Shown here in pieces: positions 1-64,000 of a DNA stretch of 64,000 bases. The notes beneath the pieces are model-generated. The model was not told where the DNA came from and made no database searches. It saw only the letters and a list, made by a program, of their open reading frames with translations. Within the stretch, counting starts at the first letter, position 1. The number at the start of each line of letters is the position of its first letter. The position numbers and the translations under genes are program-made. Origin of the DNA: Limimaricola soesokkakensis (GTDB lineage Bacteria; Pseudomonadota; Alphaproteobacteria; Rhodobacterales; Rhodobacteraceae); contig NZ_FWFY01000004.1 of assembly GCF_900172345.1 (NCBI RefSeq), forward strand, positions 1-64,000, read 5' to 3'.

Positions 1-29
1 AATAGCCGAATATCGTCCCAGTCGAACAT
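1..29 (-). CDS. LysR-family regulator, N-terminus only (runs off the left end)
   Basis: The complement of positions 27-29 is an ATG. The nine full codons that follow read MFDWDDIRL, the typical opening of many alphaproteobacterial LysR-type regulators. A strong purine-rich ribosome binding site (GGGGGAG) sits about 9 bases upstream. Only nine full codons are visible, so the assignment rests on this short resemblance and on the spacing. It would be divergent from the secreted protein at 177. Confidence 0.4.
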
Positions 30-176
30 GAAACCCACTCCCCCAAGCGCGTCTGCATTCCCGCAGGACGGTTCTGCGACGGATGAGCTACTCGAAAACG
101 GTCTGTCGCATGATCCTCGATGGTAGACCCTGGCGCCGCATGACGCGGCGGCAGGCATTACCTTAAGAGGATAACC

Positions 177-620
177 ATGCTTCGCACAACAATCCTGGCC
201 GCCCTCGCCATGGCAGCTCTCACCCTTCCGGTCGCGGCCGATTCAATCGAGGCTGAAGAGGCGAAGTTGATCGAGGCCTTCGCCCAGGCCCTCGGCGGCG
301 AGGACGATGCGCTCGCGCCGCACCTCGCGGACTCCGCAGTCTACATGCCTTCCACCGGCGGCCGCTTCGAGGGCGCCGAGAGCATCGCAAGGAGCTTGTC
401 AGACTTTCCGGATGTCGCGGATTTCACGGCCGAGATCGACGACAGGGTCCCGCTGGGCGAGGGTCACACGCTCTTTATCGGCACCTACAGCGTGACGCTG
501 CCGCCCGAGATGGGCGGGGCCACGCTGCCGGGCGAATACGTGTTGGTCGCGGAGAACACGCCCGATGGGATGAAGCTCCTGCGCCACGTCGCCTTCCCCG
601 CCCGTGGCGTGGAGCGCTGA
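177..620 (+). CDS. Secreted NTF2-like (SnoaL/DUF4440-type) small protein
   Basis: 147 residues. Residues 1-21 form a clear Sec signal peptide (basic start, hydrophobic core, VAA-type cleavage site). The mature part begins with a helix rich in Glu/Ala, followed by pieces typical of the ketosteroid-isomerase/NTF2 fold ([19 protein letters not shown], then alternating strands). Members of this fold are small cone-shaped enzymes or ligand binders. No catalytic Asp pair can be assigned with confidence, so the substrate is unknown. The start has AGAGGA upstream. The gene lies 61 bases before the sulfotransferase on the same strand and may be co-transcribed with it. Confidence 0.6.
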
Positions 621-681
621 CCAATCTCGCGCGGTGCCGGGCCCGACCACGGCCATGCAGATGCCAAGAAAGGAAACCACC

Positions 682-1596
682 ATGACCACCGCTACGCAGC
701 ACCGGATGCCAGTCAAGACGCGCGAGATGCACAACCATCATTTCGACAGCACGATCTGGAACGACCTCGTGTTTCGCGACGACGACATCGTCATCTCGAC
801 CTATGCCAAGTCCGGCACCACATGGATGCAGCAGATCGTCAGCCAGCTGATCTTCGAGGGTGCGGAGGCGCTACCGGTGGCCGAGATGTCGCCTTGGCTC
901 GATCTGCGGGTGCCGCCCAAGCAAGTCAAGCTGCCGGAGGTCGAGGCCCAGACGCACCGCCGGTTCCTCAAGACTCACCTGCCGGTCGACGCGCTCCGCA
1001 TGTCGTCGAAGGCGAAATACATCTACATCGGCCGGGACGGGCGTGACGTGATGTGGTCGATGCACAACCACCATTCGACCGCCAACCATGCCTGGTATGA
1101 TGCGCTGAACAAGACCCCCGGCCTGGTCGGCCCCGAGATCGGGCCGCCGCACGAGGACCCCGTCGCGTATTTCCGCCACTGGCTCGAGAATGACGGGGCG
1201 CCGTTCTGGCCGTTCTGGGAGAATGTCCGGTCGTGGTGGGAGATCCGCGGCCTGCCCAACGTGCTGATGGTGCACTTCGCCGATCTGAAGCGCGACTTCG
1301 AAGGCGAGTTGGAGCGCATCGCGGCGTTTCTCGAGATCCCCATCCCGGAAGATTCACGCGCGCGGATCATCGAACATTGCTCCTTCGACTACATGAAGTG
1401 CAACGCGGCGGCCTCGGTCCCGCTCGGCGGCGCGTTCTGGGAGGGCGGTGCGCGGAGCTTCATCTACAAGGGCACGAATGGGCGTTGGAAGGACCGGCTG
1501 CCGTCCGACCTATCAGACGCGTATGATCAGCGTGCAGAGCAGGAGCTCGGGAAGGATGCGGCCGCGTGGCTGAAAGAGGGCCGGCAGGTGCGGTAG
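682..1596 (+). CDS. Sulfotransferase (PAPS-dependent, cytosolic aryl/alcohol type)
   Basis: 304 residues from the ATG at 682, chosen because AAGGAAA precedes it; an upstream in-frame extension to 604 overlaps the previous gene. The PAPS 5'-phosphosulfate loop is visible near residues 41-50 ([10 protein letters not shown]). The 3'-phosphate motif follows ([12 protein letters not shown]), and the C-terminal [11 protein letters not shown] matches the GxxGxWK element of the Sulfotransfer_1 family. These enzymes move a sulfuryl group from PAPS to a hydroxyl or amine acceptor; the acceptor cannot be read from sequence. The protein looks full length and cytosolic. No terminator is evident downstream. 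Confidence 0.85.
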
Positions 1597-1767
1597 TTCA
1601 TAAATCTTGCCATTGCGGTGCAGGCCAATCGGAGCGTCGTGAATGAGGTCGGCACCGCTTGGTATCTCGAGCGTGCTCTCGGTCCGCCTTGGACGACCGG
1701 TCGCTTCGCTAAGGGGATGTCGCAGATCGGCCAATTCAGTCATTCGCTTATGCCGCAGCGAATGACT

Positions 1768-2012
1768 GCTTCCCGCCGTTCTTACCCGTAGCTTGGCAGG
1801 CACAGCACCTATCAAGCGCTCGCAGCGAGGGGTGGGAATGTCCGTTCAGGGGATCTCAGTCCGGACTGCGGCAACGGTCCGGGATTTACTGTTCAACACG
1901 TCCTTTTCGCCTACTCCAGCCAGTGAGGTCATCTCTTACAAATAGCCTTCGAGTGCTGCTTTCGAATGGTCGGATGCACTGTGGCACAGCTTGTGACACA
2001 GAAGGCGTTTTG
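1768..2012 (+). repeat. 245-bp direct repeat, left copy
   Basis: This stretch matches 35591-35835 in the same orientation with about 8 mismatches and no gaps by eye (about 97 percent). Weaker AT-rich similarity continues to about 2092 and 35929. The copy contains no open frame and carries a tandem palindrome at 1979-2001. In this copy the next coding remnant is an integrase N-terminus; at the right copy it is a putative metalloprotease gene. The rest of 1597-2231 shows nothing else supportable. Confidence 0.9.
1979..2001. promoter_or_regulatory. Tandem 11-bp palindromes (CTGTGGCACAG and TTGTGACACAG)
   Basis: Two CTGTG-N-CACAG palindromes sit 12 bases apart, the second with one mismatch in this copy. 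Both are perfect in the right repeat copy at 35802-35824. The arrangement suggests a dimeric DNA-binding protein occupying two neighbouring sites, either a regulator or a recombinase. No binding protein can be named. Confidence 0.4.
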
Positions 2013-2231
2013 CATGCCCGGCGATTGACATCATATACTCCGTTATGCCATATTTTTAATTTATATCAGTAACTTAGTATAGAATCCTACCACCCCAGCC
2101 AGGTTTTCTCCAAGTCATTGATATTGTTGATGCCCCGAAACGTGACTGGGGATGTCATACAGAGCTGTCACACCACGGTGCAGCACTGGATGACGGGGAT
2201 CTCGGACGGCCTGCTCTCGATGGAGGGCGGC

Positions 2232-2429
2232 ATGACCGCAATGAACCATGTCTTCCGAAGAGGCGCCGTCTATACGTGGCGCCGTCAACTGCTTCGCACG
2301 CTGGTCCGGCGTGGAGCGCTTGGCGTGCTGCAGCTGAGCTTACAAACCTGTGGATTACCGGCCGCCAAGCGCCTCGCCGCTATTGTGACATCGCAGAGCG
2401 GAGCTGTATCTTGGGCCATGAAACCCTGA
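2232..2429 (+). pseudogene. N-terminal stump of a tyrosine-type site-specific integrase
   Basis: From the ATG at 2232 (GGAGGG just upstream) the frame reads MTAMNHVFRRGAVYTWRRQL and continues with TAKR-like text (LPAAKRLAAIVTSQSGAV). This resembles the opening domain of Rhodobacterales phage-type integrases (FRRG..Y..RR, DUF6538-like, from memory). The frame stops two bases before the left end of the IS3-family element, so the rest of the gene is gone. It may derive from an integrase related to the truncated one at 14.6 kb, but the two pieces do not overlap enough to prove this. Confidence 0.5.
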
Positions 2430-2460
2430 GCTGCCCCACCTGAGTGCTCCAGATTAATTG

Positions 2461-2890
2461 TTAGTGCATGGTCGGCCTCCAGTCGACGGGCACGACGATT
2501 TCCGGCGCGGGCGGGCAGTTGCCCAAGGCACTGTGGGGCCGGACGGTGTTGTAGTGCTTCCGCCATCGCTCGATCAGGATCTGGGCCTCGCGCAGCGTGC
2601 AGAAGATCTCTCCGTCGAGCTGCTCGTTGCGGAAGCGGGCGTTGAAGCTCTCGCAGTAGCCGTTCTCCCATGGCGATCCGGGTTCGATGAAGGCGGTCTT
2701 GGCGCCTACGGCTTCGATCCAGTCCCGCACCTTCGTGGCCACGAATTCGAGGCCGTTGTCGGAGCGAATGAACTCGGGCGGCCCGCGCAGGATGAACAGG
2801 TCCGTCAGGACATCCACCACGTCGGTGGAGTCGAGCTTCCTGTCGACGCGGATCATCAGCGCCTCCTTCGTGAACTCGTCACTCGCCATT
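2461..2890 (-). pseudogene. IS3-family OrfB transposase, C-terminal part
   Basis: The frame from about 2890 down to the stop at 2461 reads DEFTKEALMIRV and onward through the rve-type catalytic core. RSDNGLEF holds the second Asp of the DDE triad. ENGYCESFNARFRNE holds the final Glu, and YNTVRPHSAL is the classical IS3 C-terminal motif. Upstream of DEFTKEAL the frame enters foreign sequence at the IS1111-type insertion. About 100-120 residues between this part and the N-terminal fragment near 4.3 kb are missing, including the first catalytic Asp. Confidence 0.85.
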
Positions 2891-2918
2891 GTGCTCGAAC
2901 CATTTATGGATGGCTCCC

Positions 2919-3164
2919 GCGTGGCAAGGGCTTCTGTGGCGTTCCGGCGACTGGTCGGTTGCGGCCATTTATTCGGCGTCGAGATTGCAGCTCGAAGGCT
3001 GCGCGCCTTGATGAAACTCCGCGTCTCGCCTTTGATCCCGATCAATGGCACGCGCTCGAAGGCGCTCCGGTCCGAACAGGGTATTCCGGCGATATGTCCC
3101 TCAGTTGGCCATCATGCCACCTTGCACCTCACCATTTCGTCCGAGGCCAAGGGCCTCGTAGCTC
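2919..3164 (-). ncRNA. Candidate bridge-RNA region of the IS1111-like element
   Basis: Between the transposase stop and the subterminal repeat lie about 245 bases without a convincing gene. In IS1111-subgroup elements the non-coding RNA that guides donor and target recognition is encoded downstream of the transposase, so this is the expected place. No secondary structure was computed; the call rests on position and element type only. Confidence 0.3.
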
Positions 3165-4178
3165 TCAGGCTGCGCGCACGGCCTCGTATTCCGTCCCATT
3201 TCTCAGCAGTGCCCAGATGATCCGGGCCATGCGGTTGGCCAAGGCGATGGCGGCCTGCTTCGCGGTCTTCCGCTGCAAAATCCGCCACAACCAGTCCTCG
3301 CCAGGCTGCCCCCGTCGGCGAGACGTGATGACGCCCATGGCGCCAAGATACAGCAGACGACGCAGGTAGCGATTGCCCATCTTCGAGATGCGTCCCAGCC
3401 GTTCCTTGCCGCCGCTCGAATGCGGCTTTGGCGTCAAACCGAGCCAGGCGGACAGATCGCGCGAGGTCCGGAAGCTCGTCACGTCTGGCAAGGTCGCCAC
3501 CAGCGCGGTTGCGGTGATCGGGCCGATGCCGGGGACGGTCTGAAGTCTCTGTGCCGGTGCGCTGGCCTCAGCCTCACGGCGGATCTCCCGGGTCAGCTCA
3601 TCGATCTTCTCCTTGGTCTGAAAGAACTGCTCGGCCAGCAGGCGGAGCGGCTGTCGCGCAGAAGCCGGACGATCGGCGCGGTCTCCGGCCTCCAGCAGCC
3701 TGCCGATGTTGTGGACGCCCTTGGCCACGACGATGCCGAACTCGCCCAGTTGGGCCCGGATGGCATTGGTGATCTGCGTGAGCTAACGGACCAGGAACTC
3801 GCGGGCCTTGTGGCAGAGCAGCAGCGCCTGCGTCTCCTCGCTCTTCACCGGAACGAAGCGCATCGAGGGCCGTGTGACCGCCTCGCAGATCGCGGCCGCG
3901 TCGGCCCGGTCAGTCTTGCCGCGCCGAACATACGGTTTGACGTAGGACGGTGGCATCAGGCGAACATCATGGCCGAACCGGCCAAGGGCGCGGGCCCAGT
4001 GATGGGATCCGGCGCAGGCTTCCATCCCGACGAGGCAGGGTGGCAGGTTCTGGAAGAACTCGAGCATCTGGCTGCGCCGCAGCTGACGCCTGAGAACGAC
4101 GGCGCCCTCGGCATCAACGCCGTGAAGCTGGAAGACCGATTTGGCGAGATCGACGCCGATCGTGATAGGCTGTTCCAT
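3165..4178 (-). pseudogene. IS110-family transposase with one in-frame TAG
   Basis: A single frame of 338 codons runs from the ATG at 4178 to the TGA at 3165, interrupted only by TAG at 3783-3785 (codon 132). The N-terminal half shows the RuvC-like DEDD domain (GVDLAKSVF, GMEAC, KTDRADAAAI). The C-terminal half shows the Transposase_20 region (VPGIGPITATALVA) and the Ser-containing SSGGKERLGRISKMGNRYLR. Total length is normal for the family (about 330-340). The substitution is probably Gln-to-amber, leaving the protein split unless suppressed. Confidence 0.85.
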
Positions 4179-4261
4179 GGATGGCTCCCTTCATGGGTTC
4201 AGCATGACAGCACCCAATGTGGCACATTGCGATGCCGGGAGCGGGAGCCATCCACTCCATC

Positions 4262-4385
4262 AATGGCGGACAAGGCTCGCTGCCAAGCGACTGCCGCACA
4301 TGGTCGATGCATTGGCGGCGGCGCGAGGGGCGCAGGGGCTTCGCCCGTACAAGCCTGAAACGGTCCCCCGGACCGTTTCCGTGAC
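4262..4385 (-). pseudogene. IS3-family OrfB transposase, N-terminal fragment
   Basis: In the frame shifted relative to OrfA, the minus strand reads RRRQCIDHVRQSLGSE, the usual start of IS3 OrfB (SPARRRxCIDHV). The match ends at the IS1111-like insertion boundary. Together with 2461-2890 it represents the two outer pieces of one transposase gene. Confidence 0.65.
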
Positions 4386-4664
4386 AGTCCTCACTCCCCG
4401 CGCCGCCTCGGCCAGGATGAGCTTGTCGAGCGTCAGGTCGGAGACCGCCCGTCGAAGCCGCTGGTTCTCCTACTCGAGCTCCTTCAGCCGCTTCAGCTGA
4501 GACCGGCTCATGCCGCCGTATTGCCGCCGCCACCTGTAGTAGCTCTGCTGTGTGATCCCGACCTGACGCACTGCATCGGCAACCGGCATGCCTTGGCCGT
4601 GCAGCACCTCGATCTGCCGCAGCTTCAGCACGATGTCCTTGGGCTTCTCGCGCTTTCCACCCAT
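4386..4664 (-). pseudogene. IS3-family OrfA (HTH) with in-frame TAG
   Basis: The ATG at 4664 follows a GGAGGGG site. The frame reads a HTH_Tnp_1-type domain (DIVLKLRQIEVLHGQGM, then GITQQSYYRWRRQYGG) and stops at TAG 4470-4472 after KRLKELE. The next codons in the same frame (ENQRLRRAVSDLTLDKLILA) are the expected leucine-zipper part of OrfA, so a Lys-to-amber change is likely. Without read-through the OrfAB fusion cannot form. Confidence 0.8.
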
Positions 4665-4773
4665 CGCTTCGTCCCCTCCTGACGAGATAAATCTATCTCA
4701 GTGGGCGGAGCACTTCAGTGGGGGCAAACCAACTGCGCAACCCAAGTCAATCACTGCGGCGGGCAACGGAGAA

Positions 4774-5319
4774 TTACGCAGCACTCTTCCATTTTGCGGG
4801 GGTAACGTAAACGATGCTCTCATCAACACTGACCATCACATCGCCGTCCTGAATATTGATCTGGAGCTTCATCGCGCGGCTTGCCAGTTTTGCCAGAGCG
4901 CCTGTGTCGGTCGCGGAGAAACTTATTACCTGAAGATTATCAAAACGGGTGGTGCTGTTTTTCATCTTGTCCCACCACATATCGGCAGTCCTGCCACCAT
5001 AGGGATAGACAATCACCTTGGAGGCCTTGCTACAGGATTGACGCATCACCTTCTCGCTTGGAAGACCCAAGGCCACCCACACATCAAGCTCGCCGCTCAG
5101 ACTTTTCTGCCAGATGTCTGGCTCGTCATCCGTTGAAAGCCCCTTCGTCATTTCCAAGTGCTCATGAGCATTTAGCGCAAAAGCGACAATGCGCACCATC
5201 AGCCGTTCATCCGTCTCTGAGGGATGCTTGGCAATGGTTAGTTTGTGGGTCTCATAATAGTGACGATCCATGTCTGAGATTGAAATTTCAGCTTTGTAAA
5301 TGGTGGCATTTTGCGCCAT
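4774..5319 (-). CDS. yaeQ: YaeQ family protein
   Basis: 181 residues from the ATG at 5319, the same length as E. coli YaeQ; a longer in-frame start at 5424 is unsupported. It matches the family from the first residues (MAQNATIYKAEISISDMDR) through KHPSETDERLMVRI, KGLSTDDEPDIW, DVWVALGLPSEK, ADMWWDKM and the C-terminal LQINIQDGDVMVSVD. YaeQ adopts a PD-(D/E)XK nuclease-like fold. It was linked to suppression of RfaH loss, but its molecular role is unsettled. The gene sits alone between an IS3 end and a solo IS end, suggesting cargo of an old insertion. Confidence 0.9.
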   Translation of the reverse strand: MAQNATIYKAEISISDMDRHYYETHKLTIAKHPSETDERLMVRIVAFALNAHEHLEMTKGLSTDDEPDIWQKSLSGELDVWVALGLPSEKVMRQSCSKASKVIVYPYGGRTADMWWDKMKNSTTRFDNLQVISFSATDTGALAKLASRAMKLQINIQDGDVMVSVDESIVYVTPAKWKSAA

Positions 5320-5424
5320 GATTTGTCCCAGATCTCCAAAGATTGGGATGCCTACTCCCTCTGGCGACCTTTGAAAAGCAGACACGATGGCCGGGCCTGA
5401 TCGGAGTCGGAGATGTGTTGCCAA

Positions 5425-5788
5425 GCTTCGTGACGTGACGGATCAGCATGGTTGGCCCCTCACGATTATCCTTGGCTGCATTGCGCGCTCACGGCGAACA
5501 GCAAGAAGCGTCCGCGAAGCCGTCGCCCGCGGGGTTCGCAGCGAATGACGGCTCTCCGCCCTCTTTTCCGAGTGCCTTCGCAGCCGCAGCGCAAATCGAG
5601 CACTCGCGGCGAACGGCAGGAAGCTCCCGCATAGCCGACCAACACGGTTTGCGGACACCCCCTAAATCTCTCAGTGGGCGGAGCGCTTCATGGGGGGCAG
5701 GACACCGGCGAACTGGTGCTGAATGTGGTCTTGGAACCAAGACGTACCCTTAACCCTCCCGAAGACTGCACGGAAAACCCTTCGAGCC
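5425..5788. other. Non-coding relic region with an imperfect internal repeat
   Basis: No credible gene was found. Two imperfect copies of a roughly 38-base unit occur at about 5485-5522 and 5600-5637 (GCGCTCACGGCGAACAGCAA against GCACTCGCGGCGAACGGCAG, continuing similarly). A solo IS end follows at 5663-5699. The region separates yaeQ from the catabolic cluster and looks like rearrangement debris. Confidence 0.4.
5663..5699. repeat. Solo end of the same IS3-type element
   Basis: This 37-base piece (TCTCAGTGGGCGGAGCGCTT core, ending GGGGGGCA) matches the right end of the IS3 element at 4689-4726 in the same orientation with a few differences. No transposase accompanies it. It is best read as the leftover end of a second copy removed by deletion. 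Confidence 0.75.
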
Positions 5789-6682
5789 TCAAGCGTTCGC
5801 CGCCACCGACGACTTGCTACGAACCGGTTCGGCCTCATCCACGACCGGGCTGGCGCAGATGCCAATGCCCTCTATCTCGATTTCGACTGTCTCGCCCGAG
5901 CGCAACCAGCGCGGCGGCGTTTTGGCGTGACCCACGCCCGGCGGCGTGCCCATGGCAATATGATCGCCCGGCTGCAAAGTAGTATATTCTGAGATGATCG
6001 CAATCGCCCGGGCGACCGGCCAGATCATGTTGGCGGTGTTTGATCGTTGCAATATCTCGGATCCGACACGGCTTTCGATCGAGAGCCCTGACGCGCCCTC
6101 GGGCAACTCGTCGGGAGTGACAACGAAAGGACCGATGGCGCCGGTGTCGTCAAAGTTCTTGCCCGGTGTCCACTGGTGCGTCTTGCGCTGGTAGTCCCGG
6201 ATCGAACCGTCGTTGAAGACCGTGTAGCCGAACACATGCGAGAGCGCTTCCTCTTCGGCGATGTGCCGACCGCCCTGCCCGATGATCACCATCAGCTCGG
6301 CCTCGTAGTCGAGCTTCTCCGAACAACGTGGAAGCACCATCGGCGCGCCGGCAGCCATGATCGACTTTGGTCCCCGCATGAAGAGCGCCGGGTAGTCGGG
6401 AATATCGTAACCGCCCTCCTTGATGTGTTCGATATAGTTCAGACCCATGCATATGATGCTAGGCGGGCGACGAACCGGCAGGCTTGGCGTCACATGCGAC
6501 ACCGGGACGCCGGGGCCGAGATCCACCGCCCCGGCAATCTGCTGCAGCAATCTGGGGTTGCCGATCAGCCCAGCCAGATCCTCCCCCACCCCGTCAAAAC
6601 GCTCGCTGAGGTTATATGCGCGCGCGTCGCGAACCAAATGAACTGCAGGGCCGCTTTCGGTGACACCTACCAGAAAACGCAT
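5789..6682 (-). CDS. Fumarylacetoacetate hydrolase (FAH) family protein
   Basis: 297 residues from the ATG at 6682 (AGGGAG about 8 bases upstream). The C-terminal FAH fold is evident. ICMGLNYIEHIKE opens the domain. Metal-binding acidic residues lie in LDYEAELMVIIG and FNDGSIRDYQ, and GTPPGVG is the conserved loop near the end. FAH-family enzymes cleave or decarboxylate acylpyruvates and related 2-oxo acids with Mg2+. It is probably the last gene of the minus-strand catabolic operon, 269 bases beyond the ketopantoate-reductase-like gene. A second FAH paralogue is at 13833. The exact substrate is unknown. Confidence 0.88.
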   Translation of the reverse strand: MRFLVGVTESGPAVHLVRDARAYNLSERFDGVGEDLAGLIGNPRLLQQIAGAVDLGPGVPVSHVTPSLPVRRPPSIICMGLNYIEHIKEGGYDIPDYPALFMRGPKSIMAAGAPMVLPRCSEKLDYEAELMVIIGQGGRHIAEEEALSHVFGYTVFNDGSIRDYQRKTHQWTPGKNFDDTGAIGPFVVTPDELPEGASGLSIESRVGSEILQRSNTANMIWPVARAIAIISEYTTLQPGDHIAMGTPPGVGHAKTPPRWLRSGETVEIEIEGIGICASPVVDEAEPVRSKSSVAANA

Positions 6683-6951
6683 GGTCAACTCCCTAATTCC
6701 TAATGACTTTCGGCAACCGCTATCGCGAAATGCCTTGCTGTCGGACGTGGTAGAGATCGCGGCTTTACGAGATCAAGTGGTTAGACGTCCTTATGACTGC
6801 GCTTCGACCGATGCCCCTCTGCGAAAGGGAGCGAGCAAGGCCGAGCAGATGCGCCGCGCTGACATGGAGACGCGGCCTCCTTGCTGCGTGCTCATGTGAA
6901 ACCGGGCTGCGGCGGCTGGCCCCTGGCAAGCGCGCACTTCGAAAACCATGC

Positions 6952-7932
6952 TCAAGGCAGCAGGCCCGCCACCCGTGCCCTCAGCGTCACAAGCGCATGC
7001 ACCGTGTCGATGGTCGGCGTGGGTTGCCCGACGATCCGCCCCAGTTCGCGCACCGACCCGACCAAGGCTTCGATTTCCATAGGCCGTGCAGCGTCGATAT
7101 CCTGCAGCATTGAGGTCCGATGCGCACCGACGGCCGCCCCGCCCGCAATCCGCCGATCCACGTCGATCGGAAAGCTCACGCCTAATGCTTCGGCGATCGT
7201 TTGCGCCTCCAGCATCATCCGCCGCGCCACCTCCCGCGTCCCCTCGTCGGTGCAGAGCACATCCAGCGTTGCATGGGTCAGCGCCGAGATCGGGTTAAAC
7301 GATAGGTTGCCCCACAGCTTGATCCAGATTTCGTCGCGAAGCTTTGGTCGCACCGGCGCCTTCAGCCCCGCATCCTGCAGCACGCGCGAAAGACGCAGCG
7401 CACGCTCCGATTTCGAGCCGTCGGGTTCCCCGAGCGAGAACCGGTTGCCTTCGATATGGCGCACTGTGCCTGGTGTGCTGACCTCGGCCGCCGGGTAGAC
7501 GACGCAACCCAGCACCCGGTCGGGCCCCAGCCCCGACCACTGCACGCCGCCAGGGTCGACCGTCTTGAGACGGGTGCCTTCGAGGGGGCCGCCGAACTTG
7601 TGAAAATACCACCACGGCAAACCGTTCACGCCGCTCACGATCGTCGTGTCCTTGCCGATCAGGGGTCGCATCGCGCCGACCACCGCGGGCACGGAATGCG
7701 CCTTGAGCGTGACGATGACGTAGTCCTGTATCCCCAACTCAGCAGGATCGGCGCTGGCCTTTACCGGCACGGTGATCGGCTCCGCCGCCTCCTCGATCAG
7801 CGTCAGCCCGCGGCTCTGGATCGCCGCCAGGTGCGGGCCGCGGGCGACGAGGCTCACGTCGGCCCCCGCCTGAGCGAGCTTCGCCCCCATGTAGCCGCCG
7901 ATGGCACCGGCCCCAAAAATGCAAATCTTCAT
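6952..7932 (-). CDS. Ketopantoate reductase (PanE/ApbA) family oxidoreductase
   Basis: 326 residues. The N-terminus MKICIFGAGAIGGYMGAKLA is the NADP-binding GxGxxG fold of the family. The conserved Lys (TLKAHSV) and the helical C-terminal ApbA_C domain (KLWGNLSFNPISALT, with KLWGN-x-NPI) follow. PanE proper reduces 2-dehydropantoate, but these operon-embedded paralogues usually act on other 2-oxo acids. The gene lies 22 bases downstream of the acyl-CoA ligase gene, supporting a catabolic rather than biosynthetic role. Confidence 0.88.
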   Translation of the reverse strand: MKICIFGAGAIGGYMGAKLAQAGADVSLVARGPHLAAIQSRGLTLIEEAAEPITVPVKASADPAELGIQDYVIVTLKAHSVPAVVGAMRPLIGKDTTIVSGVNGLPWWYFHKFGGPLEGTRLKTVDPGGVQWSGLGPDRVLGCVVYPAAEVSTPGTVRHIEGNRFSLGEPDGSKSERALRLSRVLQDAGLKAPVRPKLRDEIWIKLWGNLSFNPISALTHATLDVLCTDEGTREVARRMMLEAQTIAEALGVSFPIDVDRRIAGGAAVGAHRTSMLQDIDAARPMEIEALVGSVRELGRIVGQPTPTIDTVHALVTLRARVAGLLP

Positions 7933-7954
7933 GTATCCCCCGCCCCGACCGCGG

Positions 7955-9484
7955 TCAGGCTCCCAGTCCCAGCTTTTCTGCCAAGCCGATCCGCTGCATC
8001 TTGCCGGTGGCGCCCTTGGGGATCTCGCCCAGGATGACGATCCGGCGAGGAACCTTGAACTCGGCCATTTGGGCAGCCGCGAAGCTACGGATGTCCTGTT
8101 CGGAGGCTGACTGGCCTTCTCTCAAGACCACCGCCGCCGCTACCTCTTCGCCCAGTTTCTGGTGCGGCATGCCAAAGGTCACGACCTGCAAAATCGCGGG
8201 GTGGTCCATCAGCACGCCGTCCACCTCGAGCGGGCTGATCTTCTCGCCGCCGCGATTGATGATCTCCTTGAGCCGTCCGGTCAGCCGCAGGTAGCCCTCG
8301 GGATCGAGTGCGCCCTGGTCACCGGTGCGGAACCAACGTCGTCCCTCGGCTTCGAAGAAGCTGGTGCGGTTGGCCTCGGGGTTGTTCTCGTAACCCGAGG
8401 TCACATTGTCGCCTGAGATCACCACCTCCCCGGTTCCCTCGACCAGACGATCTTCGGCCTCATGGGCGATCCGAAGCAGCGGACCGGCGGCGATACCGAC
8501 CGAGCCGGGCTTCTGGGCGCGAGGCGGCAGCGGGTTGCAGGCCATCTGGTGCGTCGCCTCGGTCATCCCGTAGGCCTCGATCACCGGGGCTGCGAAAGTC
8601 TCTGACAGCGCGTGCATGACCTGGGCCGGGAGCGAGGCTGAAGAGGAGCGGACGAAGCGCAGCGGCGTTGCGGCAATGACGTCGGCGTTGCGCGACGCCC
8701 GCGACAAGATTGCCTGGTGCATCGTCGGCACGGCGCTGTACCAAGTCGGTCGCGCCATCCCCATCCACCCGAAGAATCGTAGCGCATCGAAGCCCGGCGC
8801 GCACCAGATCGACGCCCCCGCCGAGAGCGAGGCCGTCACCGCGGCGATCAGCCCATGGATGTGAAAAAGCGGCATGACATTGAGGGCCCGGTCCGACGAG
8901 GTGAGCGCCAGAGAGGCCGCGACATTGCGTGCCGAAGCATGGATGTTGGCCTGCGACAGGGGCACGATCTTGGGCCGTGAGGTCGTCCCCGAAGTGTGCA
9001 GTATGAGCGCGGTGTCGCCGGGCTCTGGGGCCGCGGTTTCGGGCCGAGCGCCGGGATCGTCCGCGCCGGTGATCTCGAACTGTCCCGCCGGTGCGGCTGG
9101 GTCGGCATGCAGACGCAAGACCCGGATGCCACAGGCCTTCGCCGCTGCGACCGCCGGCCCCTCCTCGTGTGCCGCAACGACCAGCGCCTTGGCGCGCAAA
9201 TCTCGAAGGTAGAAAGAGAATTCGTCCTGCTGGTAGGCCGGGTTCAGCGGCGCCGTAGTAGCGATCTGCGCGATTGTCACGAAGGCCGTCGCCATCTCCG
9301 GCCCGTTGGGCAGAACGATCGCCACCCGGTCCTGCCTCCCGATGCCCAGGGCATGCAGCTGCCCGGCAACCAGCGACGATAGCCCCCGCAGCTCTCCGTA
9401 GGACATCCACTCCCGATCTGGAGCGCCGATTGCCGGCGCCGAAGCCTCGTGGTCCTGCAAAAGTGCGGCAAGCGTCAAAGTCAT
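7955..9484 (-). CDS. AMP-dependent acyl-CoA synthetase (oxalate-CoA ligase-like)
   Basis: 509 residues; AAAGGA precedes the ATG. Core motifs in order: A3 phosphate loop LHTSGTTSRPKIVP (about 163-176), A5 YGMTEATHQM, A7 RTGDQGALD, hinge A8 LTGRLKEIINRGGEKISP, and the catalytic C-terminal Lys in GATGKMQR. The enzyme activates a carboxylate as acyl-AMP and transfers it to CoA. Overall resemblance, including the FHIHGL stretch, is closest to the AAE3/Pcs60 oxalyl-CoA synthetase branch as remembered, so a short dicarboxylate or similar acid is possible. It sits in the ABC importer operon and probably activates the imported acid or its product. Confidence 0.88.
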   Translation of the reverse strand: MTLTLAALLQDHEASAPAIGAPDREWMSYGELRGLSSLVAGQLHALGIGRQDRVAIVLPNGPEMATAFVTIAQIATTAPLNPAYQQDEFSFYLRDLRAKALVVAAHEEGPAVAAAKACGIRVLRLHADPAAPAGQFEITGADDPGARPETAAPEPGDTALILHTSGTTSRPKIVPLSQANIHASARNVAASLALTSSDRALNVMPLFHIHGLIAAVTASLSAGASIWCAPGFDALRFFGWMGMARPTWYSAVPTMHQAILSRASRNADVIAATPLRFVRSSSASLPAQVMHALSETFAAPVIEAYGMTEATHQMACNPLPPRAQKPGSVGIAAGPLLRIAHEAEDRLVEGTGEVVISGDNVTSGYENNPEANRTSFFEAEGRRWFRTGDQGALDPEGYLRLTGRLKEIINRGGEKISPLEVDGVLMDHPAILQVVTFGMPHQKLGEEVAAAVVLREGQSASEQDIRSFAAAQMAEFKVPRRIVILGEIPKGATGKMQRIGLAEKLGLGA

Positions 9485-9522
9485 GTCGATGTCCTTTAAA
9501 ACACGGAGAGCGGCGACGAAGA

Positions 9523-10284
9523 TCAGCGGGAAGCGGCGTAGTAGGCGACCTTGCGCTCGAGAAACGCGAGGAATTCAGAGAGCGTGAACGCCAGCGCGAA
9601 GAGCACGATCAACACAGCCCAGAACTCTGCCATGAGGAAGTTGCTCGAATAGAGCTCGAACAAAGCGCCGAACCCCACGATCGAGATCAGCAGCTGGCCG
9701 ATGATTACCCCTTTCACAGCGCGGATCACGCCAATCCGCACCCCGCCGAGGATTTCGGGCAGCGCCGCCCAGAAGTAGATCTTGAAAAAGGCGTCTAGGG
9801 GCGAGGCGCCGAAGCTGCGTGACATCTCCACCAGCGAGCGGTTGATGTTACGCACCCCCGCCCGCGCGTTGAGGATGATGATCCAAACCGCGAAGAGCGC
9901 CGTGGTGATGATGATCGTCTTGGTCCCGAAGCCAAACAGAACCATCAGCACCGGAACCAGCGCCGTGAGCGGCGCGCTGAGGAAGATGTTCACCCAAGGC
10001 AGCAGCAGCTCGTCGAGCAGTCGGCTCTTGCCCATCAGGATGCCGACCGGGATGCCGATCACGATTGCCGAGATTACGCCCACCCAGAAGGCATAGGCGG
10101 TGGTGGATAGCGCCCTGAGGAAGGCCGGGGTTTGGACGAGACCGAAGAGAGTGACGAGCACCTCTGACAATGGCGGCACGAAAAAGGTCAGGTCGAGTTG
10201 CCCGACGATTTCCCACAACAGCCCCCAGACCAGTAAGGACGACATCATCGGCAGCTTGTATCCATGGATGGTCATCGGGCTCAC
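9523..10284 (-). CDS. ABC importer permease (SsuC/TauC/NitT type)
   Basis: 253 residues with about six membrane segments and the cytoplasmic EAA loop (SRSFGASPLDAFFKIYFWAALP). The likely start is a GTG at 10284 whose last two bases overlap the TGA of the ATPase gene (GTGA), indicating translational coupling; an internal ATG at 10275 is an alternative. Family members import taurine, alkanesulfonates, nitrate, thiamine precursors or aromatic acids. It pairs with the second permease at 11068, so the membrane pore may be a heterodimer. Confidence 0.85.
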   Translation of the reverse strand: MSPMTIHGYKLPMMSSLLVWGLLWEIVGQLDLTFFVPPLSEVLVTLFGLVQTPAFLRALSTTAYAFWVGVISAIVIGIPVGILMGKSRLLDELLLPWVNIFLSAPLTALVPVLMVLFGFGTKTIIITTALFAVWIIILNARAGVRNINRSLVEMSRSFGASPLDAFFKIYFWAALPEILGGVRIGVIRAVKGVIIGQLLISIVGFGALFELYSSNFLMAEFWAVLIVLFALAFTLSEFLAFLERKVAYYAASR

Positions 10285-11081
10285 TCCACGTAGCTGCGCA
10301 GCGACGCCCAGATCTCATCGACGATATCGAGATACTCGGGGTCGCGGCGGATGCTGCCCAGCCCCTGGGCACGCGAAATCGAGGGCCTGATGATTTCGTG
10401 GACACGGCTCGGACGCGGAAGCAGGATCGCGATCTGGTCCGAGACATAGACCGCTTCTTCGATAGAATGGGTGACGAAGATGAAGGTCTTGTTCTCGTTC
10501 TGCACCAGCGCGATCAGGTCCTCCTGGAACTTGCGTCGGGTCTGTTCGTCGACCGCCGAGAAGGGCTCATCCAAAAGCAGCACTTGCGCGTCGACCGACA
10601 GCGCCCGCGCCAGCCCGACCCTTTGTCGCATGCCGCCCGACAACTCGTGCGGAAAGCTCTTCTCGAAACCCGCAAGGCCGACCTCGCGGATATACTTCTC
10701 GGCCTTGGCCTCGCGCTCCGAGCGGGCGACGCCGCGCAGTTCGAGCCCGAAGGCCACGTTGCGGATCACGCTAGCCCAAGGCAGCAGTGCAAAATCCTGA
10801 AACACGAAGGCTCGGTCTGGCCCAGGCCCGACCACCGCCTTGCCGCCGACCTCGATCGTGCCCGAGCTGGCCGGAAGAAGCCCCGCGATGATCTTCAACA
10901 GCGTCGTCTTCCCACAGCCCGAAGGTCCGAGGAGGGATGTCAGCTGACCGCGCGGGAACTCGAGGGAAAGATCGCGCAGCGCTTCGACCTGGCCGTAGGA
11001 CTTGGAGACGTTGCGGACGGAGACGGCACTGTCGGTGACCGGCATGGCGGCGGTTCCGATCTTCAAATCAATCTGAGACAT
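10281..11081 (-). CDS. ABC importer ATP-binding protein (SsuB/TauB/NitT type)
   Basis: 266 residues from the ATG at 11081 (MSQIDLKI); a longer frame to 11198 would overlap the upstream permease deeply. Walker A is GPSGCGKTT, the Q-loop VFQDFALLPW, the signature LSGGMRQRVGLARAL and Walker B VLLLDEPFSAVD. The H-loop follows in IFVTHSIEEA. The start overlaps the end of the upstream permease by 14 bases and its stop overlaps the next permease by 4, typical of a coupled transporter operon. Confidence 0.9.
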   Translation of the reverse strand: MSQIDLKIGTAAMPVTDSAVSVRNVSKSYGQVEALRDLSLEFPRGQLTSLLGPSGCGKTTLLKIIAGLLPASSGTIEVGGKAVVGPGPDRAFVFQDFALLPWASVIRNVAFGLELRGVARSEREAKAEKYIREVGLAGFEKSFPHELSGGMRQRVGLARALSVDAQVLLLDEPFSAVDEQTRRKFQEDLIALVQNENKTFIFVTHSIEEAVYVSDQIAILLPRPSRVHEIIRPSISRAQGLGSIRRDPEYLDIVDEIWASLRSYVE

Positions 11082-11841
11082 AACCACGATCATTCCCTTC
11101 AAAGAGGTAGCTTTCGAGCTTTTCCAATAGGTTGAGAAACAGTACCGCCAGAAGGATGATCGAGAAGATCGCAGCGTACATGCTTTCGTAATCCGCAATT
11201 GACCGGCTGTAGGTAATGATGTCGCCGACGCCGGTCGGCGTGATCTTCAGCTCTGACAGGATCGCCCCGATGAAGCCCGCCGACACGCCCAGTCGCAGGC
11301 CGGAGAAGATGATCGGAGATGCCGCCGGAATAATGACCTTGAGCAAGATATCACGGTCTTTCGCGAGAAAAGAGGTGGCCATCTGCGTGAGCGAGGCCGG
11401 CGTGTTGCGCACCGCGCCGCTGGTGTTGAGCACGATCACGGGCATCGCCATGATGCATACGACGAAGACCTTGGAGGTCAGCCCGATGCCATAGATCATC
11501 ACCAGGATCGGGATCAGTGCCGCAAGGGGCGCGGCCTGCATCACGACAAAGATCGGCGAGAATAGCCACTCCGACTTGAGATTGAGGCCGATCCACAGCC
11601 CCATGCCGATGCCCACGATCGCCGAGATGACGATGCCGATCAAAAGTGGTTTCAACGTTTCGGCATATGCCACGAAAATCGTGCCATCGAACGTCATGCG
11701 CGCCAGCGCGGCCATGGATTCCAAGAAAGTCGGAAAGGCGTAGCTTACCGGGATCCGCCCAGCGACCTCCCAGGCGCCGAAGACTAGTACGGCGGACAGC
11801 AGTTTCAGCAATAGCGAACGATGGCTTTGGTATCGGTCCAT
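11068..11841 (-). CDS. ABC importer permease, second copy
   Basis: 257 residues with a membrane topology like its partner at 9523. The EAA loop is recognizable (MATSFLAKDRDILLKVIIPA). The sequence differs strongly from the other permease, so the two are old paralogues rather than a recent duplication. The gene is 75 bases downstream of the binding-protein gene. Confidence 0.85.
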   Translation of the reverse strand: MDRYQSHRSLLLKLLSAVLVFGAWEVAGRIPVSYAFPTFLESMAALARMTFDGTIFVAYAETLKPLLIGIVISAIVGIGMGLWIGLNLKSEWLFSPIFVVMQAAPLAALIPILVMIYGIGLTSKVFVVCIMAMPVIVLNTSGAVRNTPASLTQMATSFLAKDRDILLKVIIPAASPIIFSGLRLGVSAGFIGAILSELKITPTGVGDIITYSRSIADYESMYAAIFSIILLAVLFLNLLEKLESYLFEGNDRGYVSD

Positions 11842-11916
11842 GCGGCGATCCTCACAAGGATGTCTCGAAGGCCGTCCAGCCGCGTCCGCGGCCGGACGGG
11901 GCGATCAATCGCAGGG

Positions 11917-12879
11917 CTATTCGACAGCCTTGTCGAGCGGTGCGAAGTACCAATAATCCTCGAGGTTCATGGTAGCCGGATCGCCCTCGATCTGCCCCGC
12001 GGCGGCGTACCATTCCAGATCGGCCTGCGCGGCGACCCGGCCGCCGCCCTTGGGATCATAAAGCCCACCCTCGACCGCTTCGGTGTAGAACTTGTCCAGT
12101 CCCGCCAGCACTTCAGCCGGCAGTTCGCCGATCGGACCATCCGGATCGGTCTCGCGGCTGATGATCGTTGGATCCTCGGCCATGTCGCGCCAGACGCTGG
12201 CCAAAGCGGAAACGAAGATATCGACCGCCTCTTCGTTGTTCTGCATCCACTCTAGGTTGGCGAACAGCGCCTCGTCGCTGGCGTTGACCTCAAACATCGG
12301 CAGCGCGGTGAACTTGTCGCCCGCCTCTTCGATGATCTTGTTCTTGTTGGCCAGGTCGAGGATCGTCGCCTGCGCCTGCCCTGCCAGCATGGCGACGACC
12401 CGGTTCGAGGAGCCCGGAACATAGGAGCGCTTGCCAAGGGTTATGCCTTCGCGATCCTCGATGACGTTGGCGATCGAGTCCGTGCCACCACCGCGCGAAT
12501 GCAGCAGGATCGGCTGGCCATCCAAGTCGGCGAGGGTCTGGTACTCCTTTGTCGCGACAGGAAAGAAGACCAGCTTGGAAAGCTGGAAGATGATCCGCAA
12601 CGGCGCCCGCGAGCGCTGCATCGCCGAGTAGGGCGTGCCGAATCCGACATCCATCTGCCCCGACAGTACGGCCTGAATCGCAAGCTCCTCGTCGGAGAAG
12701 GCGGTCCACTCGTAGTCGAGCCCGTTCGCGCGGGCCCGGTCCAGTGCGACGAAGAAGGCCGCCATTTCGTCCGACGGGGTCTCCGCCAGCGCGATACGGA
12801 TCGTTTCGGCCTGCGCGGCCGAGGCCGTGAGCGCTCCTGCGAATACGGCGCCTACCAGTTTCCTGGTGATCTTAGTCAT
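11917..12879 (-). CDS. ABC importer periplasmic substrate-binding protein (NMT1/TauA-like)
   Basis: 320 residues from the ATG at 12879, which follows an excellent GGGAGGGA site. Residues 1-23 form a signal peptide ending ASAAQA. The mature protein resembles the SsuA/THI5/NMT1 periplasmic fold (IRIALAETPSDE, AVLSGQMDVGFGTP, GTDSIANVIEDREG). It delivers the ligand to the two permeases and ATPase encoded downstream. Ligand identity cannot be told from sequence. The catabolic neighbours point to an organic acid rather than nitrate. Confidence 0.85.
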   Translation of the reverse strand: MTKITRKLVGAVFAGALTASAAQAETIRIALAETPSDEMAAFFVALDRARANGLDYEWTAFSDEELAIQAVLSGQMDVGFGTPYSAMQRSRAPLRIIFQLSKLVFFPVATKEYQTLADLDGQPILLHSRGGGTDSIANVIEDREGITLGKRSYVPGSSNRVVAMLAGQAQATILDLANKNKIIEEAGDKFTALPMFEVNASDEALFANLEWMQNNEEAVDIFVSALASVWRDMAEDPTIISRETDPDGPIGELPAEVLAGLDKFYTEAVEGGLYDPKGGGRVAAQADLEWYAAAGQIEGDPATMNLEDYWYFAPLDKAVE

Positions 12880-12971
12880 TGAAGTCCCTCCCTGAAAAAA
12901 ACAGTTCCGCAATCCGCTGATCCGACGCCTTGGAGCGTTCTCATTCTGCCGACCCTCTCCGACCTGCCCTC

Positions 12972-13691
12972 TCAGCCCACCTCGAAGAGCCTTGCCGAGA
13001 CAGAACGCAAATGCGTGCGCATCGCCTCGTAGGCAGCCTGAGGGTCATGATTCCGGATCGCAGCGACCAGTACCTCGTGTTCGGCAAAGCTGACGTGCTC
13101 GCGCGACGGCCGCGCCGTCCGACGGGTCACGTTGCCCATAGCCACGGCACGTCGCACTTGGTTGAGCTGATCGAAAAGATACAACAGCAGCGGATTGTCG
13201 GCGGCCTCGGCCACGGCACGGTGCAGAAGGTCGTCCTGCTTCTCGTATGCGCGCCAGGTTTCGGCGGAATAAGCCGCCTGCTGGGCCATTTCCATCTGAG
13301 CAATATCCTCGGCCGAAGCATTGATCGCTGCTTCCCGCGCTATTGCGGGCTCGATCGCCACCCGCGCCCGCATCATCCGAAAAGGGGTTAGCTTGCGCCC
13401 GAGATCGACCAGCGCGTCGGGAGGCTCAACCTCGGTATCCTGCGATACGAAGGTACCGCGCCCCACATGGCGCCAGATCACCCCCTCGCGTTCGAGTACG
13501 TCGAGCGCCTTGCGCAGTGTCGAGCGCGACAATCCGAGATCATCCGTCAGCTTGCGTTCTGGCGGTAGCTTGGCACCGGGGCCGTAACCGCCTCGCGCCA
13601 CATACTCGCGCAACTGAACAGTAGGATCGCTGGACTGGTCACTATTGGCCACAGCAATGTCACTCCGAATTGGTCGACCAATATCTACCAT
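12972..13691 (-). CDS. GntR-family regulator, FadR/FCD subfamily
   Basis: Up to 239 residues. The winged HTH is at about 25-90 (LPPERKLTDDLGLSRSTLRKAL, GVIWRHVGRGTFVS). The C-terminal FCD ligand domain shows the usual Asp and His metal or ligand residues (DDLLHRAV, FAEHEVLVAAI). FCD regulators bind small carboxylates and usually repress catabolic operons. The start is uncertain. The ATG at 13691 places a perfect palindrome (13669-13682) inside the gene. A GTG near 13649 preceded by GGAG would place that palindrome upstream instead. It is divergent from the FAH gene at 13833 and upstream of the ABC importer genes. Confidence 0.85.
   Translation of the reverse strand: MVDIGRPIRSDIAVANSDQSSDPTVQLREYVARGGYGPGAKLPPERKLTDDLGLSRSTLRKALDVLEREGVIWRHVGRGTFVSQDTEVEPPDALVDLGRKLTPFRMMRARVAIEPAIAREAAINASAEDIAQMEMAQQAAYSAETWRAYEKQDDLLHRAVAEAADNPLLLYLFDQLNQVRRAVAMGNVTRRTARPSREHVSFAEHEVLVAAIRNHDPQAAYEAMRTHLRSVSARLFEVG
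13669..13682. promoter_or_regulatory. Palindromic GntR/FCD operator candidate
   Basis: ATTGGTCGACCAAT is a perfect 14-bp palindrome containing TGGTCGACCA, which fits the T-GGT-N-ACC-A style of FadR-subfamily operators. It lies at or just before the start of the GntR gene, as expected for autoregulation. Confidence 0.6.
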
Positions 13692-13712
13692 TGATCCCGA
13701 TTCTGGTCAAGA

Positions 13713-13787
13713 TTTATCGCGATCAATGTGCGATTGGCCATTGTTTGGGCATCAGATCGTGATTGATTTCTATTGATCGCGGTCATT
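13713..13787. promoter_or_regulatory. Cluster of TTGATCGCGRTCA-like dyads
   Basis: Three related dyads occur between the divergent GntR and FAH genes: TTTATCGCGATCAAT (13713-13727), ATCAGATCGTGATTGAT (13751-13767) and ATTGATCGCGGTCATT (13772-13787). They share a GATC centre and differ from the TGGTCGACCA site. They could be further GntR sites or sites of a second regulator. Confidence 0.4.
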
Positions 13788-13832
13788 GCGCCAGCTAGGG
13801 TCGTCTCGAATCCCAGCTCAGCGAGGCTAGAC

Positions 13833-14516
13833 GTGACCGACTTCGTTATCCCGACTCCGCCTGTCCCGGCCATCCCCACGTCTGAGGGGGGGCAGTTTCC
13901 GGTTCGCCGCGTCTATTGCATCGGCCGGAATTTCGCTGCTCATGCAGTCGAGATGGGTCATGATCCTGACCGCGAACCGCCTTTCTTTTTCCAGAAGAAT
14001 CCCAACAACCTCGATGCTTCGGGCGAGTTTCCCTACCCGCCACACAGCAACGACGTGCATCACGAGGTCGAGCTTCTGGTGGCCCTAAAATCCGGCGGTG
14101 AAAACATCGCCGTCGAAAATGCGCTTGATCACGTCTGGGGCTACGGAGTGTCTCTCGACATGACCCGGCGCGACCTGCAGGGCAACGCAAAGAAGATGGG
14201 CCGCCCTTGGGAGATCGGCAAAGCATTCGAGCGCTCTGGCCCCGTCGCTCCCCTAGTCCCGGTGGAGCAGACCGGCCACCCCGATCAAGGCCGCATCGAA
14301 CTGAAGGTCAACGACAAATTGGTGCAGGAAGGCGATCTGAACCAGATGATCTGGAAGGTGCCGGAGATGATCTCCTACCTTTCAGAATACTTCGACCTCG
14401 CTGCAGGGGATGTGATCATGGCAGGCACGCCCTCTGGCGTCGGCGCCATCTCGCGTGGCGACACCATGCAGGCGAGCATTGAAGGACTTGGAACCTTGTC
14501 CGTACAGGTGGTCTGA
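13833..14516 (+). CDS. Fumarylpyruvate hydrolase-like FAH family protein
   Basis: 227 residues from the GTG at 13833 (GAGG upstream). The 227-residue length is usual for short acylpyruvases; an earlier TTG lies inside the operator cluster. Key FAH features: VYCIGRNFAAHAVEMG, the metal-binding acidic set in HHEVELLVAL and GVSLDMTRRDLQ, and MAGTPSGVGAI near the C-terminus. The arrangement resembles NagK-type fumarylpyruvate hydrolases of gentisate degradation. It is transcribed away from the GntR gene and is followed by a strong terminator, so it forms its own unit. Confidence 0.85.
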   Translation: MTDFVIPTPPVPAIPTSEGGQFPVRRVYCIGRNFAAHAVEMGHDPDREPPFFFQKNPNNLDASGEFPYPPHSNDVHHEVELLVALKSGGENIAVENALDHVWGYGVSLDMTRRDLQGNAKKMGRPWEIGKAFERSGPVAPLVPVEQTGHPDQGRIELKVNDKLVQEGDLNQMIWKVPEMISYLSEYFDLAAGDVIMAGTPSGVGAISRGDTMQASIEGLGTLSVQVV

Positions 14517-14557
14517 ACAGCCCCACGTTTCGCCCGACCATATGCAACCTTACTTCG

Positions 14558-14588
14558 GCCGGCCACAGATCGTGGCCGGCTTTGTCTT
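14558..14588 (+). terminator. Rho-independent terminator after the FAH gene
   Basis: A perfect 9-bp stem GCCGGCCAC / GTGGCCGGC with a five-base loop (AGATC) is followed by TTTGTCTT. It lies 42 bases beyond the FAH stop codon and closes the plus-strand unit just ahead of the integrase remnant. Confidence 0.8.
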
Positions 14589-14617
14589 GCCGTCGCAAGG
14601 CTCTACTATCCGAGGCG

Positions 14618-16165
14618 ATGAGCCGGACGGCTCGTCTCCTCGCAATCGTAGAGCGCGAAGAGACAAGAATAATGCCCGACTCCGCCTACCAAGACATGCC
14701 CGCCGAAAAGATCACGGCGGTTCTTACGGAAGCGTTGCGGCAGGAGCTTGCCCGCATCCTCATCGAGCAAGATCAAGGCCCCCTCCTCGTCGATGAGGAG
14801 ATCGACGCCCGCATCGAGCTTCTCGAGCAGGAAAACCTTACGCTCAAGCGCCGCGCCCGTCACAACGACTTTGCCCAAGTCGCAGAGCCGCTTCGAGCCG
14901 CCGCTCAGGTTCTCGGCATCACGCTGCCTGAGACGATCCCCAGCGACCTTGGCCGCCGCGCCGTCGACCTGTTCCGCGACTTGAAAGATATTGAAGGCAA
15001 GGCGCTTGATGGCGAGGATGCACGTAGGGAGGCTTCCCCTCTCGTGGCCCGCTTCAGTGCGGCCCCGGTCGACACGTTCGTGTCCTCCGGCCCCGTCCGG
15101 CTCTCGGAATGCTGGGAGCGCGCACTGAAGCTTTATCCCACCAAAAGCATGAAGGGGAATATCAACGCGATCGCCAAGGTCGCGATCGAGTTCCTCGGCG
15201 ACGTTCCGGTGGCCATGATCACCAAACAGAAACAGGAAGAGTTCTTTGCCTGGATGGTACGCCTGCCGAAAAGCCAAGGGCGGAGCCACGGCAAGAACCG
15301 GTTCACCGAAAAGGCCCGCAGTGAGGGCCGCCCCGTCAAAGAACGCCGGCAGCTCACGAAGCAGGACGAGATCGACATCGCCGACGCGGCGGACGAGGCC
15401 GCAACCGAAGAGATCCGTGCGCAGACGGACATTTGCGACCTCGAAAAGCGCGCGCTCCTCGTCGAGAAGCTGGTGCCTCGGCTGACCATGACATCGCTGC
15501 GCCGCAACCGCGACGGGCTCAACCGTCTCTTCAAGGCGGCCTCCGACCTCGGATGCAAAGAGGCACCCAGTGCCCTCTCCTACAAGGAAGTCGAGCAGGC
15601 AATCCAGGCAGCAACACCTGACGATCCCCTCTATATTCGCGTCACCAAGCCCAAGTTCCGCATGCCGTGGACCGAGGAGCGGCTTGCACAATTCCTCACC
15701 TGTCCCATCTACACGGGCTGCGCCTCGGAGCACCGCCGCTGGAAGCCCGGGTCAGTCATCGTGCGCGACGCCTTCTATTGGGTGCCGCTCATTCTTCTCA
15801 CCGTGGGCACCCGAATCGAGGAAGTCCTCCTGCTCAAACGCAACAGCCTGCGGCTGCGGAACCAGGTGCACTGTCTTGCCCTTGGGTTCACCAGCGAGGC
15901 CCTCGGCAAGACGGAAGACGCCGAGCGGATCATCCCGATTCCGCAGCTTCTACTCGGCCTTGGCTTCGTGGACTGGATCAAGTCGCTCGATGACGTTCAT
16001 GGCCCCCTACTCCTCCCAGAAATCGCGCGACGTACCGAAACTGGGAAGGTCACCGAGGCCTTTGGCAAAGCACTGACGCGCACCCTTGGCAGCTATTGCA
16101 ACACGAAGACTGGTCCAGAGCCCCGCGACTTAATTGGCATTCGCTTGCCAGATGATCGGATCTGA
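14618..16165 (+). pseudogene. Tyrosine site-specific integrase lacking both ends
   Basis: 515 residues from the ATG at 14618 (an alternative is ATG 14672). The early part is helical and charged. The catalytic domain starts near the middle, and its first active-site Arg is visible in LTVGTRIEEVLLLKRNSL. The frame then ends after KVTEAFGKALTRTLGSYC, before the HxxR and Tyr boxes that such enzymes need. The N-terminal arm-binding domain also seems absent: the frame opens directly on MSRTARLLAIVEREETRIMP, which in relatives follows about 50 more residues. It is therefore probably inactive and marks an old integration site. Confidence 0.7.
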
Positions 16166-16395
16166 ATACTCAGACCACCTTCTCGCGCGATAGGTAAGTG
16201 GGCTCGACCAATAATTAGAGCATGCGCTGTGAAAGCAGGTTCCAGCCTTTCGATGATAGATTGCGATCGGCCCTAAGCCGCCGTTAAAGGGCTTTATCGC
16301 AAATGTCCGGAAACCGGATGTGTGCAAATTGGGAGGATAGAACTTCTTTATTCGCAACGACGAGTGGCGCGGCTGGGCGGTACTTGCATATGAGC

Positions 16396-17748
16396 CTATT
16401 CGGCTGTCCCTGGCGTGAATACGATTTCGCACCGGACACCGTCAGGTCTGTAGTCGAAATGCACCTTGGCAGAGAGTTCAGCCTTGATCACCGAGTTGAT
16501 CATCTTGCTGCCGAACCCCTGACGCGTCGGTGGGGCGACAAGAGGACCATTAAACTCCTGCCAGACAAGCCTAATTTGGCCTACATCATGCCGCTCGCGA
16601 TCATATTCGACCAGCACATGCCCCTCGGGTGCCGATAGCGAGCCGTACTTGATGGCGTTCGTGGCAAGCTCATGCAGCGCCATCGAAAGACTCGTCACTT
16701 GGTGTGGCGGCAACAGAACGCTTGGTCCGGTAATGCGGAAACGCTCGTGGCCACCTGCCTCCTCTGCCGTGAACGCGAGAAGGTCACGCAGGTCCGCCCC
16801 CTCCTGATCTTGTTCCGCCAAGGCATCATGTGCGCGGGACAGCGCATGCAGCCGGGCGACGAAGCCGCTGCGCATATCGGCAGGCAGAGTTTGCCGTGCG
16901 ATTCCCGCGACCACGGCAAGTGTGTTCTTCACACGATGCTTCATCTCATCCAGGGCCAGATGAAGTCGACGTTCAGCCCTCTTTCGTTTCGAGATGTCGC
17001 GCAGCACGACGGAGTAACCCCGCGACGATGGCGTCTGCTCCTGCTCCTGGATGGGCGCCACCGTGACTTCGAAGTGGTATCCCTGCTGACCGACCATTTC
17101 AAAGCTGGCGTCTTCGGCGGTCTCGCAGATGCCAACGGCATGTTCGAACCAGTCCGGTCGACCCTCGAACTCAATAGCTTCTTGGACCGGACGCCCCAGA
17201 ACCGCGTCGAAAGGTCGCCCGAGCAAGTGTTCCGCGCTCGCGTTCCAGCTGCTGATGCAACCGGTGGAATCGACGCTCAGGATGGCATTTGGAGACGTGC
17301 GCACGATCGCCGCCAGTTCCTCCGCCTTGCGCCTCGTTCGGCGCAGTTCGTCCTCGTAAGCACGGCGTTCGCGGGCATCGAAGATCGTGTAGTCGAACCG
17401 GACTGGATCTCCCGCCGCGTCGTAGCGGGCCACCCCGGTGATCAATACCGGCAGCGGCGGGCCACCCTCGACCTTCAGCGAGCAAGCGATTTCGCGCGCG
17501 AACCCCTGAAGGCGCATCATCGGGCCCAGATGGGTCTCGTAGAACAGCTGCCCCGGCAAGGTCATCAGGTCGGGCAGCTGGGCGGGCCTGTCTTGCGCCC
17601 TTGCCGGCAGAGCGAGCCACCGGCTCAGCGTTTCATTGACGTATCGCAGCCGCCCATGCGGGTCGGTGATCACCATTCCGCACGGCGCATCCTCGACCAG
17701 CTCGGCCAAGGTCTCCAGGCGCTCTTCGCTCGCGTCCTTTGCCATCAT
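16396..17748 (-). CDS. PAS-PAS HWE-family sensor histidine kinase, coupled to an RsbQ-like hydrolase
   Basis: 450 residues. PAS 1 spans about 12-125 (DAPCGMVITDPHGRLRYVNE). A short coiled coil (about 126-148) leads to PAS 2 at about 149-255. The HWE dimerization segment has the phospho-acceptor His271 (DEMKHRVKNTLAVV). The ATPase shows HELATNAIKYGSL, the W-x-E motif LVWQEFNGP and GFGSKMI. It is predicted cytosolic, with no membrane segment. The start (ATGATG at 17748) overlaps the hydrolase stop, so the two are translationally coupled, in the same order as rsbQ-rsbP of Bacillus, where RsbP also begins with PAS. Confidence 0.88.
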   Translation of the reverse strand: MMAKDASEERLETLAELVEDAPCGMVITDPHGRLRYVNETLSRWLALPARAQDRPAQLPDLMTLPGQLFYETHLGPMMRLQGFAREIACSLKVEGGPPLPVLITGVARYDAAGDPVRFDYTIFDARERRAYEDELRRTRRKAEELAAIVRTSPNAILSVDSTGCISSWNASAEHLLGRPFDAVLGRPVQEAIEFEGRPDWFEHAVGICETAEDASFEMVGQQGYHFEVTVAPIQEQEQTPSSRGYSVVLRDISKRKRAERRLHLALDEMKHRVKNTLAVVAGIARQTLPADMRSGFVARLHALSRAHDALAEQDQEGADLRDLLAFTAEEAGGHERFRITGPSVLLPPHQVTSLSMALHELATNAIKYGSLSAPEGHVLVEYDRERHDVGQIRLVWQEFNGPLVAPPTRQGFGSKMINSVIKAELSAKVHFDYRPDGVRCEIVFTPGTAE

Positions 17749-18548
17749 GCGCCGGCAAGATAGTCGCGCATCGCACCGACGACGTCCGAAGGCACCGTCA
17801 TGTGCGGTGCATGGCCGGTCGTGTCCAGCACCTTCATGGTCGCACCAGGTACCCGCGCGCCCATCCAGTCGGCGACCTGCATCGGCACCAGCGCATCGTT
17901 TCTGCAATGCAGGATCAGCGCCGGCCGAGCTGCCTGCTCGAAGGCGGATCTTTCATCGGCAAAGAAGGTCACACGACCAAAGTACTGAGCGATGGAAGGG
18001 TCGGTGCGGCAGAAGCTTTGCGTAAGCTCCTCCGCCGAGGGTTCGCCTGCCGGCTGGCCCGCGATGGTCGGTGCCATCCGCGTCGACCAGCCGAGGTGGT
18101 TCACTTCAAGAAAGGTGATCAGCTCAGCCAGATCCGCATTGGAGAATCCGCCCCCGAAGCCGTTCGCGGGATCGTCGAGAAAGGAGGGCGTCGGAGAAAC
18201 GAGCACGAGGCTTGCCACGCGCTCCGGCGCCCGGTTGGCCGCAAGCAGTGCGATGGTGGCCCCAATCGAGTGACCGACGAGCACGACGTTCTCAAGATCG
18301 AGTTCCTGCATGATCGACAGAAGGTCGATGACATGCGCCTCAAGTTCGGCATAGCGCTTCATGTCGTAGGCCGCGAGGTCCGACTTGCCCATACCAGTCA
18401 GGTCGTAAGTGACGACTTGGAACGTATCTTCGAACATCGGCGCAACCTGACGCCACATTGTCTGGTCGCAGCCAAATCCATGAATGAACACGATGGGCTG
18501 GCCCTCTGGAGAGCCTGACACGACGACTTGGTTGCGCTCGACTATCAT
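17745..18548 (-). CDS. RsbQ-like alpha/beta hydrolase
   Basis: 267 residues from the ATG at 18548 (GAGG upstream); RsbQ of Bacillus subtilis has 269. The catalytic triad reads Ser94 (GHSIG), Asp218 (CRNDALVP) and His246 (TGHAPHMT), close to the RsbQ numbering from memory (96, 219, 247). The oxyanion loop is FIHGFGCDQTMW. RsbQ-type hydrolases, relatives of plant KAI2/D14, bind or process a small hydrophobic molecule and signal to a PAS-containing partner. Here the partner is probably the PAS-HWE kinase whose start overlaps this stop. The ligand is unknown. Confidence 0.88.
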   Translation of the reverse strand: MIVERNQVVVSGSPEGQPIVFIHGFGCDQTMWRQVAPMFEDTFQVVTYDLTGMGKSDLAAYDMKRYAELEAHVIDLLSIMQELDLENVVLVGHSIGATIALLAANRAPERVASLVLVSPTPSFLDDPANGFGGGFSNADLAELITFLEVNHLGWSTRMAPTIAGQPAGEPSAEELTQSFCRTDPSIAQYFGRVTFFADERSAFEQAARPALILHCRNDALVPMQVADWMGARVPGATMKVLDTTGHAPHMTVPSDVVGAMRDYLAGA

Positions 18549-18751
18549 GCCAGTCCTCAATAGCAGTACCAGACTCCGCAGCTGCCTCACTCGTGCTATC
18601 GCATGCGGTTCGGCAACGCCATCGGTAACATCTCGGGGGCTCGCCAGGCCTTTCCTCCCAGCTCGCGCAGGCGCGGCACCTGTACTCTCCCAAATCCGAG
18701 TGCCTGGCGTTTCAATCCTCTGTCTCGCGTTTGCCCAAGGCGTCCGGGAGA

Positions 18752-19120
18752 TCACTTGCCCAAATCGCCTTCCGCCTTAGCCAGAACGGCCGCCAGATTT
18801 GTCGGGCTGTATGGCTTCCCCAGCAAGGCAATGGGCGCGATTTCCGCCAAGTCGTCGTCAGTCAGTTCGTGCAGGCTGCCGCTGACCAGAACGATGGGGA
18901 TACCCAACTCCACCCGCATGATCGCGGCAGCTTCGATGCCACTCGACGGCCCCGAAAGACGAAGGTCGACAAGCGCCAGATCCGGCCTGTCGGCCCGGGC
19001 CATCTCGAGCGCCGTGGCCTTCGATACCGCGATGCCAGTGACCTGCTGGCCCATGTCGATGAGTTGGACCTCGAGATCCATGGCGATGAAGACCTCATCT
19101 TCGACGATGAGAACACGCAT
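18752..19120 (-). CDS. Single-domain response regulator (CheY-like)
   Basis: 122 residues from the ATG at 19120, whose ribosome site GAGGGA overlaps the stop of the upstream kinase. Receiver features: acidic pair in VEDEVFIA, phospho-acceptor Asp52 (LALVDLRLSG), Ser in LVSGSLHE, and Lys102 (LGKPYSPTNL). There is no output domain, as usual for partners of HWE/HisKA_2 kinases in alphaproteobacterial general-stress or phosphorelay circuits. It is probably phosphorylated by the kinase at 19128. Confidence 0.88.
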   Translation of the reverse strand: MRVLIVEDEVFIAMDLEVQLIDMGQQVTGIAVSKATALEMARADRPDLALVDLRLSGPSSGIEAAAIMRVELGIPIVLVSGSLHELTDDDLAEIAPIALLGKPYSPTNLAAVLAKAEGDLGK

Positions 19121-19127
19121 CTGTCCC

Positions 19128-20549
19128 TCAGCTTTCGGCTGCCGGAAGCAGAACGGTCGTTTCCCATCCCCCTTGGTCATGCGAATGCTCGACTCGGCCC
19201 CCAAGCTTGCGGGCAGACATCTGAACCAAGCGCTCGCCAAGGCCGGAGCTGCGCCGTACCTCACGGTCGAGCCCGTCCCGCGCCCCATGCCCATCATCGC
19301 GGACCGTGAGAAGCAAAGACCCCCCGCCGTCCCGTTTCAGCTGGACCTCGATCATGCCCTGCTCGCGGTCGTGGAACGCGTGTTTCAACGAATTGGTGAC
19401 CAGCTCGTTGACGATGATCGAGATACTGATCGCCTTGTCCGGGCAAAGCCGCAGGGGTGCCACGTCGAGCTCGACGCGGATGCCCCTGATATCGCATCCG
19501 GTCGAGGAGATCAGATGCTCGCACAGCTCTTGCAACTGGCTGTCGACCGCGACGCTCGCCACGTCTCCGTCTTGGTAGAGGCTCGCATGAATGGTTGCGA
19601 TCGCGTTCACCCGGGCGCTGGCGGAAAGCAGCTTCCCTCGCGTCTCGGCGGAGGCGCGCGCGCATTCCAGGTTCAGCAGACTTGCCACCATTTGGAGGGA
19701 ATTCTTGACGCGGTGGTTCATCTCGTCGAGCAGAAGCTTCTGGCTCGCGAGGGCGTTGCGCAACTCGGCCTCCTGTTCGCGGAACTCCGTCACATCGACG
19801 ACCATGCCGACGAGATGCGGCTCGTCGTTGACCGGCCCGATCACTATCTCTCCGCGGGCCGAGATCCAGCGGACCCGACCGTCGGGCAAGAGCAAACGAT
19901 GTTCGAGGATCGTGGGGCCCGGCCCCCGCTCCGCCGCGGAAAAGGCGTTCGCGCGCGCCTGCTCGCGGTCGTCGGGATGTACCCGATCGAGAAAGGCCTC
20001 GATGTTGCCTCCGGCCTCCCCCGGCTCGAAGCCATGCAACCGATCGACTGCGGGTGACCTGATGAGATCACCGGTGACGAGGTTGAGATCCCAAAACGAC
20101 AGCGCGGCCCCCTCCGCCGCCGTCCGTTCCCGCGCCTCTCGCAACTTTTCGCTCGTAACCTCGGCAGTGACGTCTTCGACGAGCTGAAGGATATCGCCCG
20201 ATCGTTCGCCCTCGAGGATCGGTGAATGCGACAGTCGCCAGTAGCGTGTCTCGTAGCCGATGTCCGGGAGCACGATGTCATGTCGGCCGGGCGGAAGCGC
20301 ATCGGTCCTGCCCGAGGCCAGGGCCCGCTGGACGGAAGCTCGGATGGCGGCCTCCAAGTTGGGACTGTCCGGCCGTGAGGGGAACTCGTCGAAGAGTTGC
20401 TTGCCCAATAGCGTCACTCGTTCACGGGCGACGACAGAGGCAAAGGCGGCATTGACATCAACGATTTGCAAATCGCTTGTCATGATGATCGCCGGCAATG
20501 GAATCGCGTGAAGGATCGCCTTGCCGGGCTGCGCCGCTGTGTCGAACAT
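19128..20549 (-). CDS. PAS sensor histidine kinase, HisKA_2 type
   Basis: 473 residues. A first PAS-like domain (about 10-130) is followed by a PAS_3 domain (about 148-257: LSFWDLNLVTGDLIRSP, HPDDREQARANAFSA, PDGRVRWISARGE). The HisKA_2 segment has phospho-acceptor His279 (LLDEMNHRVKNSLQMVASLL). The HATPase shows SISIIVNELVTNSLKHAF, VRDDGHG and SSGLGERLV. It is predicted soluble. The gene is 7 bases upstream of its likely response regulator, forming a compact two-component pair. Confidence 0.9.
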   Translation of the reverse strand: MFDTAAQPGKAILHAIPLPAIIMTSDLQIVDVNAAFASVVARERVTLLGKQLFDEFPSRPDSPNLEAAIRASVQRALASGRTDALPPGRHDIVLPDIGYETRYWRLSHSPILEGERSGDILQLVEDVTAEVTSEKLREARERTAAEGAALSFWDLNLVTGDLIRSPAVDRLHGFEPGEAGGNIEAFLDRVHPDDREQARANAFSAAERGPGPTILEHRLLLPDGRVRWISARGEIVIGPVNDEPHLVGMVVDVTEFREQEAELRNALASQKLLLDEMNHRVKNSLQMVASLLNLECARASAETRGKLLSASARVNAIATIHASLYQDGDVASVAVDSQLQELCEHLISSTGCDIRGIRVELDVAPLRLCPDKAISISIIVNELVTNSLKHAFHDREQGMIEVQLKRDGGGSLLLTVRDDGHGARDGLDREVRRSSGLGERLVQMSARKLGGRVEHSHDQGGWETTVLLPAAES

Positions 20550-20713
20550 ACTGCCCTTTCATGAGTCGCAGCAGCACCGAAGCAGCGCTGGTTTCGATAT
20601 GTAGCGTTCGATCCCGGTAAGGAAATACGCTTGGATCGATTGTGGGACAGTGTGACCTGTAGGAACGGCCCTCAGCCGACGTTGGAGAATTATACGGCGG
20701 GGCCGCTCGTTCT

Positions 20714-22060
20714 TCAGAACATCGAGCCGATGTCGGATGCCCCGGTCGGGTAGGCTGCCGGCATGGCCTTCACTTGCGCCGCCGTCAGCCCCAGCTTGAT
20801 TGCCAGGGAGAAGACGTTAATCAGCTCGGCGTAGTCGGGCCCGAACATGTGCGCGCCGAGGATCTTGCCGTCCTTGTCCGTGATGACCTTCGCGCCCGCA
20901 TGGCTCTCACCCAGGCGCTTCTGCGAGAACCAGCCAGAGGTGTCGGTGAAGCTCACCTCGACATCGCCCCTCGCGCGCGCCTCCTCCTCGAGCAGGCCAA
21001 CCCGAGCCAGTTCGGGAATGGTGAAGACCACGCTCGGCACGCCGGTGTAGTCGGGCTCGGTCCGCTTGTCCTTGAGCATGTTCGAGGCGGCGATCTTGCC
21101 CTCGAACACCGCCACCGGGGTCAGCGGCTTGCCGGGCGAGGCGGCGGTGTCGCCAGCCGCAAAGATGCGCGGGTTCGACGGAGATTGCAGCCAGGGCGTG
21201 ACCTTCACGCCGCCATTCTCGGTTTCGATCCCGGCAGCGGCGAGGTCGAGATGGTCGATGGCGGGCAACCGACCCGCGCCGTGCACGACGAGGTTGGCGT
21301 CGATGGCATGGCTCTCGCCCGCTTTCCGGTAGACCACGCGGTGCGCGCCATCTGCCTCCTCGACGCTCTCCAGCACCGCCTCGGCCACGATCTCGATCCC
21401 GGCGGCGCGGCTGCGCTCGAGCAGCATGTCGACGAGGTCGGGGTCGAACATCTTCAGTTGCCGCGCGCCGCGGTCGAGGATCGTCACCTGCGCCCCAGCC
21501 CGCGCCGCGATATGGGCGAACTCGAAGGAGATGTAGCCGCCGCCGACGAAGACGATCCGGCGGGGCAACTCGGCGAGGTTCAGGAAGTCGGTGCTGTCGA
21601 TCAGCCGCTCGGCGCCGGGGAAATCCAGCGGCCGCGGCTTCGCTCCCGTGGCGATCAGCGCGTGGCGGAACGCGATCTCGCCATGACCGTCGATCTCGAT
21701 CCGATCCTCGGCCGTGAAGCGCGCGCGGCCATGAAGCGTCCGCACCCCGGCCTCCTTCAGCCCGCTTTCCATGCTCTCGGGCACCGGGTCGGTGAAGCTC
21801 TCCTTGTGCTTCATCAGCGCCGGCCAGTCGATCCGGGTCTCGCCCGTGACACCCTTGCCTGCGAGCCGTCGCGCGGCCTCCACCGCCTCGGCCCCGGCGC
21901 GCAGCATCTTCTTCGGATCGCAGCCCCTGAGCGCGCAGGTGCCGCCATAGGGCAGCTCGTCTACGATGGCGACGGACCAGCCGGCGCGGGCGCATTTCTT
22001 CGCGGCGCTGATCCCGGCCATGCCGGCGCCGATGACGATCAGGTCGAGCGTGTCGGTCAT
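20714..22060 (-). CDS. MerA-like FAD-dependent disulfide reductase, second copy in the mer locus
   Basis: 448 residues from the ATG at 22060 (AAGGAG upstream). The FAD site is IVIGAGMAGISAAK. The redox-active pair is Cys42/Cys47 (GGTCALRGCDPKK), the NAD(P) site is FVGGGYISFEF, and a second FAD motif is IFAAGDTAASPG. The C-terminal dimer region carries YPTGAS where classical glutathione reductases have HPT. Tyr at that place is also seen in mercuric reductase. There is no terminal CC pair, so it may serve another substrate (a thiol, mercury or organomercurial product). It is the last gene of the merTPFA strand. Confidence 0.8.
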   Translation of the reverse strand: MTDTLDLIVIGAGMAGISAAKKCARAGWSVAIVDELPYGGTCALRGCDPKKMLRAGAEAVEAARRLAGKGVTGETRIDWPALMKHKESFTDPVPESMESGLKEAGVRTLHGRARFTAEDRIEIDGHGEIAFRHALIATGAKPRPLDFPGAERLIDSTDFLNLAELPRRIVFVGGGYISFEFAHIAARAGAQVTILDRGARQLKMFDPDLVDMLLERSRAAGIEIVAEAVLESVEEADGAHRVVYRKAGESHAIDANLVVHGAGRLPAIDHLDLAAAGIETENGGVKVTPWLQSPSNPRIFAAGDTAASPGKPLTPVAVFEGKIAASNMLKDKRTEPDYTGVPSVVFTIPELARVGLLEEEARARGDVEVSFTDTSGWFSQKRLGESHAGAKVITDKDGKILGAHMFGPDYAELINVFSLAIKLGLTAAQVKAMPAAYPTGASDIGSMF

Positions 22061-22106
22061 TTCTGCTCCTTGGTCTTCATGGGTCGGGTCAGTGTGGAAC
22101 GCGGTC

Positions 22107-22469
22107 TCAACGATAGCGGCCCAGCAATCGTTCACTCAGCCCCCAGATCGCGGCCATGCCGCCACCAATCGCGAGGCCGAGCCAGAGCCAACCATCCTCG
22201 CCCAGCGGCACCAGCCCGGTGCCGTGAACCAGCACCGGCAACGTCATCGCCAGCAGAAAGGGCCCGGTGTAGCGGCAGTGCACACGGCCGCAGCGCCGGG
22301 CGTTGAGCAGGCAGGCCCCGCCCATCCACGCCAAGGCCAGCACCCAGATCACCGTTTTGGGAGCATCGGGCAGTGGGATTGCCAAGACCATGACGCCGAC
22401 CGGCAGCCACCATGCGAGAACGGCGCTGCGAGCCGAGCTGAGGAGATCGCGTTTCGGTCCTTCGCTCAT
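22107..22469 (-). CDS. Conserved membrane protein of the mer locus, function unknown
   Basis: 120 residues with four likely membrane segments and a distinctive cytosolic or loop motif NARRCGRVHCRYTGP between segments 2 and 3. Two Cys and a His (C-x3-HC) in that loop could bind a soft metal. It lies 4 bases after merA and before the second flavoenzyme, so it belongs to the same operon. It is not MerC, MerE or MerF by layout. A role in mercury or thiol handling is inferred from position only. Confidence 0.65.
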   Translation of the reverse strand: MSEGPKRDLLSSARSAVLAWWLPVGVMVLAIPLPDAPKTVIWVLALAWMGGACLLNARRCGRVHCRYTGPFLLAMTLPVLVHGTGLVPLGEDGWLWLGLAIGGGMAAIWGLSERLLGRYR

Positions 22470-22473
22470 GGTC

Positions 22474-23886
22474 TCACCCCGCGCAGCAGCTGAGCGCAGC
22501 CACGTCCTTCTCGAAGGTCTGGGCCGCGAGCTTCAGCCCCTCCACCGTTGTGAGATAGGGCATGATGGTGTCGCCCAGCTCCTCGTAGGTCATGCCAGCC
22601 TTGAGCGCCATCGCCGCCGTCTGGATGCTGTCTGCGCCCTCGGGGGCGAGGATCTGTGCCCCCAACAACCGCTTGCTCCTCGCATCCGCCACCAGTTTGA
22701 TCAGCCCGCGCGTGTCACGAGCGGCGAGCGCGCGCGGCACGGCATCAAGCGGCAGAACCGAGGTCACGACCTCATGTCCGGCAGCCCGCGCTTGTGCTTC
22801 GCTCAGCCCCACGCCCGCCACCTGCGGGTCGGAGAAGACCACCCAGGGCATCGTGCTGTTGTCATAGCTGCGCCCCTCGCCCGACACCGCGTTGCGGGCC
22901 GCGAGCTTGGCGCCGTAGGCCGCCATGTAGACGAATTGGTCCCGCCCGGTGACGTCGCCCGCGGCCCAGACATTCGGGTTGGCAGTGCGCATCTGCGCGT
23001 CGACGGTAATCCCGCCCTGCGCGTCGGTCTCGACCCCGGCGGCGGCGAGGTTCAGCCCGCCGCTGTTCGGTACCCGCCCGGTGGCGAGCAGCAGCCGCTC
23101 GGCTTCGAAGTTCTCACCGCCTGTTCCGGTCAGGCGCATGCTGCCTCCCTCGCGTGCCACGCTCTCGTAGCCAGCGACCCGCGCCAGTCGGATACCCTCC
23201 TCGGCGAGGTAGCCCTCCAGCGCCTCAGAGACTTCCGGCTCGGCCTCTGGCAGCACGCCGCGGCGGCTGACCAGCGTCACCGCGACGCCGGCGCGGGCGA
23301 AGAGTTGCGCCAGCTCCACCCCGATATAGCCCGCGCCGAGGACCAGCAGCGAGGCCGGCAGTTCGGTCAGCTCCAGCGCCGAGGTGCTGTCGAGGGCGTC
23401 GACCTGCTCGATACCGGGGATCGTGGGCACATGCGGGCGGGAGCCGGTCGCAACGATGATCTTCGTCGCAGGAAAGACGGCACCATTCACTGTTAGCTGG
23501 CCAGCGTCGCCGAACCGGGCGCGGCCCTCGATGTAGTCGATGTTCTCGTGCCGGGGCAGCACGTCGGCGTATTTCGCCGTGCGCAGCTCCTCCACCAGCG
23601 CCTGCTTCTGCACCACCGTCGCGGCCCAGTCGGTGACGCGGGCCCCGGCCTCGATGCCGTCGAACCGGTTCGCGGCGCGGGCGTGGTGCAGGCCCTCGAC
23701 AGCGCGGATCAGCGCCTTGGAGGGAACGCAGCCGAAGTTGACGCATGTGCCGCCGATGGTCCCGTCGCCGATCAGGGCCACTCGCGCACCGGCCTCGGCG
23801 GCGGTGATCGCGGCCGAAAACCCGGCCGAGCCGGCGCCGACCACGGCGAGGTCGTAGGCGCCTTTGGGTGTGCAGCAATCTGTCAT
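22474..23886 (-). CDS. merA: Mercuric reductase
   Basis: 470 residues from the ATG at 23886. FAD site AVVGAGSAGFSAA, redox pair Cys48/Cys53 (GGTCVNFGCVPSKALI, the MerA signature) and NADPH site LVLGAGYIGVELA. MerA-specific Tyr lies in MPYLTTVEGLKLAA. The C-terminal Cys467-Cys468 pair (LSCCAG) receives Hg(II) before reduction to Hg(0). The heavy-metal-binding NmerA domain is absent; instead there is an early CC at residues 4-5. Co-transcribed with merT-P-F. Confidence 0.95.
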   Translation of the reverse strand: MTDCCTPKGAYDLAVVGAGSAGFSAAITAAEAGARVALIGDGTIGGTCVNFGCVPSKALIRAVEGLHHARAANRFDGIEAGARVTDWAATVVQKQALVEELRTAKYADVLPRHENIDYIEGRARFGDAGQLTVNGAVFPATKIIVATGSRPHVPTIPGIEQVDALDSTSALELTELPASLLVLGAGYIGVELAQLFARAGVAVTLVSRRGVLPEAEPEVSEALEGYLAEEGIRLARVAGYESVAREGGSMRLTGTGGENFEAERLLLATGRVPNSGGLNLAAAGVETDAQGGITVDAQMRTANPNVWAAGDVTGRDQFVYMAAYGAKLAARNAVSGEGRSYDNSTMPWVVFSDPQVAGVGLSEAQARAAGHEVVTSVLPLDAVPRALAARDTRGLIKLVADARSKRLLGAQILAPEGADSIQTAAMALKAGMTYEELGDTIMPYLTTVEGLKLAAQTFEKDVAALSCCAG

Positions 23887-23897
23887 GTCTTCTCTCT

Positions 23898-24128
23898 TCA
23901 GCTGGTGCGTTGGCGCCGCCAGAGCGCGTAAAGGGTGATGCCGATGAACACCGCGAGCGCTGGCAGAAGCACGATGTCGAGCCAGCCCAGCAGGGCGGAG
24001 AGTCCGACCGCGCCCAGCAGGATCACCAAGATCGGGGTGAAGCAGCACAGCGCCGCGACGACGGTGCCGATCAGTCCGTATTTCAGGAGGCGATCGTTCT
24101 TGGTGGAGGGCGTCTCGGGCTGGTTCAT
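23898..24128 (-). CDS. merF: Mercury transport protein MerF
   Basis: 76 residues with two membrane helices and the vicinal Cys28-Cys29 (VAALCCFTPILV) in the first, the hallmark of MerF. The C-terminus is basic. It moves Hg(II) across the inner membrane toward MerA. Its ATG overlaps the merP stop (ATGA) and merA follows 11 bases later. Confidence 0.88.
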   Translation of the reverse strand: MNQPETPSTKNDRLLKYGLIGTVVAALCCFTPILVILLGAVGLSALLGWLDIVLLPALAVFIGITLYALWRRQRTS

Positions 24129-24421
24129 GACCCACTCCCGGAGACAAGCGAGGCCCCGTAACCGACGCCGGTGACAGCGGCGATCAGCGCCTCGGGATCC
24201 GTGATGAGGTCGTCGTAGCGCAATACATAGAGGCCATCCTCGGCCTCGCCCTCGGCGAATTCCGCGATCTCCACCGTCTCGATGCGCTTGAGCGCAGTGG
24301 CGACGATGTAACTGCACGAGGGACAGGTCAGGCCCGTGACGTGGAGACGGGTCTCGGCTTCTTCGGCTTGGATCGCAACCGGTGCGAGGCTGAGCGATGC
24401 GGCGAGCAGGAGGTGTTTCAT
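24125..24421 (-). CDS. merP: Periplasmic mercury-binding protein MerP
   Basis: 98 residues. Signal peptide 1-19 (ending AIQA), then a ferredoxin-like HMA domain with the metal site GLTCPSCSY (Cys33, Cys36) in place of the commoner GMTCAAC. It scavenges Hg(II) in the periplasm for the MerT/MerF transporters. It is followed immediately by merF with a 4-base overlap. Confidence 0.9.
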   Translation of the reverse strand: MKHLLLAASLSLAPVAIQAEEAETRLHVTGLTCPSCSYIVATALKRIETVEIAEFAEGEAEDGLYVLRYDDLITDPEALIAAVTGVGYGASLVSGSGS

Positions 24422-24438
24422 CGGCTGGGGACTCCGGT

Positions 24439-24837
24439 TCAGAAGGTCAGGATGCGGGGCGCGGCATAGGGGAAGATCAGGGCCAGCAGCGCCACGGCGA
24501 GGGCGCCCCAGAGAAGCGCGCGCATTAGACCGCGATCCACGGGACGAGCGCTGGTCCCGGTGCCGCAGTCTTTGGCGGGCACCGGTCGGTAGGCCTTCCA
24601 GAAGCCATAGCCGAGCGCCGCTGCCGCGAAGGAAAAGGTCACCCACTTGTAGGCGTAGAGCGCGGTGAGCTGGCCGATGAAGACGCCGGTGACACCGAGG
24701 CTGACCAGAACCAGCGGCAGGATGCAGCAGGAGGTCATCGCCAGCGCGCCAAGCACCCCGGCGCCGGTCGCGGCCCACCCGGTCCGGTCGAGGCTTTTAC
24801 CCATCCGTCGTTCCGTGTTGATTGTCTCCGCCGTCAT
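24439..24837 (-). CDS. merT: Mercury transport protein MerT
   Basis: 132 residues from the ATG at 24837 with three membrane helices. The first carries the Cys37-Cys38 pair (AMTSCCILPLVL) typical of MerT. Only one further Cys is present in the loop (AKDCGTG), whereas well-known MerT proteins have two there. It is the first gene of the structural operon, directly behind the MerR-type promoter at 24869-24899. Confidence 0.9.
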   Translation of the reverse strand: MTAETINTERRMGKSLDRTGWAATGAGVLGALAMTSCCILPLVLVSLGVTGVFIGQLTALYAYKWVTFSFAAAALGYGFWKAYRPVPAKDCGTGTSARPVDRGLMRALLWGALAVALLALIFPYAAPRILTF

Positions 24838-24868
24838 CGCGTCGCCCCGTTGTCGCTTGATGACAGGC

Positions 24869-24899
24869 AAGATAGGGTCTGTAGTAGCTACAGGATCAA
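24869..24899 (-). promoter_or_regulatory. MerR-controlled mer promoter/operator
   Basis: On the minus strand, -35 TTGATC is separated from -10 TATCTT by exactly 19 bases. That overlong spacer, holding the dyad CTGTAGCTACTACAG, is characteristic of MerR-family promoters, where the activator untwists the DNA to align the two boxes. It lies between divergent merR and merT, 32 bases from the merT start. Confidence 0.9.
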
Positions 24900-24910
24900 G
24901 GAGAAATCCA

Positions 24911-25366
24911 ATGCCGGTCGATCACGCCGCCGCGAGCGACCTGAAGCGCTCCGATCTGGCCCGCCTGACCGGCTGCAATCTCGAGACGATCCGCTATTAC
25001 GAGAGCGTCGGCCTGATGCCCGATCCGCCGCGCACCTCTTCTGGCCATCGCCGCTACGGCTCCGCGCATGTCGAGCGGCTGAACTTCGTGAAGCGGGCAC
25101 GGGATCTCGGCTTCACCATGGAAGAGATCCGCGGCCTGCTGTCCCTCGTTGATCGCGGCAGCCACACCTGCGCCGAGGTCGAACGGATGGGGTGCCACCA
25201 TCTCGGCGTGGTCCGCGCCAAGATCCGCGACCTTCAGGCGATCGAGTCCGTTCTCGCCCGGACCATCGCCCGCTGCACCGGGTCTGATACTCCCGACTGC
25301 CCGTTGCTCGATGTTCTCAATGAAGGGCAGGCCAAGTCGGAAGAGGTGGTGAGCGCATCCGATTAG
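24911..25366 (+). CDS. merR: Mercury-responsive regulator MerR
   Basis: 151 residues, start ATG 24911 with AAGGAG upstream. The MerR winged HTH is at about 12-60 (LARLTGCNLETIRYYESVGLM, GHRRYG). A dimerization helix follows, and the three Hg-binding cysteines are Cys87, Cys122 and Cys130. Their 35 and 8 spacing is close to Tn501 MerR (82, 117, 126). It is divergent from merT across the 19-bp-spacer promoter, so it represses and activates that promoter and probably its own. Confidence 0.95.
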   Translation: MPVDHAAASDLKRSDLARLTGCNLETIRYYESVGLMPDPPRTSSGHRRYGSAHVERLNFVKRARDLGFTMEEIRGLLSLVDRGSHTCAEVERMGCHHLGVVRAKIRDLQAIESVLARTIARCTGSDTPDCPLLDVLNEGQAKSEEVVSASD

Positions 25367-25534
25367 CTGCCATCCACGTGCGGTGCAGCGAAAGTCCGGT
25401 ATCCGCCCCTCCCCGCATAGGCGGTCTTGGCCCAAACCGGCCGTTCGTGGAAGTATTCGACGGAGGGCGGCTTTGGTCAAAAAGACCGAGCACGTCGCCT
25501 GCCGATGCCGAAGAGCAAGTAGCCGTGCGAGTGC

Positions 25535-26770
25535 CTATCGCGCAAAAAGAGGCAGCTTGAATGCGAAGGTCGTGGTCCCGTCCTTGCAGGTTACCTCAAT
25601 CCGACCATTGTGTGCGGTTGCGATGGAGGAGGCGATATGGAGCCCAAGTCCCAGACCTTCGCTCGTCGCATTCGCGCCTCTCTGGAAAGGTTGGAACAGG
25701 GTCTGCTGGACATCCTCCGGGATGGCCAGCCCGCGGTTCGCGACGCTAATCTCGACTTCGTTCTCCCGCACCACGCCCCGCACCGATATCGGTGAACCAT
25801 GCGCTGCGTGTCGCGTGGCATTGGACAACAGGTTCGAAACCGCCTGTGCCACGCGCGGCGCATCGCAGTTGATCGGCCTGTCGAAGTGCAGGTCGAGCAA
25901 AACCTCCTGCTTGGGCCAGGCCGCACGGACCTCGTCGACGACCTGTCGGATGGCGTCCGCCAAGGGGGCGTCCGGGATCGCGGAAATCCGGATGCCGCCG
26001 CCCAGACGGGCCTTGGCATGCAGCATGATGTTGTCGATCAGGTCGCTCATGCGATGGAGCGATGCACGCATCATTGGCAGGATCTGCTGCGCCCTTTCCG
26101 GTAGGGGCTCCTTGTCAAGTTGCCTGAGCCCGGCGACGAGAGCGGCGACGGGATTGCGCAGGTCATGCCCCAGAACTGCAACGAACTCTTCCTGGGCCCG
26201 CGCCATCTCGCGCTCGTATTCGACAAGCCGCTCCTGCGCTTCCAGTCGCTCTTCGGTCTCCAGCCCCCGGCCGATGGTCTCCGCGAACATCTCCAGCATG
26301 GCGACCACGCGCGGTTGCTTCACATCGCGCGGGACGGTGTCGATCGCGCAGAGCGTGCCGAAGATGGTGCCGTCGCTGCGATGTATTGGAATGGAAGCGT
26401 AGCTGACGATGCCGAACTTGGCCGCGATGGGGTGATCCCTGTAGGTCTCGTCGGTGGCGACATCGCTGAACAAGACTTTCTGGGCCGTCTGCCGCACTGA
26501 CTGGCAGAAAGTCGACTGGATTTCGATCTCGTCGCCCTCGGCCAGCCCGAAGTTGACTTCGTCCACGGTGCGACAGGCGACCCAGCGGTCGGCCGTCACC
26601 CGAGCGACGGCGGCGAACCGCATGTCGGTGGCCAGCATGACGGTTTCGAGGATGGTGCCCACGAGCTCGCTGGCTGCCAGCATTTCGATGTCGGCCTGAA
26701 AATCATGCGTCCCGGTCAGGAAGGCCGCATGATTCTGGATGGCGGCGCGCCGCTGTATGTCTCCGTCCAC
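25535..26770 (-). CDS. GAF-domain sensor histidine kinase
   Basis: 411 residues from a GTG at 26770 preceded by GGAGACAG. The GAF domain spans about 30-165 (FCQSVRQTAQKVLFSD, SYASIPIHRSDGTIFGTLCAID). A coiled linker follows, then the HisKA phospho-acceptor His202 (VAVLGHDLRNPVAAL). The HATPase_c shows QAVSNLLSNATRHA and GLGLGLHIASSI. It is soluble, with no receiver domain. No response-regulator gene is adjacent, so its partner is unclear. The 290 bases upstream (26771-27061) show no gene. Confidence 0.88.
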   Translation of the reverse strand: MDGDIQRRAAIQNHAAFLTGTHDFQADIEMLAASELVGTILETVMLATDMRFAAVARVTADRWVACRTVDEVNFGLAEGDEIEIQSTFCQSVRQTAQKVLFSDVATDETYRDHPIAAKFGIVSYASIPIHRSDGTIFGTLCAIDTVPRDVKQPRVVAMLEMFAETIGRGLETEERLEAQERLVEYEREMARAQEEFVAVLGHDLRNPVAALVAGLRQLDKEPLPERAQQILPMMRASLHRMSDLIDNIMLHAKARLGGGIRISAIPDAPLADAIRQVVDEVRAAWPKQEVLLDLHFDRPINCDAPRVAQAVSNLLSNATRHAAHGSPISVRGVVRENEVEISVANRGLAIPEDVQQTLFQPFQRGANATSEGLGLGLHIASSIATAHNGRIEVTCKDGTTTFAFKLPLFAR

Positions 26771-27061
26771 TCGCTGTCTCCATTACCTTCACCCCCAGTA
26801 ACACGGGGCTGCCAAACGGCAATGCAGGATCTGGTTTCGAGGCTGTGACTGGAAGCGAGGCCGCCATTATCTTGGGGAGGCAGGTGCAAGTCGGCGGTCG
26901 CGGGCTCAGAAAGGAGGGAGCGGTGGTCATTCTGCCGTCCATACGGGCGTCGCAAGAAGCTCATACTTGCCTTTAGTATGTCGCCCGAATGCTTCGCCGG
27001 AGCGTTTCCGAACCGCCCCCTTACGCTGGGCGTAATGACTTCTGCCGTGAACCGGTCTCCA

Positions 27062-27433
27062 TCATTCCGAGTCCAAGCACTGCTCCTTCATCACTAATCG
27101 AAATGCCGCAGCAATCATGTTCTCGTCGTAGGGCTTCGACACGACAATGAGGTCTCGATCTGAAGCGATAGGACCATAGCCCGACGCCAAGATCACGGCT
27201 ACGCCGCGACGCTTCAACTCTTGCGCGAGTTCATCCGAGAATTCCCCATTCAGGTTCCGGTCGAGCATGGCGCAGTCGAAGGTCTCGTTCTCGACGAACG
27301 ACCAAGCCTCTTGCAGCGAGCTTGCGGGGCCGACGATTTCCGCCCCGAGATCCCGAAGGATCTCCTCGGCATGCATGGCGATGAACAGCTCGTCCTCAAC
27401 GAGCAGTACGCGCTTGCCCTGAAGCTCCCCCAT
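27062..27433 (-). CDS. Single-domain response regulator
   Basis: 123 residues from the ATG at 27433, which overlaps the stop of the upstream kinase (TGATG). Receiver motifs: VLLVEDELFIAMHAEEIL, phospho-acceptor Asp in CAMLDRNLNGE (about residue 58), ILASGY and VSKPYDENMI. No output domain. Cognate to the HWE kinase at 27433-29250 by coupling. Confidence 0.88.
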   Translation of the reverse strand: MGELQGKRVLLVEDELFIAMHAEEILRDLGAEIVGPASSLQEAWSFVENETFDCAMLDRNLNGEFSDELAQELKRRGVAVILASGYGPIASDRDLIVVSKPYDENMIAAAFRLVMKEQCLDSE

Positions 27434-29250
27434 CACGCTTTCCCGCCGAGTTTGGTTCGCGGCAGGTCAAACACGCAGGTGGTGCCAACTGTCCCGAAGT
27501 CGATCCGCAGCTTACCCATCAGTTCTCGCTCCACTGTGCTGCGAAGCAGCCTCATACCGAAACCACTTTTCTGTTCGCTCGGGACTGCCGGCCCATTGGT
27601 TTCGTGCCAATCGATCCGAATGCACTCCGGGCGCTCGCGACTCGTTGCGCACCGCACCCTGAGCTTCCCATCTGGCACGGAAAGCGAGCCATGCTTGATC
27701 GCATTCGTGGCGAGCTCGTGCAGGGCCATGGAGAGAGAGACCGCGGATTTCGGGGTCAGGCGCTCGTCCGTATCGATGAGCAGGTCCGCTTGGCTGCTTT
27801 TACCAGCCGCAATCCCACACGCGTGGAGCGCGGTGGTGAGGACATCGGACAGCATCGCATTCGCCCAGTTCTCCTTTGTAAGCAGGTCATGCGCCCCCGC
27901 AAGCGCGCGCAGACGGGCCTGAAATTTCGACTGGGCCTGCTGGGGGTCGGAAAGGTCACGAAACGACTGCACGGCAATGCTCTGCACGATTGCGAGCGTG
28001 TTCTTCACCCGGTGATTCAACTCGTCGACGAGCAGCTGCCGCGCTTCCTCGGCGCGACGTCGATCCTCGATATCCAGAAAGGACGTGATCGCGGCGACGA
28101 CCTTGCCGGTCTCATCACGCAAGGGCCGACCGTTGACGATCCAGCGCCGCTCGCCAGCGCTGGTGTCGTAGATCACCTCGCGTCCGGTGGTCTCCTCCCC
28201 GTGCTCCAGCGCCCGGATGATCGCGAGTTCGTCCAAGGAATAACGGTGGCCGTCCAGATGGCGCAGTGGCAGATGGCGATAGCGCTCCAGCCCGCCATTA
28301 AGGTGGTCCACTCCCATCATGCGCCGTGCTTCTCGGTTTATGATCGGCGGCTTGCCCTGGGGATCACGTGCCACGCTGATGCCCACCGGCGTCGTTTCGA
28401 TGACGGCCTCAAGAAACGCGCGTTCCAACGCCAGCTCGCGCCGGCTGTCCTCCAGCGCATCTCCGGCCGCCTTGCGATCGGTGAGGTCCAGGCCAATACC
28501 GATCTGCCGATCGTCGGACAGCCGGACGTTGGCCCAACTTGTCTGCAAGGTTTGCCCATTCCGCGTGACAAGGCGGATGTCCTTCCAGCCTTGGCAGCTC
28601 TCCATAAACCGCGCCACCTCGGCCCGGTAGTCGGGGTCGGGATAGCAGATCTCGAACACGGGCTCGGCGCGAGCTTCCTCGGTCGACCAACCCGCCAGTC
28701 GCTCGAACTCCTTGTTGACCAGAAGCAGGTTCTTGTCCGCGTCATACATGGTGATCATCACGGGAATGATGTCGACGATGCGCTGGAACAGCTCCCGCTC
28801 GCCGGCCAGAAGCTCTTCGGCATCACGTCGTGCCTCGATCTCCGCTTCCAACTTTTGCTGGGCCAATACGGCCTCGGTGACCTCCACCGAGGTCAGGACG
28901 AGCGAAGTGATGCGGCCATCTCGCCGCACGGGGGTCAGGCTCCAGTTCCACCATGTCGGACCGCGCTCGAGACCGTCATAGCGATAGCGTTCGACGACGA
29001 AGGGCTCGCCGGTCTCGGCGACCTGCCGGTATACGGCCAGAACCCGGTCCGGATTGCTCGCGAACTCGGGCAGCGTCAGCCCAGCCACGCCCTTTGTTCG
29101 AAACGGCTCGTCCAGCACCTTCTGGAAGGCCGGGTTGTGAGCGATGACACGAAACGGCTCCTCGGCCTCGAACAGTCCAAGGCAGGCCGGTGAGTGCTCG
29201 AAGAGCTCAGCGAGACCCGGTGCAGACTGGGCCGAAGACAGTTCGATCAT
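27433..29250 (-). CDS. Multi-PAS HWE-family sensor histidine kinase
   Basis: 605 residues. Three PAS/PAC modules can be followed: about 15-130 (EEPFRVIAHNPAFQKVL), 150-265 (ITMYDADKNLLLVNKEFERLAGW) and 280-400 (TTPVGISVARDPQGKP). The HWE phospho-acceptor segment is LLVDELNHRVKNTLAIVQSIA. The kinase core shows HELATNAIKHGSLSV, the W-x-E motif IDWHETNGP and GFGMRLL. It is predicted cytosolic. Its stop overlaps the start of the response regulator, so they are made together. Confidence 0.9.
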   Translation of the reverse strand: MIELSSAQSAPGLAELFEHSPACLGLFEAEEPFRVIAHNPAFQKVLDEPFRTKGVAGLTLPEFASNPDRVLAVYRQVAETGEPFVVERYRYDGLERGPTWWNWSLTPVRRDGRITSLVLTSVEVTEAVLAQQKLEAEIEARRDAEELLAGERELFQRIVDIIPVMITMYDADKNLLLVNKEFERLAGWSTEEARAEPVFEICYPDPDYRAEVARFMESCQGWKDIRLVTRNGQTLQTSWANVRLSDDRQIGIGLDLTDRKAAGDALEDSRRELALERAFLEAVIETTPVGISVARDPQGKPPIINREARRMMGVDHLNGGLERYRHLPLRHLDGHRYSLDELAIIRALEHGEETTGREVIYDTSAGERRWIVNGRPLRDETGKVVAAITSFLDIEDRRRAEEARQLLVDELNHRVKNTLAIVQSIAVQSFRDLSDPQQAQSKFQARLRALAGAHDLLTKENWANAMLSDVLTTALHACGIAAGKSSQADLLIDTDERLTPKSAVSLSMALHELATNAIKHGSLSVPDGKLRVRCATSRERPECIRIDWHETNGPAVPSEQKSGFGMRLLRSTVERELMGKLRIDFGTVGTTCVFDLPRTKLGGKA

Positions 29251-29395
29251 GCAGCCTCCTCGGCAATCATATCGGTGCGGCTGGTTTCGCCACGGAAGCT
29301 AACGCCACAGTGCCTCTCATCAACCAGATGGCCACTACGTCGCGGCCTCCGGTATAGGGCGGTCAAAATAGTCCGTGTGGTTAAGAGTCTGGGGA

Positions 29396-30598
29396 TCAGT
29401 GCGATCGCTCGGACCTGCTCTCGGTTCGTGCCGCATCGATGTTGAGGGGCAGCTTCACAGTAAATCGCGCACCACCGCGTTGCCCCCGTCCCCAGGTCAC
29501 TTTTGCATCAAGCTTATGCGCCATCGCCTGTAGAATAGCCATGCCGAGCCCCTTGCTCTTGCTCGGATCGAAGCCCTCCTGAAGGCCGGGGCCGTCATCA
29601 TCAACCTCGAGCCGGAAATACCCATCAGCCAGTTCGCCCTGAAGTCCGATGCAACCGGCGCCGCTCTTGACCGAGTTCAATACGAGTTCCGTGACCAGGT
29701 GGCCGATTGGAACCAACTGGTCACGAGCCAGATGAAGCGCGGGACAGTCCACCTCGATCAGGCCACCTTGCGGACACAGTGGAAAAAGCTCCCGGCTCAG
29801 CACCTGGAGAAACAGAGCCAAGTCTCCGTGCTGGGCAAGACCGGGCAGACTTTGCTGAATGTGCCGATTGGCCTGAGCGATGGCTCCGATCCGGGCAGCA
29901 ATGTCATTGAGCTCGGAGGCTGTCTGTCCTGCATGTTGCGCCGCCTTGCGCCGCGCGACCGAGGAGATGAGCTGCAAGCTGTTCATGACCCGGTGCTCGA
30001 CTTCCCCGGCCAAGAGCTCCTTTTCCCGCATCTCGCGCCGAAGCGCCTCATGTGTGGCGATGGCCTCGCGCCTCAGCTCGAGCTCGTCCATGACCACCGC
30101 CGCCAAATCCTGAAGGATTGCGGTCTGCTCCGGCGTGAACTCGCGTGGCGCCTTGTCGATGACGCAGAGCGTGCCGAGGCCATGTCCATCATGGGTTCTG
30201 AGCGGGATGCCCGCGTAGAAGCGGAGTCCGAACTCCCCGGCAACGAGTGGGTTGGAAAGCGCCACTGGCTCGACCAGCGCATCGTTAAGAATCCATGGCC
30301 CGTCTTGCAGGATCGCCGAGGCGCAAAGACCTGGTTCGCGAGGAATTTCCTGCACGCCTTCGAGCCCTTCATGGCTCTTGAACCAAATGCGGTCCTCGTC
30401 GACGATCGAGATGATGGCGATTGGTGCATTCAAAAGCCCCGACGCCAGTCTGGCAATACGGTCGAAGGCACCATCCGGTGGCGTATCGAGTACCGCATAC
30501 CGGCGCACCGCCGACAAACGCGCAGATTCAGCATCGTATGACAGGTTGACGTGTTCCAAGTTGATGCTTTCCACCCCTTGAGCCGCTTCACGCAGCAT
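29396..30598 (-). CDS. GAF-HisKA_2 sensor histidine kinase
   Basis: About 400 residues from the ATG at 30598; a GTG at 30736 would add 46 residues of poorly conserved text. The GAF domain occupies about 20-165 (RRYAVLDTPPDGAFDRIARLA, CASAILQDGPWILNDAL, YAGIPLRTHDGHGLGTLCVID). The HisKA_2 motif is LLAGEVEHRVMNSLQLISSVARRKA. The ATPase ends with VDDDGPGLQEGFD and GLGMAILQAMAHKL. Soluble. No linked receiver gene. Confidence 0.85.
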   Translation of the reverse strand: MLREAAQGVESINLEHVNLSYDAESARLSAVRRYAVLDTPPDGAFDRIARLASGLLNAPIAIISIVDEDRIWFKSHEGLEGVQEIPREPGLCASAILQDGPWILNDALVEPVALSNPLVAGEFGLRFYAGIPLRTHDGHGLGTLCVIDKAPREFTPEQTAILQDLAAVVMDELELRREAIATHEALRREMREKELLAGEVEHRVMNSLQLISSVARRKAAQHAGQTASELNDIAARIGAIAQANRHIQQSLPGLAQHGDLALFLQVLSRELFPLCPQGGLIEVDCPALHLARDQLVPIGHLVTELVLNSVKSGAGCIGLQGELADGYFRLEVDDDGPGLQEGFDPSKSKGLGMAILQAMAHKLDAKVTWGRGQRGGARFTVKLPLNIDAARTESRSERSH

Positions 30599-30788
30599 GA
30601 CGGGACAATTGGTCCCTGACAAACCCAGTTTCCGTTGCGCCCCGGGCGCCCCGTCGACCTTGGAAACCGGCGTGCCGCAGCGCCTGACATGAGGGCCCGG
30701 GCCTTCATTGAATCTAGCACAAGGTATGCCGCTCACAGAGGTTGGAACCAGATGCTGCCCGACGCCTGAACTGATCGAGGTGTCCGCG

Positions 30789-31844
30789 TCAGGCTATGGC
30801 TTCGCGCCCTTCTTCGATCATCTCCTTTGCTTCCTCGCGATCGGCTTGGTCGGCTACTGGCGCTTCCTGCTCTGCTTCCGCCTTCGGCTCGTATTGAAGC
30901 TCGACGAGAACGGGGAAGTGATCCGACCCGATGTTGGGCAGGCGTCGCAACTCCACCAGTGTGAAGGAGTTGTCGTGGAAGATGTGGTCGAGCGGCCATC
31001 TCAGAAGGAGGTGGCCGGCATGAAATGTGCTGAACATGCCTCGGCCACGCCGCGGGTCCAGAGCACCGCTGATGCGTTGAAACAGCCGGGTGGTGTGGGA
31101 CCAAGCAACATCGTTCATGTCGCCGGCCACGATAGCGGCGCGCTTTGATTGGCGCATTTCCTTCGCGACCAGAAGCAGTTCGGCGTCCCGCCCTTCGCTG
31201 TCGTGATCCGGGTCCGGCGGCCGAGGATGAATGCCGAAGAAGTCGATCCAGACGCCCGAGGGCAGACGCACGCCGGTTCGAATGGACGGGATCTTGTCCG
31301 ACAGCAGAAAGCGGACGTCGCGAGCCTCGAGTTCCAGCCTCGAGAACAACTCCATGCCGTAGTAATTGTCCTGCGGTCGCTTGATCCGATACGGGAACAT
31401 GTCATCAAGAGACTGGAGCTTTTCGTGCCACCAGTCGTCCGTCTCCACGAGGAGCAGAAGGTCGGGGCGGACCTCACGCACTACCTGAAGGAGATCGATC
31501 GACTTCCGGTTCTCCATTAGCACGTTCGAGATCATCACCCGAACTCGGTTCTCCGGGCGCCGCGACGAAGCCCGCATGACCTGCTTCGGAGCTGCCAGCG
31601 TATAGGGAAAGACCCGAAACAGCTGGAGGCTCAGCGCCGGCACGACAACAGCCAAGTAAAAGATATCCCAGCGGTCGGCGATCCCGAACAGAAGTAGATA
31701 GCCGACCAGCAGAACCGCCAGCGCCGCCGCGATCTGAAGGCGGGGGAAATCGCTCATGCGAACCCACCATCTGGCACTGCGGATCAGGGGAAAGACCGTC
31801 TGCACCACGAAGAAGGCGGAGACCAGCCAGAATAACGGCCTCAT
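30789..31844 (-). CDS. Membrane-anchored endonuclease/exonuclease/phosphatase (EEP) family protein
   Basis: 351 residues from the ATG at 31844. Two or three N-terminal hydrophobic segments (about 3-20, 38-55, 60-80) are followed by the EEP catalytic domain from about 100. VRVMISNVLMENRK holds the Asn, and DLLLLVETDDWW the metal-binding Glu. AAIVAGDMNDVAWS holds Asp/Asn, and LDHIFHD and IGSDHFPV hold the catalytic Asp-His. Relatives act as phosphodiesterases on nucleic acids or phospholipids. It is divergent from the DUF2254 gene. Confidence 0.85.
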   Translation of the reverse strand: MRPLFWLVSAFFVVQTVFPLIRSARWWVRMSDFPRLQIAAALAVLLVGYLLLFGIADRWDIFYLAVVVPALSLQLFRVFPYTLAAPKQVMRASSRRPENRVRVMISNVLMENRKSIDLLQVVREVRPDLLLLVETDDWWHEKLQSLDDMFPYRIKRPQDNYYGMELFSRLELEARDVRFLLSDKIPSIRTGVRLPSGVWIDFFGIHPRPPDPDHDSEGRDAELLLVAKEMRQSKRAAIVAGDMNDVAWSHTTRLFQRISGALDPRRGRGMFSTFHAGHLLLRWPLDHIFHDNSFTLVELRRLPNIGSDHFPVLVELQYEPKAEAEQEAPVADQADREEAKEMIEEGREAIA

Positions 31845-32020
31845 GATCGGCAATCCTTCGCGCAATACAGCCTAGTAGAGGTATAGCGATCCAAGCAGCA
31901 GGCAAGCGGCATCAGCGCTGGCCGCCGCACGAGTTCTGTCAGCCGAGCGCCCTCCCGCTTTGGCCTTGTAATGCGGCGGGTTGCGGCACGAGGATGCCGG
32001 ATCCAAGAGGAGCGAGTGTC

Positions 32021-33313
32021 ATGATCCGAAGCCGCCTGAAGTTCACCGTGCAGCACCTGCGCGAAAAGCTCTGGATCAAGCCGCTCCGCAATGCGGTTCT
32101 CGCGGTCGCGGCGGTGTTCGTGGCGCATCTCGCCGACGGGCTTCCACTACAGGACATCGTGCCGGACATCAGCACCGAAACGGTCGAAAAGTTGCTCACG
32201 GTGATCTCCGCCAGCATGCTGGGCGTCGCGACATTCGCCGTCGCCTCCATGGTATCGGCCTATGCTTCAGCTGGGGGAAGTGCGACGCCGCGGGCGTTCG
32301 CGCTCATCATATCGGACAGCTTGTCACAGGAAGCGCTGTCGAGCTTTATCGGCGCCTTCATCTTCAGCATCGTCGGCATCATCGCGATCAAGGTGGGTTA
32401 CTTCGGCGTTGCCGGACGCTTTGCGCTGTTTCTCTTCACAATCGCTATCTTCGCCTGGGTCGTCCTTACCTTCGTCCGCTGGGTCGACAACATTGCGCGG
32501 CTTGGACGGTTGGGTAACACGATCGAGAAGGTGGATGCGGCGACGCGCGAGGCCTTCGGCCATTTTCACCGCACCGCGCCTTTGGGCGGACGGCCCGTGG
32601 GCACAGTTCCGGAGGGTGGGATCGACCTCTACTCCGAAGACCTCGGCTTCATCCAGCACATCGATACCGGCCGCCTCGACAGATGGGCCAAGAAAAACGA
32701 CGCGGTGGTCTACGTGCGGAGTCTGCCGGGGGCATTTGTCCATCCGCAGCGGGCGCTCGCCACGATCAAGCCTCTGGCCGGAGAGACAGTGCTCGAGATG
32801 AGTGATCTGCTCGATGCCTTCGTTATGGCGGAGCGCCGCACCTATGCCAGCGACCCACGGTTCGGCCTGATCGTCATGTCGGAGATCGGGTCTCGTGCGC
32901 TGTCGCCCGGGATCAACGACCCCGGGACGGCCATCGACATCGTCATTCGCATGGCGCGGATCATCCGGGATTGGAGCATCGAACAGGACGCCGAAGACAG
33001 TGCGCAACCGCAGCTCGAACGGGTGTTCGTGCCGCCACTGGCCCCCCATGACCTGCTGGAAGATGCCTATGCCGCAGTCAGCAAGGACGGCGTGGGATCG
33101 GTCGAAGTCGGGATCTGGATTCAGCGTTCGCTTGCGCTACTGGCCCAATTGTCTGCGACGGATATCAGTCGAGCCGCTCGCGATCAGGCAGCTCTCGCCT
33201 TCGCTCGCGCAGAGCAGGAGCTGAGCTTTCCGCACGATCTCGAACGGATTCGACGGGCGCATTCTTCTGTTGCAAGACGCGATGCAAAACCGATGGGTGT
33301 GACAGCCACCTGA
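32021..33313 (+). CDS. DUF2254 family membrane protein
   Basis: 430 residues from the ATG at 32021 (GAGGAGCGAG upstream). Four hydrophobic segments occupy the first 160 residues (AVLAVAAVFVAHL, VISASMLGVATFAVASMV, FIGAFIFSIVGIIAI, FALFLFTIAIFAWVVL). A large soluble domain follows with the DUF2254 hallmark SRALSPGINDPGTAIDIV. The molecular function is unknown. It lies between signalling genes and could be an output or channel-like component of that block; this is conjecture. Confidence 0.85.
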   Translation: MIRSRLKFTVQHLREKLWIKPLRNAVLAVAAVFVAHLADGLPLQDIVPDISTETVEKLLTVISASMLGVATFAVASMVSAYASAGGSATPRAFALIISDSLSQEALSSFIGAFIFSIVGIIAIKVGYFGVAGRFALFLFTIAIFAWVVLTFVRWVDNIARLGRLGNTIEKVDAATREAFGHFHRTAPLGGRPVGTVPEGGIDLYSEDLGFIQHIDTGRLDRWAKKNDAVVYVRSLPGAFVHPQRALATIKPLAGETVLEMSDLLDAFVMAERRTYASDPRFGLIVMSEIGSRALSPGINDPGTAIDIVIRMARIIRDWSIEQDAEDSAQPQLERVFVPPLAPHDLLEDAYAAVSKDGVGSVEVGIWIQRSLALLAQLSATDISRAARDQAALAFARAEQELSFPHDLERIRRAHSSVARRDAKPMGVTAT

Positions 33314-33386
33314 TCGGGGATACGGGGGACGTGGATTGGACGCATGGGATTTTCTACAAGGCTCCTCCTTCACACCATGATCAGCA

Positions 33387-35333
33387 CTACGGCTGTTTGC
33401 TACTAGTAGCCTCACGAATGGCGGCCTGAAGCTGTTCCATGGAGAATGGCTTCATAAGCTTCGGCAGGTTCGCGCAGGTGCTGTCGTTCGGCAGTTCGAG
33501 AAAGCCGGTCGCGAGAACTACCTGCAAGCCGGGGTGACGCTCACGAGCGGCATCCGCGAGCTCTGCGCCACTCATCTGCGGCATCGCATGATCCGTGAGT
33601 AGCAGGTCCACTTCGTGCTCATCGAGCTTGGCCAGCGCCTCGGCCCCACTGCTCGCCTCGATGACCTCATAGCCGAGATCCTCCAGCATGATGACGGTAT
33701 TCATCAGGACCAAGGCATCATCGTCGACGGCGAGCACGGTGAGGGGCGTGTCGACCGTGCCCTTGTCGGAGGTCTGGACCGAGGTGTCGGCCAGCTGTCC
33801 CTGCGGGGCTGAGGCTGCGGTGAACCACATCTCTACCGTCGTGCCCTCGCCCTTGGTGCTTTTCAGGACCAGGCGCCCCCCGGACTCTTCCAGCAGCCCA
33901 TGAACCACCGAAAGGCCCAACCCCGTGCCCTTGCCGGGGCCCTTCGTCGTGAAGAACGGGTCGGCTGCCCGAGCGAGCGTCTCCTCGTCCATGCCCTCGC
34001 CGGTATCCGATATGGCAAGACAAACTCTCGGAGCCAACATCCGGTCCGTGCCATGAGCGGATGGAGCTTCCTCATGGGAGATCCGAATGCCGAGCAAACC
34101 ACCATCGGGCATGGCATCCCGCGCGTTCGTGGCGATGTTGAGCAGCGCCAGCTCGAGCTGCGCGGCGTCGACCATCACCGGCGGCACGGCGGGCTGTGCC
34201 GACAGCTCGATCCGGATGTCACGTCCCAGCGAAAGTTGCATGAGGTCCCGCAGCCCCTTCACAAGGCACGGCAGGTCCACGAGCTGTGGCTCCAGCGGCT
34301 GACGGCGGGCGAACGCCAGCAATCGGCCGGTCAAGGCCGAACCGCGCTGCGCGCCTTGCAGCGCGTTGTCGATGAGGCTGGCTATCTGGGGATTGTCCGG
34401 AAGGCGCCGCTGAAGCAACTCGAGACTGCCCGAGATGGCCATCAAGAGGTTGTTGAAGTCATGCGCGATGCCACCTGCCAGCTGGCCGAGCGCTTCCATC
34501 TTACGCGACTGAAGAAGCTCCTCGTGGGCAACCTCAAGCGCCTTCTGCGCGTCCCGCTTCTCAGTGATGTCGCGGGTCACCTTGGCAAAGCCGATCAGTT
34601 CGCCCTCATCGTCGTGGATGGCGTCCACGACCACGCTGGCCCAGAACCGCGTGCCGTCCTTGCGCACCCGCCAGCCCTCATGCTCGAACCGCCCTTCCTG
34701 TCTGGCGGTTTCGAGCGCGCGCGAAGGCAATCCGTCCTCGCGATCCTCTTCGGTATAGAAACGCGAGAAGTGCTCCCCGAGGATCTCCCATGGGGCATAG
34801 CCCTTGATCCGCTGCGCGCCGGCGTTCCAGCTGGCCACATGTCCCTTCGGATCGAGCATGTAGATCGCATAGTCAGTCACACCCTGCACCAGGAGGCGGA
34901 ACTGCTCCTGGCTTCGCCGCAGTTCCTCTTCCCGGGCGCGACGCTCGGTCAGATCACGCGTGATCTTCGCGAAGCCCAAAAGGTCCCCTGTGGGCGAGCG
35001 GATCGGATCGACGACCACATGCGCCCAGAAGCGGTGGCCGTCCTTGCGAACCCGCCAGCCCTCCCCCTCGTAGCGGCCGGCATTGGCAGCGGTTCTCAGG
35101 ACCTCTTCGGGAAGCCCTCTCGCCCGATCCTCCTCAGTATAGAAGCGAGAGAAATGCGCCCCCATGATCTCGGACGCCGTGTAGCCCTTGAAGCGCTCTG
35201 CCCCCGGGTTCCAGCTCGAGACGTGACCCGCGGAATCCAGCATGTAGATCGCATAGTCGGTGATCGCCTCGAGCAGAAGCCGATGACGTTCGTCTTCGCT
35301 GACCGGAATCGCCACGGCTTCAGTCACGCGCAT
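33387..35333 (-). CDS. Hybrid sensor histidine kinase with duplicated PAS domains and C-terminal receiver
   Basis: 648 residues. Two highly similar PAS/PAC units are in tandem (about 20-135 and 145-260). Both carry YAIYMLD, HFSRFYTEEDR and WRVRKDG-x-RFWA, pointing to internal duplication. The HisKA motif is QLAGGIAHDFNNLLMAISGS. The ATPase shows ALLNIATNARDAMPDGG and GKGTGLGLSVVHGLL. The C-terminal receiver has VLAVDDDALV, Asp in LLLTDHAMPQMSG and Lys in LMKPFSMEQL. It resembles PAS-hybrid kinases in which the receiver modulates phosphoflow. Confidence 0.9.
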   Translation of the reverse strand: MRVTEAVAIPVSEDERHRLLLEAITDYAIYMLDSAGHVSSWNPGAERFKGYTASEIMGAHFSRFYTEEDRARGLPEEVLRTAANAGRYEGEGWRVRKDGHRFWAHVVVDPIRSPTGDLLGFAKITRDLTERRAREEELRRSQEQFRLLVQGVTDYAIYMLDPKGHVASWNAGAQRIKGYAPWEILGEHFSRFYTEEDREDGLPSRALETARQEGRFEHEGWRVRKDGTRFWASVVVDAIHDDEGELIGFAKVTRDITEKRDAQKALEVAHEELLQSRKMEALGQLAGGIAHDFNNLLMAISGSLELLQRRLPDNPQIASLIDNALQGAQRGSALTGRLLAFARRQPLEPQLVDLPCLVKGLRDLMQLSLGRDIRIELSAQPAVPPVMVDAAQLELALLNIATNARDAMPDGGLLGIRISHEEAPSAHGTDRMLAPRVCLAISDTGEGMDEETLARAADPFFTTKGPGKGTGLGLSVVHGLLEESGGRLVLKSTKGEGTTVEMWFTAASAPQGQLADTSVQTSDKGTVDTPLTVLAVDDDALVLMNTVIMLEDLGYEVIEASSGAEALAKLDEHEVDLLLTDHAMPQMSGAELADAARERHPGLQVVLATGFLELPNDSTCANLPKLMKPFSMEQLQAAIREATSSKQP

Positions 35334-35590
35334 CTCCCCGGAATCGTTGGAGCACCACGATTGTCCGCGAAGCGCTCCGATAGACTATGGCACCTGACAT
35401 GTTGCAGCGCATCGGTAGCGGCGTCCAGCACACCAATTCAGGCAACTGGAGCTCGTTCAAAGGAGAGTCCTCAGGGGGCAATGACACGTTTGCACGATCC
35501 CGTTGCCGCACTGACCTGAAAATCAAGTTTGATGCATTGAGACTGCTCTTCGCCGGGAATGACCATTGAGCCAATGTGCGGCGAAAGTCC

Positions 35591-35835
35591 GCTTCCCGCC
35601 GTTCTTACCCGTAGCTTGGCAGGCATAGCACCTATCAAGCGCTCGCAGCGAAGGGTGGGAATGTCCGTTCAGGGGATCTCAGTCCGGGCTGCGGCAACGG
35701 TCCGGGATTTACTGTTCATCACGTCCCCTTCGCCGACTCCAGCCAGTGAGGTCATCTCTTACAAATAGCCTTCGAGTGCTGCTTTCGAATGGTCGGATGC
35801 ACTGTGGCACAGCCTGTGACACAGAAGGCGTTTTG
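35591..35835 (+). repeat. 245-bp direct repeat, right copy
   Basis: Same orientation and near identity to 1768-2012, with weaker similarity continuing to about 35929. In this copy the AT-rich tail leads into the putative metalloprotease gene at 35913. The flank 35334-35590 shows no gene; it is the upstream region of the hybrid kinase. Confidence 0.9.
35802..35824. promoter_or_regulatory. Tandem perfect palindromes CTGTGGCACAG / CTGTGACACAG
   Basis: Both 11-bp units are perfect dyads around a single central base and are 12 bases apart, so they face the same side of the helix after slightly more than one turn. They lie about 90 bases before the gene at 35913 and within the direct repeat. Confidence 0.45.
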
Positions 35836-35912
35836 TTTACCCGGCAGTTGACGCCATATACTTCCTTATTCCTTATTCCGTATTCTAATTGAAATAAGTA
35901 TCTTAGATCAGA

Positions 35913-36536
35913 GTGATACCCTTTTCACGAGCTGCCAGAGGAGGAGGATGTGCTCAGGTTCCTGGGGACGGGCTTTTGGCGGCCACCGCAAGCGTTGCAG
36001 GCGAGGAAGAGACCGTCTGCCAGACTGCGGATCTTATCGTCGAAGGTGGGATGTCAATGTCTCGGGGCCGCATCTGCCGGATTGCCGCCCGTGAGATTCC
36101 AAAGCTTGCGGCCTGCAATGTTGCCGTGCCCGAGGGGGTCACGCTCAGGTCCGTGGATCCTCCTCCTAAGCCTTGCTTGGGCATCTTCCATTGCGGCGAA
36201 GCGCTCATCCGCTTGCTGTCGCCGGGGCTCATGGCCAAGCGCCGCGATCCGGACCGCGCCTTTGCCAGCGTACCGGATGAGCCCTGTTTCGATAGCGTGG
36301 TCGTACACGAATTGACGCACGCGGCCTACGACAGTGCAGAATGCCCATTCGTCGATTGCCCGGCAACGGCCGAATACGCCGCTTATGCGACGCAGGTTCG
36401 GTCGCTGCCGGCCGAGGCGCGCGAGGCATTCGAGGCAACCTCCGCCTTCGACCACTGTGTCTCACGGGATTACGGCTGCCAGCTCATTGGACGGATCATG
36501 GGCGGCGCGGCATTCATTGATAGGGAATGCTTCTGA
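35913..36536 (+). CDS. Putative secreted zinc metalloprotease-like protein (HELTH), signal region probably frameshifted
   Basis: 207 residues as read. The motif VVVHELTHAAYD gives HExxH at residues 132-136, and Glu154 (TAEYAAYATQ) is a plausible third zinc ligand 18 residues on, as in gluzincins. Nine or more Cys residues suggest disulfides outside the cytosol. A signal-like stretch LLAATASVAG (21-30) lacks a proper start. A convincing n-region (VLRFLGTG, from the GTG at 35948) lies in another frame just before it, so a one-base shift near 35970 probably broke the signal peptide or reflects a sequence error. The family is uncharacterized; activity is inferred. Confidence 0.55.
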   Translation: MIPFSRAARGGGCAQVPGDGLLAATASVAGEEETVCQTADLIVEGGMSMSRGRICRIAAREIPKLAACNVAVPEGVTLRSVDPPPKPCLGIFHCGEALIRLLSPGLMAKRRDPDRAFASVPDEPCFDSVVVHELTHAAYDSAECPFVDCPATAEYAAYATQVRSLPAEAREAFEATSAFDHCVSRDYGCQLIGRIMGGAAFIDRECF

Positions 36537-36594
36537 CGAGGGTGTCGGACTGAAGGGTTCCCCGATCCCTATACGGGATCTGGTGCTTTCCAAG

Positions 36595-36780
36595 CTACTC
36601 TTGGCTCCCGCCGATCGCGGTGAGAGGTAGGATACCACTGCCCGGCCCGGCGTTCATGAACAGCGGAGGGAACCGCCAGTTGTGGCTCCAGCAGATGAAT
36701 GACGTCATCTCGTCGCCAGCCAGCCGGTCGTTGACGATGCGGTAGATGTCGACGCTGGTTGGGTCGGACCTGCGCCGGGG
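36595..36780 (-). pseudogene. C-terminal gene fragment, unidentified
   Basis: A minus-strand frame without a start reads VDIYRIVNDRLAGDEMTSFI and then CWSHNWRFPPLFMNAGPGSG before a TAG at 36595. It looks protein-like (aromatic-rich, no repeats) but I do not recognize it. It is cut off toward the FNR-like box at 36785. With its neighbours it explains part of the gap 36537-36963. Confidence 0.35.
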
Positions 36781-36784
36781 TCGT

Positions 36785-36798
36785 TTGACCTAGATCAA
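36785..36798. promoter_or_regulatory. FNR/FnrL box (TTGACCTAGATCAA)
   Basis: TTGAC-N4-ATCAA matches the FNR consensus TTGAT-N4-ATCAA with one change. It lies 165 bases before the ABC exporter ATPase start, on the only long gap ahead of that operon. Confidence 0.6.
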
Positions 36799-36963
36799 CG
36801 CGGCCTCGAGCCGATGGCCGCAGCATCGGGCGAGACACTGGTTCAGCCGCGAAGCCCGTGATGAGGGGTGACGTCGTGGCGGGCGAAACGCCCGCGGGGC
36901 GGAACGAGCGTTAGGCGCCTCTCGAAGAAGGAGTTCGGCGCGCGCTCGGAACAGGGGGCCCGG

Positions 36964-37758
36964 ATGCCCATGGATCATCTCGGCGACCGACAGCGCAACC
37001 TCTCGGCGGGGCCGAAGACCGGCGCGCCGACCGATGACGCAGGCACGGGCAGCTTGGCCGCGTTCCGCACCGAGGGGCTGAGCAAGACCTACGGCGCCGG
37101 CGGGCCGAACGAGGTCCGCGCGCTCGACGGCGTCGATCTGGAACTGCCGAGCGAGGAGCTCGTGGTGCTTCTCGGCCCGTCGGGCAGCGGCAAGTCCACC
37201 CTGCTCAACATCCTCGGCGGGCTGGACCACGCGACGCGCGGGACCGCATGGTTCCGGGACATGGAGCTGACCGCGATGACCGAGCGGCAGCTCACCCGCT
37301 ACCGGCGCGATCATGTCGGCTTCGTGTTTCAGTTCTACAACCTCGTGGCCAGCCTCACCGCCCGCGAGAACGTCGAGCTGGTCACCGACATCGCCGCGGA
37401 TCCCATGCCTGCCGCCGAGGCCCTGTCGCTGGTCGGGCTCGACGCGCGGCTCGATCACTTCCCCGCCCAGCTCTCGGGCGGCGAGCAGCAGCGCGTCGCC
37501 ATCGCGCGGGCCATCGCCAAGCGCCCCGAGGTGCTGCTCTGCGACGAGCCGACCGGCGCGCTGGACAGCCGCACCGGGGTCGCGGTGCTGTCGGCGCTCG
37601 AAGCGGTCAACGCCCGTTTCGGGACCACCATCCTCGTCATCACCCACAACTCCGACATCGAACGCATGGCGCATCGGGTGATCCGTTTCCAGGACGGCCG
37701 GGTCATCGACATCGCGCGCAACCCCGACCGCGTCGCGGCCGAGGGCATCCGATGGTGA
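36964..37758 (+). CDS. ABC exporter ATPase (MacB/LolD type)
   Basis: 264 residues from the ATG at 36964 with AGGGGG upstream. Walker [11 protein letters not shown]-loop VFQFYNLV, signature [15 protein letters not shown], Walker [13 protein letters not shown] and H-loop VITHNSDI. A 45-residue polar N-terminal extension precedes the ATPase fold. This subfamily powers mechanotransmission exporters with FtsX-type permeases, which is what follows (7-base overlap). Confidence 0.9.
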
Positions 37759-40121
37759 GAGCGCGCGCCATCGACCGCAAGCTGCTTCGCGACCTGCGCC
37801 GGCTGTGGTCCCAGGTCACGGCGATCGCGCTCGTGCTGGCCTGCGGCGTGGCGATCCTGCTGACCGCCTTCGGCATGATCCGGGCGCTGGAAACCACGCT
37901 CGACGACTATTACGGCCGCCAGCGCTTCGCCGAGATGTTCGCCTCGGTCCGCCGCGCGCCCGGCGAGTTGGTCGAGGAGATACGCGCGATCGAGGGCGTT
38001 CGCTCTGCCGAGGTGCGAAAGGTCGGTCCGGTCACGCTCGACCTGCCGGATCGACCGGCGCCGGGTTCGGGCCGGCTGTTGTCCCTGCCAGCCGGTGCGC
38101 CGCTTCTGAACGCGCCCCTGCTGGTCTCGGGGCGGATGCCGGACCCCGACAGCGACCGCGAAGTCGCCGTCAACGCCCGCTTCGCTCAGGCCAATGGCTT
38201 TCGCCCCGGCGATAGCTTTGCGGCGATCGCCAATGGACAGCGGCTCGACCTGATCATCACCGGCACGCTGCGTAGCCCGGAATTCCTCTACAGCCTGCCC
38301 CCCGGCGGGCTGATGCCCGACGATGCGGGGTTCGCGATCATCTGGATGCCGGAACGAGCCGCCGGCGCGGTGCTCGACCTCGAAGGTGCCATCAACGACG
38401 TCGCCCTGACCCTGCACGCGACCGCTGTCACGGCGGAGGTCGCGGACCGGGTCGATGCGCTGCTCGCCCCTTGGGGTGGCACCGGCAGCCGGCTGCGCGA
38501 CCAGCATCCAAGCCATGCCTTCATCGCCGCCGAACTCCAACAGCTGCGCAACATGACCGTCGTGCTGCCGCCGATTTTCTTCGTGATCGCGGGCTTCCTG
38601 GTCAACATGCTCTTGGGCCGGATCGTGGCGTTGGAGCGCGCCGAGATCGGGCTGCTCAAGGCGGTCGGCTACCGCAAGTCGGAGATCGCGCTGCATTACT
38701 TGCTTCTCGCGATGCTGGTGGCCTGCATCGGTATCGCGATCGGCTGGCTCGCCGGAAGCTGGCTGGCGGGCGGCATGGCCCGGATCTATGCCCGGTTCTT
38801 CGATTTTCCGTGGCTGATCCGACCAGATGGTTTCGACGTCTACGCGATTTCGGGGCTCCTGGCCCTCGTGGTGGCCGGGCTGGGGGCCGCGCGGGCCGCG
38901 CTGACCGCGGCGCGACTGGCCCCGGCGGTGGCAATGGCCCCGCCCGCGCCACCGAATTTCGGCAAGGGGCCGTTCGACCGGCTGGCGGCCGGGCGCTGGC
39001 TCTCGCAGCCGGCGAAGATGGTGCTGCGCGGGCTGCTGCGCTGGCCGGTCCGTGCCGCGATGACGATGCTGGGGCTCTCCGCCGGGGTCGCGATCCTCGT
39101 CGCCTCCAGCTTCATGATCGACGCGATGGACGTGGTGATGGACAGCGCCTTCTACCGGGCGAACCGCCAGCACGCGACGCTGGTCCTTGGCGCGGAAGCG
39201 CCGGCCGAGGCGGCTCTGCAGGCCCGTGCCCTGCCCGGCGTTCTCCGGGTGGAGCCGCAGTTCGATCTCGCCGTGACGCTGCGCAACGGGCATTTGTCCA
39301 AGCGCCTTTCGATCACCGCCCAGCCCCCCGACGGCGATCTGGTCCGGATCCTCGACACCGAGGGCCGGGTCGTCGCCGCCCCGGAGACGGCGCTGATGCT
39401 GTCGCGCCAGCTGGCCGATCAGCTGCAGGTCGGACCGGGCGACGTGGTCGAGGTCGAGGTCGCCGGGGACCGGGAGCGCGACTTCCGGGAGCCGGTCGCG
39501 GCGGTGACGCGCCAATATCTCGGCCTCGGGGCCTATATGGACCACGACGCGCTCGCGGCGCGGCTGGGCCGGGCACCGCAGGTCACGGCCCTGCATCTGG
39601 CGCTGGACCCCGCCGCGTTGCCCGAGTTCCAGGCGGCGCTCAAGACTCTGCCGACGCTGGCGGCGAGCGTCATGCTGACCGGGGTCCGCGACAGCTTCCG
39701 CGAGACGATCCGGCAGAACATCCGCTGGAACACGATCTTGTTCCTGACGATCTCCGGGCTGATCACGGCCGGCGTCGCCTATAATGGCGCCCGCATCCAG
39801 CTCTCGGAGCGGGCGCGCGAGCTGGCCAGCCTGCGCATCCTCGGCTTCACCCGCACCGAGGCGGCGTCGATCCTGCTCGGCGAGACCGCCGTACTGGCGC
39901 TTCTGGCGCAGCCGCTGGGCTGGGGGATCGGTGCGCTGATCGCGCAGGGCATGGTCTCGGGCTTCGACAGCGACCTCTACCGGATTCCACTGGTGCTGAC
40001 CCCGGCCAATTTCGCGCGCGCGAGCCTGCTGACGCTGACCGCGATCCTGGCCGCCGCGCTGCTGGTCCGGCGGCGTTTCGACCGGCTGGATCTTCTGGAC
40101 GTCCTCAAGACGAGGGAATGA
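37752..40121 (+). CDS. ABC exporter permease (FtsX/MacB family, duplicated core)
   Basis: 789 residues from the ATG at 37752, overlapping the ATPase stop. One N-terminal membrane segment (about 20-40) precedes a periplasmic domain. Then come two FtsX units, each with three helices ([55 protein letters not shown]; and the C-terminal set [47 protein letters not shown]). No catalytic site; it moves lipids, lipoproteins or hydrophobic compounds. It works with the adaptor encoded next. Confidence 0.88.
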
Positions 40122-40125
40122 AACC

Positions 40126-41337
40126 ATGGCCCGCCCTATCCGCCTGATCGTCCTGTTTGCCATCCCGGCGCTGATCGTCGCGAGCCTCCTTTGGGTCGCG
40201 TTTCGACCGCTGCCCGTCACCGCCGAGCTGGTACCCGTGGCGCGCGGGCCAATGGAGGTCACGCTCGAGGTCGAGGGAAAGGCGCGGATCCGCGAGGTCT
40301 GGGAGGTCTCGGCACCGATCGCGGGCACGGCCCGGCGTTCGCCGGTCCGGGTCGGCGACCCGGTGGTGGCCGGCGAGACGCTGGTCGCCGTGGTCGAGCC
40401 GATCGAACCCAGCCTGCTCGACCGGCGCAGCCGGGTCGAGGCCGAGGCAGCCACGCATGAGGCCGAGGCCGCCTTCACCGCCGCCGAGAGCCGGTTGCAG
40501 CAGGCCCTGCAGGAGCTCAGCTACGCCAAATCGCGTCACGACCAGACCCGGACGCTGGTCGATCGCGGCGCCGCCCCGGCCGACCGGCTTGAGGAGGCGA
40601 CGCAGGCGCTCAAGGTCGCGCAGGCCGCCCGCGACACGGCGCTGTCGACACGCATCATGGCGCAGAGCGCGCTCGACCGGACCCGCGCCGCGTTGATCGG
40701 TCCCGGCGACGGGACCGGGGATGGCAGCGGCTGCTGCGTCGAGATCCGCGCCCCGGCCACCGGCGTCGTCCTCGCCATCGACCAGCTCAGTGCGCGGCCG
40801 GTCGCCGCCGGCGAGCGGCTGCTCGACATCGGCGATCCGAACGATCTGGAGATCGTCGCGGACCTGCTGTCGCGCGATGCCGTCCGCCTCCCCGAGGATG
40901 CCCTGGCCCATGTCGCGCGCTGGGGCGGGGCGAGCGAGCCGCCCGCCCATCTGCGCCGGATCGAACCATCGGCGCGGACCGAGGTCTCGGCGCTGGGGAT
41001 CGAAGAGCAACGGGTCGAGGCGATTTTCGATTTCACCGAGCCCGACGCACCGCCCGTCGGGCTCGGGGACGGCTATGCCCTGCGCTTGCGCATCGTGCTG
41101 TGGCGGTCTCCGGACGAGTTGCAGGTGCCGATCGCCGCGCTGTTTCGCGAGGGTCAGAACTGGGCGAGCTTCGTGGTCGAGGAGGGTCGCGCCCGCCGCG
41201 CCGTGCTGGAGATCGGCCAGCGCAACGACACGGCCGCGCAGGTGCTGGGCGGGCTGGAGATCGGTGACGTAGTCATCGCGCATCCCGGCGAGAAGATCGC
41301 CGAGGGCGTCGCGGTCCGGGCGGCCGAGCGCGAGTGA
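40126..41337 (+). CDS. HlyD/RND-type periplasmic adaptor of the ABC exporter
   Basis: 403 residues. An N-terminal membrane anchor (about 5-24) is followed by a split biotinyl-lipoyl domain (GKARIREVWEVSAPIAG and later CCVEIRAPATGVVLAI), a helical hairpin of about 100 residues (EAEAATHEAEAAFTAAESRL) and a beta-barrel. It bridges the permease to an outer-membrane channel or lipoprotein. It starts 4 bases after the permease stop. Confidence 0.85.
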   Translation: MARPIRLIVLFAIPALIVASLLWVAFRPLPVTAELVPVARGPMEVTLEVEGKARIREVWEVSAPIAGTARRSPVRVGDPVVAGETLVAVVEPIEPSLLDRRSRVEAEAATHEAEAAFTAAESRLQQALQELSYAKSRHDQTRTLVDRGAAPADRLEEATQALKVAQAARDTALSTRIMAQSALDRTRAALIGPGDGTGDGSGCCVEIRAPATGVVLAIDQLSARPVAAGERLLDIGDPNDLEIVADLLSRDAVRLPEDALAHVARWGGASEPPAHLRRIEPSARTEVSALGIEEQRVEAIFDFTEPDAPPVGLGDGYALRLRIVLWRSPDELQVPIAALFREGQNWASFVVEEGRARRAVLEIGQRNDTAAQVLGGLEIGDVVIAHPGEKIAEGVAVRAAERE

Positions 41338-41410
41338 CCCGGAGACCGCCGAGCCGACAGGCGCCGCGCCACCGCGGGGCGGCATCATATCGACCCGTGG
41401 CTCCCTTGCC

Positions 41411-41424
41411 TTGATCCAGATCAG
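41411..41424. promoter_or_regulatory. FNR/FnrL box (TTGATCCAGATCAG)
   Basis: TTGAT-N4-ATCAG, one change from the FNR consensus. It lies 188 bases before the STAS-MlaE start in a 275-base gap, suggesting oxygen-responsive control of the lipid-transport operon. Confidence 0.65.
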
Positions 41425-41612
41425 AGCCGGGTTGTCCACGGGCGGCGATACTCGCCCCACCTCCGCTGGAAAGGCCGCTCCATGATCCCCACCGCGATCG
41501 AATGCATAGCGGCGCGTCCCGTACCCCACACGGCTCGCCCCGTACCTGCTTCCCTGCGCCCGAGGGGCGCGGCTTGCCGGTCCGAGGCCCGCGCGTCGGG
41601 GTGGCCCGACCG

Positions 41613-42725
41613 ATGAGCATCAAGATCGGCACGACGGCCGGACAGCCAAAGATCGAAATCTCGGGCTCTCTCGGCCTGCCCGAACTGGAACAGGCCCGCC
41701 GTCGTTTCGCGCAGACCCCCTTCGCCCCCCATGCCACGCTTGATCTCTCGGCGCTGCAGCGCCTCGATTCCGCCGGCGCGTGGCTGCTGCTGACCGAACA
41801 GGCGCGGCTGCGGCAGGAGGGGACGGACCTCATCATCGCATCGGTGCCGCCACACGCCCTGCCACTCGTGGAGGTCGTACGCGCGAACCTCGCACGGGCC
41901 GAGCCCGCGACCCGGCCGCCGCTCACCGTCGCCGCGCTGCTCGACCGGCTCGGCAGGAAGGTCGCCGGCGGCGCTGCCTTCCTGCGCGACCTGCTGGGAT
42001 ATCTCGGGATCTTCACCGCACGGCTGCTCGGAGCGCTCCGGCGGCCACGCGGGTTTCACCTGACCTCGCTCGTGCATCACTGCGAGGAGGTCGGGCTGCG
42101 CGCGGTGCCGATCGTGGCGCTCATGGCATTCCTGATCGGCGTCGTGCTCGCCTTTCAGGGCGCGACCCAGCTACGTCCCTTCGGCGCGGAGATCTTCGTG
42201 GTCGAGCTGATCGCCATCTCGATCCTGCGCGAACTCGGCATCCTTCTCACCGCGATCATCGTCGCCGGGCGCACCGCCTCGGCCTTCACGGCGGCGATCG
42301 GCTCGATGAAAATGCGCGAGGAGATCGACGCCATGCTGACCCTGCGCATCGACCCGGCCAACGCGCTGATACTGCCGCGCATCCTGGCGCTGGTGATCAC
42401 GCTGCCGATCCTCGGGTTGGTGGCGGATCTGAGCGGTCTCCTGGGCGGTGCGCTCATGTCATGGGCCGAGCTCGGCATCTCGCCCGCGATGTTCCGCACC
42501 CGGCTGATCGAGGGCGTCGAGCCGATTCATGTCGTCGTCGGGCTGGTCAAGGCGCCGGTCTTCGCGCTGATCATCGGCATCGTCGGCTGCCGCGCCGGAA
42601 TGCAGGTCGGTAACAGCGCGGAATCGCTCGGGCGGATGACCTCCAGCGCCGTCGTCACCGCGATCTTCGCGGTAATCGTCATCGACGCGCTGTTCTCGAT
42701 CCTCTTCGCGCAGGTCGGCCTGTGA
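41613..42725 (+). CDS. STAS-fused MlaE-type lipid transport permease
   Basis: 370 residues from the ATG at 41613. The first about 100 residues form a STAS/MlaB-like domain (IEISGSLGLPELEQARRRF, TLDLSALQRLDSAGAWLLL). The MlaE permease follows, with AFLIGVVLAFQGATQLRPFG and ELGILLTAIIVAGRTASAFTA, characteristic of ABC phospholipid transporters. In Escherichia coli MlaB is a separate protein, while here it is fused. It couples to the MlaF ATPase and MlaD ring encoded next. Confidence 0.9.
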   Translation: MSIKIGTTAGQPKIEISGSLGLPELEQARRRFAQTPFAPHATLDLSALQRLDSAGAWLLLTEQARLRQEGTDLIIASVPPHALPLVEVVRANLARAEPATRPPLTVAALLDRLGRKVAGGAAFLRDLLGYLGIFTARLLGALRRPRGFHLTSLVHHCEEVGLRAVPIVALMAFLIGVVLAFQGATQLRPFGAEIFVVELIAISILRELGILLTAIIVAGRTASAFTAAIGSMKMREEIDAMLTLRIDPANALILPRILALVITLPILGLVADLSGLLGGALMSWAELGISPAMFRTRLIEGVEPIHVVVGLVKAPVFALIIGIVGCRAGMQVGNSAESLGRMTSSAVVTAIFAVIVIDALFSILFAQVGL

Positions 42726-43516
42726 CCGGGGCCGACGACATGGTGATCCGCATTCGGGGGCTGGAGAACCGCTTCGGGCCGCATCGCGTCCATGAGGGGC
42801 TCGATCTCGATATGCGGCGCGGAGAGGTGCTGGGCGTGGTCGGCGGCTCGGGCACGGGCAAGTCGGTGCTGCTGCGCAGCATCGTCGGTCTGCGGCGACC
42901 CAATGCCGGGCGGATCGCGGTGTTCGGCGAGGAGATGACCGGGATCGACGAGGATCGCCGCGCCGCGCTCGCGGCGCGGTGGGGCGTCATGTTCCAAGAC
43001 GGGGCGCTGTTCTCCTCGCTGACGCTGCGCGAGAATGTCGAGGTGCCGCTGCGCGGCGTCGCGGGGCTCGATCCGGACACCCGCCATGCCTTGGCCGAGC
43101 TCAAGATCGCCATGGTCGGGCTGCCGCTCGACGCGGCCGAAACCTATCCGGCCGAGCTTTCGGGCGGCATGCGCAAGCGCGCGGGCCTCGCGCGCGCGCT
43201 CGCGCTCGACCCCGAGATCGTCTTTCTCGACGAACCGACCGCGGGGCTCGACCCGATCGGCGCCGCGGCCTTCGACCGGCTGATGCGCGATCTCGTGCAG
43301 GCGCTGGGGCTCAGCGTGTTCCTCGTGACCCACGATCTCGATACGCTCTACGCGCTGTGCGACCGCGTCGCCGTGCTGGCCGAGCGCCGCGTGCTCGCGA
43401 CGGGCACGCTCGATGACATGCTGGCGGTCGAGCACCCTTGGGTGCGCGACTATTTCCACGGCCCCCGCGGCCGGGCCGCCCGCAGGTCCGGCCCGGCCGC
43501 ACCGCAAGGGAGGTGA
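42722..43516 (+). CDS. MlaF-type ATPase of the lipid transporter
   Basis: 264 residues, GTG start at 42722 overlapping the permease stop (GTGA). Walker A GGSGTGKSVL (the MlaF-type Ser-Val-Leu rather than Ser-Thr-Leu), Q-loop MFQDGALFSSLT, signature LSGGMRKRAGLARAL, Walker B IVFLDEPTAGLDPI and H-loop LVTHDLDT. Confidence 0.92.
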   Translation: MTGADDMVIRIRGLENRFGPHRVHEGLDLDMRRGEVLGVVGGSGTGKSVLLRSIVGLRRPNAGRIAVFGEEMTGIDEDRRAALAARWGVMFQDGALFSSLTLRENVEVPLRGVAGLDPDTRHALAELKIAMVGLPLDAAETYPAELSGGMRKRAGLARALALDPEIVFLDEPTAGLDPIGAAAFDRLMRDLVQALGLSVFLVTHDLDTLYALCDRVAVLAERRVLATGTLDDMLAVEHPWVRDYFHGPRGRAARRSGPAAPQGR

Positions 43517-43519
43517 CAC

Positions 43520-45205
43520 ATGGAGACCAAGGCCAACTACGTCCTCGTCGGCGCCTTCACCCTCGCGGGCCTGCTCGGCATTCTTGCCTTCCTGCTCTGG
43601 TTCGCCCGGGTCGAGCTGGACCGGCAGTTCGCCACCTACGAGATCGAGTTCGACAGCGTCTCCGGGCTCGGCCGCGCCTCGGAGGTGCGCTTCGGCGGGC
43701 TGCTGGTAGGACAGGTCACCGATCTCGCCCTCGCCCCCGAACAAACGGGCGCCATAAGGGTCGTGGTGCAGGTGCAGGCCGATACCCCGGTCCGACGCGA
43801 CAGCATCGCCCGGATCGAGGCGCTGGGCGTGACTGGCGTGTCTTATGTCGAGATCGAGGCGGGATCGCCTGACACGCCGCTGCTTTCCGCCGCCCCCGGC
43901 GAGCCATTGCCGCGCATCGTCGCCGGGCCCTCGACGCTGCAATCGCTGACCCGCAGCGCGCCCGAACTGCTCGACGAGGCGCTCTCGGTCATGCAGCGCC
44001 TCGACACCCTGCTCGACGAGGCGAACCGCGACCGCATCGTGCGGATCCTCGACAACACCGAACGGGCGAGCGCGGCGCTAGCGGATACGCTCGACGAGCT
44101 GTCCGGCACGGCGGAGGCGATCACAGGCGTCACGGCCGAGGCCCGGCGCTTCAACGACACATGGGACGATCTCGCCGATGGGCTCCTGCGCCTGTCCGAC
44201 CGGGCCGAGACCACCATGGCCCGGATCGACACGCTGGCGGAGACCGCCGGGGAGACAATGCGAAGCGGCTCCGACACCCTTCAGGCGGCGCAGGATCTGC
44301 TGGCCGAGACCGACCGCTACATGGCCGAGGAGGCCAGCGCCGCCAGCACCGCCCTGCAGCAGATGCTCGACGAACTGCGGGCCGAGATCAGTGCGCTGGG
44401 CCCCGAGGCCCGGCGCATGATCGAGACGCTCGCATCAGCTGGGGACGCGGCCGGGGCCCGCCTCGACGAGGTCGCGGAACTGCTGCAGAGCGCCATGGAC
44501 GCCGCGGTCCGGCTCGGCCCCGCGATCGGAACCACCGAGCGCGAGATCGCGGCCCTTTCGGGCTCTGCCCGCGACCTCGTGGCGCGAGCGGAGCGGCTGG
44601 TCGACGAGGATCTCGCGCCGATGCTGTCGGATCTGCGCGGCACCGGACGCGCGATGGACGATCTCGTCTCGACGCTGGGCCCCGACATCGCGAGCGCCAC
44701 CGAAAGCGCCGCCCGACTCGCCGGATCGGCCGAAGCCCTCGTTACGGGGGCAGCGGACGGGCTTACGGCCGCGCAGGACGCCATGCGCTCGCTGGAGACC
44801 GCCATGCAGCGCGGCGAAGCCGCCTTCGCCTCGGCCGACCGCACCTTCTCGGAGACGGCGCGGATCGTGGAAGAGGAGATCGCGCCGCTGATCTCGGACG
44901 TCCGGGGCACCGCTTCGGGCCTCGAAAGCGCCATTGGCACGGTTTCCGCCGAACTGCCCGGGATCGGCGCGGATCTGCGGCGCGCGAGCCAGGCGGCGGC
45001 GACCGCCTTCGAGACGCTGGCCGCCACGGTGGCGCGGTCGGGAACCGCGCTGGACGGCTTCACGGCCGAGGCGCTTCCGGGCTATGCTCGCCTCGCACGG
45101 GAAGCGCGTGCCCTGGTCGGGAACCTCGACCGCATGGTCGGCCGGATGGATCGGGACCCCGCCCGCTTCCTGCTGGACGACCGGGCCCCCGCCTACCGCA
45201 GGTGA
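43520..45205 (+). CDS. MlaD/MCE-domain lipid-transport protein with long helical tail
   Basis: 561 residues. An N-terminal membrane helix (about 8-28) is followed by a single MCE domain (about 35-115: FDSVSGLGRASEVRFGGLLVGQV). About 430 residues of Ala/Glu/Arg-rich heptad-like helix make up the rest. The long tail suggests a needle- or tunnel-like assembly across the periplasm, as in MCE proteins with extended coiled coils, rather than the short Mla ring. It begins 3 bases after the MlaF stop. Confidence 0.9.
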   Translation: METKANYVLVGAFTLAGLLGILAFLLWFARVELDRQFATYEIEFDSVSGLGRASEVRFGGLLVGQVTDLALAPEQTGAIRVVVQVQADTPVRRDSIARIEALGVTGVSYVEIEAGSPDTPLLSAAPGEPLPRIVAGPSTLQSLTRSAPELLDEALSVMQRLDTLLDEANRDRIVRILDNTERASAALADTLDELSGTAEAITGVTAEARRFNDTWDDLADGLLRLSDRAETTMARIDTLAETAGETMRSGSDTLQAAQDLLAETDRYMAEEASAASTALQQMLDELRAEISALGPEARRMIETLASAGDAAGARLDEVAELLQSAMDAAVRLGPAIGTTEREIAALSGSARDLVARAERLVDEDLAPMLSDLRGTGRAMDDLVSTLGPDIASATESAARLAGSAEALVTGAADGLTAAQDAMRSLETAMQRGEAAFASADRTFSETARIVEEEIAPLISDVRGTASGLESAIGTVSAELPGIGADLRRASQAAATAFETLAATVARSGTALDGFTAEALPGYARLAREARALVGNLDRMVGRMDRDPARFLLDDRAPAYRR

Positions 45206-45215
45206 AGGGAATGGA

Positions 45216-45839
45216 ATGCTTCGGGTTCAAGCTGCGGCCGGTTTCGGGCTCGTTCTGCTGTTGTCCGGCTGTGGCGCGCTGGATGTCCTGGATCGGGCTT
45301 CGGCGCCACTCGAGGTATTCGAACTGCGCTCGCCGGAGATTGCCGCGCCCGCGGTCGCGCCGCGCCCGCTCGACGTGATCGTCGAATTGCCCGTGGCCTC
45401 CGGCAGCATCGCCACCGACCGGATCATGATCCGTCCTGATCCGCTCCGGGCGCAGTACCTGCCCGATGCGCGCTGGGCCGACCCGGTACCGCAGATGGTC
45501 CAGACGCTGATGGTGCGAAGCCTCGGCGACAGCGCCGCGCTGCGATATGTCGGCCGCAGCCCCTTGGGGGTGGGCGGTGATTACGCAGTGCTGACCGAGA
45601 TCATCGGTTTCCAAGCGGAGGCCTTCGCCGCCGAGGGCGCGCAGGTCGAGATCGAGTTGCTGGTCCGGCTGGTGCGCGAAAGCGACGCGGCCGTTGTCTC
45701 GACACGCCGGATCGAGGCGGTGTCCGAAGCGCCTTCGACCGACAGCGCAGCGCTGGCCGCGGCCTTCGACCGGGCCATGCGCGCGGCGCTCGGGGAATTC
45801 ACCGGCTGGGTGCTGGGCGAGGTCGGCGCCGGCAGCTGA
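45216..45839 (+). CDS. ABC-type transport auxiliary lipoprotein (PqiC/MlaD partner type)
   Basis: 207 residues from the ATG at 45216 (GAAGGGA upstream). The signal peptide ends in a lipobox LLSGC (Cys19). The mature domain matches the ABC_trans_aux family (LRAQYLPDARWADPVPQMVQTLM, VLTEIIGFQAEAF), outer-membrane lipoproteins that join MCE transporters. Last gene of the operon. Confidence 0.85.
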   Translation: MLRVQAAAGFGLVLLLSGCGALDVLDRASAPLEVFELRSPEIAAPAVAPRPLDVIVELPVASGSIATDRIMIRPDPLRAQYLPDARWADPVPQMVQTLMVRSLGDSAALRYVGRSPLGVGGDYAVLTEIIGFQAEAFAAEGAQVEIELLVRLVRESDAAVVSTRRIEAVSEAPSTDSAALAAAFDRAMRAALGEFTGWVLGEVGAGS

Positions 45840-45841
45840 GG

Positions 45842-46669
45842 TCACTTGGAGAACAGCACCGGTCGCTCGGCGTTGCGCAGGAGGCTCCACGTCACCGTCC
45901 CGAGCACGAAGTCGTAGGCGCGCGAATGGCCGAAGGCTCCGGTGACGATCAGCTTCGCCCCGGTCTGGCACGCTTCGCGCTCGAGAATCTCGCTGATCTT
46001 CGATGACCCGGCCTCGCGGTGCACGACCCTCACCGTCAGGCCATGGCGACTCAACATCGTGGCCATGTCCTGCGCCGGGTAGTGGTGCTCGTCGCGGTAG
46101 GGCAGCTTGGCCGCGCTGAGCAGCGTGACCTCCGCCCCCTCCTCCAGCAGATCAACGGCGTCATGTGCCGCACGCGCGGCCTCGCGGGTCTCGCTCCAGC
46201 CGATCACCGCGGCGCGCCCCAGCGGCGCGGGCTCCCAGCCCGGCGGGATCATCAGAACCGGGCGACCCGAGGCGCGGATGATCTCCTCCTCACCTCGGCC
46301 GGTGCGATCTCCGTCGGGGCGCCCCACCATCACCAGATCAGCGGCGCGCACGCTCTCGACCACCCGTTCGGCGGGGGTGAGGTATTTCGCCCCGAGGCAG
46401 CGCCACTCCCCCGCAATACCCTCAGCCGCGACGCGCGCATCGAATACGGCCTGCACCTCGCGGGTGGCGTCGCGCTGGCGGTCGCGGAGTTGCGACAGGA
46501 CCTCGCCGCTCATGTGCGACGAAACGGCTGGGTAGATCTGCGGATCGGGCACCACGTGGAGCCCGAGCAGATGCGCGCCCTTCTCGCGCGCCAGCGCGGC
46601 CCCGGCCCGCGCGAGCGGCTCGGCCTGGGCCGCGTCGGTGAAGCACAGGGCAATGGTCCTGATGGTCAT
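45842..46669 (-). CDS. Universal stress protein with tandem UspA domains
   Basis: 275 residues. Domain 1 opens TIALCFTDAAQAEPLARAG. Domain 2 opens AAVIGWSETREAARAAHDA and ends LIVTGAFGHSRAYDFVLGTVT, matching the ATP-binding G-2x-G-9x-G(S/T) signature. It is probably an ATP-binding sensor helping survival under oxygen limitation. The gene lies convergent to the lipoprotein gene and 14 bases after the next usp gene. Confidence 0.85.
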   Translation of the reverse strand: MTIRTIALCFTDAAQAEPLARAGAALAREKGAHLLGLHVVPDPQIYPAVSSHMSGEVLSQLRDRQRDATREVQAVFDARVAAEGIAGEWRCLGAKYLTPAERVVESVRAADLVMVGRPDGDRTGRGEEEIIRASGRPVLMIPPGWEPAPLGRAAVIGWSETREAARAAHDAVDLLEEGAEVTLLSAAKLPYRDEHHYPAQDMATMLSRHGLTVRVVHREAGSSKISEILEREACQTGAKLIVTGAFGHSRAYDFVLGTVTWSLLRNAERPVLFSK

Positions 46670-46683
46670 GGCTCGGTCTCCTT

Positions 46684-47538
46684 CTATCCGGCGGACCGGA
46701 ACGGCGGTGGCACGGCGAGCAGGTCGCAGGGCGGATCCGCCATCAGCCCGCGCGCCACGCTGCCCAGAAGCGCCTCGGACAGCCGCGGCCGCGCATGGGT
46801 GCCGACCGCGAGCAGATCCGCCGGCGCGATTGCGAGCGCGCGGCGGATCGCGGCCTCCGGCGCATCCTCGACGAAGATGCGCTCCGCGCCGGCCAGCCGC
46901 GTCTCCAATCCGCCGAGGAATGTGGCCATGTCGGTTTCGGCGGTCTCGTGCTGACGGCGACGTTCGGCATGCAGCAGCGAGCGTCGGCTCTCGCCGCCAA
47001 GCAGGAAGCGGAAGGGCACGCTGTAAGCATGCAGTAGGCGGGTCGTCGCATTCGGCGCGAGACGCAGTGCCGCCTCGAGCGCGGCGCGCGCAGCGAGCGA
47101 GAAATCGGTGGCCGCGAGCAGCGAGCCGTAGGGTCTGACTGGGTCGCCGCGGACGACGAGCAGCGGCGTGTCGCAGGCCTTGGCGACGCGCTCGACGGTC
47201 GTGCCGCGGAACAGTTCCGCAATCCCGGCATGGCGGTGCGCCCCCATCACCAGCAGCTCCGCCTCGGCAGCGGCGTCGAGGATCGTCATCCAGGGCGTGC
47301 CGAACTCGAGCCGGCTCCGGACCCGACCGTTCAGCCTGGCGTGCAAGGCCGCGACCTCCGTCGCGAGACGCCCGCCCGCGGCGCGTTCGAACTCGGCCCG
47401 CAGGTCGTCCGGCAAATCGTCGCGCAAGACATGCAGGACCTCCAGCCCGGCGCCCAGCGCCTCCGCCAACATCGCCGCCCGACGCAATGCGCGGGCGCCC
47501 TGCGCCGTCAGATCCGTCGCGACCAGAATCCGCTCCAT
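46684..47538 (-). CDS. Universal stress protein with tandem UspA domains
   Basis: 284 residues from the ATG at 47538 (GAGATAGAAGG upstream). Domain 1 (MERILVATDLTAQGARALRRA, LLVMGAHRHAGIAELFRGTTV) and domain 2 (SLLAATDFSLAARAALEAAL, LLAVGTHARPRLSEALLGSVA) both keep the nucleotide loop. It shares the FNR-like box at 47612 with the divergent cytochrome gene. Confidence 0.88.
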   Translation of the reverse strand: MERILVATDLTAQGARALRRAAMLAEALGAGLEVLHVLRDDLPDDLRAEFERAAGGRLATEVAALHARLNGRVRSRLEFGTPWMTILDAAAEAELLVMGAHRHAGIAELFRGTTVERVAKACDTPLLVVRGDPVRPYGSLLAATDFSLAARAALEAALRLAPNATTRLLHAYSVPFRFLLGGESRRSLLHAERRRQHETAETDMATFLGGLETRLAGAERIFVEDAPEAAIRRALAIAPADLLAVGTHARPRLSEALLGSVARGLMADPPCDLLAVPPPFRSAG

Positions 47539-47611
47539 GCCTTCTATCTCCGCCCGGGAACGCGTCTCGTCCCTCTGTCGGTCAGTCTGGTCCGGCACCC
47601 CCGGGGCTGCC

Positions 47612-47625
47612 TTGATGCAGGTCAA
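47612..47625. promoter_or_regulatory. FNR/FnrL box between usp and cytochrome c genes (TTGATGCAGGTCAA)
   Basis: TTGAT-N4-GTCAA. Its centre is 59 bases from the cytochrome ATG, so a class II activated transcript would start about 18 bases before that ATG. It is 74 bases from the divergent usp start. Confidence 0.75.
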
Positions 47626-47677
47626 GGCCTATGACGCGTCCACCGGCGAAGCTGGAGTCGCAGCAAAGGAGCCGATC

Positions 47678-48091
47678 ATGCGACCGTTACTCCCATTCGT
47701 TCTTCTCATCGCCGGCACGACGCAGGCGCAGGAGGTGGAGGACCCGCTTTCGATTGAGGCGGGCCACGATCTCTACATGGTGTTCTGCCAGTCCTGCCAC
47801 GGCCCGGAGGCCCGCGGCGACGGGCCCTTCGCAGAGGTACTCAAGCGCGTGCCCCCGGATCTTACGCGGCTTTCGGAGCGCAATGGCGGCAGCTTTCCGG
47901 TCGCCCGCGCCACGCGCCAGATCGACGGCCGCGATCCCCTACTTGGCCATGGCGGCGAAATGCCGGTCTTCGGACCGGTCTTCGACACAGATTTCGGCAC
48001 GCTTTCGACCCAGTCCGGCCAGCCGGTGCTGACCAGCCAGTCGATCACCGATCTGATCCACTGGCTCGAGAGCATCCAGGTCGCGGGCTGA
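47678..48091 (+). CDS. Small periplasmic cytochrome c
   Basis: 137 residues from the ATG at 47678 (AAAGGAG upstream). Signal peptide 1-17 (ending TQA), then a single heme motif CQSCH in YMVFCQSCHGPEARGDGPFA. The distal ligand is probably Met in GGEMPVFGPVF. A class I monoheme electron carrier; its partner oxidase or reductase is not in this window. The closeness to an FNR box indicates low-oxygen expression. Confidence 0.85.
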   Translation: MRPLLPFVLLIAGTTQAQEVEDPLSIEAGHDLYMVFCQSCHGPEARGDGPFAEVLKRVPPDLTRLSERNGGSFPVARATRQIDGRDPLLGHGGEMPVFGPVFDTDFGTLSTQSGQPVLTSQSITDLIHWLESIQVAG

Positions 48092-48093
48092 CC

Positions 48094-48831
48094 GTGCTGC
48101 GTTTCGGCCAGCGCCCCACCGATCACGGCCACGGCCGGGCCGAGATCGCGCGACGGCTGGCGCGGGCCGGGCAAGGCGGGCATCTGAAGGACGCGATCTA
48201 CGGTGCGATGGACGGGGCGGTGACGACCTTCGCCATCGTCGCAGGCGTGCAGGGCGCCGGGCTGTCACCGGCGATCATCCTTGCGCTGGGTGCCGCCAAC
48301 CTGCTGGCCGACGGTTTCTCGATGGCGGCGGGCAACTATGCCGGCACCAAGGCCGAGCGCGACGACGCGGCCCGGCTCAGGGCGGTCGAAGAGCGTCACA
48401 TCGATCTCTATCCCGAAGGCGAGCGCGAGGAGATCCGACAGATCCTCGCGGCCAAGGGCCTCGACGGTTCGGTTCTGGAGCGCGCGGTAACCGCGATCTC
48501 GCGCAACCGCCGCGCCTGGGTGGAACTGATGCTGGTTGACGAGTACGGGCTGAGTCCGAGGGCCCCGACCCCCCTGCCCGCCGCGCTGGTGACCTTCGCG
48601 GCCTTCCTCGTCGCCGGTCTGGTGCCGCTCGCGCCCTTCGCGCTCGGGCTCGGCGCGGCCTTCGGCCTGTCGGTCGCCATGACCGGGGCCGCCTTCTTCG
48701 CGATCGGCGCGCTGAAGAGCCGCTGGTCGCTGGCGCCGTGGTGGCGCTCGGGCCTCGAGACGCTGGCGATCGGCGGCACGGCAGCCGCGATCGCCTATCT
48801 GGTCGGATCGCTGTTTCGCGGGATCGGCTAA
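48094..48831 (+). CDS. VIT1/CCC1-family metal transporter
   Basis: 245 residues, GTG start 2 bases after the cytochrome stop. The first helix pair DAIYGAMDGAVTTFAIVAGV and NLLADGFSMAAGNYAGTKAE are the hallmark of VIT/CCC1 iron or manganese transporters, with acidic Asp/Glu lining. Five membrane segments in all. It is usually an exporter or sequestration carrier for Fe(II)/Mn(II), fitting a microoxic gene group. Confidence 0.88.
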   Translation: MLRFGQRPTDHGHGRAEIARRLARAGQGGHLKDAIYGAMDGAVTTFAIVAGVQGAGLSPAIILALGAANLLADGFSMAAGNYAGTKAERDDAARLRAVEERHIDLYPEGEREEIRQILAAKGLDGSVLERAVTAISRNRRAWVELMLVDEYGLSPRAPTPLPAALVTFAAFLVAGLVPLAPFALGLGAAFGLSVAMTGAAFFAIGALKSRWSLAPWWRSGLETLAIGGTAAAIAYLVGSLFRGIG

Positions 48832-48851
48832 AGGATATCCGGCGATCGCAA

Positions 48852-49212
48852 CCCGAACTCCGCGGGGGGCGCTCCTCCGTCGCAGGCGTGGCCACTTCGA
48901 TCATCGTGGCCTCCGTCAGCAGCAGCGCCTCCGCGACGGACACGGGGTTCTCCAAGGCGACGAGGACCTCCTCCGTCGGGCGGAGGATACCTTCCTATAC
49001 GAGGTCGGCATACACGCCCCTCGCGGCGTCATCGCCGTGTTGACCGCTGCTCTTGAGCATTTCGGCCACGGCCACGCCTCCACCCACCGCGGCGTTCTCG
49101 GCGATCTGGAGGGTCGGTGCGCCCAGTGCCCTACGGAGAATCTCAAGACCAGATCGCTCGTCCCCCGTCGCTCCGGCGTTCTCCGCATCGAGATCGGCGA
49201 TGGCCCAGCACG
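48852..49212 (-). pseudogene. groEL C-terminal remnant
   Basis: On the minus strand the text DERSGLEILRRALGAPTLQI, then a TAG at 48995-48997, then VSVAEALLLTEATMIEV corresponds to the end of chaperonin GroEL (IVRRALEAPARQI ... VAGLLLTTEAMV). The DksA-type gene runs into it in another frame at about 49205, so more than 400 N-terminal residues have been deleted. Confidence 0.7.
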
Positions 49213-49490
49213 GCGTAGTGCACCGCGCAACGCCGAGCCTCCGAAATGCCACGGCCGCAGCGCTTGCAGATCCCGTATTCGCCGCGGGCCATCCTATTGA
49301 GAGCGTCTTCGAGAAGGCGCAGCTCACGAAGCTTGGCATGTCCCATGCTCTCGAGCACCTCGTCCTCTTCGAGATCAGTCACCTGATCCTCGAGATCCGG
49401 ATCCAGCGCATGATCGAGACTGCCCTCGATCTCGGCGAGATGAGCCCGCAGCTTCTCGATACGGGACCTACGGGCGTTCTCCTCGACCAT
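49143..49490 (-). pseudogene. DksA/TraR-type zinc-finger protein with damaged C-terminus
   Basis: 115 residues from the ATG at 49490 (AAAGGA upstream). An N-terminal coiled coil (ARRSRIEKLRAHLAEIEGSL) leads to the first zinc-finger half YGICKRCGRGISEAR. In relatives the second half supplies two more Cys (for example LCxxC). Here the text becomes AVHYAVLGHRRSRCGERR, reading out of frame over the groEL remnant. The zinc finger is therefore probably broken by the same deletion that removed most of groEL. Confidence 0.65.
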
Positions 49491-49570
49491 GTCGGGTCCT
49501 TTCGCTCTTCGGGTCGGTTCCGCTCGGGCGCCGCGGTTCATGGCGAACCGACCAGGGACCTAATCATGCT

Positions 49571-51472
49571 TCAGGGACACGCCGCCACCTGCGGGGCGAT
49601 CACGGTGACTTTCGCTTCCGGATCGAGACAGCGGCGGATCTCGTCGGCATCGAGGGTTTCCCGCGCCTCCAGCGCCTCGACGAGGCTGTCGATCTCCGAG
49701 CGGCGCCGTTCGAGGATCTCGGTCGCGCGGCGCTCCGCGGCCTTGAGCAGCGCCATCACCGCCCGGTCGACCCGGGCCGCCGTCTCGTCGGCGTGGCTGC
49801 GCGGCTGCGCGATGGACTGGCCGATGAAGGGATGGTCCTCGCTCTGCTTCAGGTCGACCGGGCCGAGGGCCTCGTCCATGCCCCAGCGGGACACCATGGC
49901 GCGGGCCATGCCTGTCGCGCGGCGGATGTCGTCGTCGGCCCCGGAGCTGACCGACCCGAGCAGCGTCCGCTCGGCCGCCCGCCCGCCAAGCAGCGTCACC
50001 AGCTGCCCGCGCAGATAGGCCTCGTCGAGCGTATGCCGCTCCGCCTCGGGCAGCATATGCGTGCCGCCCAGCGCGTGGCCGCGTGGAATGATCGTCACCT
50101 TGAACAGCGGGTCGGCGCCTGGCGTGTAGAAGGCCGCGGCGGTGTGCCCCGCCTCGTGAACCGCGAGCCGGTGCCGTTCCTCGGGGCGGATCGCCAGCGA
50201 GCGCACCGTGCCCATCATCACCTTGTCGCGCGCCTCCTCCAGATCGGCATGGGTGATGCCCGTCCCGCTGCGCCTCGCCGCCATGATCGCGGCTTCGTTG
50301 AGCAGGTTCTTCAGGTCCGCACCGGAAAACCCGGGGGTTCCGGCCGCGATCGCATCGAGATCGTCGACGTTCGCTAGGGGCAGGCGTCCCGCATGGATGG
50401 CGAGGATGGCGCGCCGTGCGGCCCGGTCGGGCAGTTCGAGCGTGACGTGCCGGTCGAAACGGCCCGGACGAAGAAGCGCCGGGTCGAGCACGTCGGGCCG
50501 GTTGGTCGCGGCCAGCACGACCACCGCCTCGCGCCCGCCGAAGCCGTCGAGCTCGGCGAGGATCTGGTTCAGGGTCTGCTCGCGCTCGTCATGTCCCCCG
50601 CCCAGCCCGGTGCCGCGGGTCCGGCCGATGCTGTCGAGTTCGTCGATGAAGATCACCGCCGGAGCGGCGGCACGTGCGGCCTCGAACATCTTGCGCACCC
50701 GGCCCGCCCCCACGCCAACGAAGATCTCGATGAACTCGGAGCCCGAGGTCGAGAAGAACGGCACGTCGGCCTCGCCGGCCAGTGCCTTGGCCAGAAGCGT
50801 CTTGCCGGTGCCCGGCGGCCCAACCAACAAGACGCCATGTGGCACCTCGGCGCCGACGCGCTGGAACCGCTCCGTGTCGCGCAGGAACTCGACAAGCTCG
50901 GCCACCTCGCGCTTGGCCTGATCCTGCCCGGCCACGTCGTCGAAGGTGACCTGCTGTGCCGGTCGGCTGGGCTTGGTGAAGCGGCCGCTCAGCAACCCGC
51001 CCGCGCCGAAGCCACCTGCCCCCGGGCCGATGCCACCGGCCATCCGCCCGATCAGGCGACGCTGCAGCCAGAAATACACTCCGAAAATCACGACCCATGG
51101 CAGCAGCAGGTTCAACAGCGTGATGTCTTGCGGCTCTGTCGCGCTCACCTCCACCCGCATCGTTTCGAGCAGGGGCAGCAAACCGGGATCTCCCTGGACC
51201 GGCGTCACCGCCCGGTACCGCGTCTCGCCGCCGCCCGTGGTTTCGGGGGCGATTACGACGATGCCGTGCTCCTGCAATTCGGCACTGGCGACCTCGCCCG
51301 TTTCGATCATGCGCTTGACGGCGCTGTAGGAGATTTCCTCGGGCACCTCGTCGGGAAGAAACCAGATCGCGCCCAGTATCAACAGCGCCCAGAAGACCCC
51401 GACCCACAGCCACTGATTGGCAAGCGGCCAGCCCGGACCGGGCTCCGGAGATCGCTTGTCCTTGTCCATCAT
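49571..51472 (-). CDS. ftsH: FtsH-type membrane AAA protease
   Basis: 633 residues from ATG 51472 (GGAGGGG upstream). Helix 1 is at about 22-39, a periplasmic domain follows to about 115, and helix 2 is at about 118-136. The AAA domain has Walker A GPPGTGKT (218-225), pore loop and Walker B VIFIDELDSIGR and SRH NRPDVLDPALLRPGRFDR. The zinc site HEAGH is at 439-443. It degrades unassembled or damaged membrane proteins. It is probably a second, stress-specific paralogue, since it sits behind an FNR box in the stress cluster. Length is normal. Confidence 0.93.
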   Translation of the reverse strand: MMDKDKRSPEPGPGWPLANQWLWVGVFWALLILGAIWFLPDEVPEEISYSAVKRMIETGEVASAELQEHGIVVIAPETTGGGETRYRAVTPVQGDPGLLPLLETMRVEVSATEPQDITLLNLLLPWVVIFGVYFWLQRRLIGRMAGGIGPGAGGFGAGGLLSGRFTKPSRPAQQVTFDDVAGQDQAKREVAELVEFLRDTERFQRVGAEVPHGVLLVGPPGTGKTLLAKALAGEADVPFFSTSGSEFIEIFVGVGAGRVRKMFEAARAAAPAVIFIDELDSIGRTRGTGLGGGHDEREQTLNQILAELDGFGGREAVVVLAATNRPDVLDPALLRPGRFDRHVTLELPDRAARRAILAIHAGRLPLANVDDLDAIAAGTPGFSGADLKNLLNEAAIMAARRSGTGITHADLEEARDKVMMGTVRSLAIRPEERHRLAVHEAGHTAAAFYTPGADPLFKVTIIPRGHALGGTHMLPEAERHTLDEAYLRGQLVTLLGGRAAERTLLGSVSSGADDDIRRATGMARAMVSRWGMDEALGPVDLKQSEDHPFIGQSIAQPRSHADETAARVDRAVMALLKAAERRATEILERRRSEIDSLVEALEARETLDADEIRRCLDPEAKVTVIAPQVAACP

Positions 51473-51530
51473 CGCGCCCCTCCCGCCTCCGTTCACGGAA
51501 CGGGTCTACCGGATGGCCGGTCCTCCGGCC

Positions 51531-51544
51531 TTGATACAGGTCAA
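51531..51544. promoter_or_regulatory. FNR/FnrL box (TTGATACAGGTCAA)
   Basis: TTGAT-N4-GTCAA, 59 bases from the ftsH start on the minus strand and 95 bases before the phosphoribosyltransferase stump on the plus strand. Its core matches the boxes at 47612 and 41411 (TTGATNCAG). Confidence 0.75.
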
Positions 51545-51638
51545 ACCGGGCGATCGCGTCGGGCCCGAACCCGTCGGCGGCAGGTCAAGGCGTTTCGCTC
51601 CGCTAGGCGCTATGCCATGGCGCGAAAGGAGAACGCCA

Positions 51639-51743
51639 ATGTATGCAAGCCGAACCGAAGCCGGGCAGCGGCTGACGCCGCTCCTCGTGGAGCGGCCGAA
51701 GCATGGCCCGCCGAGACGCGCCTGCGATCCCCCGGCGCGATGA
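51639..51743 (+). pseudogene. Phosphoribosyltransferase N-terminal stump
   Basis: A 34-codon frame from the ATG at 51639 with a perfect AAAGGAG site. It reads MYASRTEAGQRLTPLL, as at the start of the short phosphoribosyltransferases common in bacterial stress clusters (F/Y-x-x-R-x-EAG-x-x-L). It then turns into unrelated text and stops. The enzyme domain is missing, so this is a truncated leftover, although it may still be translated. Confidence 0.45.
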
Positions 51744-51814
51744 AGACCGGCCCCGGGACATCGGGCCCGTCGGTCACGGTCATGACGTTTCCCGGCCAAC
51801 CGGCCCGAAGCCGC

Positions 51815-52249
51815 TCAGCCCGGCAAGGTCACATCCTCGCGCACCAGCAGGACCGATGCCGCGACATGCGCGGCGACGTGGCCGCCATGCGACGGCCAGA
51901 AGTAATCTCCTGCGCCGGGGCGGTGACTGGCCATGATCACCAGATCCGGGTTCAGCCCGTCGATCTCCCTCGACAGGAAATGGTCGAGATCGCCGGACAG
52001 GTCGTTCACCACGAACATGTGCGAGGCGGCTTGGGCGCCGTCGACTTCCGAGCGGGAGGCGGCGAAGGCGCGGAGCTTCCCTTCGAACTCCTCGGGGTTG
52101 CGGGCGATCGTGCTCGGGGCCGAGGGGGTCGCGGAAATGTAAGTGACTCTCGCCCCGTAATGGCGGGCCATGTCTGCCGCGACCCGCAGCGCACGCTGCA
52201 TCTGGTCCAGATGCCGCAGGTCAACGGGCACCACGATATGTCTGAACAT
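51815..52249 (-). CDS. Universal stress protein, single domain
   Basis: 144 residues from the ATG at 52249 (GGAGG upstream). UspA features: FRHIVVPVDLRHLDQMQRAL, the acidic helix, and LVIMASHRPGAGDYFWPSHG with the small-residue nucleotide loop, ending SVLLVRED. The 256 bases upstream (52250-52505) contain no supportable gene. Confidence 0.85.
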   Translation of the reverse strand: MFRHIVVPVDLRHLDQMQRALRVAADMARHYGARVTYISATPSAPSTIARNPEEFEGKLRAFAASRSEVDGAQAASHMFVVNDLSGDLDHFLSREIDGLNPDLVIMASHRPGAGDYFWPSHGGHVAAHVAASVLLVREDVTLPG

Positions 52250-52505
52250 CCTAGCCTCCATTCGATTAAACGCGCGGGAGCCGCCCCGCTCAGCTACGGC
52301 GGGCCGGCCCGGCGGGAGCATCGGCTCACGCTCCGGGGGCCGGAGCGCTCATGCGGCGACCACGGACCGGTGACGCGCGGGCCCGAGGCCGGAACCAGTG
52401 GAGTCGAGCAGCACCGACCGGATCGCCGCCCGATCGGTGCCCCCCCTCTCTTCGCCTTCGAAGTCGAAGCTGCAGCCCCGACCTAGCATCCACTGCCACC
52501 GTTTT

Positions 52506-52962
52506 TCACCGGCACAGTCGCTTCATGCCACGAACGGAGGGCACCGGATCGGCCGCACTCTGCAGTGGGAACACGAAGCGTGCTTCGGCCACGCAATGCT
52601 CGGCATGACCGCCGTCACGGGCATAGCCAGTGAAGAGCGGCGCATCGCACAGGTTCTCGCGATCCTCCTCGCATAATCCGCAGCGCCCGCAGCTGCGCCC
52701 GAGCCAACCAATACCGACCCTTTGGCCGATCGTCGGAACCGTCATGCCCGTCCCCAGAGCCTCGACCCGTCCGACGATCTCGTGGCCGGGGATCAGCGGT
52801 AGAACGGGATCCGCGAGCTCGCCGACGAGAATATGCAGGTCGGTCCGGCAGACGCCGCTGGCCTCTACCCTGAGACCGATCTCGCCGGGCCCCCGGTCGA
52901 GGACGCTCGACCTCTCGTTATTCGAGCGGCGCGCCCGGCCTCGGCAGAACCATCGCGTGCAT
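52506..52962 (-). pseudogene. Zinc-dependent alcohol dehydrogenase, broken
   Basis: From the ATG at 52962 the text MHAMVLPRPGAPLE meets a TAA (52918-52920). A few codons on, a one-base shift is needed to continue into LRVEASGVCRTDLHIL (catalytic Cys), PLIPGHEIVGRVEALG (catalytic His) and SCGRCGLCEEDRENLC (four structural-zinc Cys). The frame ends at 52506 after about 150 residues, without the Rossmann domain. Two frame lesions and a missing C-terminus show decay. It was probably part of the FnrL-controlled fermentation set with D-lactate dehydrogenase. Confidence 0.75.
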
Positions 52963-53015
52963 CGAGCCGGCCATTGGCAGTTTTCCCGTTGCAGGCCTCC
53001 CGACCGGGGGGCGCG

Positions 53016-53741
53016 TCAGGCCAGGATCGCGTCGTCGCCGGTCTCGCGCTTCAGCCGGTCGAGATCGGGGATGAGGATACGCCGCCTGTCGTCGAGCGCG
53101 ATCACCCCCTCGCGGCCGAGCTGGCTGATCTGGCGGCTCACCGTCTCGATGGTCAGGCCGAGATACTCCGACATCGCCTCGCGCGTCAGCGGCAGGTCGA
53201 GCCGCAGGTCGTGGGACCGCGGCACCATGTCGAAGCTCGCCTCGCGCCGGGCGACCGAGACCAGAAGGCTCGCGATGCGCTCGCGCGCCGTCTTGCGGCC
53301 CAGCACCATCATCCATTCGCGCGCCGCGTCCAGCTCGTCGAGTGTCATCTCCAGAAGCCGCCCCGCGACATGCGGCATCTCCGCGAGCAGCCGCTCGAAC
53401 GGCGCGCGGCGAAAACAGCACAGGGTCAGGTCGCTCGCGGCCGCTACGTCGTAGGGCGCAATGTCGCGGCCCGGCCGGCCGATGAAGTCCGAGGGCAGCA
53501 ACAGCCCCACCATCTGCACCCGCCCGTCCTCGAGCGTCTGCGACATGGTGGCGATGCCCGAGACCACCGAGCCCACGAAGCTCAGCTCGTCGCCGGCCCA
53601 GACGATCTTCTGCCCGGCCTCGTAGCTGCGGTAGAACTTGACCTCTTCGAGCCGCGCCAGCTCGGCCTCGTCGCACCGCGCGCAGACGGCCCGATGGCGG
53701 ATACCGCAATCGGCGCAGCGCAGGTTCAGTCGGGGAGTCAT
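53016..53741 (-). CDS. fnrL: FnrL-type oxygen-sensing Crp/Fnr regulator
   Basis: 241 residues from the ATG at 53741 (AAGGAGAA upstream). Cys9, Cys12, Cys20 and Cys23 (CADCGIRHRAVCARC) plus the internal Cys108/109 provide ligands for an oxygen-labile [4Fe-4S] cluster. A cyclic-nucleotide-binding-like barrel follows. The C-terminal HTH (MSEYLGLTIETVSRQISQL) has the Glu-x-x-Ser-Arg of FNR that reads TTGAT half sites. Four matching boxes lie within 17 kb upstream. Confidence 0.9.
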   Translation of the reverse strand: MTPRLNLRCADCGIRHRAVCARCDEAELARLEEVKFYRSYEAGQKIVWAGDELSFVGSVVSGIATMSQTLEDGRVQMVGLLLPSDFIGRPGRDIAPYDVAAASDLTLCCFRRAPFERLLAEMPHVAGRLLEMTLDELDAAREWMMVLGRKTARERIASLLVSVARREASFDMVPRSHDLRLDLPLTREAMSEYLGLTIETVSRQISQLGREGVIALDDRRRILIPDLDRLKRETGDDAILA

Positions 53742-53986
53742 CCCGGTTCTCCTTGCTGGACCATCAAAGGTTACCACCTAACGACGAAGAGGAGTAGCGC
53801 GAGACGATTCGACTTCGCGTCTTCGGCACCAAAGCCCCCCTTGGTCGTTCTCGGCGGATGGCCCTCCGGGAGCATCGCGGGCCACGAATCCCCGCCGATG
53901 GACCCGCGCGTGCTAGGCTGGGACAGGCTCGAGGCTCATGGATCAAGAGAGAGAGCAGCGGCCTTATCCGAACAGGAGGGCAGATC

Positions 53987-54991
53987 ATGCATGTCGCCGT
54001 CTTTTCGGCCAAGCCCTATGACATCGCGTATCTGACCGCGGCCAACGCGGCCGATCCCGGGCACGACCTGCGCTTCCACGCGGCAAGGCTCGCGCCCGGC
54101 ACCACAGCGCTCGCGCGCGGGGCCGAAGCGGTCTGCGCCTTCGTGAACGACAGGCTCGACCGGCCGGTGCTGGAGGCGCTCGCGGCCCTTGGCGTGCGGC
54201 TGGTGGCGCTGCGCAGCGCCGGTTTCAATCATGTCGACCTCGCCGCTGCCAAGGCCGCCGGCATCGCCCTGTGCCGCGTCCCGGCCTATTCCCCGCACGC
54301 GGTTGCCGAGCACAGCCTCGCGCTGATCCTCACCCTGAACCGCAAGACGCACCGCGCCTGGGCCCGGGTGCGCGAGGGCAATTTCGAACTCGACGGGCTG
54401 ATGGGTTTCGACCTGTACGGCAAGACGGTCGGCGTCATCGGCACGGGGCGGATCGGGTCGATTCTGGCGCGGATACTCTTGGGCTTCGGCTGCCGCGTCG
54501 TCGCGCATGACCCGAACCCCGATCCCGACTGCCTGGCCCGTGGCGTCGCCTATCTCGAGCTCGACCCCCTGCTCGCGGCCAGCGACATCGTCACCCTGCA
54601 ATGCCCGCTGACCGCGCAGACGCATCATCTCATCGACGACCGGGCGGTCGCGCGGATGAAGACCGGGGCCATGCTGATCAACACCAGCCGCGGCGCGGTG
54701 ATTGACACCCGCGCGATTATCCGCGGGCTCAAGAGCGGCCGGATCGGGAGCCTCGGCCTCGACGTCTACGAGGAAGAGGGGGAGCTCTTCTTCGAGGACC
54801 TGTCGAACCGGATCATCCCCGACGACGTCTTCGCGCGGCTCCTGACCTTTCCCAATGTGCTGATCACCGGCCATCAGGGGTTCTTCACCACCGAGGCACT
54901 CACCGCCATCGCCGAGACCACCCTCGCCAACATCACCGCCTACGAGCGCGACGGCGCCCCCCTTCATCCCGTTCCGGGTCCGCTGGCGTAG
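53987..54991 (+). CDS. ldhA: D-lactate dehydrogenase (D-2-hydroxyacid dehydrogenase)
   Basis: 334 residues from the ATG at 53987 (AGGAGGG upstream). NAD site [14 protein letters not shown] (148-161). Catalytic residues Arg235 (NTSRGAV), Glu264 (VYEEE) and His296 (ITGHQGFF) fall at the E. coli LdhA numbering as remembered. It reduces pyruvate to D-lactate with NADH, a fermentative step suited to the FnrL-linked block. It is divergent from fnrL across 245 bases that show no clear FNR box. Confidence 0.9.
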
Positions 54992-55299
54992 ACGGTCCGC
55001 GACCGCCCATCCATATCCGAGCCTCGGATCGGAGCGCCCGTGGATCAGCCCGCTCTTCGAAGCGCGCGAGCGGTGTCGCCTGCTTGCGGCATACACCGAA
55101 GCCCCAACAAGTCAGACCCTCCCTCCGACATCAGGCCATCGTGTCCCAATCCATCTGATGACGAAAACTGTGGCTCTCATTCCGCCCGGCCGAGGTCCGA
55201 TCTCCGCCACAATGCTGGGGCAAGATCGGGGCTCAACGACCGACAACAAGCAGGTTCAATGGCACGACCCCTTCGCGCGCGTCGTCAGAATGACGGCAC

Positions 55300-55707
55300 T
55301 TGCCCCCTTCCGCAGAGGCCCCCAAACTCCTCGCCTCCCTGGTCAGAAGCGACCAGGGCACAGCCACCGTCGAATTCGTCCTGTGGCTTCCGGTGATGGT
55401 GGTCGTCCTGCTCGTGGCCGCCCAGGGTGCCATGCTGTTCATGGTGCAGGCAGATTACGGATCGCTCGCGCGCGATACCGCCCGGCTGATCTCGCGGCAT
55501 GCAATGACCATTACCGAGGTGGACGCCTACATCGCCTCCCGCACCCTGATCGGGGGTGCCCCCGAAGCCACGGTCCAGATCGCCAATGGCCTCGTGACGG
55601 TCACGCTTGCCAAGCCGGCTCTCGAAGTGGCGGCCATCGATGTCCTGAACCTCACGGAGGGCTTCGAGCTCACCGCCTCCGTCACGCAAAGCCTCGAGCC
55701 GAGATGA
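55300..55707 (+). CDS. TadE-like pilus-assembly protein
   Basis: 135 residues from a TTG at 55300 (the start is weakly supported). The hallmark is a single N-terminal helix behind DQGTATVEFVLWLPVMVVVL, with the conserved Glu in TVEF, as in TadE/pilin-like proteins processed by prepilin peptidases. A small extracytoplasmic domain follows. Its stop overlaps the next start. No other tad genes (ATPase, TadB/C, secretin) are in the window. The preceding 54992-55299 holds no gene. Confidence 0.75.
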   Translation: MPPSAEAPKLLASLVRSDQGTATVEFVLWLPVMVVVLLVAAQGAMLFMVQADYGSLARDTARLISRHAMTITEVDAYIASRTLIGGAPEATVQIANGLVTVTLAKPALEVAAIDVLNLTEGFELTASVTQSLEPR

Positions 55708-57221
55708 CCCCCCGGCCCTTCCTGCGATGGTGGTCGGACGAGGATGGCTCGACCGTCTTCAGCCTGTTCTGGACCCTCGTCCTGATGGCTCTTGCCGGCC
55801 TCGCGGTCGACCCGGTTAATGCCTGGCGTCACAAGCAGTTCCTGAAGCAGACAGCGGACGTCTCGGCTCATGCCGCAGTGGTCGCCCTGGCCACCGGAGT
55901 CGATCCGGTCGGGATGCGCAGCGCGGCCCGGCAGGCCGTGTACGCCAATCTCGACGCGGATCGTGTCGGCGAGGTTCTGGCCGATCCCGAGCGGGACATC
56001 GAACTGCTGAGCTACGATCCAGCCACCAACACCGCGCGCTCCGCCACTGGTGGTCCGGCCAACGCGGCGCTGGTGCGGCTCCAGCACAGCAAAGCTCAGG
56101 ACAACGTTATTCCCTTCACCTTCCTGAGGGTGGCCTCGCTCTTTTCGGACGGCGACGGCCTGGCGGGCTGGGAGGTGACCGCCGAAGGCGTGGCAGCGCA
56201 GGTGCCGACAACGCGCTGCAAAGGGGCGGACATGCTGCTTGCCGGCGGCACGCTTCACCTGTCGGCCAACAACAGCTTCGCGGCCGGCTACTGCGTGCAC
56301 GCGCAGGAGAATGTCTGGATGCCGCAGAACAACAGCTTCGCGTCGGGCGCCAGTGTCAGCATGCCGAACCTGACCGACTGCAAGAACAAGTGCGACGACA
56401 AGTCCAATCCCGGGGCCGGTCAGGCTTCGAACGAGATGAACCTGCCGGTGCCCAAGCTCGACCAGTTGATCGACCGTTTGGAGGACGCCTTCGTTTTCGA
56501 GGCGCGGAGCCCTGAGAAGACGGCTTTCTTCGACGGCAAGTCCGGTCTCGGCAGTCTCCTGCCTCTGGCGGAGATAGGATACCCGGTGACCGCGCTGACC
56601 CGGGGTGCCGTAGTTCACCTGTCACGCGACGACTTTCAGCTTCTGCCGGTGATCCCGTCAGGCTTGGTCTACGACGTCGCCTGTGACGGACGGATCGCCT
56701 CGCTCGGCCGTGCGACGCAGGGCAAAGGCGGCGGCAAGAACAAGCCTTCCCTGCCGAACCCGGCGAACGGCAGCGGCAGCTCGGTATCGCTGGACTCGGT
56801 GAATGCCGGCAGCCTGCGCGATATCGCCCTTGTCACCGACTGCGAGATCGAGCTCGGCAACAAGGTCGACATCTCCGGCTCGCTGCTGATCTCCACCCGA
56901 TCGGGCTTGAAGGCGTCGAGCCAGTCGCGGATCGGCGCCGCCGCCGGCAACTGCGAGCCCCGCGACCGAACCACCGTTCTCGTGCGAGGCGACATCCACA
57001 TCCCGGGCGGCTTCAGCGGCTCGAACACCTCGTTCCTGACCGCCGGCAGCCTGCACATGTCCGGGGCGGGAAATAGTGGCCGCCACCACGGCGTCAGCAT
57101 GATGGCGCAGGGCGACGTTCATATCACGGCGGGCCATGATTTCGTTGCTTGCAAAACAGAGCCAGCGCTTCAGCCGCAGGCGTTGATGATCCGGCATGTG
57201 GAGCCAAGGCTCGTCAGGTGA
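55704..57221 (+). CDS. TadG-like Flp pilus-associated protein
   Basis: 505 residues, ATG at 55704 overlapping the TadE stop (ATGA). The N-terminal GSTVFSLFWTLVLMALAGLAVD is a TadE/G-type helix with the adjacent VDxxNA motif, and a long exported domain follows. That domain is rich in Asn/Ser/Gly and Cys (CKGADMLLAGGTLHLSANNS, TDCKNKCDDKSNPG) and looks like a beta-helix or adhesin-like surface. It is coupled to TadE. Partner genes must lie elsewhere. Confidence 0.75.
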   Translation: MTPRPFLRWWSDEDGSTVFSLFWTLVLMALAGLAVDPVNAWRHKQFLKQTADVSAHAAVVALATGVDPVGMRSAARQAVYANLDADRVGEVLADPERDIELLSYDPATNTARSATGGPANAALVRLQHSKAQDNVIPFTFLRVASLFSDGDGLAGWEVTAEGVAAQVPTTRCKGADMLLAGGTLHLSANNSFAAGYCVHAQENVWMPQNNSFASGASVSMPNLTDCKNKCDDKSNPGAGQASNEMNLPVPKLDQLIDRLEDAFVFEARSPEKTAFFDGKSGLGSLLPLAEIGYPVTALTRGAVVHLSRDDFQLLPVIPSGLVYDVACDGRIASLGRATQGKGGGKNKPSLPNPANGSGSSVSLDSVNAGSLRDIALVTDCEIELGNKVDISGSLLISTRSGLKASSQSRIGAAAGNCEPRDRTTVLVRGDIHIPGGFSGSNTSFLTAGSLHMSGAGNSGRHHGVSMMAQGDVHITAGHDFVACKTEPALQPQALMIRHVEPRLVR

Positions 57222-57572
57222 CCTCCACCTCGGTGAAATGGACCAAGCCCATGCTTCGGCCTTTCCGGGTCGTGGGGGCTGACGGAGACCCAGGCCGGTG
57301 CTGCGAATAAGGACCTTGCCCTCCGTGGCTGCGTCGAACCGCTGATGCGGACGATCGACAGCGAGGTGGAGATCCGCATCATGAACGACAGCTACGGCGC
57401 ATGGGACGAGGCTTGGTCCTCGCAACGGTGACACGCCCCGTATATTGGCGACCATTCGGCCGGTGCGGACCAAAATTGATACGCTCTGCATTGAAAGCGT
57501 CAGATCAGCCCTCGGGGATTTCATGGAGGGAGGGGCTCTGACGCAATGGCCGATCAGCCATGAGCCGTGGTT
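57222..57572. other. 351-bp gap with no supportable gene
   Basis: A short plus-strand frame ending at 57431 (RTIDSEVEIRIMNDSYGAWD) lacks a start and any recognizable family, so it is left unassigned. No terminator or repeat was evident. Confidence 0.3.
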
Positions 57573-58478
57573 TCAGCTCGGCCCCTCTGCCAACTGGGCG
57601 AACCCGTTCCAGATTGCGGCGGCTACCGGGCCGGTGACCGGGCGGGCTTGGCGGAAGGCATAGACCCCGGCTTCGAAAGGGAGATGGGTGTGCGGAAGCG
57701 CGATCTCCTGCAACGCTCCCCGCTCGAGATCTCCGGCGATCATGTGCTCCGGCAACCGTCCCCAGCCGAGGCCCGCGACCAGCAGCGCCCTTTTGCTGTG
57801 CAGGTCGGCGACATACCAGCGGCGCTGACCCTTCTGCACGCCGATCTCGCGATCGAAAAGACCGGCGGCCTGCCCGCTGTCTTGGGCGATCACCTGGGTG
57901 AAGCGGCGCAACTCCGAGAGCCGCCCTAGCGTCCCCATCGCCGCGATCAAGGCCGGGGCGGCGACGTTGCGCATGATGACACGGCCGATGGGCCGATGCT
58001 CGAAGCCCTCTTCCTCGAGCATCACCGGCAGCATTGGGGCCACCGCCAGAGCCGCTCTGCCGGACTTCACCGCGTCGATGGCGCCCGACAGCACTTCGGC
58101 ACGCAGAACGACCCGTGTTTCCGGAAAGGCGGTCTGGATCCGGCCCAGGACCGGCGTCACCAAGTCGGGATCGGTGCCCGCGTCGATGGCGAGCGCGATC
58201 GTCTCTTCCCGCCCCTCCTCGAAATGCCGCACGAGTTGAGCGAGGTCATCCACCTCGGCCAGAACCCGCAGCGACTGGAGATAGACCCGCCGGCCGATCT
58301 TCGTCAGCTCGAGGCGGTAGCCAGAGCGGTCGAACAACTCGGTCCCGGTCTGGACTTCCAGCGCTTTGAGCGCCTGGCTCACGGCCGGCTGGGTACGGTG
58401 CAGTCGCTCGGAGGCCGCCTTGACCGAACCGGTCTCGACGACGGCCCGCAGAACCCTGAGTTGGTCGAGCTTCACCAT
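57573..58478 (-). CDS. LysR-family transcriptional regulator
   Basis: 301 residues. N-terminal HTH (MVKLDQLRVLRAVVETGSVK, LHRTQPAVSQALKALE), then the substrate-binding fold with two alpha/beta lobes (IALAIDAGTDPDLV, VLSGAIDAVKSGRAALAVAPM). It is divergent from the FAD oxidoreductase at 58584, which it probably controls. The inverted repeat at 58495-58521 lies between them. Confidence 0.9.
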   Translation of the reverse strand: MVKLDQLRVLRAVVETGSVKAASERLHRTQPAVSQALKALEVQTGTELFDRSGYRLELTKIGRRVYLQSLRVLAEVDDLAQLVRHFEEGREETIALAIDAGTDPDLVTPVLGRIQTAFPETRVVLRAEVLSGAIDAVKSGRAALAVAPMLPVMLEEEGFEHRPIGRVIMRNVAAPALIAAMGTLGRLSELRRFTQVIAQDSGQAAGLFDREIGVQKGQRRWYVADLHSKRALLVAGLGWGRLPEHMIAGDLERGALQEIALPHTHLPFEAGVYAFRQARPVTGPVAAAIWNGFAQLAEGPS

Positions 58479-58494
58479 GCACCCCTGTAAAGCA

Positions 58495-58521
58495 ATACTT
58501 ATATAGATCAGTGAAAAGTAT
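58495..58521. promoter_or_regulatory. Candidate LysR operator (ATACTT-N15-AAGTAT)
   Basis: An inverted repeat ATACTT / AAGTAT with 15 bases between falls in the 105-base AT-rich gap between divergent genes. It fits the interrupted-dyad, T-N11-A-like layout of LysR binding sites. Confidence 0.45.
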
Positions 58522-58583
58522 AAATATCAATACAGACTCGCTGCCCTTATCTCTGCTCCGACACCGGAGAAAGGCATTCTTCC

Positions 58584-59666
58584 ATGACCCAGCACATCGC
58601 GATCGGCGGCGGCGGCTATATCGGCGCCGAGCTTGCCAAATCCCTCGACGCCAAGGCCGAGGTGACGCTGATCGAGGCGCGCAGCCACTTCGTCCACGCC
58701 CCGGCGATGATCCGCGGCGTGGTCGATCCCGCGCTGCTCGACCGGGCGCTCATCCCCTATGACGGCTTGCTGAAACGAGGCCGCGTCGTGCGGGCCCGCG
58801 CCGCATCGGTGGACGCCACCGGCATCACGCTGGAGGATGGACGCCGTATCGCGGCCGATCAGGTGGTCGTCGCCACCGGCTCCGGCAACGCCGCGCCGTT
58901 CAAACCCAAGGGGGACGACATCGCCGCCTTCCGCGCCGAGAACGCGCGCGTCCATGCGCAGTTGCAGGCCGCCCAGACCGTCGCCATCGTCGGCGCCGGG
59001 GCCGTCGGCACCGAGCTTGCCGGAGAGATCGCCCATGCGATGCCGAACAAGCGGATCACCCTGATCTCGGGACAGCCGCGCCTGTTTCCCGACAAGCCGC
59101 CAGCCTTCGGCACCAAGCTGACCAAGAAGCTCGAACGAGCTGGCGTGCGGCTGATCCTCGGGCAGCGTGCCGAGGGCCTTGAGAACCTGACCGATCCCCA
59201 TGCCGGCAGCCTGTGGCTTGCGGATGGATCGGAACACGAATTCGACCTGATCTTTCCCACGCTCGGTTCGCGCGCCAATTCGGACCTATTGCAGAGCTTG
59301 CCGGGCGTGCAGACCGGTTCCGCCGGGCGCATCCGGGTCGACCCCTGGCTGCGGCCCTCTTCCCTGCCCAACGTCTTTGCTGCGGGCGACGTGGCGGATG
59401 CCGGTGATGCGATGACCATCGTGGCGACGAGCCGCCAGCTGCCATGGCTGAAGAAGGCCCTGCTGAGCCTCGGCAAGGGCACGCCGCTCGAGCGGATCAA
59501 GCCCTATGCGCCCTGGGGCAAAAAGGCGCCGCTTCTCCTGCCGCTCGGGCCCAGAAAGGGCAGCTCTTTCCTTGGCATCATGACCGCCGGAGATTTCCTG
59601 ACGCGCAAGATCAAGGGAGAGGACCTCTTCGTGAAGAAGTACCGAAGCCTGCTCGGGCAGCCGTGA
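58584..59666 (+). CDS. FAD-dependent NAD(P)H oxidoreductase (Ndh-2/AIFM2-like)
   Basis: 360 residues. FAD motif HIAIGGGGYIGAELAKSL near the N-terminus, a second Rossmann motif TVAIVGAGAVGTELAGEI, and FAAGDVADAGDAMTIVATSR for FAD contact. There is no CxxC. The fold is that of type II NADH dehydrogenases and FSP1/AIFM2 quinone reductases. The C-terminal basic, amphipathic part (RKGSSFLGIMTAGDFLTRK) could touch the membrane. Its likely regulator is the divergent LysR. Confidence 0.85.
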   Translation: MTQHIAIGGGGYIGAELAKSLDAKAEVTLIEARSHFVHAPAMIRGVVDPALLDRALIPYDGLLKRGRVVRARAASVDATGITLEDGRRIAADQVVVATGSGNAAPFKPKGDDIAAFRAENARVHAQLQAAQTVAIVGAGAVGTELAGEIAHAMPNKRITLISGQPRLFPDKPPAFGTKLTKKLERAGVRLILGQRAEGLENLTDPHAGSLWLADGSEHEFDLIFPTLGSRANSDLLQSLPGVQTGSAGRIRVDPWLRPSSLPNVFAAGDVADAGDAMTIVATSRQLPWLKKALLSLGKGTPLERIKPYAPWGKKAPLLLPLGPRKGSSFLGIMTAGDFLTRKIKGEDLFVKKYRSLLGQP

Positions 59667-59681
59667 GATCCATGGGCGCGT

Positions 59682-60194
59682 TCACGGCCATCCCGACACC
59701 TCTGCCAGCGAAAGTTGCTGCCTGTAGGCGCTCAGCCGAGCGTTGGCGTTGCTGTCGATGAGGATGAGAACCGTGACCATGGCGATGGCGGTGATCAGGC
59801 CCGCCCGCCAAAGGGCTGTGTCGAGGAAGGGAATGGCAAGCGCGCAGATCGCGACGACCAGCGGAAAGACCCGGAACACCGCGATGCAGTAGTCGTTCAG
59901 CACCTTGTCGGCGCGGGCGATCTCGGCGGCGACGAAGCCCGCGGGATCGCCGCCAAAGGCCACCGGGACGGCTGTCAGCCGGACCTGGGCTGGAAAGTAC
60001 AGGCCCCCGCCGAGGATCAGGAGCAGCCCGCCCGCGACCAGCATCGGGACCGGATAGGCCCGCGCCATGTCGGTCGTGCCGAACTGCCGGAAGCCGAGAC
60101 CTGCCAGCGTGAAGGCCAGCCCGAAGGCCAGGAAGACGGCGGCGGAGAGCATTTCGAACCGGGCCCAGTCGGTGGCGGTTTTCACGATGTCCAT
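59682..60194 (-). CDS. Four-helix membrane protein, function unknown
   Basis: 170 residues with four hydrophobic segments (MLSAAVFLAFGLAFTLAGLG, VPMLVAGGLLLILGGGLYF, FPLVVAICALAIPFL, GLITAIAMVTVLILI) and short loops. I do not recognize a family. It is convergent with the FAD oxidoreductase and lies downstream of the SDR, from which it is separated by 81 bases. Confidence 0.6.
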   Translation of the reverse strand: MDIVKTATDWARFEMLSAAVFLAFGLAFTLAGLGFRQFGTTDMARAYPVPMLVAGGLLLILGGGLYFPAQVRLTAVPVAFGGDPAGFVAAEIARADKVLNDYCIAVFRVFPLVVAICALAIPFLDTALWRAGLITAIAMVTVLILIDSNANARLSAYRQQLSLAEVSGWP

Positions 60195-60275
60195 GGCGTT
60201 TGCCCCTTGTCGGTATGGCTGAGGCCGGAGGGCGGCCCGATGGTCCCGGACCCGCCCCTCACGTGGTGTCGGCGC

Positions 60276-61226
60276 TCAGATCGACCAGCTGAAGCCAGTG
60301 TCCTTTTCCGAGCGTTCCCAGAGCTTGACCATGACCGGCTTGTCGTAAGCGTGGGCGTTCAGCGTACCGCGGCCGACCGGGCCGACGAACTCTCTGGTCC
60401 CGGTGGGGCCATAAAGCGCGCGTTGCTCGGTCAGTCCCTCTTCGGTGGCGCACATCACTTCCGGATAGGCGCCCTGCTCGGCGGTCTGGACCATCGGCGT
60501 CTTGGTCATCAGCCACCAAATGAGGCGCATCGTCCAGCTGCCGCTGGTCGAGATCAGCGAGGTCGCGGACGAGCCGGGGTGGCAGACATAGACCTCGACG
60601 TTGCGGCCGGCGGCCTTGACCCGATCCTGAAGCTCGTAGGCGAACATCATCTGCGCCAGCTTGCTCTGGGAATAGGCGGTGTTCGCGCCGTAGCCCTCGT
60701 TCCAGTTCATGTCGTCGAAGCGGATCGTCTTCAGCCCCATGTTGTAGCCGAGGCTGGCGACGACGACAATCCTACCCTGCGTTTCCTCGATGCGCTCGAA
60801 CAACATCCCGCACAGGGTGAAGTGGCCGTAATGGTTGGTGCCGAGCTGGCTCTCGAAGCCGTCGGGCGTCAGCTTGCGCGTCGGCACCTGGGCGATGGCG
60901 GCGTTGCAGATCAGCGCGTCGATGCGCGGGGTGGTCTTCAGCACCTCATCGGCGGCCATGCGGACGGAGGCCTGCTCTGCGAGGTCCATGCGGATGAAGC
61001 GCACGGGCGCGGCGGCACCGAATTCCTGTTTCAACTCGTTTACGGCGGCGGCGGATTTCTCGGCGCTGCGGTTCAGCATCACCACTTCAGCGCCCTTGCC
61101 CAAGAGGATGCGCGCAGCTTGAAAGCCCGCGCCCGCGTTGGCGCCGGTGATGACATAGGTCTTGCCGGAAAGGTTTCCGAGGCGCTCGGGTGTCCAGCCC
61201 TTGGGTCCGAAACTCGTGTCAGCCAT
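60276..61226 (-). CDS. Short-chain dehydrogenase/reductase (retinol-dehydrogenase-like)
   Basis: 316 residues. Cofactor motif VITGANAGAGFQAARILLGK (TGxxxGxG), the LICNAAIA stretch corresponding to NNAG, and the catalytic Tyr-x-x-x-Lys in TAYSQSKLAQMMF. The C-terminal extension is usual for light-dependent-protochlorophyllide-reductase/RDH-like SDRs. The substrate is unknown. It is in the same orientation as the aldo/keto reductase 72 bases upstream. Confidence 0.88.
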   Translation of the reverse strand: MADTSFGPKGWTPERLGNLSGKTYVITGANAGAGFQAARILLGKGAEVVMLNRSAEKSAAAVNELKQEFGAAAPVRFIRMDLAEQASVRMAADEVLKTTPRIDALICNAAIAQVPTRKLTPDGFESQLGTNHYGHFTLCGMLFERIEETQGRIVVVASLGYNMGLKTIRFDDMNWNEGYGANTAYSQSKLAQMMFAYELQDRVKAAGRNVEVYVCHPGSSATSLISTSGSWTMRLIWWLMTKTPMVQTAEQGAYPEVMCATEEGLTEQRALYGPTGTREFVGPVGRGTLNAHAYDKPVMVKLWERSEKDTGFSWSI

Positions 61227-61298
61227 CTGTCTGATCCTTGATATGCGTATGTGTGGGGAGGGGGCGCCCGGCCCTGGACCGGGCGCCAGGTCTTTCGC

Positions 61299-62324
61299 TC
61301 AGTCGTGGAGCTGACCGAACAGCGTGTCGCCGCGCCGCCAGACCGGCAGGTAGCCGGGGTATTCGGGCTTGAGCGCGCTGACCTCGTCGAGCCGTGCCAT
61401 CTCCTCGTCGCTCAACGTGATGTCGGCGGCGCCGAGATTGTCGACCAGCTGCGCTTCCTTGCGGGCACCGACGATGACGCTGGTGACGCCCGGCTTGTGC
61501 AAGAGCCAGGCCAGCGCGATCTGCGCCACCGAGGCGTTCTTCTCCTCGGCGATCGCGGCCAGGGCATCGACGACGTCATAGCCCTGATCCTTGTCGACCG
61601 GCGGAAAGTCGAAGGCGGCGCGGCGGCCCGAGGCCTCGCTGTGGCGGGTGTATTTTCCGCTCAGGAAGCCGCTGGCCAAGGGGCTCCAGATGAAGGTGCC
61701 AAGGCCGAGGTCCATCGCCGCCGGCAGGATCTCACGTTCGAGCTCGCGGCCGACGAGAGAGTAGTAGGACTGCGTAGAAGCGAACCGCTCGGTGCCCAGA
61801 AGCCGAGCCATGCCGTCCGCCTTGGCGATCTGCCATCCGGCGAAATTCGACAGGCCGATGTAACGCACCTTGCCCTGCCGCACGAGGTCGTCGAGCGCGC
61901 GCAACGTCTCTTCGAGCGGCGTGGTGACGTCGAAGTTATGCACTTGGTAGAGGTCGATGTAGTCGGTGCCGAGCCGCTTCAGGCTACCCTCCACTTCGCG
62001 CATGATCGCGAGCCGGCTGGTGCCCAGATCGTTCGGGCCGGTGGTCATGGTGTTGTAAAGCTTGGTGGCGATGAGGTTGTCCTGACGCCGGTCGCCCAAG
62101 GCTACGCCCAGCATCTCTTCCGACACGCCGGAGCTGTAGACATTGGCGGTGTCGAAGATGTTGATCCCCGCCTCGATCGACAGATCGACCATGCGGGTGG
62201 CCAGCTCCTGCCCCGTCGCGCCCACGATGCCGGCATAGCTGCCGCCCTCATTGTCGAAGGTCATGGTGCCCAGCGTCAGCTCCGAGACGTAGAGACCGGT
62301 ATGTCCGAGTTGCTTGTATTTCAT
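61299..62324 (-). CDS. Aldo/keto reductase
   Basis: 341 residues. The catalytic tetrad can be placed: Asp in NIFDTANVYSSG with its Tyr, Lys in LIATKLYN and His in LYQVHNFD. C-terminal NADP-binding features follow (VGARKEAQLVDNLGAAD). It belongs to the AKR group that includes YajO/Tas-type enzymes. The gene is divergent from TetR across two perfect operators, so it is the likely regulated target together with the SDR downstream. Confidence 0.9.
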   Translation of the reverse strand: MKYKQLGHTGLYVSELTLGTMTFDNEGGSYAGIVGATGQELATRMVDLSIEAGINIFDTANVYSSGVSEEMLGVALGDRRQDNLIATKLYNTMTTGPNDLGTSRLAIMREVEGSLKRLGTDYIDLYQVHNFDVTTPLEETLRALDDLVRQGKVRYIGLSNFAGWQIAKADGMARLLGTERFASTQSYYSLVGRELEREILPAAMDLGLGTFIWSPLASGFLSGKYTRHSEASGRRAAFDFPPVDKDQGYDVVDALAAIAEEKNASVAQIALAWLLHKPGVTSVIVGARKEAQLVDNLGAADITLSDEEMARLDEVSALKPEYPGYLPVWRRGDTLFGQLHD

Positions 62325-62357
62325 CGTGGTGCCCTTCGGCGCCGCAGCGCTTGCGTT

Positions 62358-62417
62358 TGTAAACCGTGGTGTTTACATGGGAAGTAAGGGTGGGCGGTGT
62401 AAACCCCTGTGTTTACA
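62358..62417. promoter_or_regulatory. Two perfect TetR operators (TGTAAAC-N6-GTTTACA)
   Basis: Identical 20-bp dyads lie at 62358-62377 and 62398-62417 with their centres exactly 40 bases apart (about four helical turns). They fill the gap between the divergent aldo/keto reductase and TetR genes, so binding of two dimers on one face would shut both promoters. Confidence 0.85.
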
Positions 62418-62444
62418 AAATCGCGGCGCGGCGGGACGGAATCG

Positions 62445-63041
62445 ATGAAACTGACTGATAAGAAACGAAAAGATATTCTAGAGGCGGCGATCCAAGAGTT
62501 CCGCGAGCAGGGCTTCCCGGCCGCGCGGGTGAACCGGATTGCGGAACTGGCCGAAGTGTCCAAGCGCACGCTCTACAAGCATTTCGAGAGCAAGGAGCTG
62601 CTGTTTCAGGCCATCACCGACATCCTGCTCGAAGAGATCGCGGCCATGCCGAAGCTGCGCTACCAGCCCGATGTGCCGCTGCGCGAGCAGCTGATCGGGG
62701 CGGCGCAGGATTACATCGGCCATCTGACCGGCGAGCAATACATGGGCCTGAACCGGCTGGTCATGTCGGAACTCTTGCGCGATCAGGATCTGGCGCAGGC
62801 CTTCTTCGCCAAGGCCGCGATGCAGGACGGCCCCATCTCGGGGCTGATCGGTGAGGCGATGCGGGCGGGCGCACTGCGCGAGGCCGAGCCCGGCTTCGCC
62901 GCGGGCCAACTGCTGTCGATGGTGAAGCACTTCCTGGTCTGGCCGCAGTTCCTGATGGGCGCGAAAGCCGAGGTCGACCCGGATGCCGTCATCTCCGACT
63001 GCGTCGACATGTTCCTCGCCCACTACGGCCCGGAAAGCTGA
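62445..63041 (+). CDS. TetR-family transcriptional regulator
   Basis: 198 residues from the ATG at 62445. N-terminal HTH KDILEAAIQEFREQGFPAAR followed by IAELAEVSKRTLYKHFESKE, a classic TetR_N, then an AcrR/RutR-style C-terminal helical ligand domain. It is probably a repressor acting at the paired operators just upstream, sensing an electrophile or quinone-like compound given the reductases around it. Confidence 0.9.
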   Translation: MKLTDKKRKDILEAAIQEFREQGFPAARVNRIAELAEVSKRTLYKHFESKELLFQAITDILLEEIAAMPKLRYQPDVPLREQLIGAAQDYIGHLTGEQYMGLNRLVMSELLRDQDLAQAFFAKAAMQDGPISGLIGEAMRAGALREAEPGFAAGQLLSMVKHFLVWPQFLMGAKAEVDPDAVISDCVDMFLAHYGPES

Positions 63042-63243
63042 GGGCGCCCATCCCCAGAAGGACGCCATGTCCCTGAGGCGCCAGCGGCTTCGGACATCAT
63101 CAGGGGGCGGTGGCCGTCGGTATCTGTCCGGTGGCCGGACCAACGGGGCGGTGGCCGCAAGCGCCGACACGCAGCAGCAAAGCCGAAAGTCAGCGTGACC
63201 GGGCGCCGCAGACCGGCGCCCGATCGATGGCCCAATCGGAGGA

Positions 63244-64000
63244 TCAGACCTCCACGACCACCTTGCCCATGGCCTGACCGCTCTTCAGCCGGGCATAGGC
63301 GTCTCCGACCTCGGCCAGACCGAAGCGCTGCTCGTCCAGCAGCGGCTTCACGGCCCCCGCATCCACGAGCTTCGCGAGCTCGGCCAGGATCGCGCCATGC
63401 GCCTCGCGGCCGACATCGTGAAGCATCGGCAGCAGCATGAAGACGACATGCAGCGACAGGCCCTTGAAATGCGCGGGCGAGAGGTCGAGGGCCAGCAGCG
63501 CGACGGTCGAGACGACCTGCGCGTTCAGCGCCGCCGCCGCGAAGGAGTTGGTCATGTTCTCGCCGCCGACCGTGTCGAAGACCACGTCGAACCCGGCGCC
63601 GCCGGTATGGGCGGCGACATAGGCCTCGACCGTCTCGGCCTGGTAGTCGATGGGCGTTGCCCCAAGGGCCTCGATCGCCGCCAGCTTCGCCTCGCCGGTG
63701 CCGGTCGACCACACTTTGGCCCCGAGATGCCGCGCCAGTTGCACGGCAACATGGCCGACGCCTCCGGCCCCACCCTGCACGAGCACCTTCTGACCGCGGT
63801 CGACCCCGGCGCGGTGCAGGCCCTCCCACGCTGTGATGCCAACCAACGGAAGCGCCGCGGCGTCGCGCATGCTCAGCGACGTCGGCTTGGGCGCGATCAG
63901 ACGCGCATCGGCCAGCATGTATTCGGCCAGCGCGCCCTGAAGGTCGGCGAGGCCGCCGGCACAGCCATAGACCTCGTCGCCTACGGCAAAGCCTGCGACG
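63244..64000 (-). CDS. Zinc-binding dehydrogenase / quinone oxidoreductase (partial)
   Basis: The frame is open from 63244 to the right edge, so the N-terminus is missing. Visible parts: FAVGDEVYGCAGG, then KVLVQGGAGGVGHVAVQLARH (NADPH loop of MDR quinone reductases), FDVVFDTVGGEN, and the terminal GQAMGKVVVEV. No structural-zinc Cys cluster is visible, in keeping with a quinone oxidoreductase-type member. It follows the TetR gene on the opposite strand. Confidence 0.88.
   Translation of the reverse strand, partial: VAGFAVGDEVYGCAGGLADLQGALAEYMLADARLIAPKPTSLSMRDAAALPLVGITAWEGLHRAGVDRGQKVLVQGGAGGVGHVAVQLARHLGAKVWSTGTGEAKLAAIEALGATPIDYQAETVEAYVAAHTGGAGFDVVFDTVGGENMTNSFAAAALNAQVVSTVALLALDLSPAHFKGLSLHVVFMLLPMLHDVGREAHGAILAELAKLVDAGAVKPLLDEQRFGLAEVGDAYARLKSGQAMGKVVVEV

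Follow-up and report, generated by a model that had tools for sequence, protein, structure and literature searches.

In the 64,000-nucleotide stretch of DNA analysed here (the window), a hydrolase gene and the kinase gene that it overlaps can be read, with good confidence, as a bipartite sensing module of the RsbQ-PAS kind with an HWE histidine kinase as its output. Two-part bacterial sensors of this kind, in which a small hydrolase is presumed to switch the signalling protein encoded next to it, are genuine, widely conserved and already published; new here are the rarer type of kinase and a hint of which regulator may be its partner. To judge from the sequence, the locus combines several features expected of such a module: an upstream RsbQ homologue, an N-terminal PAS domain of the RsbP type with its distinctive residues, and no DIT motif (Table 1).

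Table 1. Features of the hydrolase-kinase locus and the genes 5′ of it (window positions)
Feature	Position	Strand	Basis
PAS1-PAS2-HWE histidine kinase, 450 aa	16396..17748	-	HWE_HK match and motifs
HWE dimerisation and phospho-acceptor domain	16723..16947	-	HWE_HK profile
PAS 2, residues 143-252	16993..17322	-	Pfam PAS, E 2.6e-15
PAS 1, RsbP-PAS type, residues 17-125, presumed hydrolase-contact domain	17374..17700	-	alignments, predicted fold, marker residues
F-alpha motif QLFYETHLGP of PAS 1, residues 67-76	17521..17550	-	register of RsbP Q53-P62
Hydrolase stop / kinase start overlap, ATGA	17745..17748	-	TGA 17747-17745, ATG 17748-17746
RsbQ-type alpha/beta hydrolase, 267 aa	17745..18548	-	triad S94-D218-H246
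Gap, receiver to hydrolase, 203 bp	18549..18751	-	promoter scans
Single-domain receiver, 122 aa	18752..19120	-	Response_reg, E 3e-10
PAS-PAS-HisKA_2 kinase, 473 aa	19128..20549	-	HisKA_2, E 1.4e-20

The hydrolase is recognisable as an RsbQ homologue with an intact triad, S94 lying in GHSIG, D218 in CRNDALV and H246 in TTGHAPH, and all three residues are unchanged in the 11 aligned family members. In a phmmer search of the PDB its top match was RsbQ itself (1wom, E 1.8e-68, 234.5 bits), with the KAI2, D14 and HTL chains below it at about 117-158 bits (E 4.7e-45 to 1.2e-32). The start of the gene was set by its homologues, the frame upstream staying open to 18755. An earlier note had described an RsbQ-type hydrolase with this triad, its stop overlapping the start of a PAS-first HWE kinase, and a receiver and second PAS kinase upstream; this description is borne out in every part by the lengths, matches and positions in Table 1.

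HWE kinases are known by a His in the N box and a WxE in the G1 box, and the kinase carries HELATNAIKYG and WQE, with its phospho-acceptor His in HRVKN (residues 271-275); the HWE_HK profile covers residues 268-342 (E 1.7e-18, 67.5 bits against a cut-off of 22.8), so that the protein classes as an HWE histidine kinase with an intact core. PAS 1 is its most N-terminal domain, as placed by model and alignment. It is unseen by Pfam, whose PAS match falls on the second PAS domain, and as the sole query it found nothing in the PDB below E 0.09, but it aligns with the partner PAS domains of other RsbQ loci, and in an AlphaFold model (11 sequences deep, pTM 0.41) residues 24-124 follow the PAS order of strands and helices with block pLDDT 75-91. 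A predicted helix at residues 125-150 of this model runs from PAS 1 into PAS 2 and not into an output domain; proteins with extra PAS domains are listed among the exceptions to the PAS-output coiled coil (PMC3183031).

The register of PAS 1 was taken from the RsbP residue numbers in PMC3183031, allowing a one-residue loop difference, and is not an alignment with RsbP. On this register C23, Q67, F69, H73, P76, E86 and P100 correspond to RsbP C10, Q53, F55, Y59, P62, E72 and P86, while Y70 stands at the position of C56, M62 at that of L48, and a hydrophobic residue at that of L13 (V26 counted from C23, I27 from Q67). The consensus at the Y59 position of RsbQ-partner PAS domains is given as H or Y (PMC3183031). 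Judged on the nine distinctive residues (C10, L13, L48, Q53, F55, C56, Y59, E72 and P86) and P62, the domain is of the RsbP type, and at its end the DIT motif is absent, with TIFDARERR in its place. The residues on which contact with RsbQ depends in B. subtilis are kept, F69 and H73 included, so that the lack of a hydrolase-contact surface, named in the earlier note as a ground for refutation, is not seen. Together with the conservation of the pair, these residues support the proposal that an RsbQ-like hydrolase may feed the kinase through PAS 1.

The pairing itself is strict. A PAS partner, defined as a same-strand PAS match starting within 201 bp of the RsbQ frame end, lies directly 3′ of RsbQ in 79 of the 80 named loci, and the eightieth (L071) stops with its contig; the named loci are the best 80 of 587, so the sample leans towards the window's kin, and within it the pairing extends across phyla. 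A scan of 295 family genomes with PAS 1 gave 13 matches in 12 genomes, all 13 beside RsbQ, nine of them having been rows in the search alignment. In the class survey (11 PAS-1 matches in 10 of 385 genomes), seven adjoin RsbQ and four are PAS-1-like domains without an adjacent RsbQ (L160, L161, L162 and L164); viral contigs gave no match. Conservation across Rhodobacterales, which the earlier note had proposed to check, holds for the genus, with the module in 8/8 genomes, but not for the order at large, where it is patchy and occurs in only 10/295 family genomes by RsbQ at E 1e-60 and 12/295 by PAS 1.

The module is constant while its output domain swaps: Pfam found SpoIIE in 44, HisKA in 24, HWE in 4 and GGDEF in 3 of 79 proteins scanned (the window kinase and 78 partners from the best 80 of 587 loci, the partial L123 being excluded). 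HWE-linked rows group together in the RsbQ tree, whose output labels are our own BLAST and motif calls and which leaves out L044 and L045 as apparent duplicates of L137 and L135; modules with HWE output form a small branch in the alphaproteobacteria. The idea of a new type of pairing was rejected, and with it the view that the pair had gone undescribed, since Nadezhdin, Brody and Price reported in 2011 a set of 45 RsbQ-PAS pairs encoded side by side, whose outputs are phosphatases, histidine kinases or cyclases and which include histidine-kinase cases in Gram-negatives (PMC3183031). The terms HWE and HisKA are both absent from the main text of that paper. One of its entries, Q2CB27 of Oceanicola granulosus, had its output left open because the gene lies at a contig end. 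The O. granulosus HTCC2516 locus L046, presumed to be the same gene, falls in the HWE branch of our tree; a 100-N gap splits its PAS gene, and the HWE-kinase homologue (47%) behind the gap points to HWE for the output left open in 2011.

The genes 5′ of the module raise the question of what the kinase talks to. The HisKA_2 kinase and the receiver are 7 bp apart, and the 203 bp that follow make a single four-gene transcript only putative; neither a sigma-70-like nor an EcfG-like promoter was found in that gap, the promoter and terminator scans giving signal no better than shuffle level, and a tRNA search of the window found none. The earlier note suggested that the hydrolase could feed the alphaproteobacterial stress phosphorelay. 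Modelled on the MrrA and PhyK route of Caulobacter, the four genes would form one relay into the general stress response, from hydrolase, PAS 1 and HWE kinase to receiver, HisKA_2 kinase and PhyR, a reading that we consider unlikely. The receiver is similar to that of PhyR when set beside the genome's own, and the C-terminal part of the HisKA_2 kinase is PhyK-like, although both score below threshold with the NCBIfam models (86.5 bits against 240 for the PhyR family, 110.3 against 750 for PhyK). In Caulobacter and Sphingomonas, moreover, MrrA or PhyR receives its input from several kinases of the HWE/HisKA_2 type (PMC5964349). An HWE kinase lies 3′ on the same strand in 3/5 HisKA_2-receiver units, namely the window (behind RsbQ), L018 on contig C18 of the same genome (called by Pfam HWE_HK) and L151 in G300 (called by homology), but no HWE homologue lies behind the other two, L150 and L139. 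Among the RsbQ loci examined, only that of the window adjoins a HisKA_2-receiver pair. Checked against the letters of the FATGUY motif of MrrA/SdrG-type hubs, the receiver lacks it and reads VLVSGS at that site. NepR, PhyR and their own HisKA_2 kinase are on contig C23 and the locus is on C20, and a scan with the EcfG-type promoter consensus gave a sole strict match in the window, at 59873, and no looser match between 15000 and 31500. The locus thus shows neither nepR/phyR linkage nor an EcfG-type promoter, though the components may still act in trans. A conserved four-gene arrangement was likewise rejected: with the window proteins as queries, the HisKA_2 kinase was the best match of an ORF in only 3/80 loci (best 80 of 587), at 25-34% identity and E 6e-25 at best, and the receiver in 0/80. 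Receiver-like ORFs occur in two family loci: that of L037 (33%) is on the strand opposite to RsbQ, about 1.1 kb away, and that of L032 lies beside another kinase at a distance of about 6.6 kb; the 124-aa ORFs that follow the kinases of L032 and L033 gave no Pfam match. Given that, among the loci examined, RsbQ stands beside such a pair only here, that the second copy of the module lies behind a NarL/LuxR-type regulator, and that PhyR and NepR are elsewhere, the stress relay is possible but unsupported. Its bolder form, in which the hydrolase input of Bacillus sigma-B has been plugged in this alphaproteobacterial branch into a HisKA_2-receiver-HWE relay to PhyR and EcfG, is quite improbable; if true, RsbQ would be a common entry to two unrelated general stress responses.

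The second RsbQ-kinase copy of the genome is conserved in the genus at a syntenic locus, and a NarL/LuxR-type response regulator lies just 5′ of RsbQ in all six copy-2-type genus loci, the genome's own included. Because this conserved sister copy stands behind a DNA-binding regulator, transcriptional output by such a regulator would be the most likely, and the regulator is better linked as output than is the stress relay. A search of the surroundings of RsbQ in the window, L032-L036, L046, L047 and L133 yielded no homologue of it; paralogues also occur without RsbQ, the best copy in G300 has no RsbQ adjacent to it, and G107 has RsbQ and no NarL-type regulator at E 1e-30. Identity between the two kinases is 65% in PAS 1, 60% in DHp, 59% in CA and 47% in PAS 2. 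The syntenic position of copy 2 would also suit a reading in which it does the work and the window copy is a recent, little-functioning spare, as would the lower G+C of the copy 1 pair (0.61-0.62 against 0.68) and the end of its kinase about 300 bp from the point at which resemblance to an integrase-like gene, intact in G299, gives out; yet the catalytic and contact residues of copy 1 are intact and G107 and G300 have no RsbQ at E 1e-60 other than copy-1-type genes, which leaves a spare rather unlikely. More room must be given, if only tentatively, to the possibility that the hydrolase is an enzyme producing the ligand of PAS 1, which would then be the true sensor (Model 1 of PMC3183031): the triad is unchanged in the 11 aligned family members and B. 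subtilis signalling depends on it (PMC3183031), but Model 2, pocket occupancy without turnover, fits the same data equally. That a metabolic hydrolase adjoins the kinase by chance is hardly credible, common as alpha/beta hydrolases are (ten matches in this genome at E 0.001), as only two of the ten are RsbQ-like in score, the third having 31% identity to the query, and strict RsbQ-PAS pairing across phyla, among the best 80 of 587 loci, contradicts it.

In the favoured RsbQ-PAS module with HWE output, a small cytoplasmic ligand would enter the pocket of a hydrolase that is in contact with F-alpha of PAS 1, and probably with the helix behind it; the hydrolase would then shift this contact or pass on a product. 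Helix and PAS 2 would relay the change to the HWE dimer, altering autophosphorylation, and phosphate might, less surely, pass to a response regulator, most likely one of NarL/LuxR type acting on transcription, with the adjacent single-domain receiver as second candidate. The scheme builds on the RsbQ-PAS mechanism in PMC3183031 and the RsbP-RsbQ complex predicted in PMC12143880; the literature yielded no experiment on an RsbQ-HWE pair. What RsbQ senses has long been asked, and for KAI2, its relative among plant receptors, the endogenous ligand is likewise described as undiscovered (PMC10504578). The genus, with the module in every genome, offers a test system in which target genes could be directly readable, since in six genomes the sister copy lies beside a DNA-binding response regulator.

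Among known systems, the locus shares with RsbQ-RsbP and the modules of 2011 a hydrolase gene directly 5′, the N-terminal RsbP-type PAS domain, the F-alpha residues and the lack of DIT, and with the latter a histidine kinase, one of three outputs in Gram-negatives; it departs from them in its HWE core and intervening second PAS domain, and from B. subtilis, where the output is a PPM phosphatase. The KAI2/D14 karrikin and strigolactone receptors belong to the same hydrolase family, although the window hydrolase scores higher to RsbQ, and their plant partners are, to our knowledge, not kinases. The MrrA-PhyK-PhyR relay of Caulobacter (PMC5964349) likewise has HWE/HisKA_2 kinases and a single-domain receiver, but here the receiver is without FATGUY and the link to PhyR is only putative. 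The order sensor-PAS-HWE is that of Brucella LOV-HK (6ph4, 5epv), to which the kinase core is closest by sequence in the PDB and which is also the top structural match (Foldseek, 6ph4 LOV-PAS-HK, E 5.2e-29, with a TM of only 0.31); in LOV-HK a light-sensing LOV domain occupies the place of the RsbP-type PAS domain and separate hydrolase found here.

Four signalling genes, all on the minus strand, span 20549 to 16396 (see table). The hydrolase is RsbQ-like, as the earlier note proposed: it has the triad S94, D218 and H246, and its closest PDB match is B. subtilis RsbQ (1wom; E 1.8e-68, 234.5 bits), followed by Olei00960 (206.5 bits) and KAI2, D14 and HTL chains (about 117-158 bits). Its stop overlaps the start of the PAS-HWE kinase in an ATGA, and a receiver (203 bp from the hydrolase) and a second PAS kinase lie upstream, both likewise as described there. 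Directly upstream of the locus are probable mercury-resistance genes (20714-24870; MerT at 24439-24870 and two pyridine nucleotide-disulphide oxidoreductases), with similar DNA in genomes G297, G299, G300 and G107 on different contigs from their RsbQ.

Signalling genes of the four-gene locus and of a second cluster in the window
Feature	Position	Strand	Cluster
PAS-PAS-HisKA_2 kinase	20549-19128	minus	four-gene locus
Single-domain receiver	19120-18752	minus	four-gene locus
Alpha/beta hydrolase (RsbQ-type)	18548-17745	minus	four-gene locus
PAS-PAS-HWE kinase	17748-16396	minus	four-gene locus
GAF-HisKA kinase	25535-26770		second cluster
Single-domain receiver with SGYG, close to FATGUY	27062-27436		second cluster
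PAS-HWE kinase, three PAS_4 stretches	27433-29250		second cluster
GAF-HisKA_2 kinase	29396-30736		second cluster

Conservation of the pair, which the earlier note wanted checked, holds wherever the hydrolase occurs in the family sample: it is present (E 1e-60 or better) in 10 of 295 genomes, and each of its 11 copies is followed by a protein carrying a PAS domain of the type of PAS 1, the first PAS domain of the window HWE kinase, with an HWE-kinase, HisKA-kinase or GGDEF output. A PAS-1 profile gave 13 matches in 12 of the 295, nine of them rows of the profile itself, and all 13 adjoin RsbQ, at 35-37% identity in the two genomes that the profile added; class-wide, 7 of 11 matches (10 of 385 genomes) adjoin RsbQ and 4 do not. 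Among the best 80 of at least 587 RsbQ matches, drawn from 84,980 species, 79 encode PAS 1 on the RsbQ strand, no more than 201 bp from the RsbQ frame end; at the other, L071, the contig ends. Among 79 proteins scanned, the window protein plus 78 partners from these loci, the output matches SpoIIE in 44, HisKA in 24, HWE in 4 and GGDEF in 3. In an RsbQ tree of 101 rows, 15 form a set at support 99, comprising 14 with HWE and one whose kinase a contig end truncates; L038, the only other HWE row, attaches to this set at support 82 on a long branch. Hence the RsbQ-PAS module as such is general, and its members with HWE output form a small alphaproteobacterial branch. An RsbQ-linked HWE-type protein in G170 (L036, 6119-7471) carries NSRVST in place of the NHRVKN or KHRVKN of its kin; the phospho-acceptor histidine is therefore lost, and the output of this module may be kinase-dead.

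In the window kinase Pfam assigns PAS 2 and HWE_HK, with no further domain, and does not recognise PAS 1. In an AlphaFold model (11 sequences, mean pLDDT 80, pTM 0.41) residues 24-124 follow the PAS order of strands and helices, with a helix at 125-150, and Foldseek ranks the Brucella LOV-PAS-HK 6ph4 first (E 5.2e-29; TM 0.31, taken over a multidomain chain). In the available text of Nadezhdin et al. 2011 (PMC3183031), nine residues typify RsbQ-partner PAS domains, and RsbP F55A and Y59A are signalling null, both disturbing RsbQ contact. Lack of the contact residues had been named as counting against the pair; in that register, with a one-residue loop difference, PAS 1 has C23, Q67, F69, H73, P76, E86 and P100, F69 and H73 being the equivalents of F55 and Y59. 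Alignment found no DIT motif in PAS 1.

A sister pair, copy 2, lies at C20:126618 on the same contig (hydrolase 67% and kinase 57% identical to the window pair, copy 1), at a locus common to L134-L138 of the genus. At all six copy-2-type loci, this genome's own among them, RsbQ is preceded by a NarL/LuxR-type regulator of 201 aa (Response_reg plus GerE). RsbQ is present in 8/8 genus genomes and the regulator in 7/8 (E 1e-30), its best copy being next to RsbQ in six of the seven (exception, G300); no RsbQ was found within 1.5 kb of its paralogues at the five such loci examined. Copy 1 clusters with G300, G107, G149 and G238 (support 89, RsbQ tree), among whose examined immediate neighbours no receiver gene was found (the G300 contig stops 150 bp past its kinase); G149 has a receiver-like ORF about 6.6 kb off the pair. 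G+C is 0.61-0.62 in copy 1 versus 0.68 in copy 2. An ORF at 14582-16165 matches part of an 818-aa G299 ORF (DUF6538; Phage_integrase under its cut-off) at 95% identity over 1510 bp, and since this similarity comes to an end about 300 bp away from the end of the HWE kinase, copy 1 may be on an inserted segment. A BCCT betaine-type transporter adjoins copy-1-type pairs in G238 (L034, 9976-11670) and G300 (L133, 3536-5206) in differing arrangements, perhaps by chance or perhaps through an osmotic link.

Relatives of the HisKA_2 kinase (E 1e-90) occur in 3/8 genus genomes and in two of the 295 family genomes, this one and G170. An HWE kinase follows the HisKA_2-receiver unit in three of the five units seen (the window, behind RsbQ; L018; L151), and a search behind the receiver in L150 and L139 turned up no HWE homologue; RsbQ adjoins the unit in the window only. 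The window receiver resembles that of PhyR, scores far under the PhyR-family cut-off and lacks the FATGUY motif; NepR and PhyR are on contig C23 with their own HisKA_2 kinase. By comparison with Caulobacter MrrA (available text of PMC5964349), a stress-relay role in trans is possible, and no feature examined points specifically to it. The second cluster (25535-30736, same strand) is without RsbQ. Elsewhere, 57599-59982 is 79% identical to L151 2792-5176, which adjoins the HisKA_2-receiver-HWE unit of G300, and contains the window's one strict EcfG-type promoter match, at 59873 (+).

The suggestion that the pair was undescribed did not survive: RsbQ-PAS pairs with histidine-kinase output have been in print since 2011 (PMC3183031, available text), and the window pair belongs to that kind. 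A search of titles and abstract openings, with subscription journals mostly uncovered, found no account of an RsbQ-HWE pair. The parts, the residues and the pairing are observed, and the hydrolase-PAS 1 contact, the ligand, the direction of effect and the receiver are inferred; the best-linked candidate output is the NarL-type regulator, through copy 2 only. Most likely, by analogy with RsbQ-RsbP (PMC3183031) and with the predicted RsbP-RsbQ complex in which the available text of PMC12143880 places RsbQ between PAS domains and linkers, the hydrolase would bind or convert a small molecule and act on PAS 1 at F-alpha and on the helix that follows, which would alter the HWE dimer.
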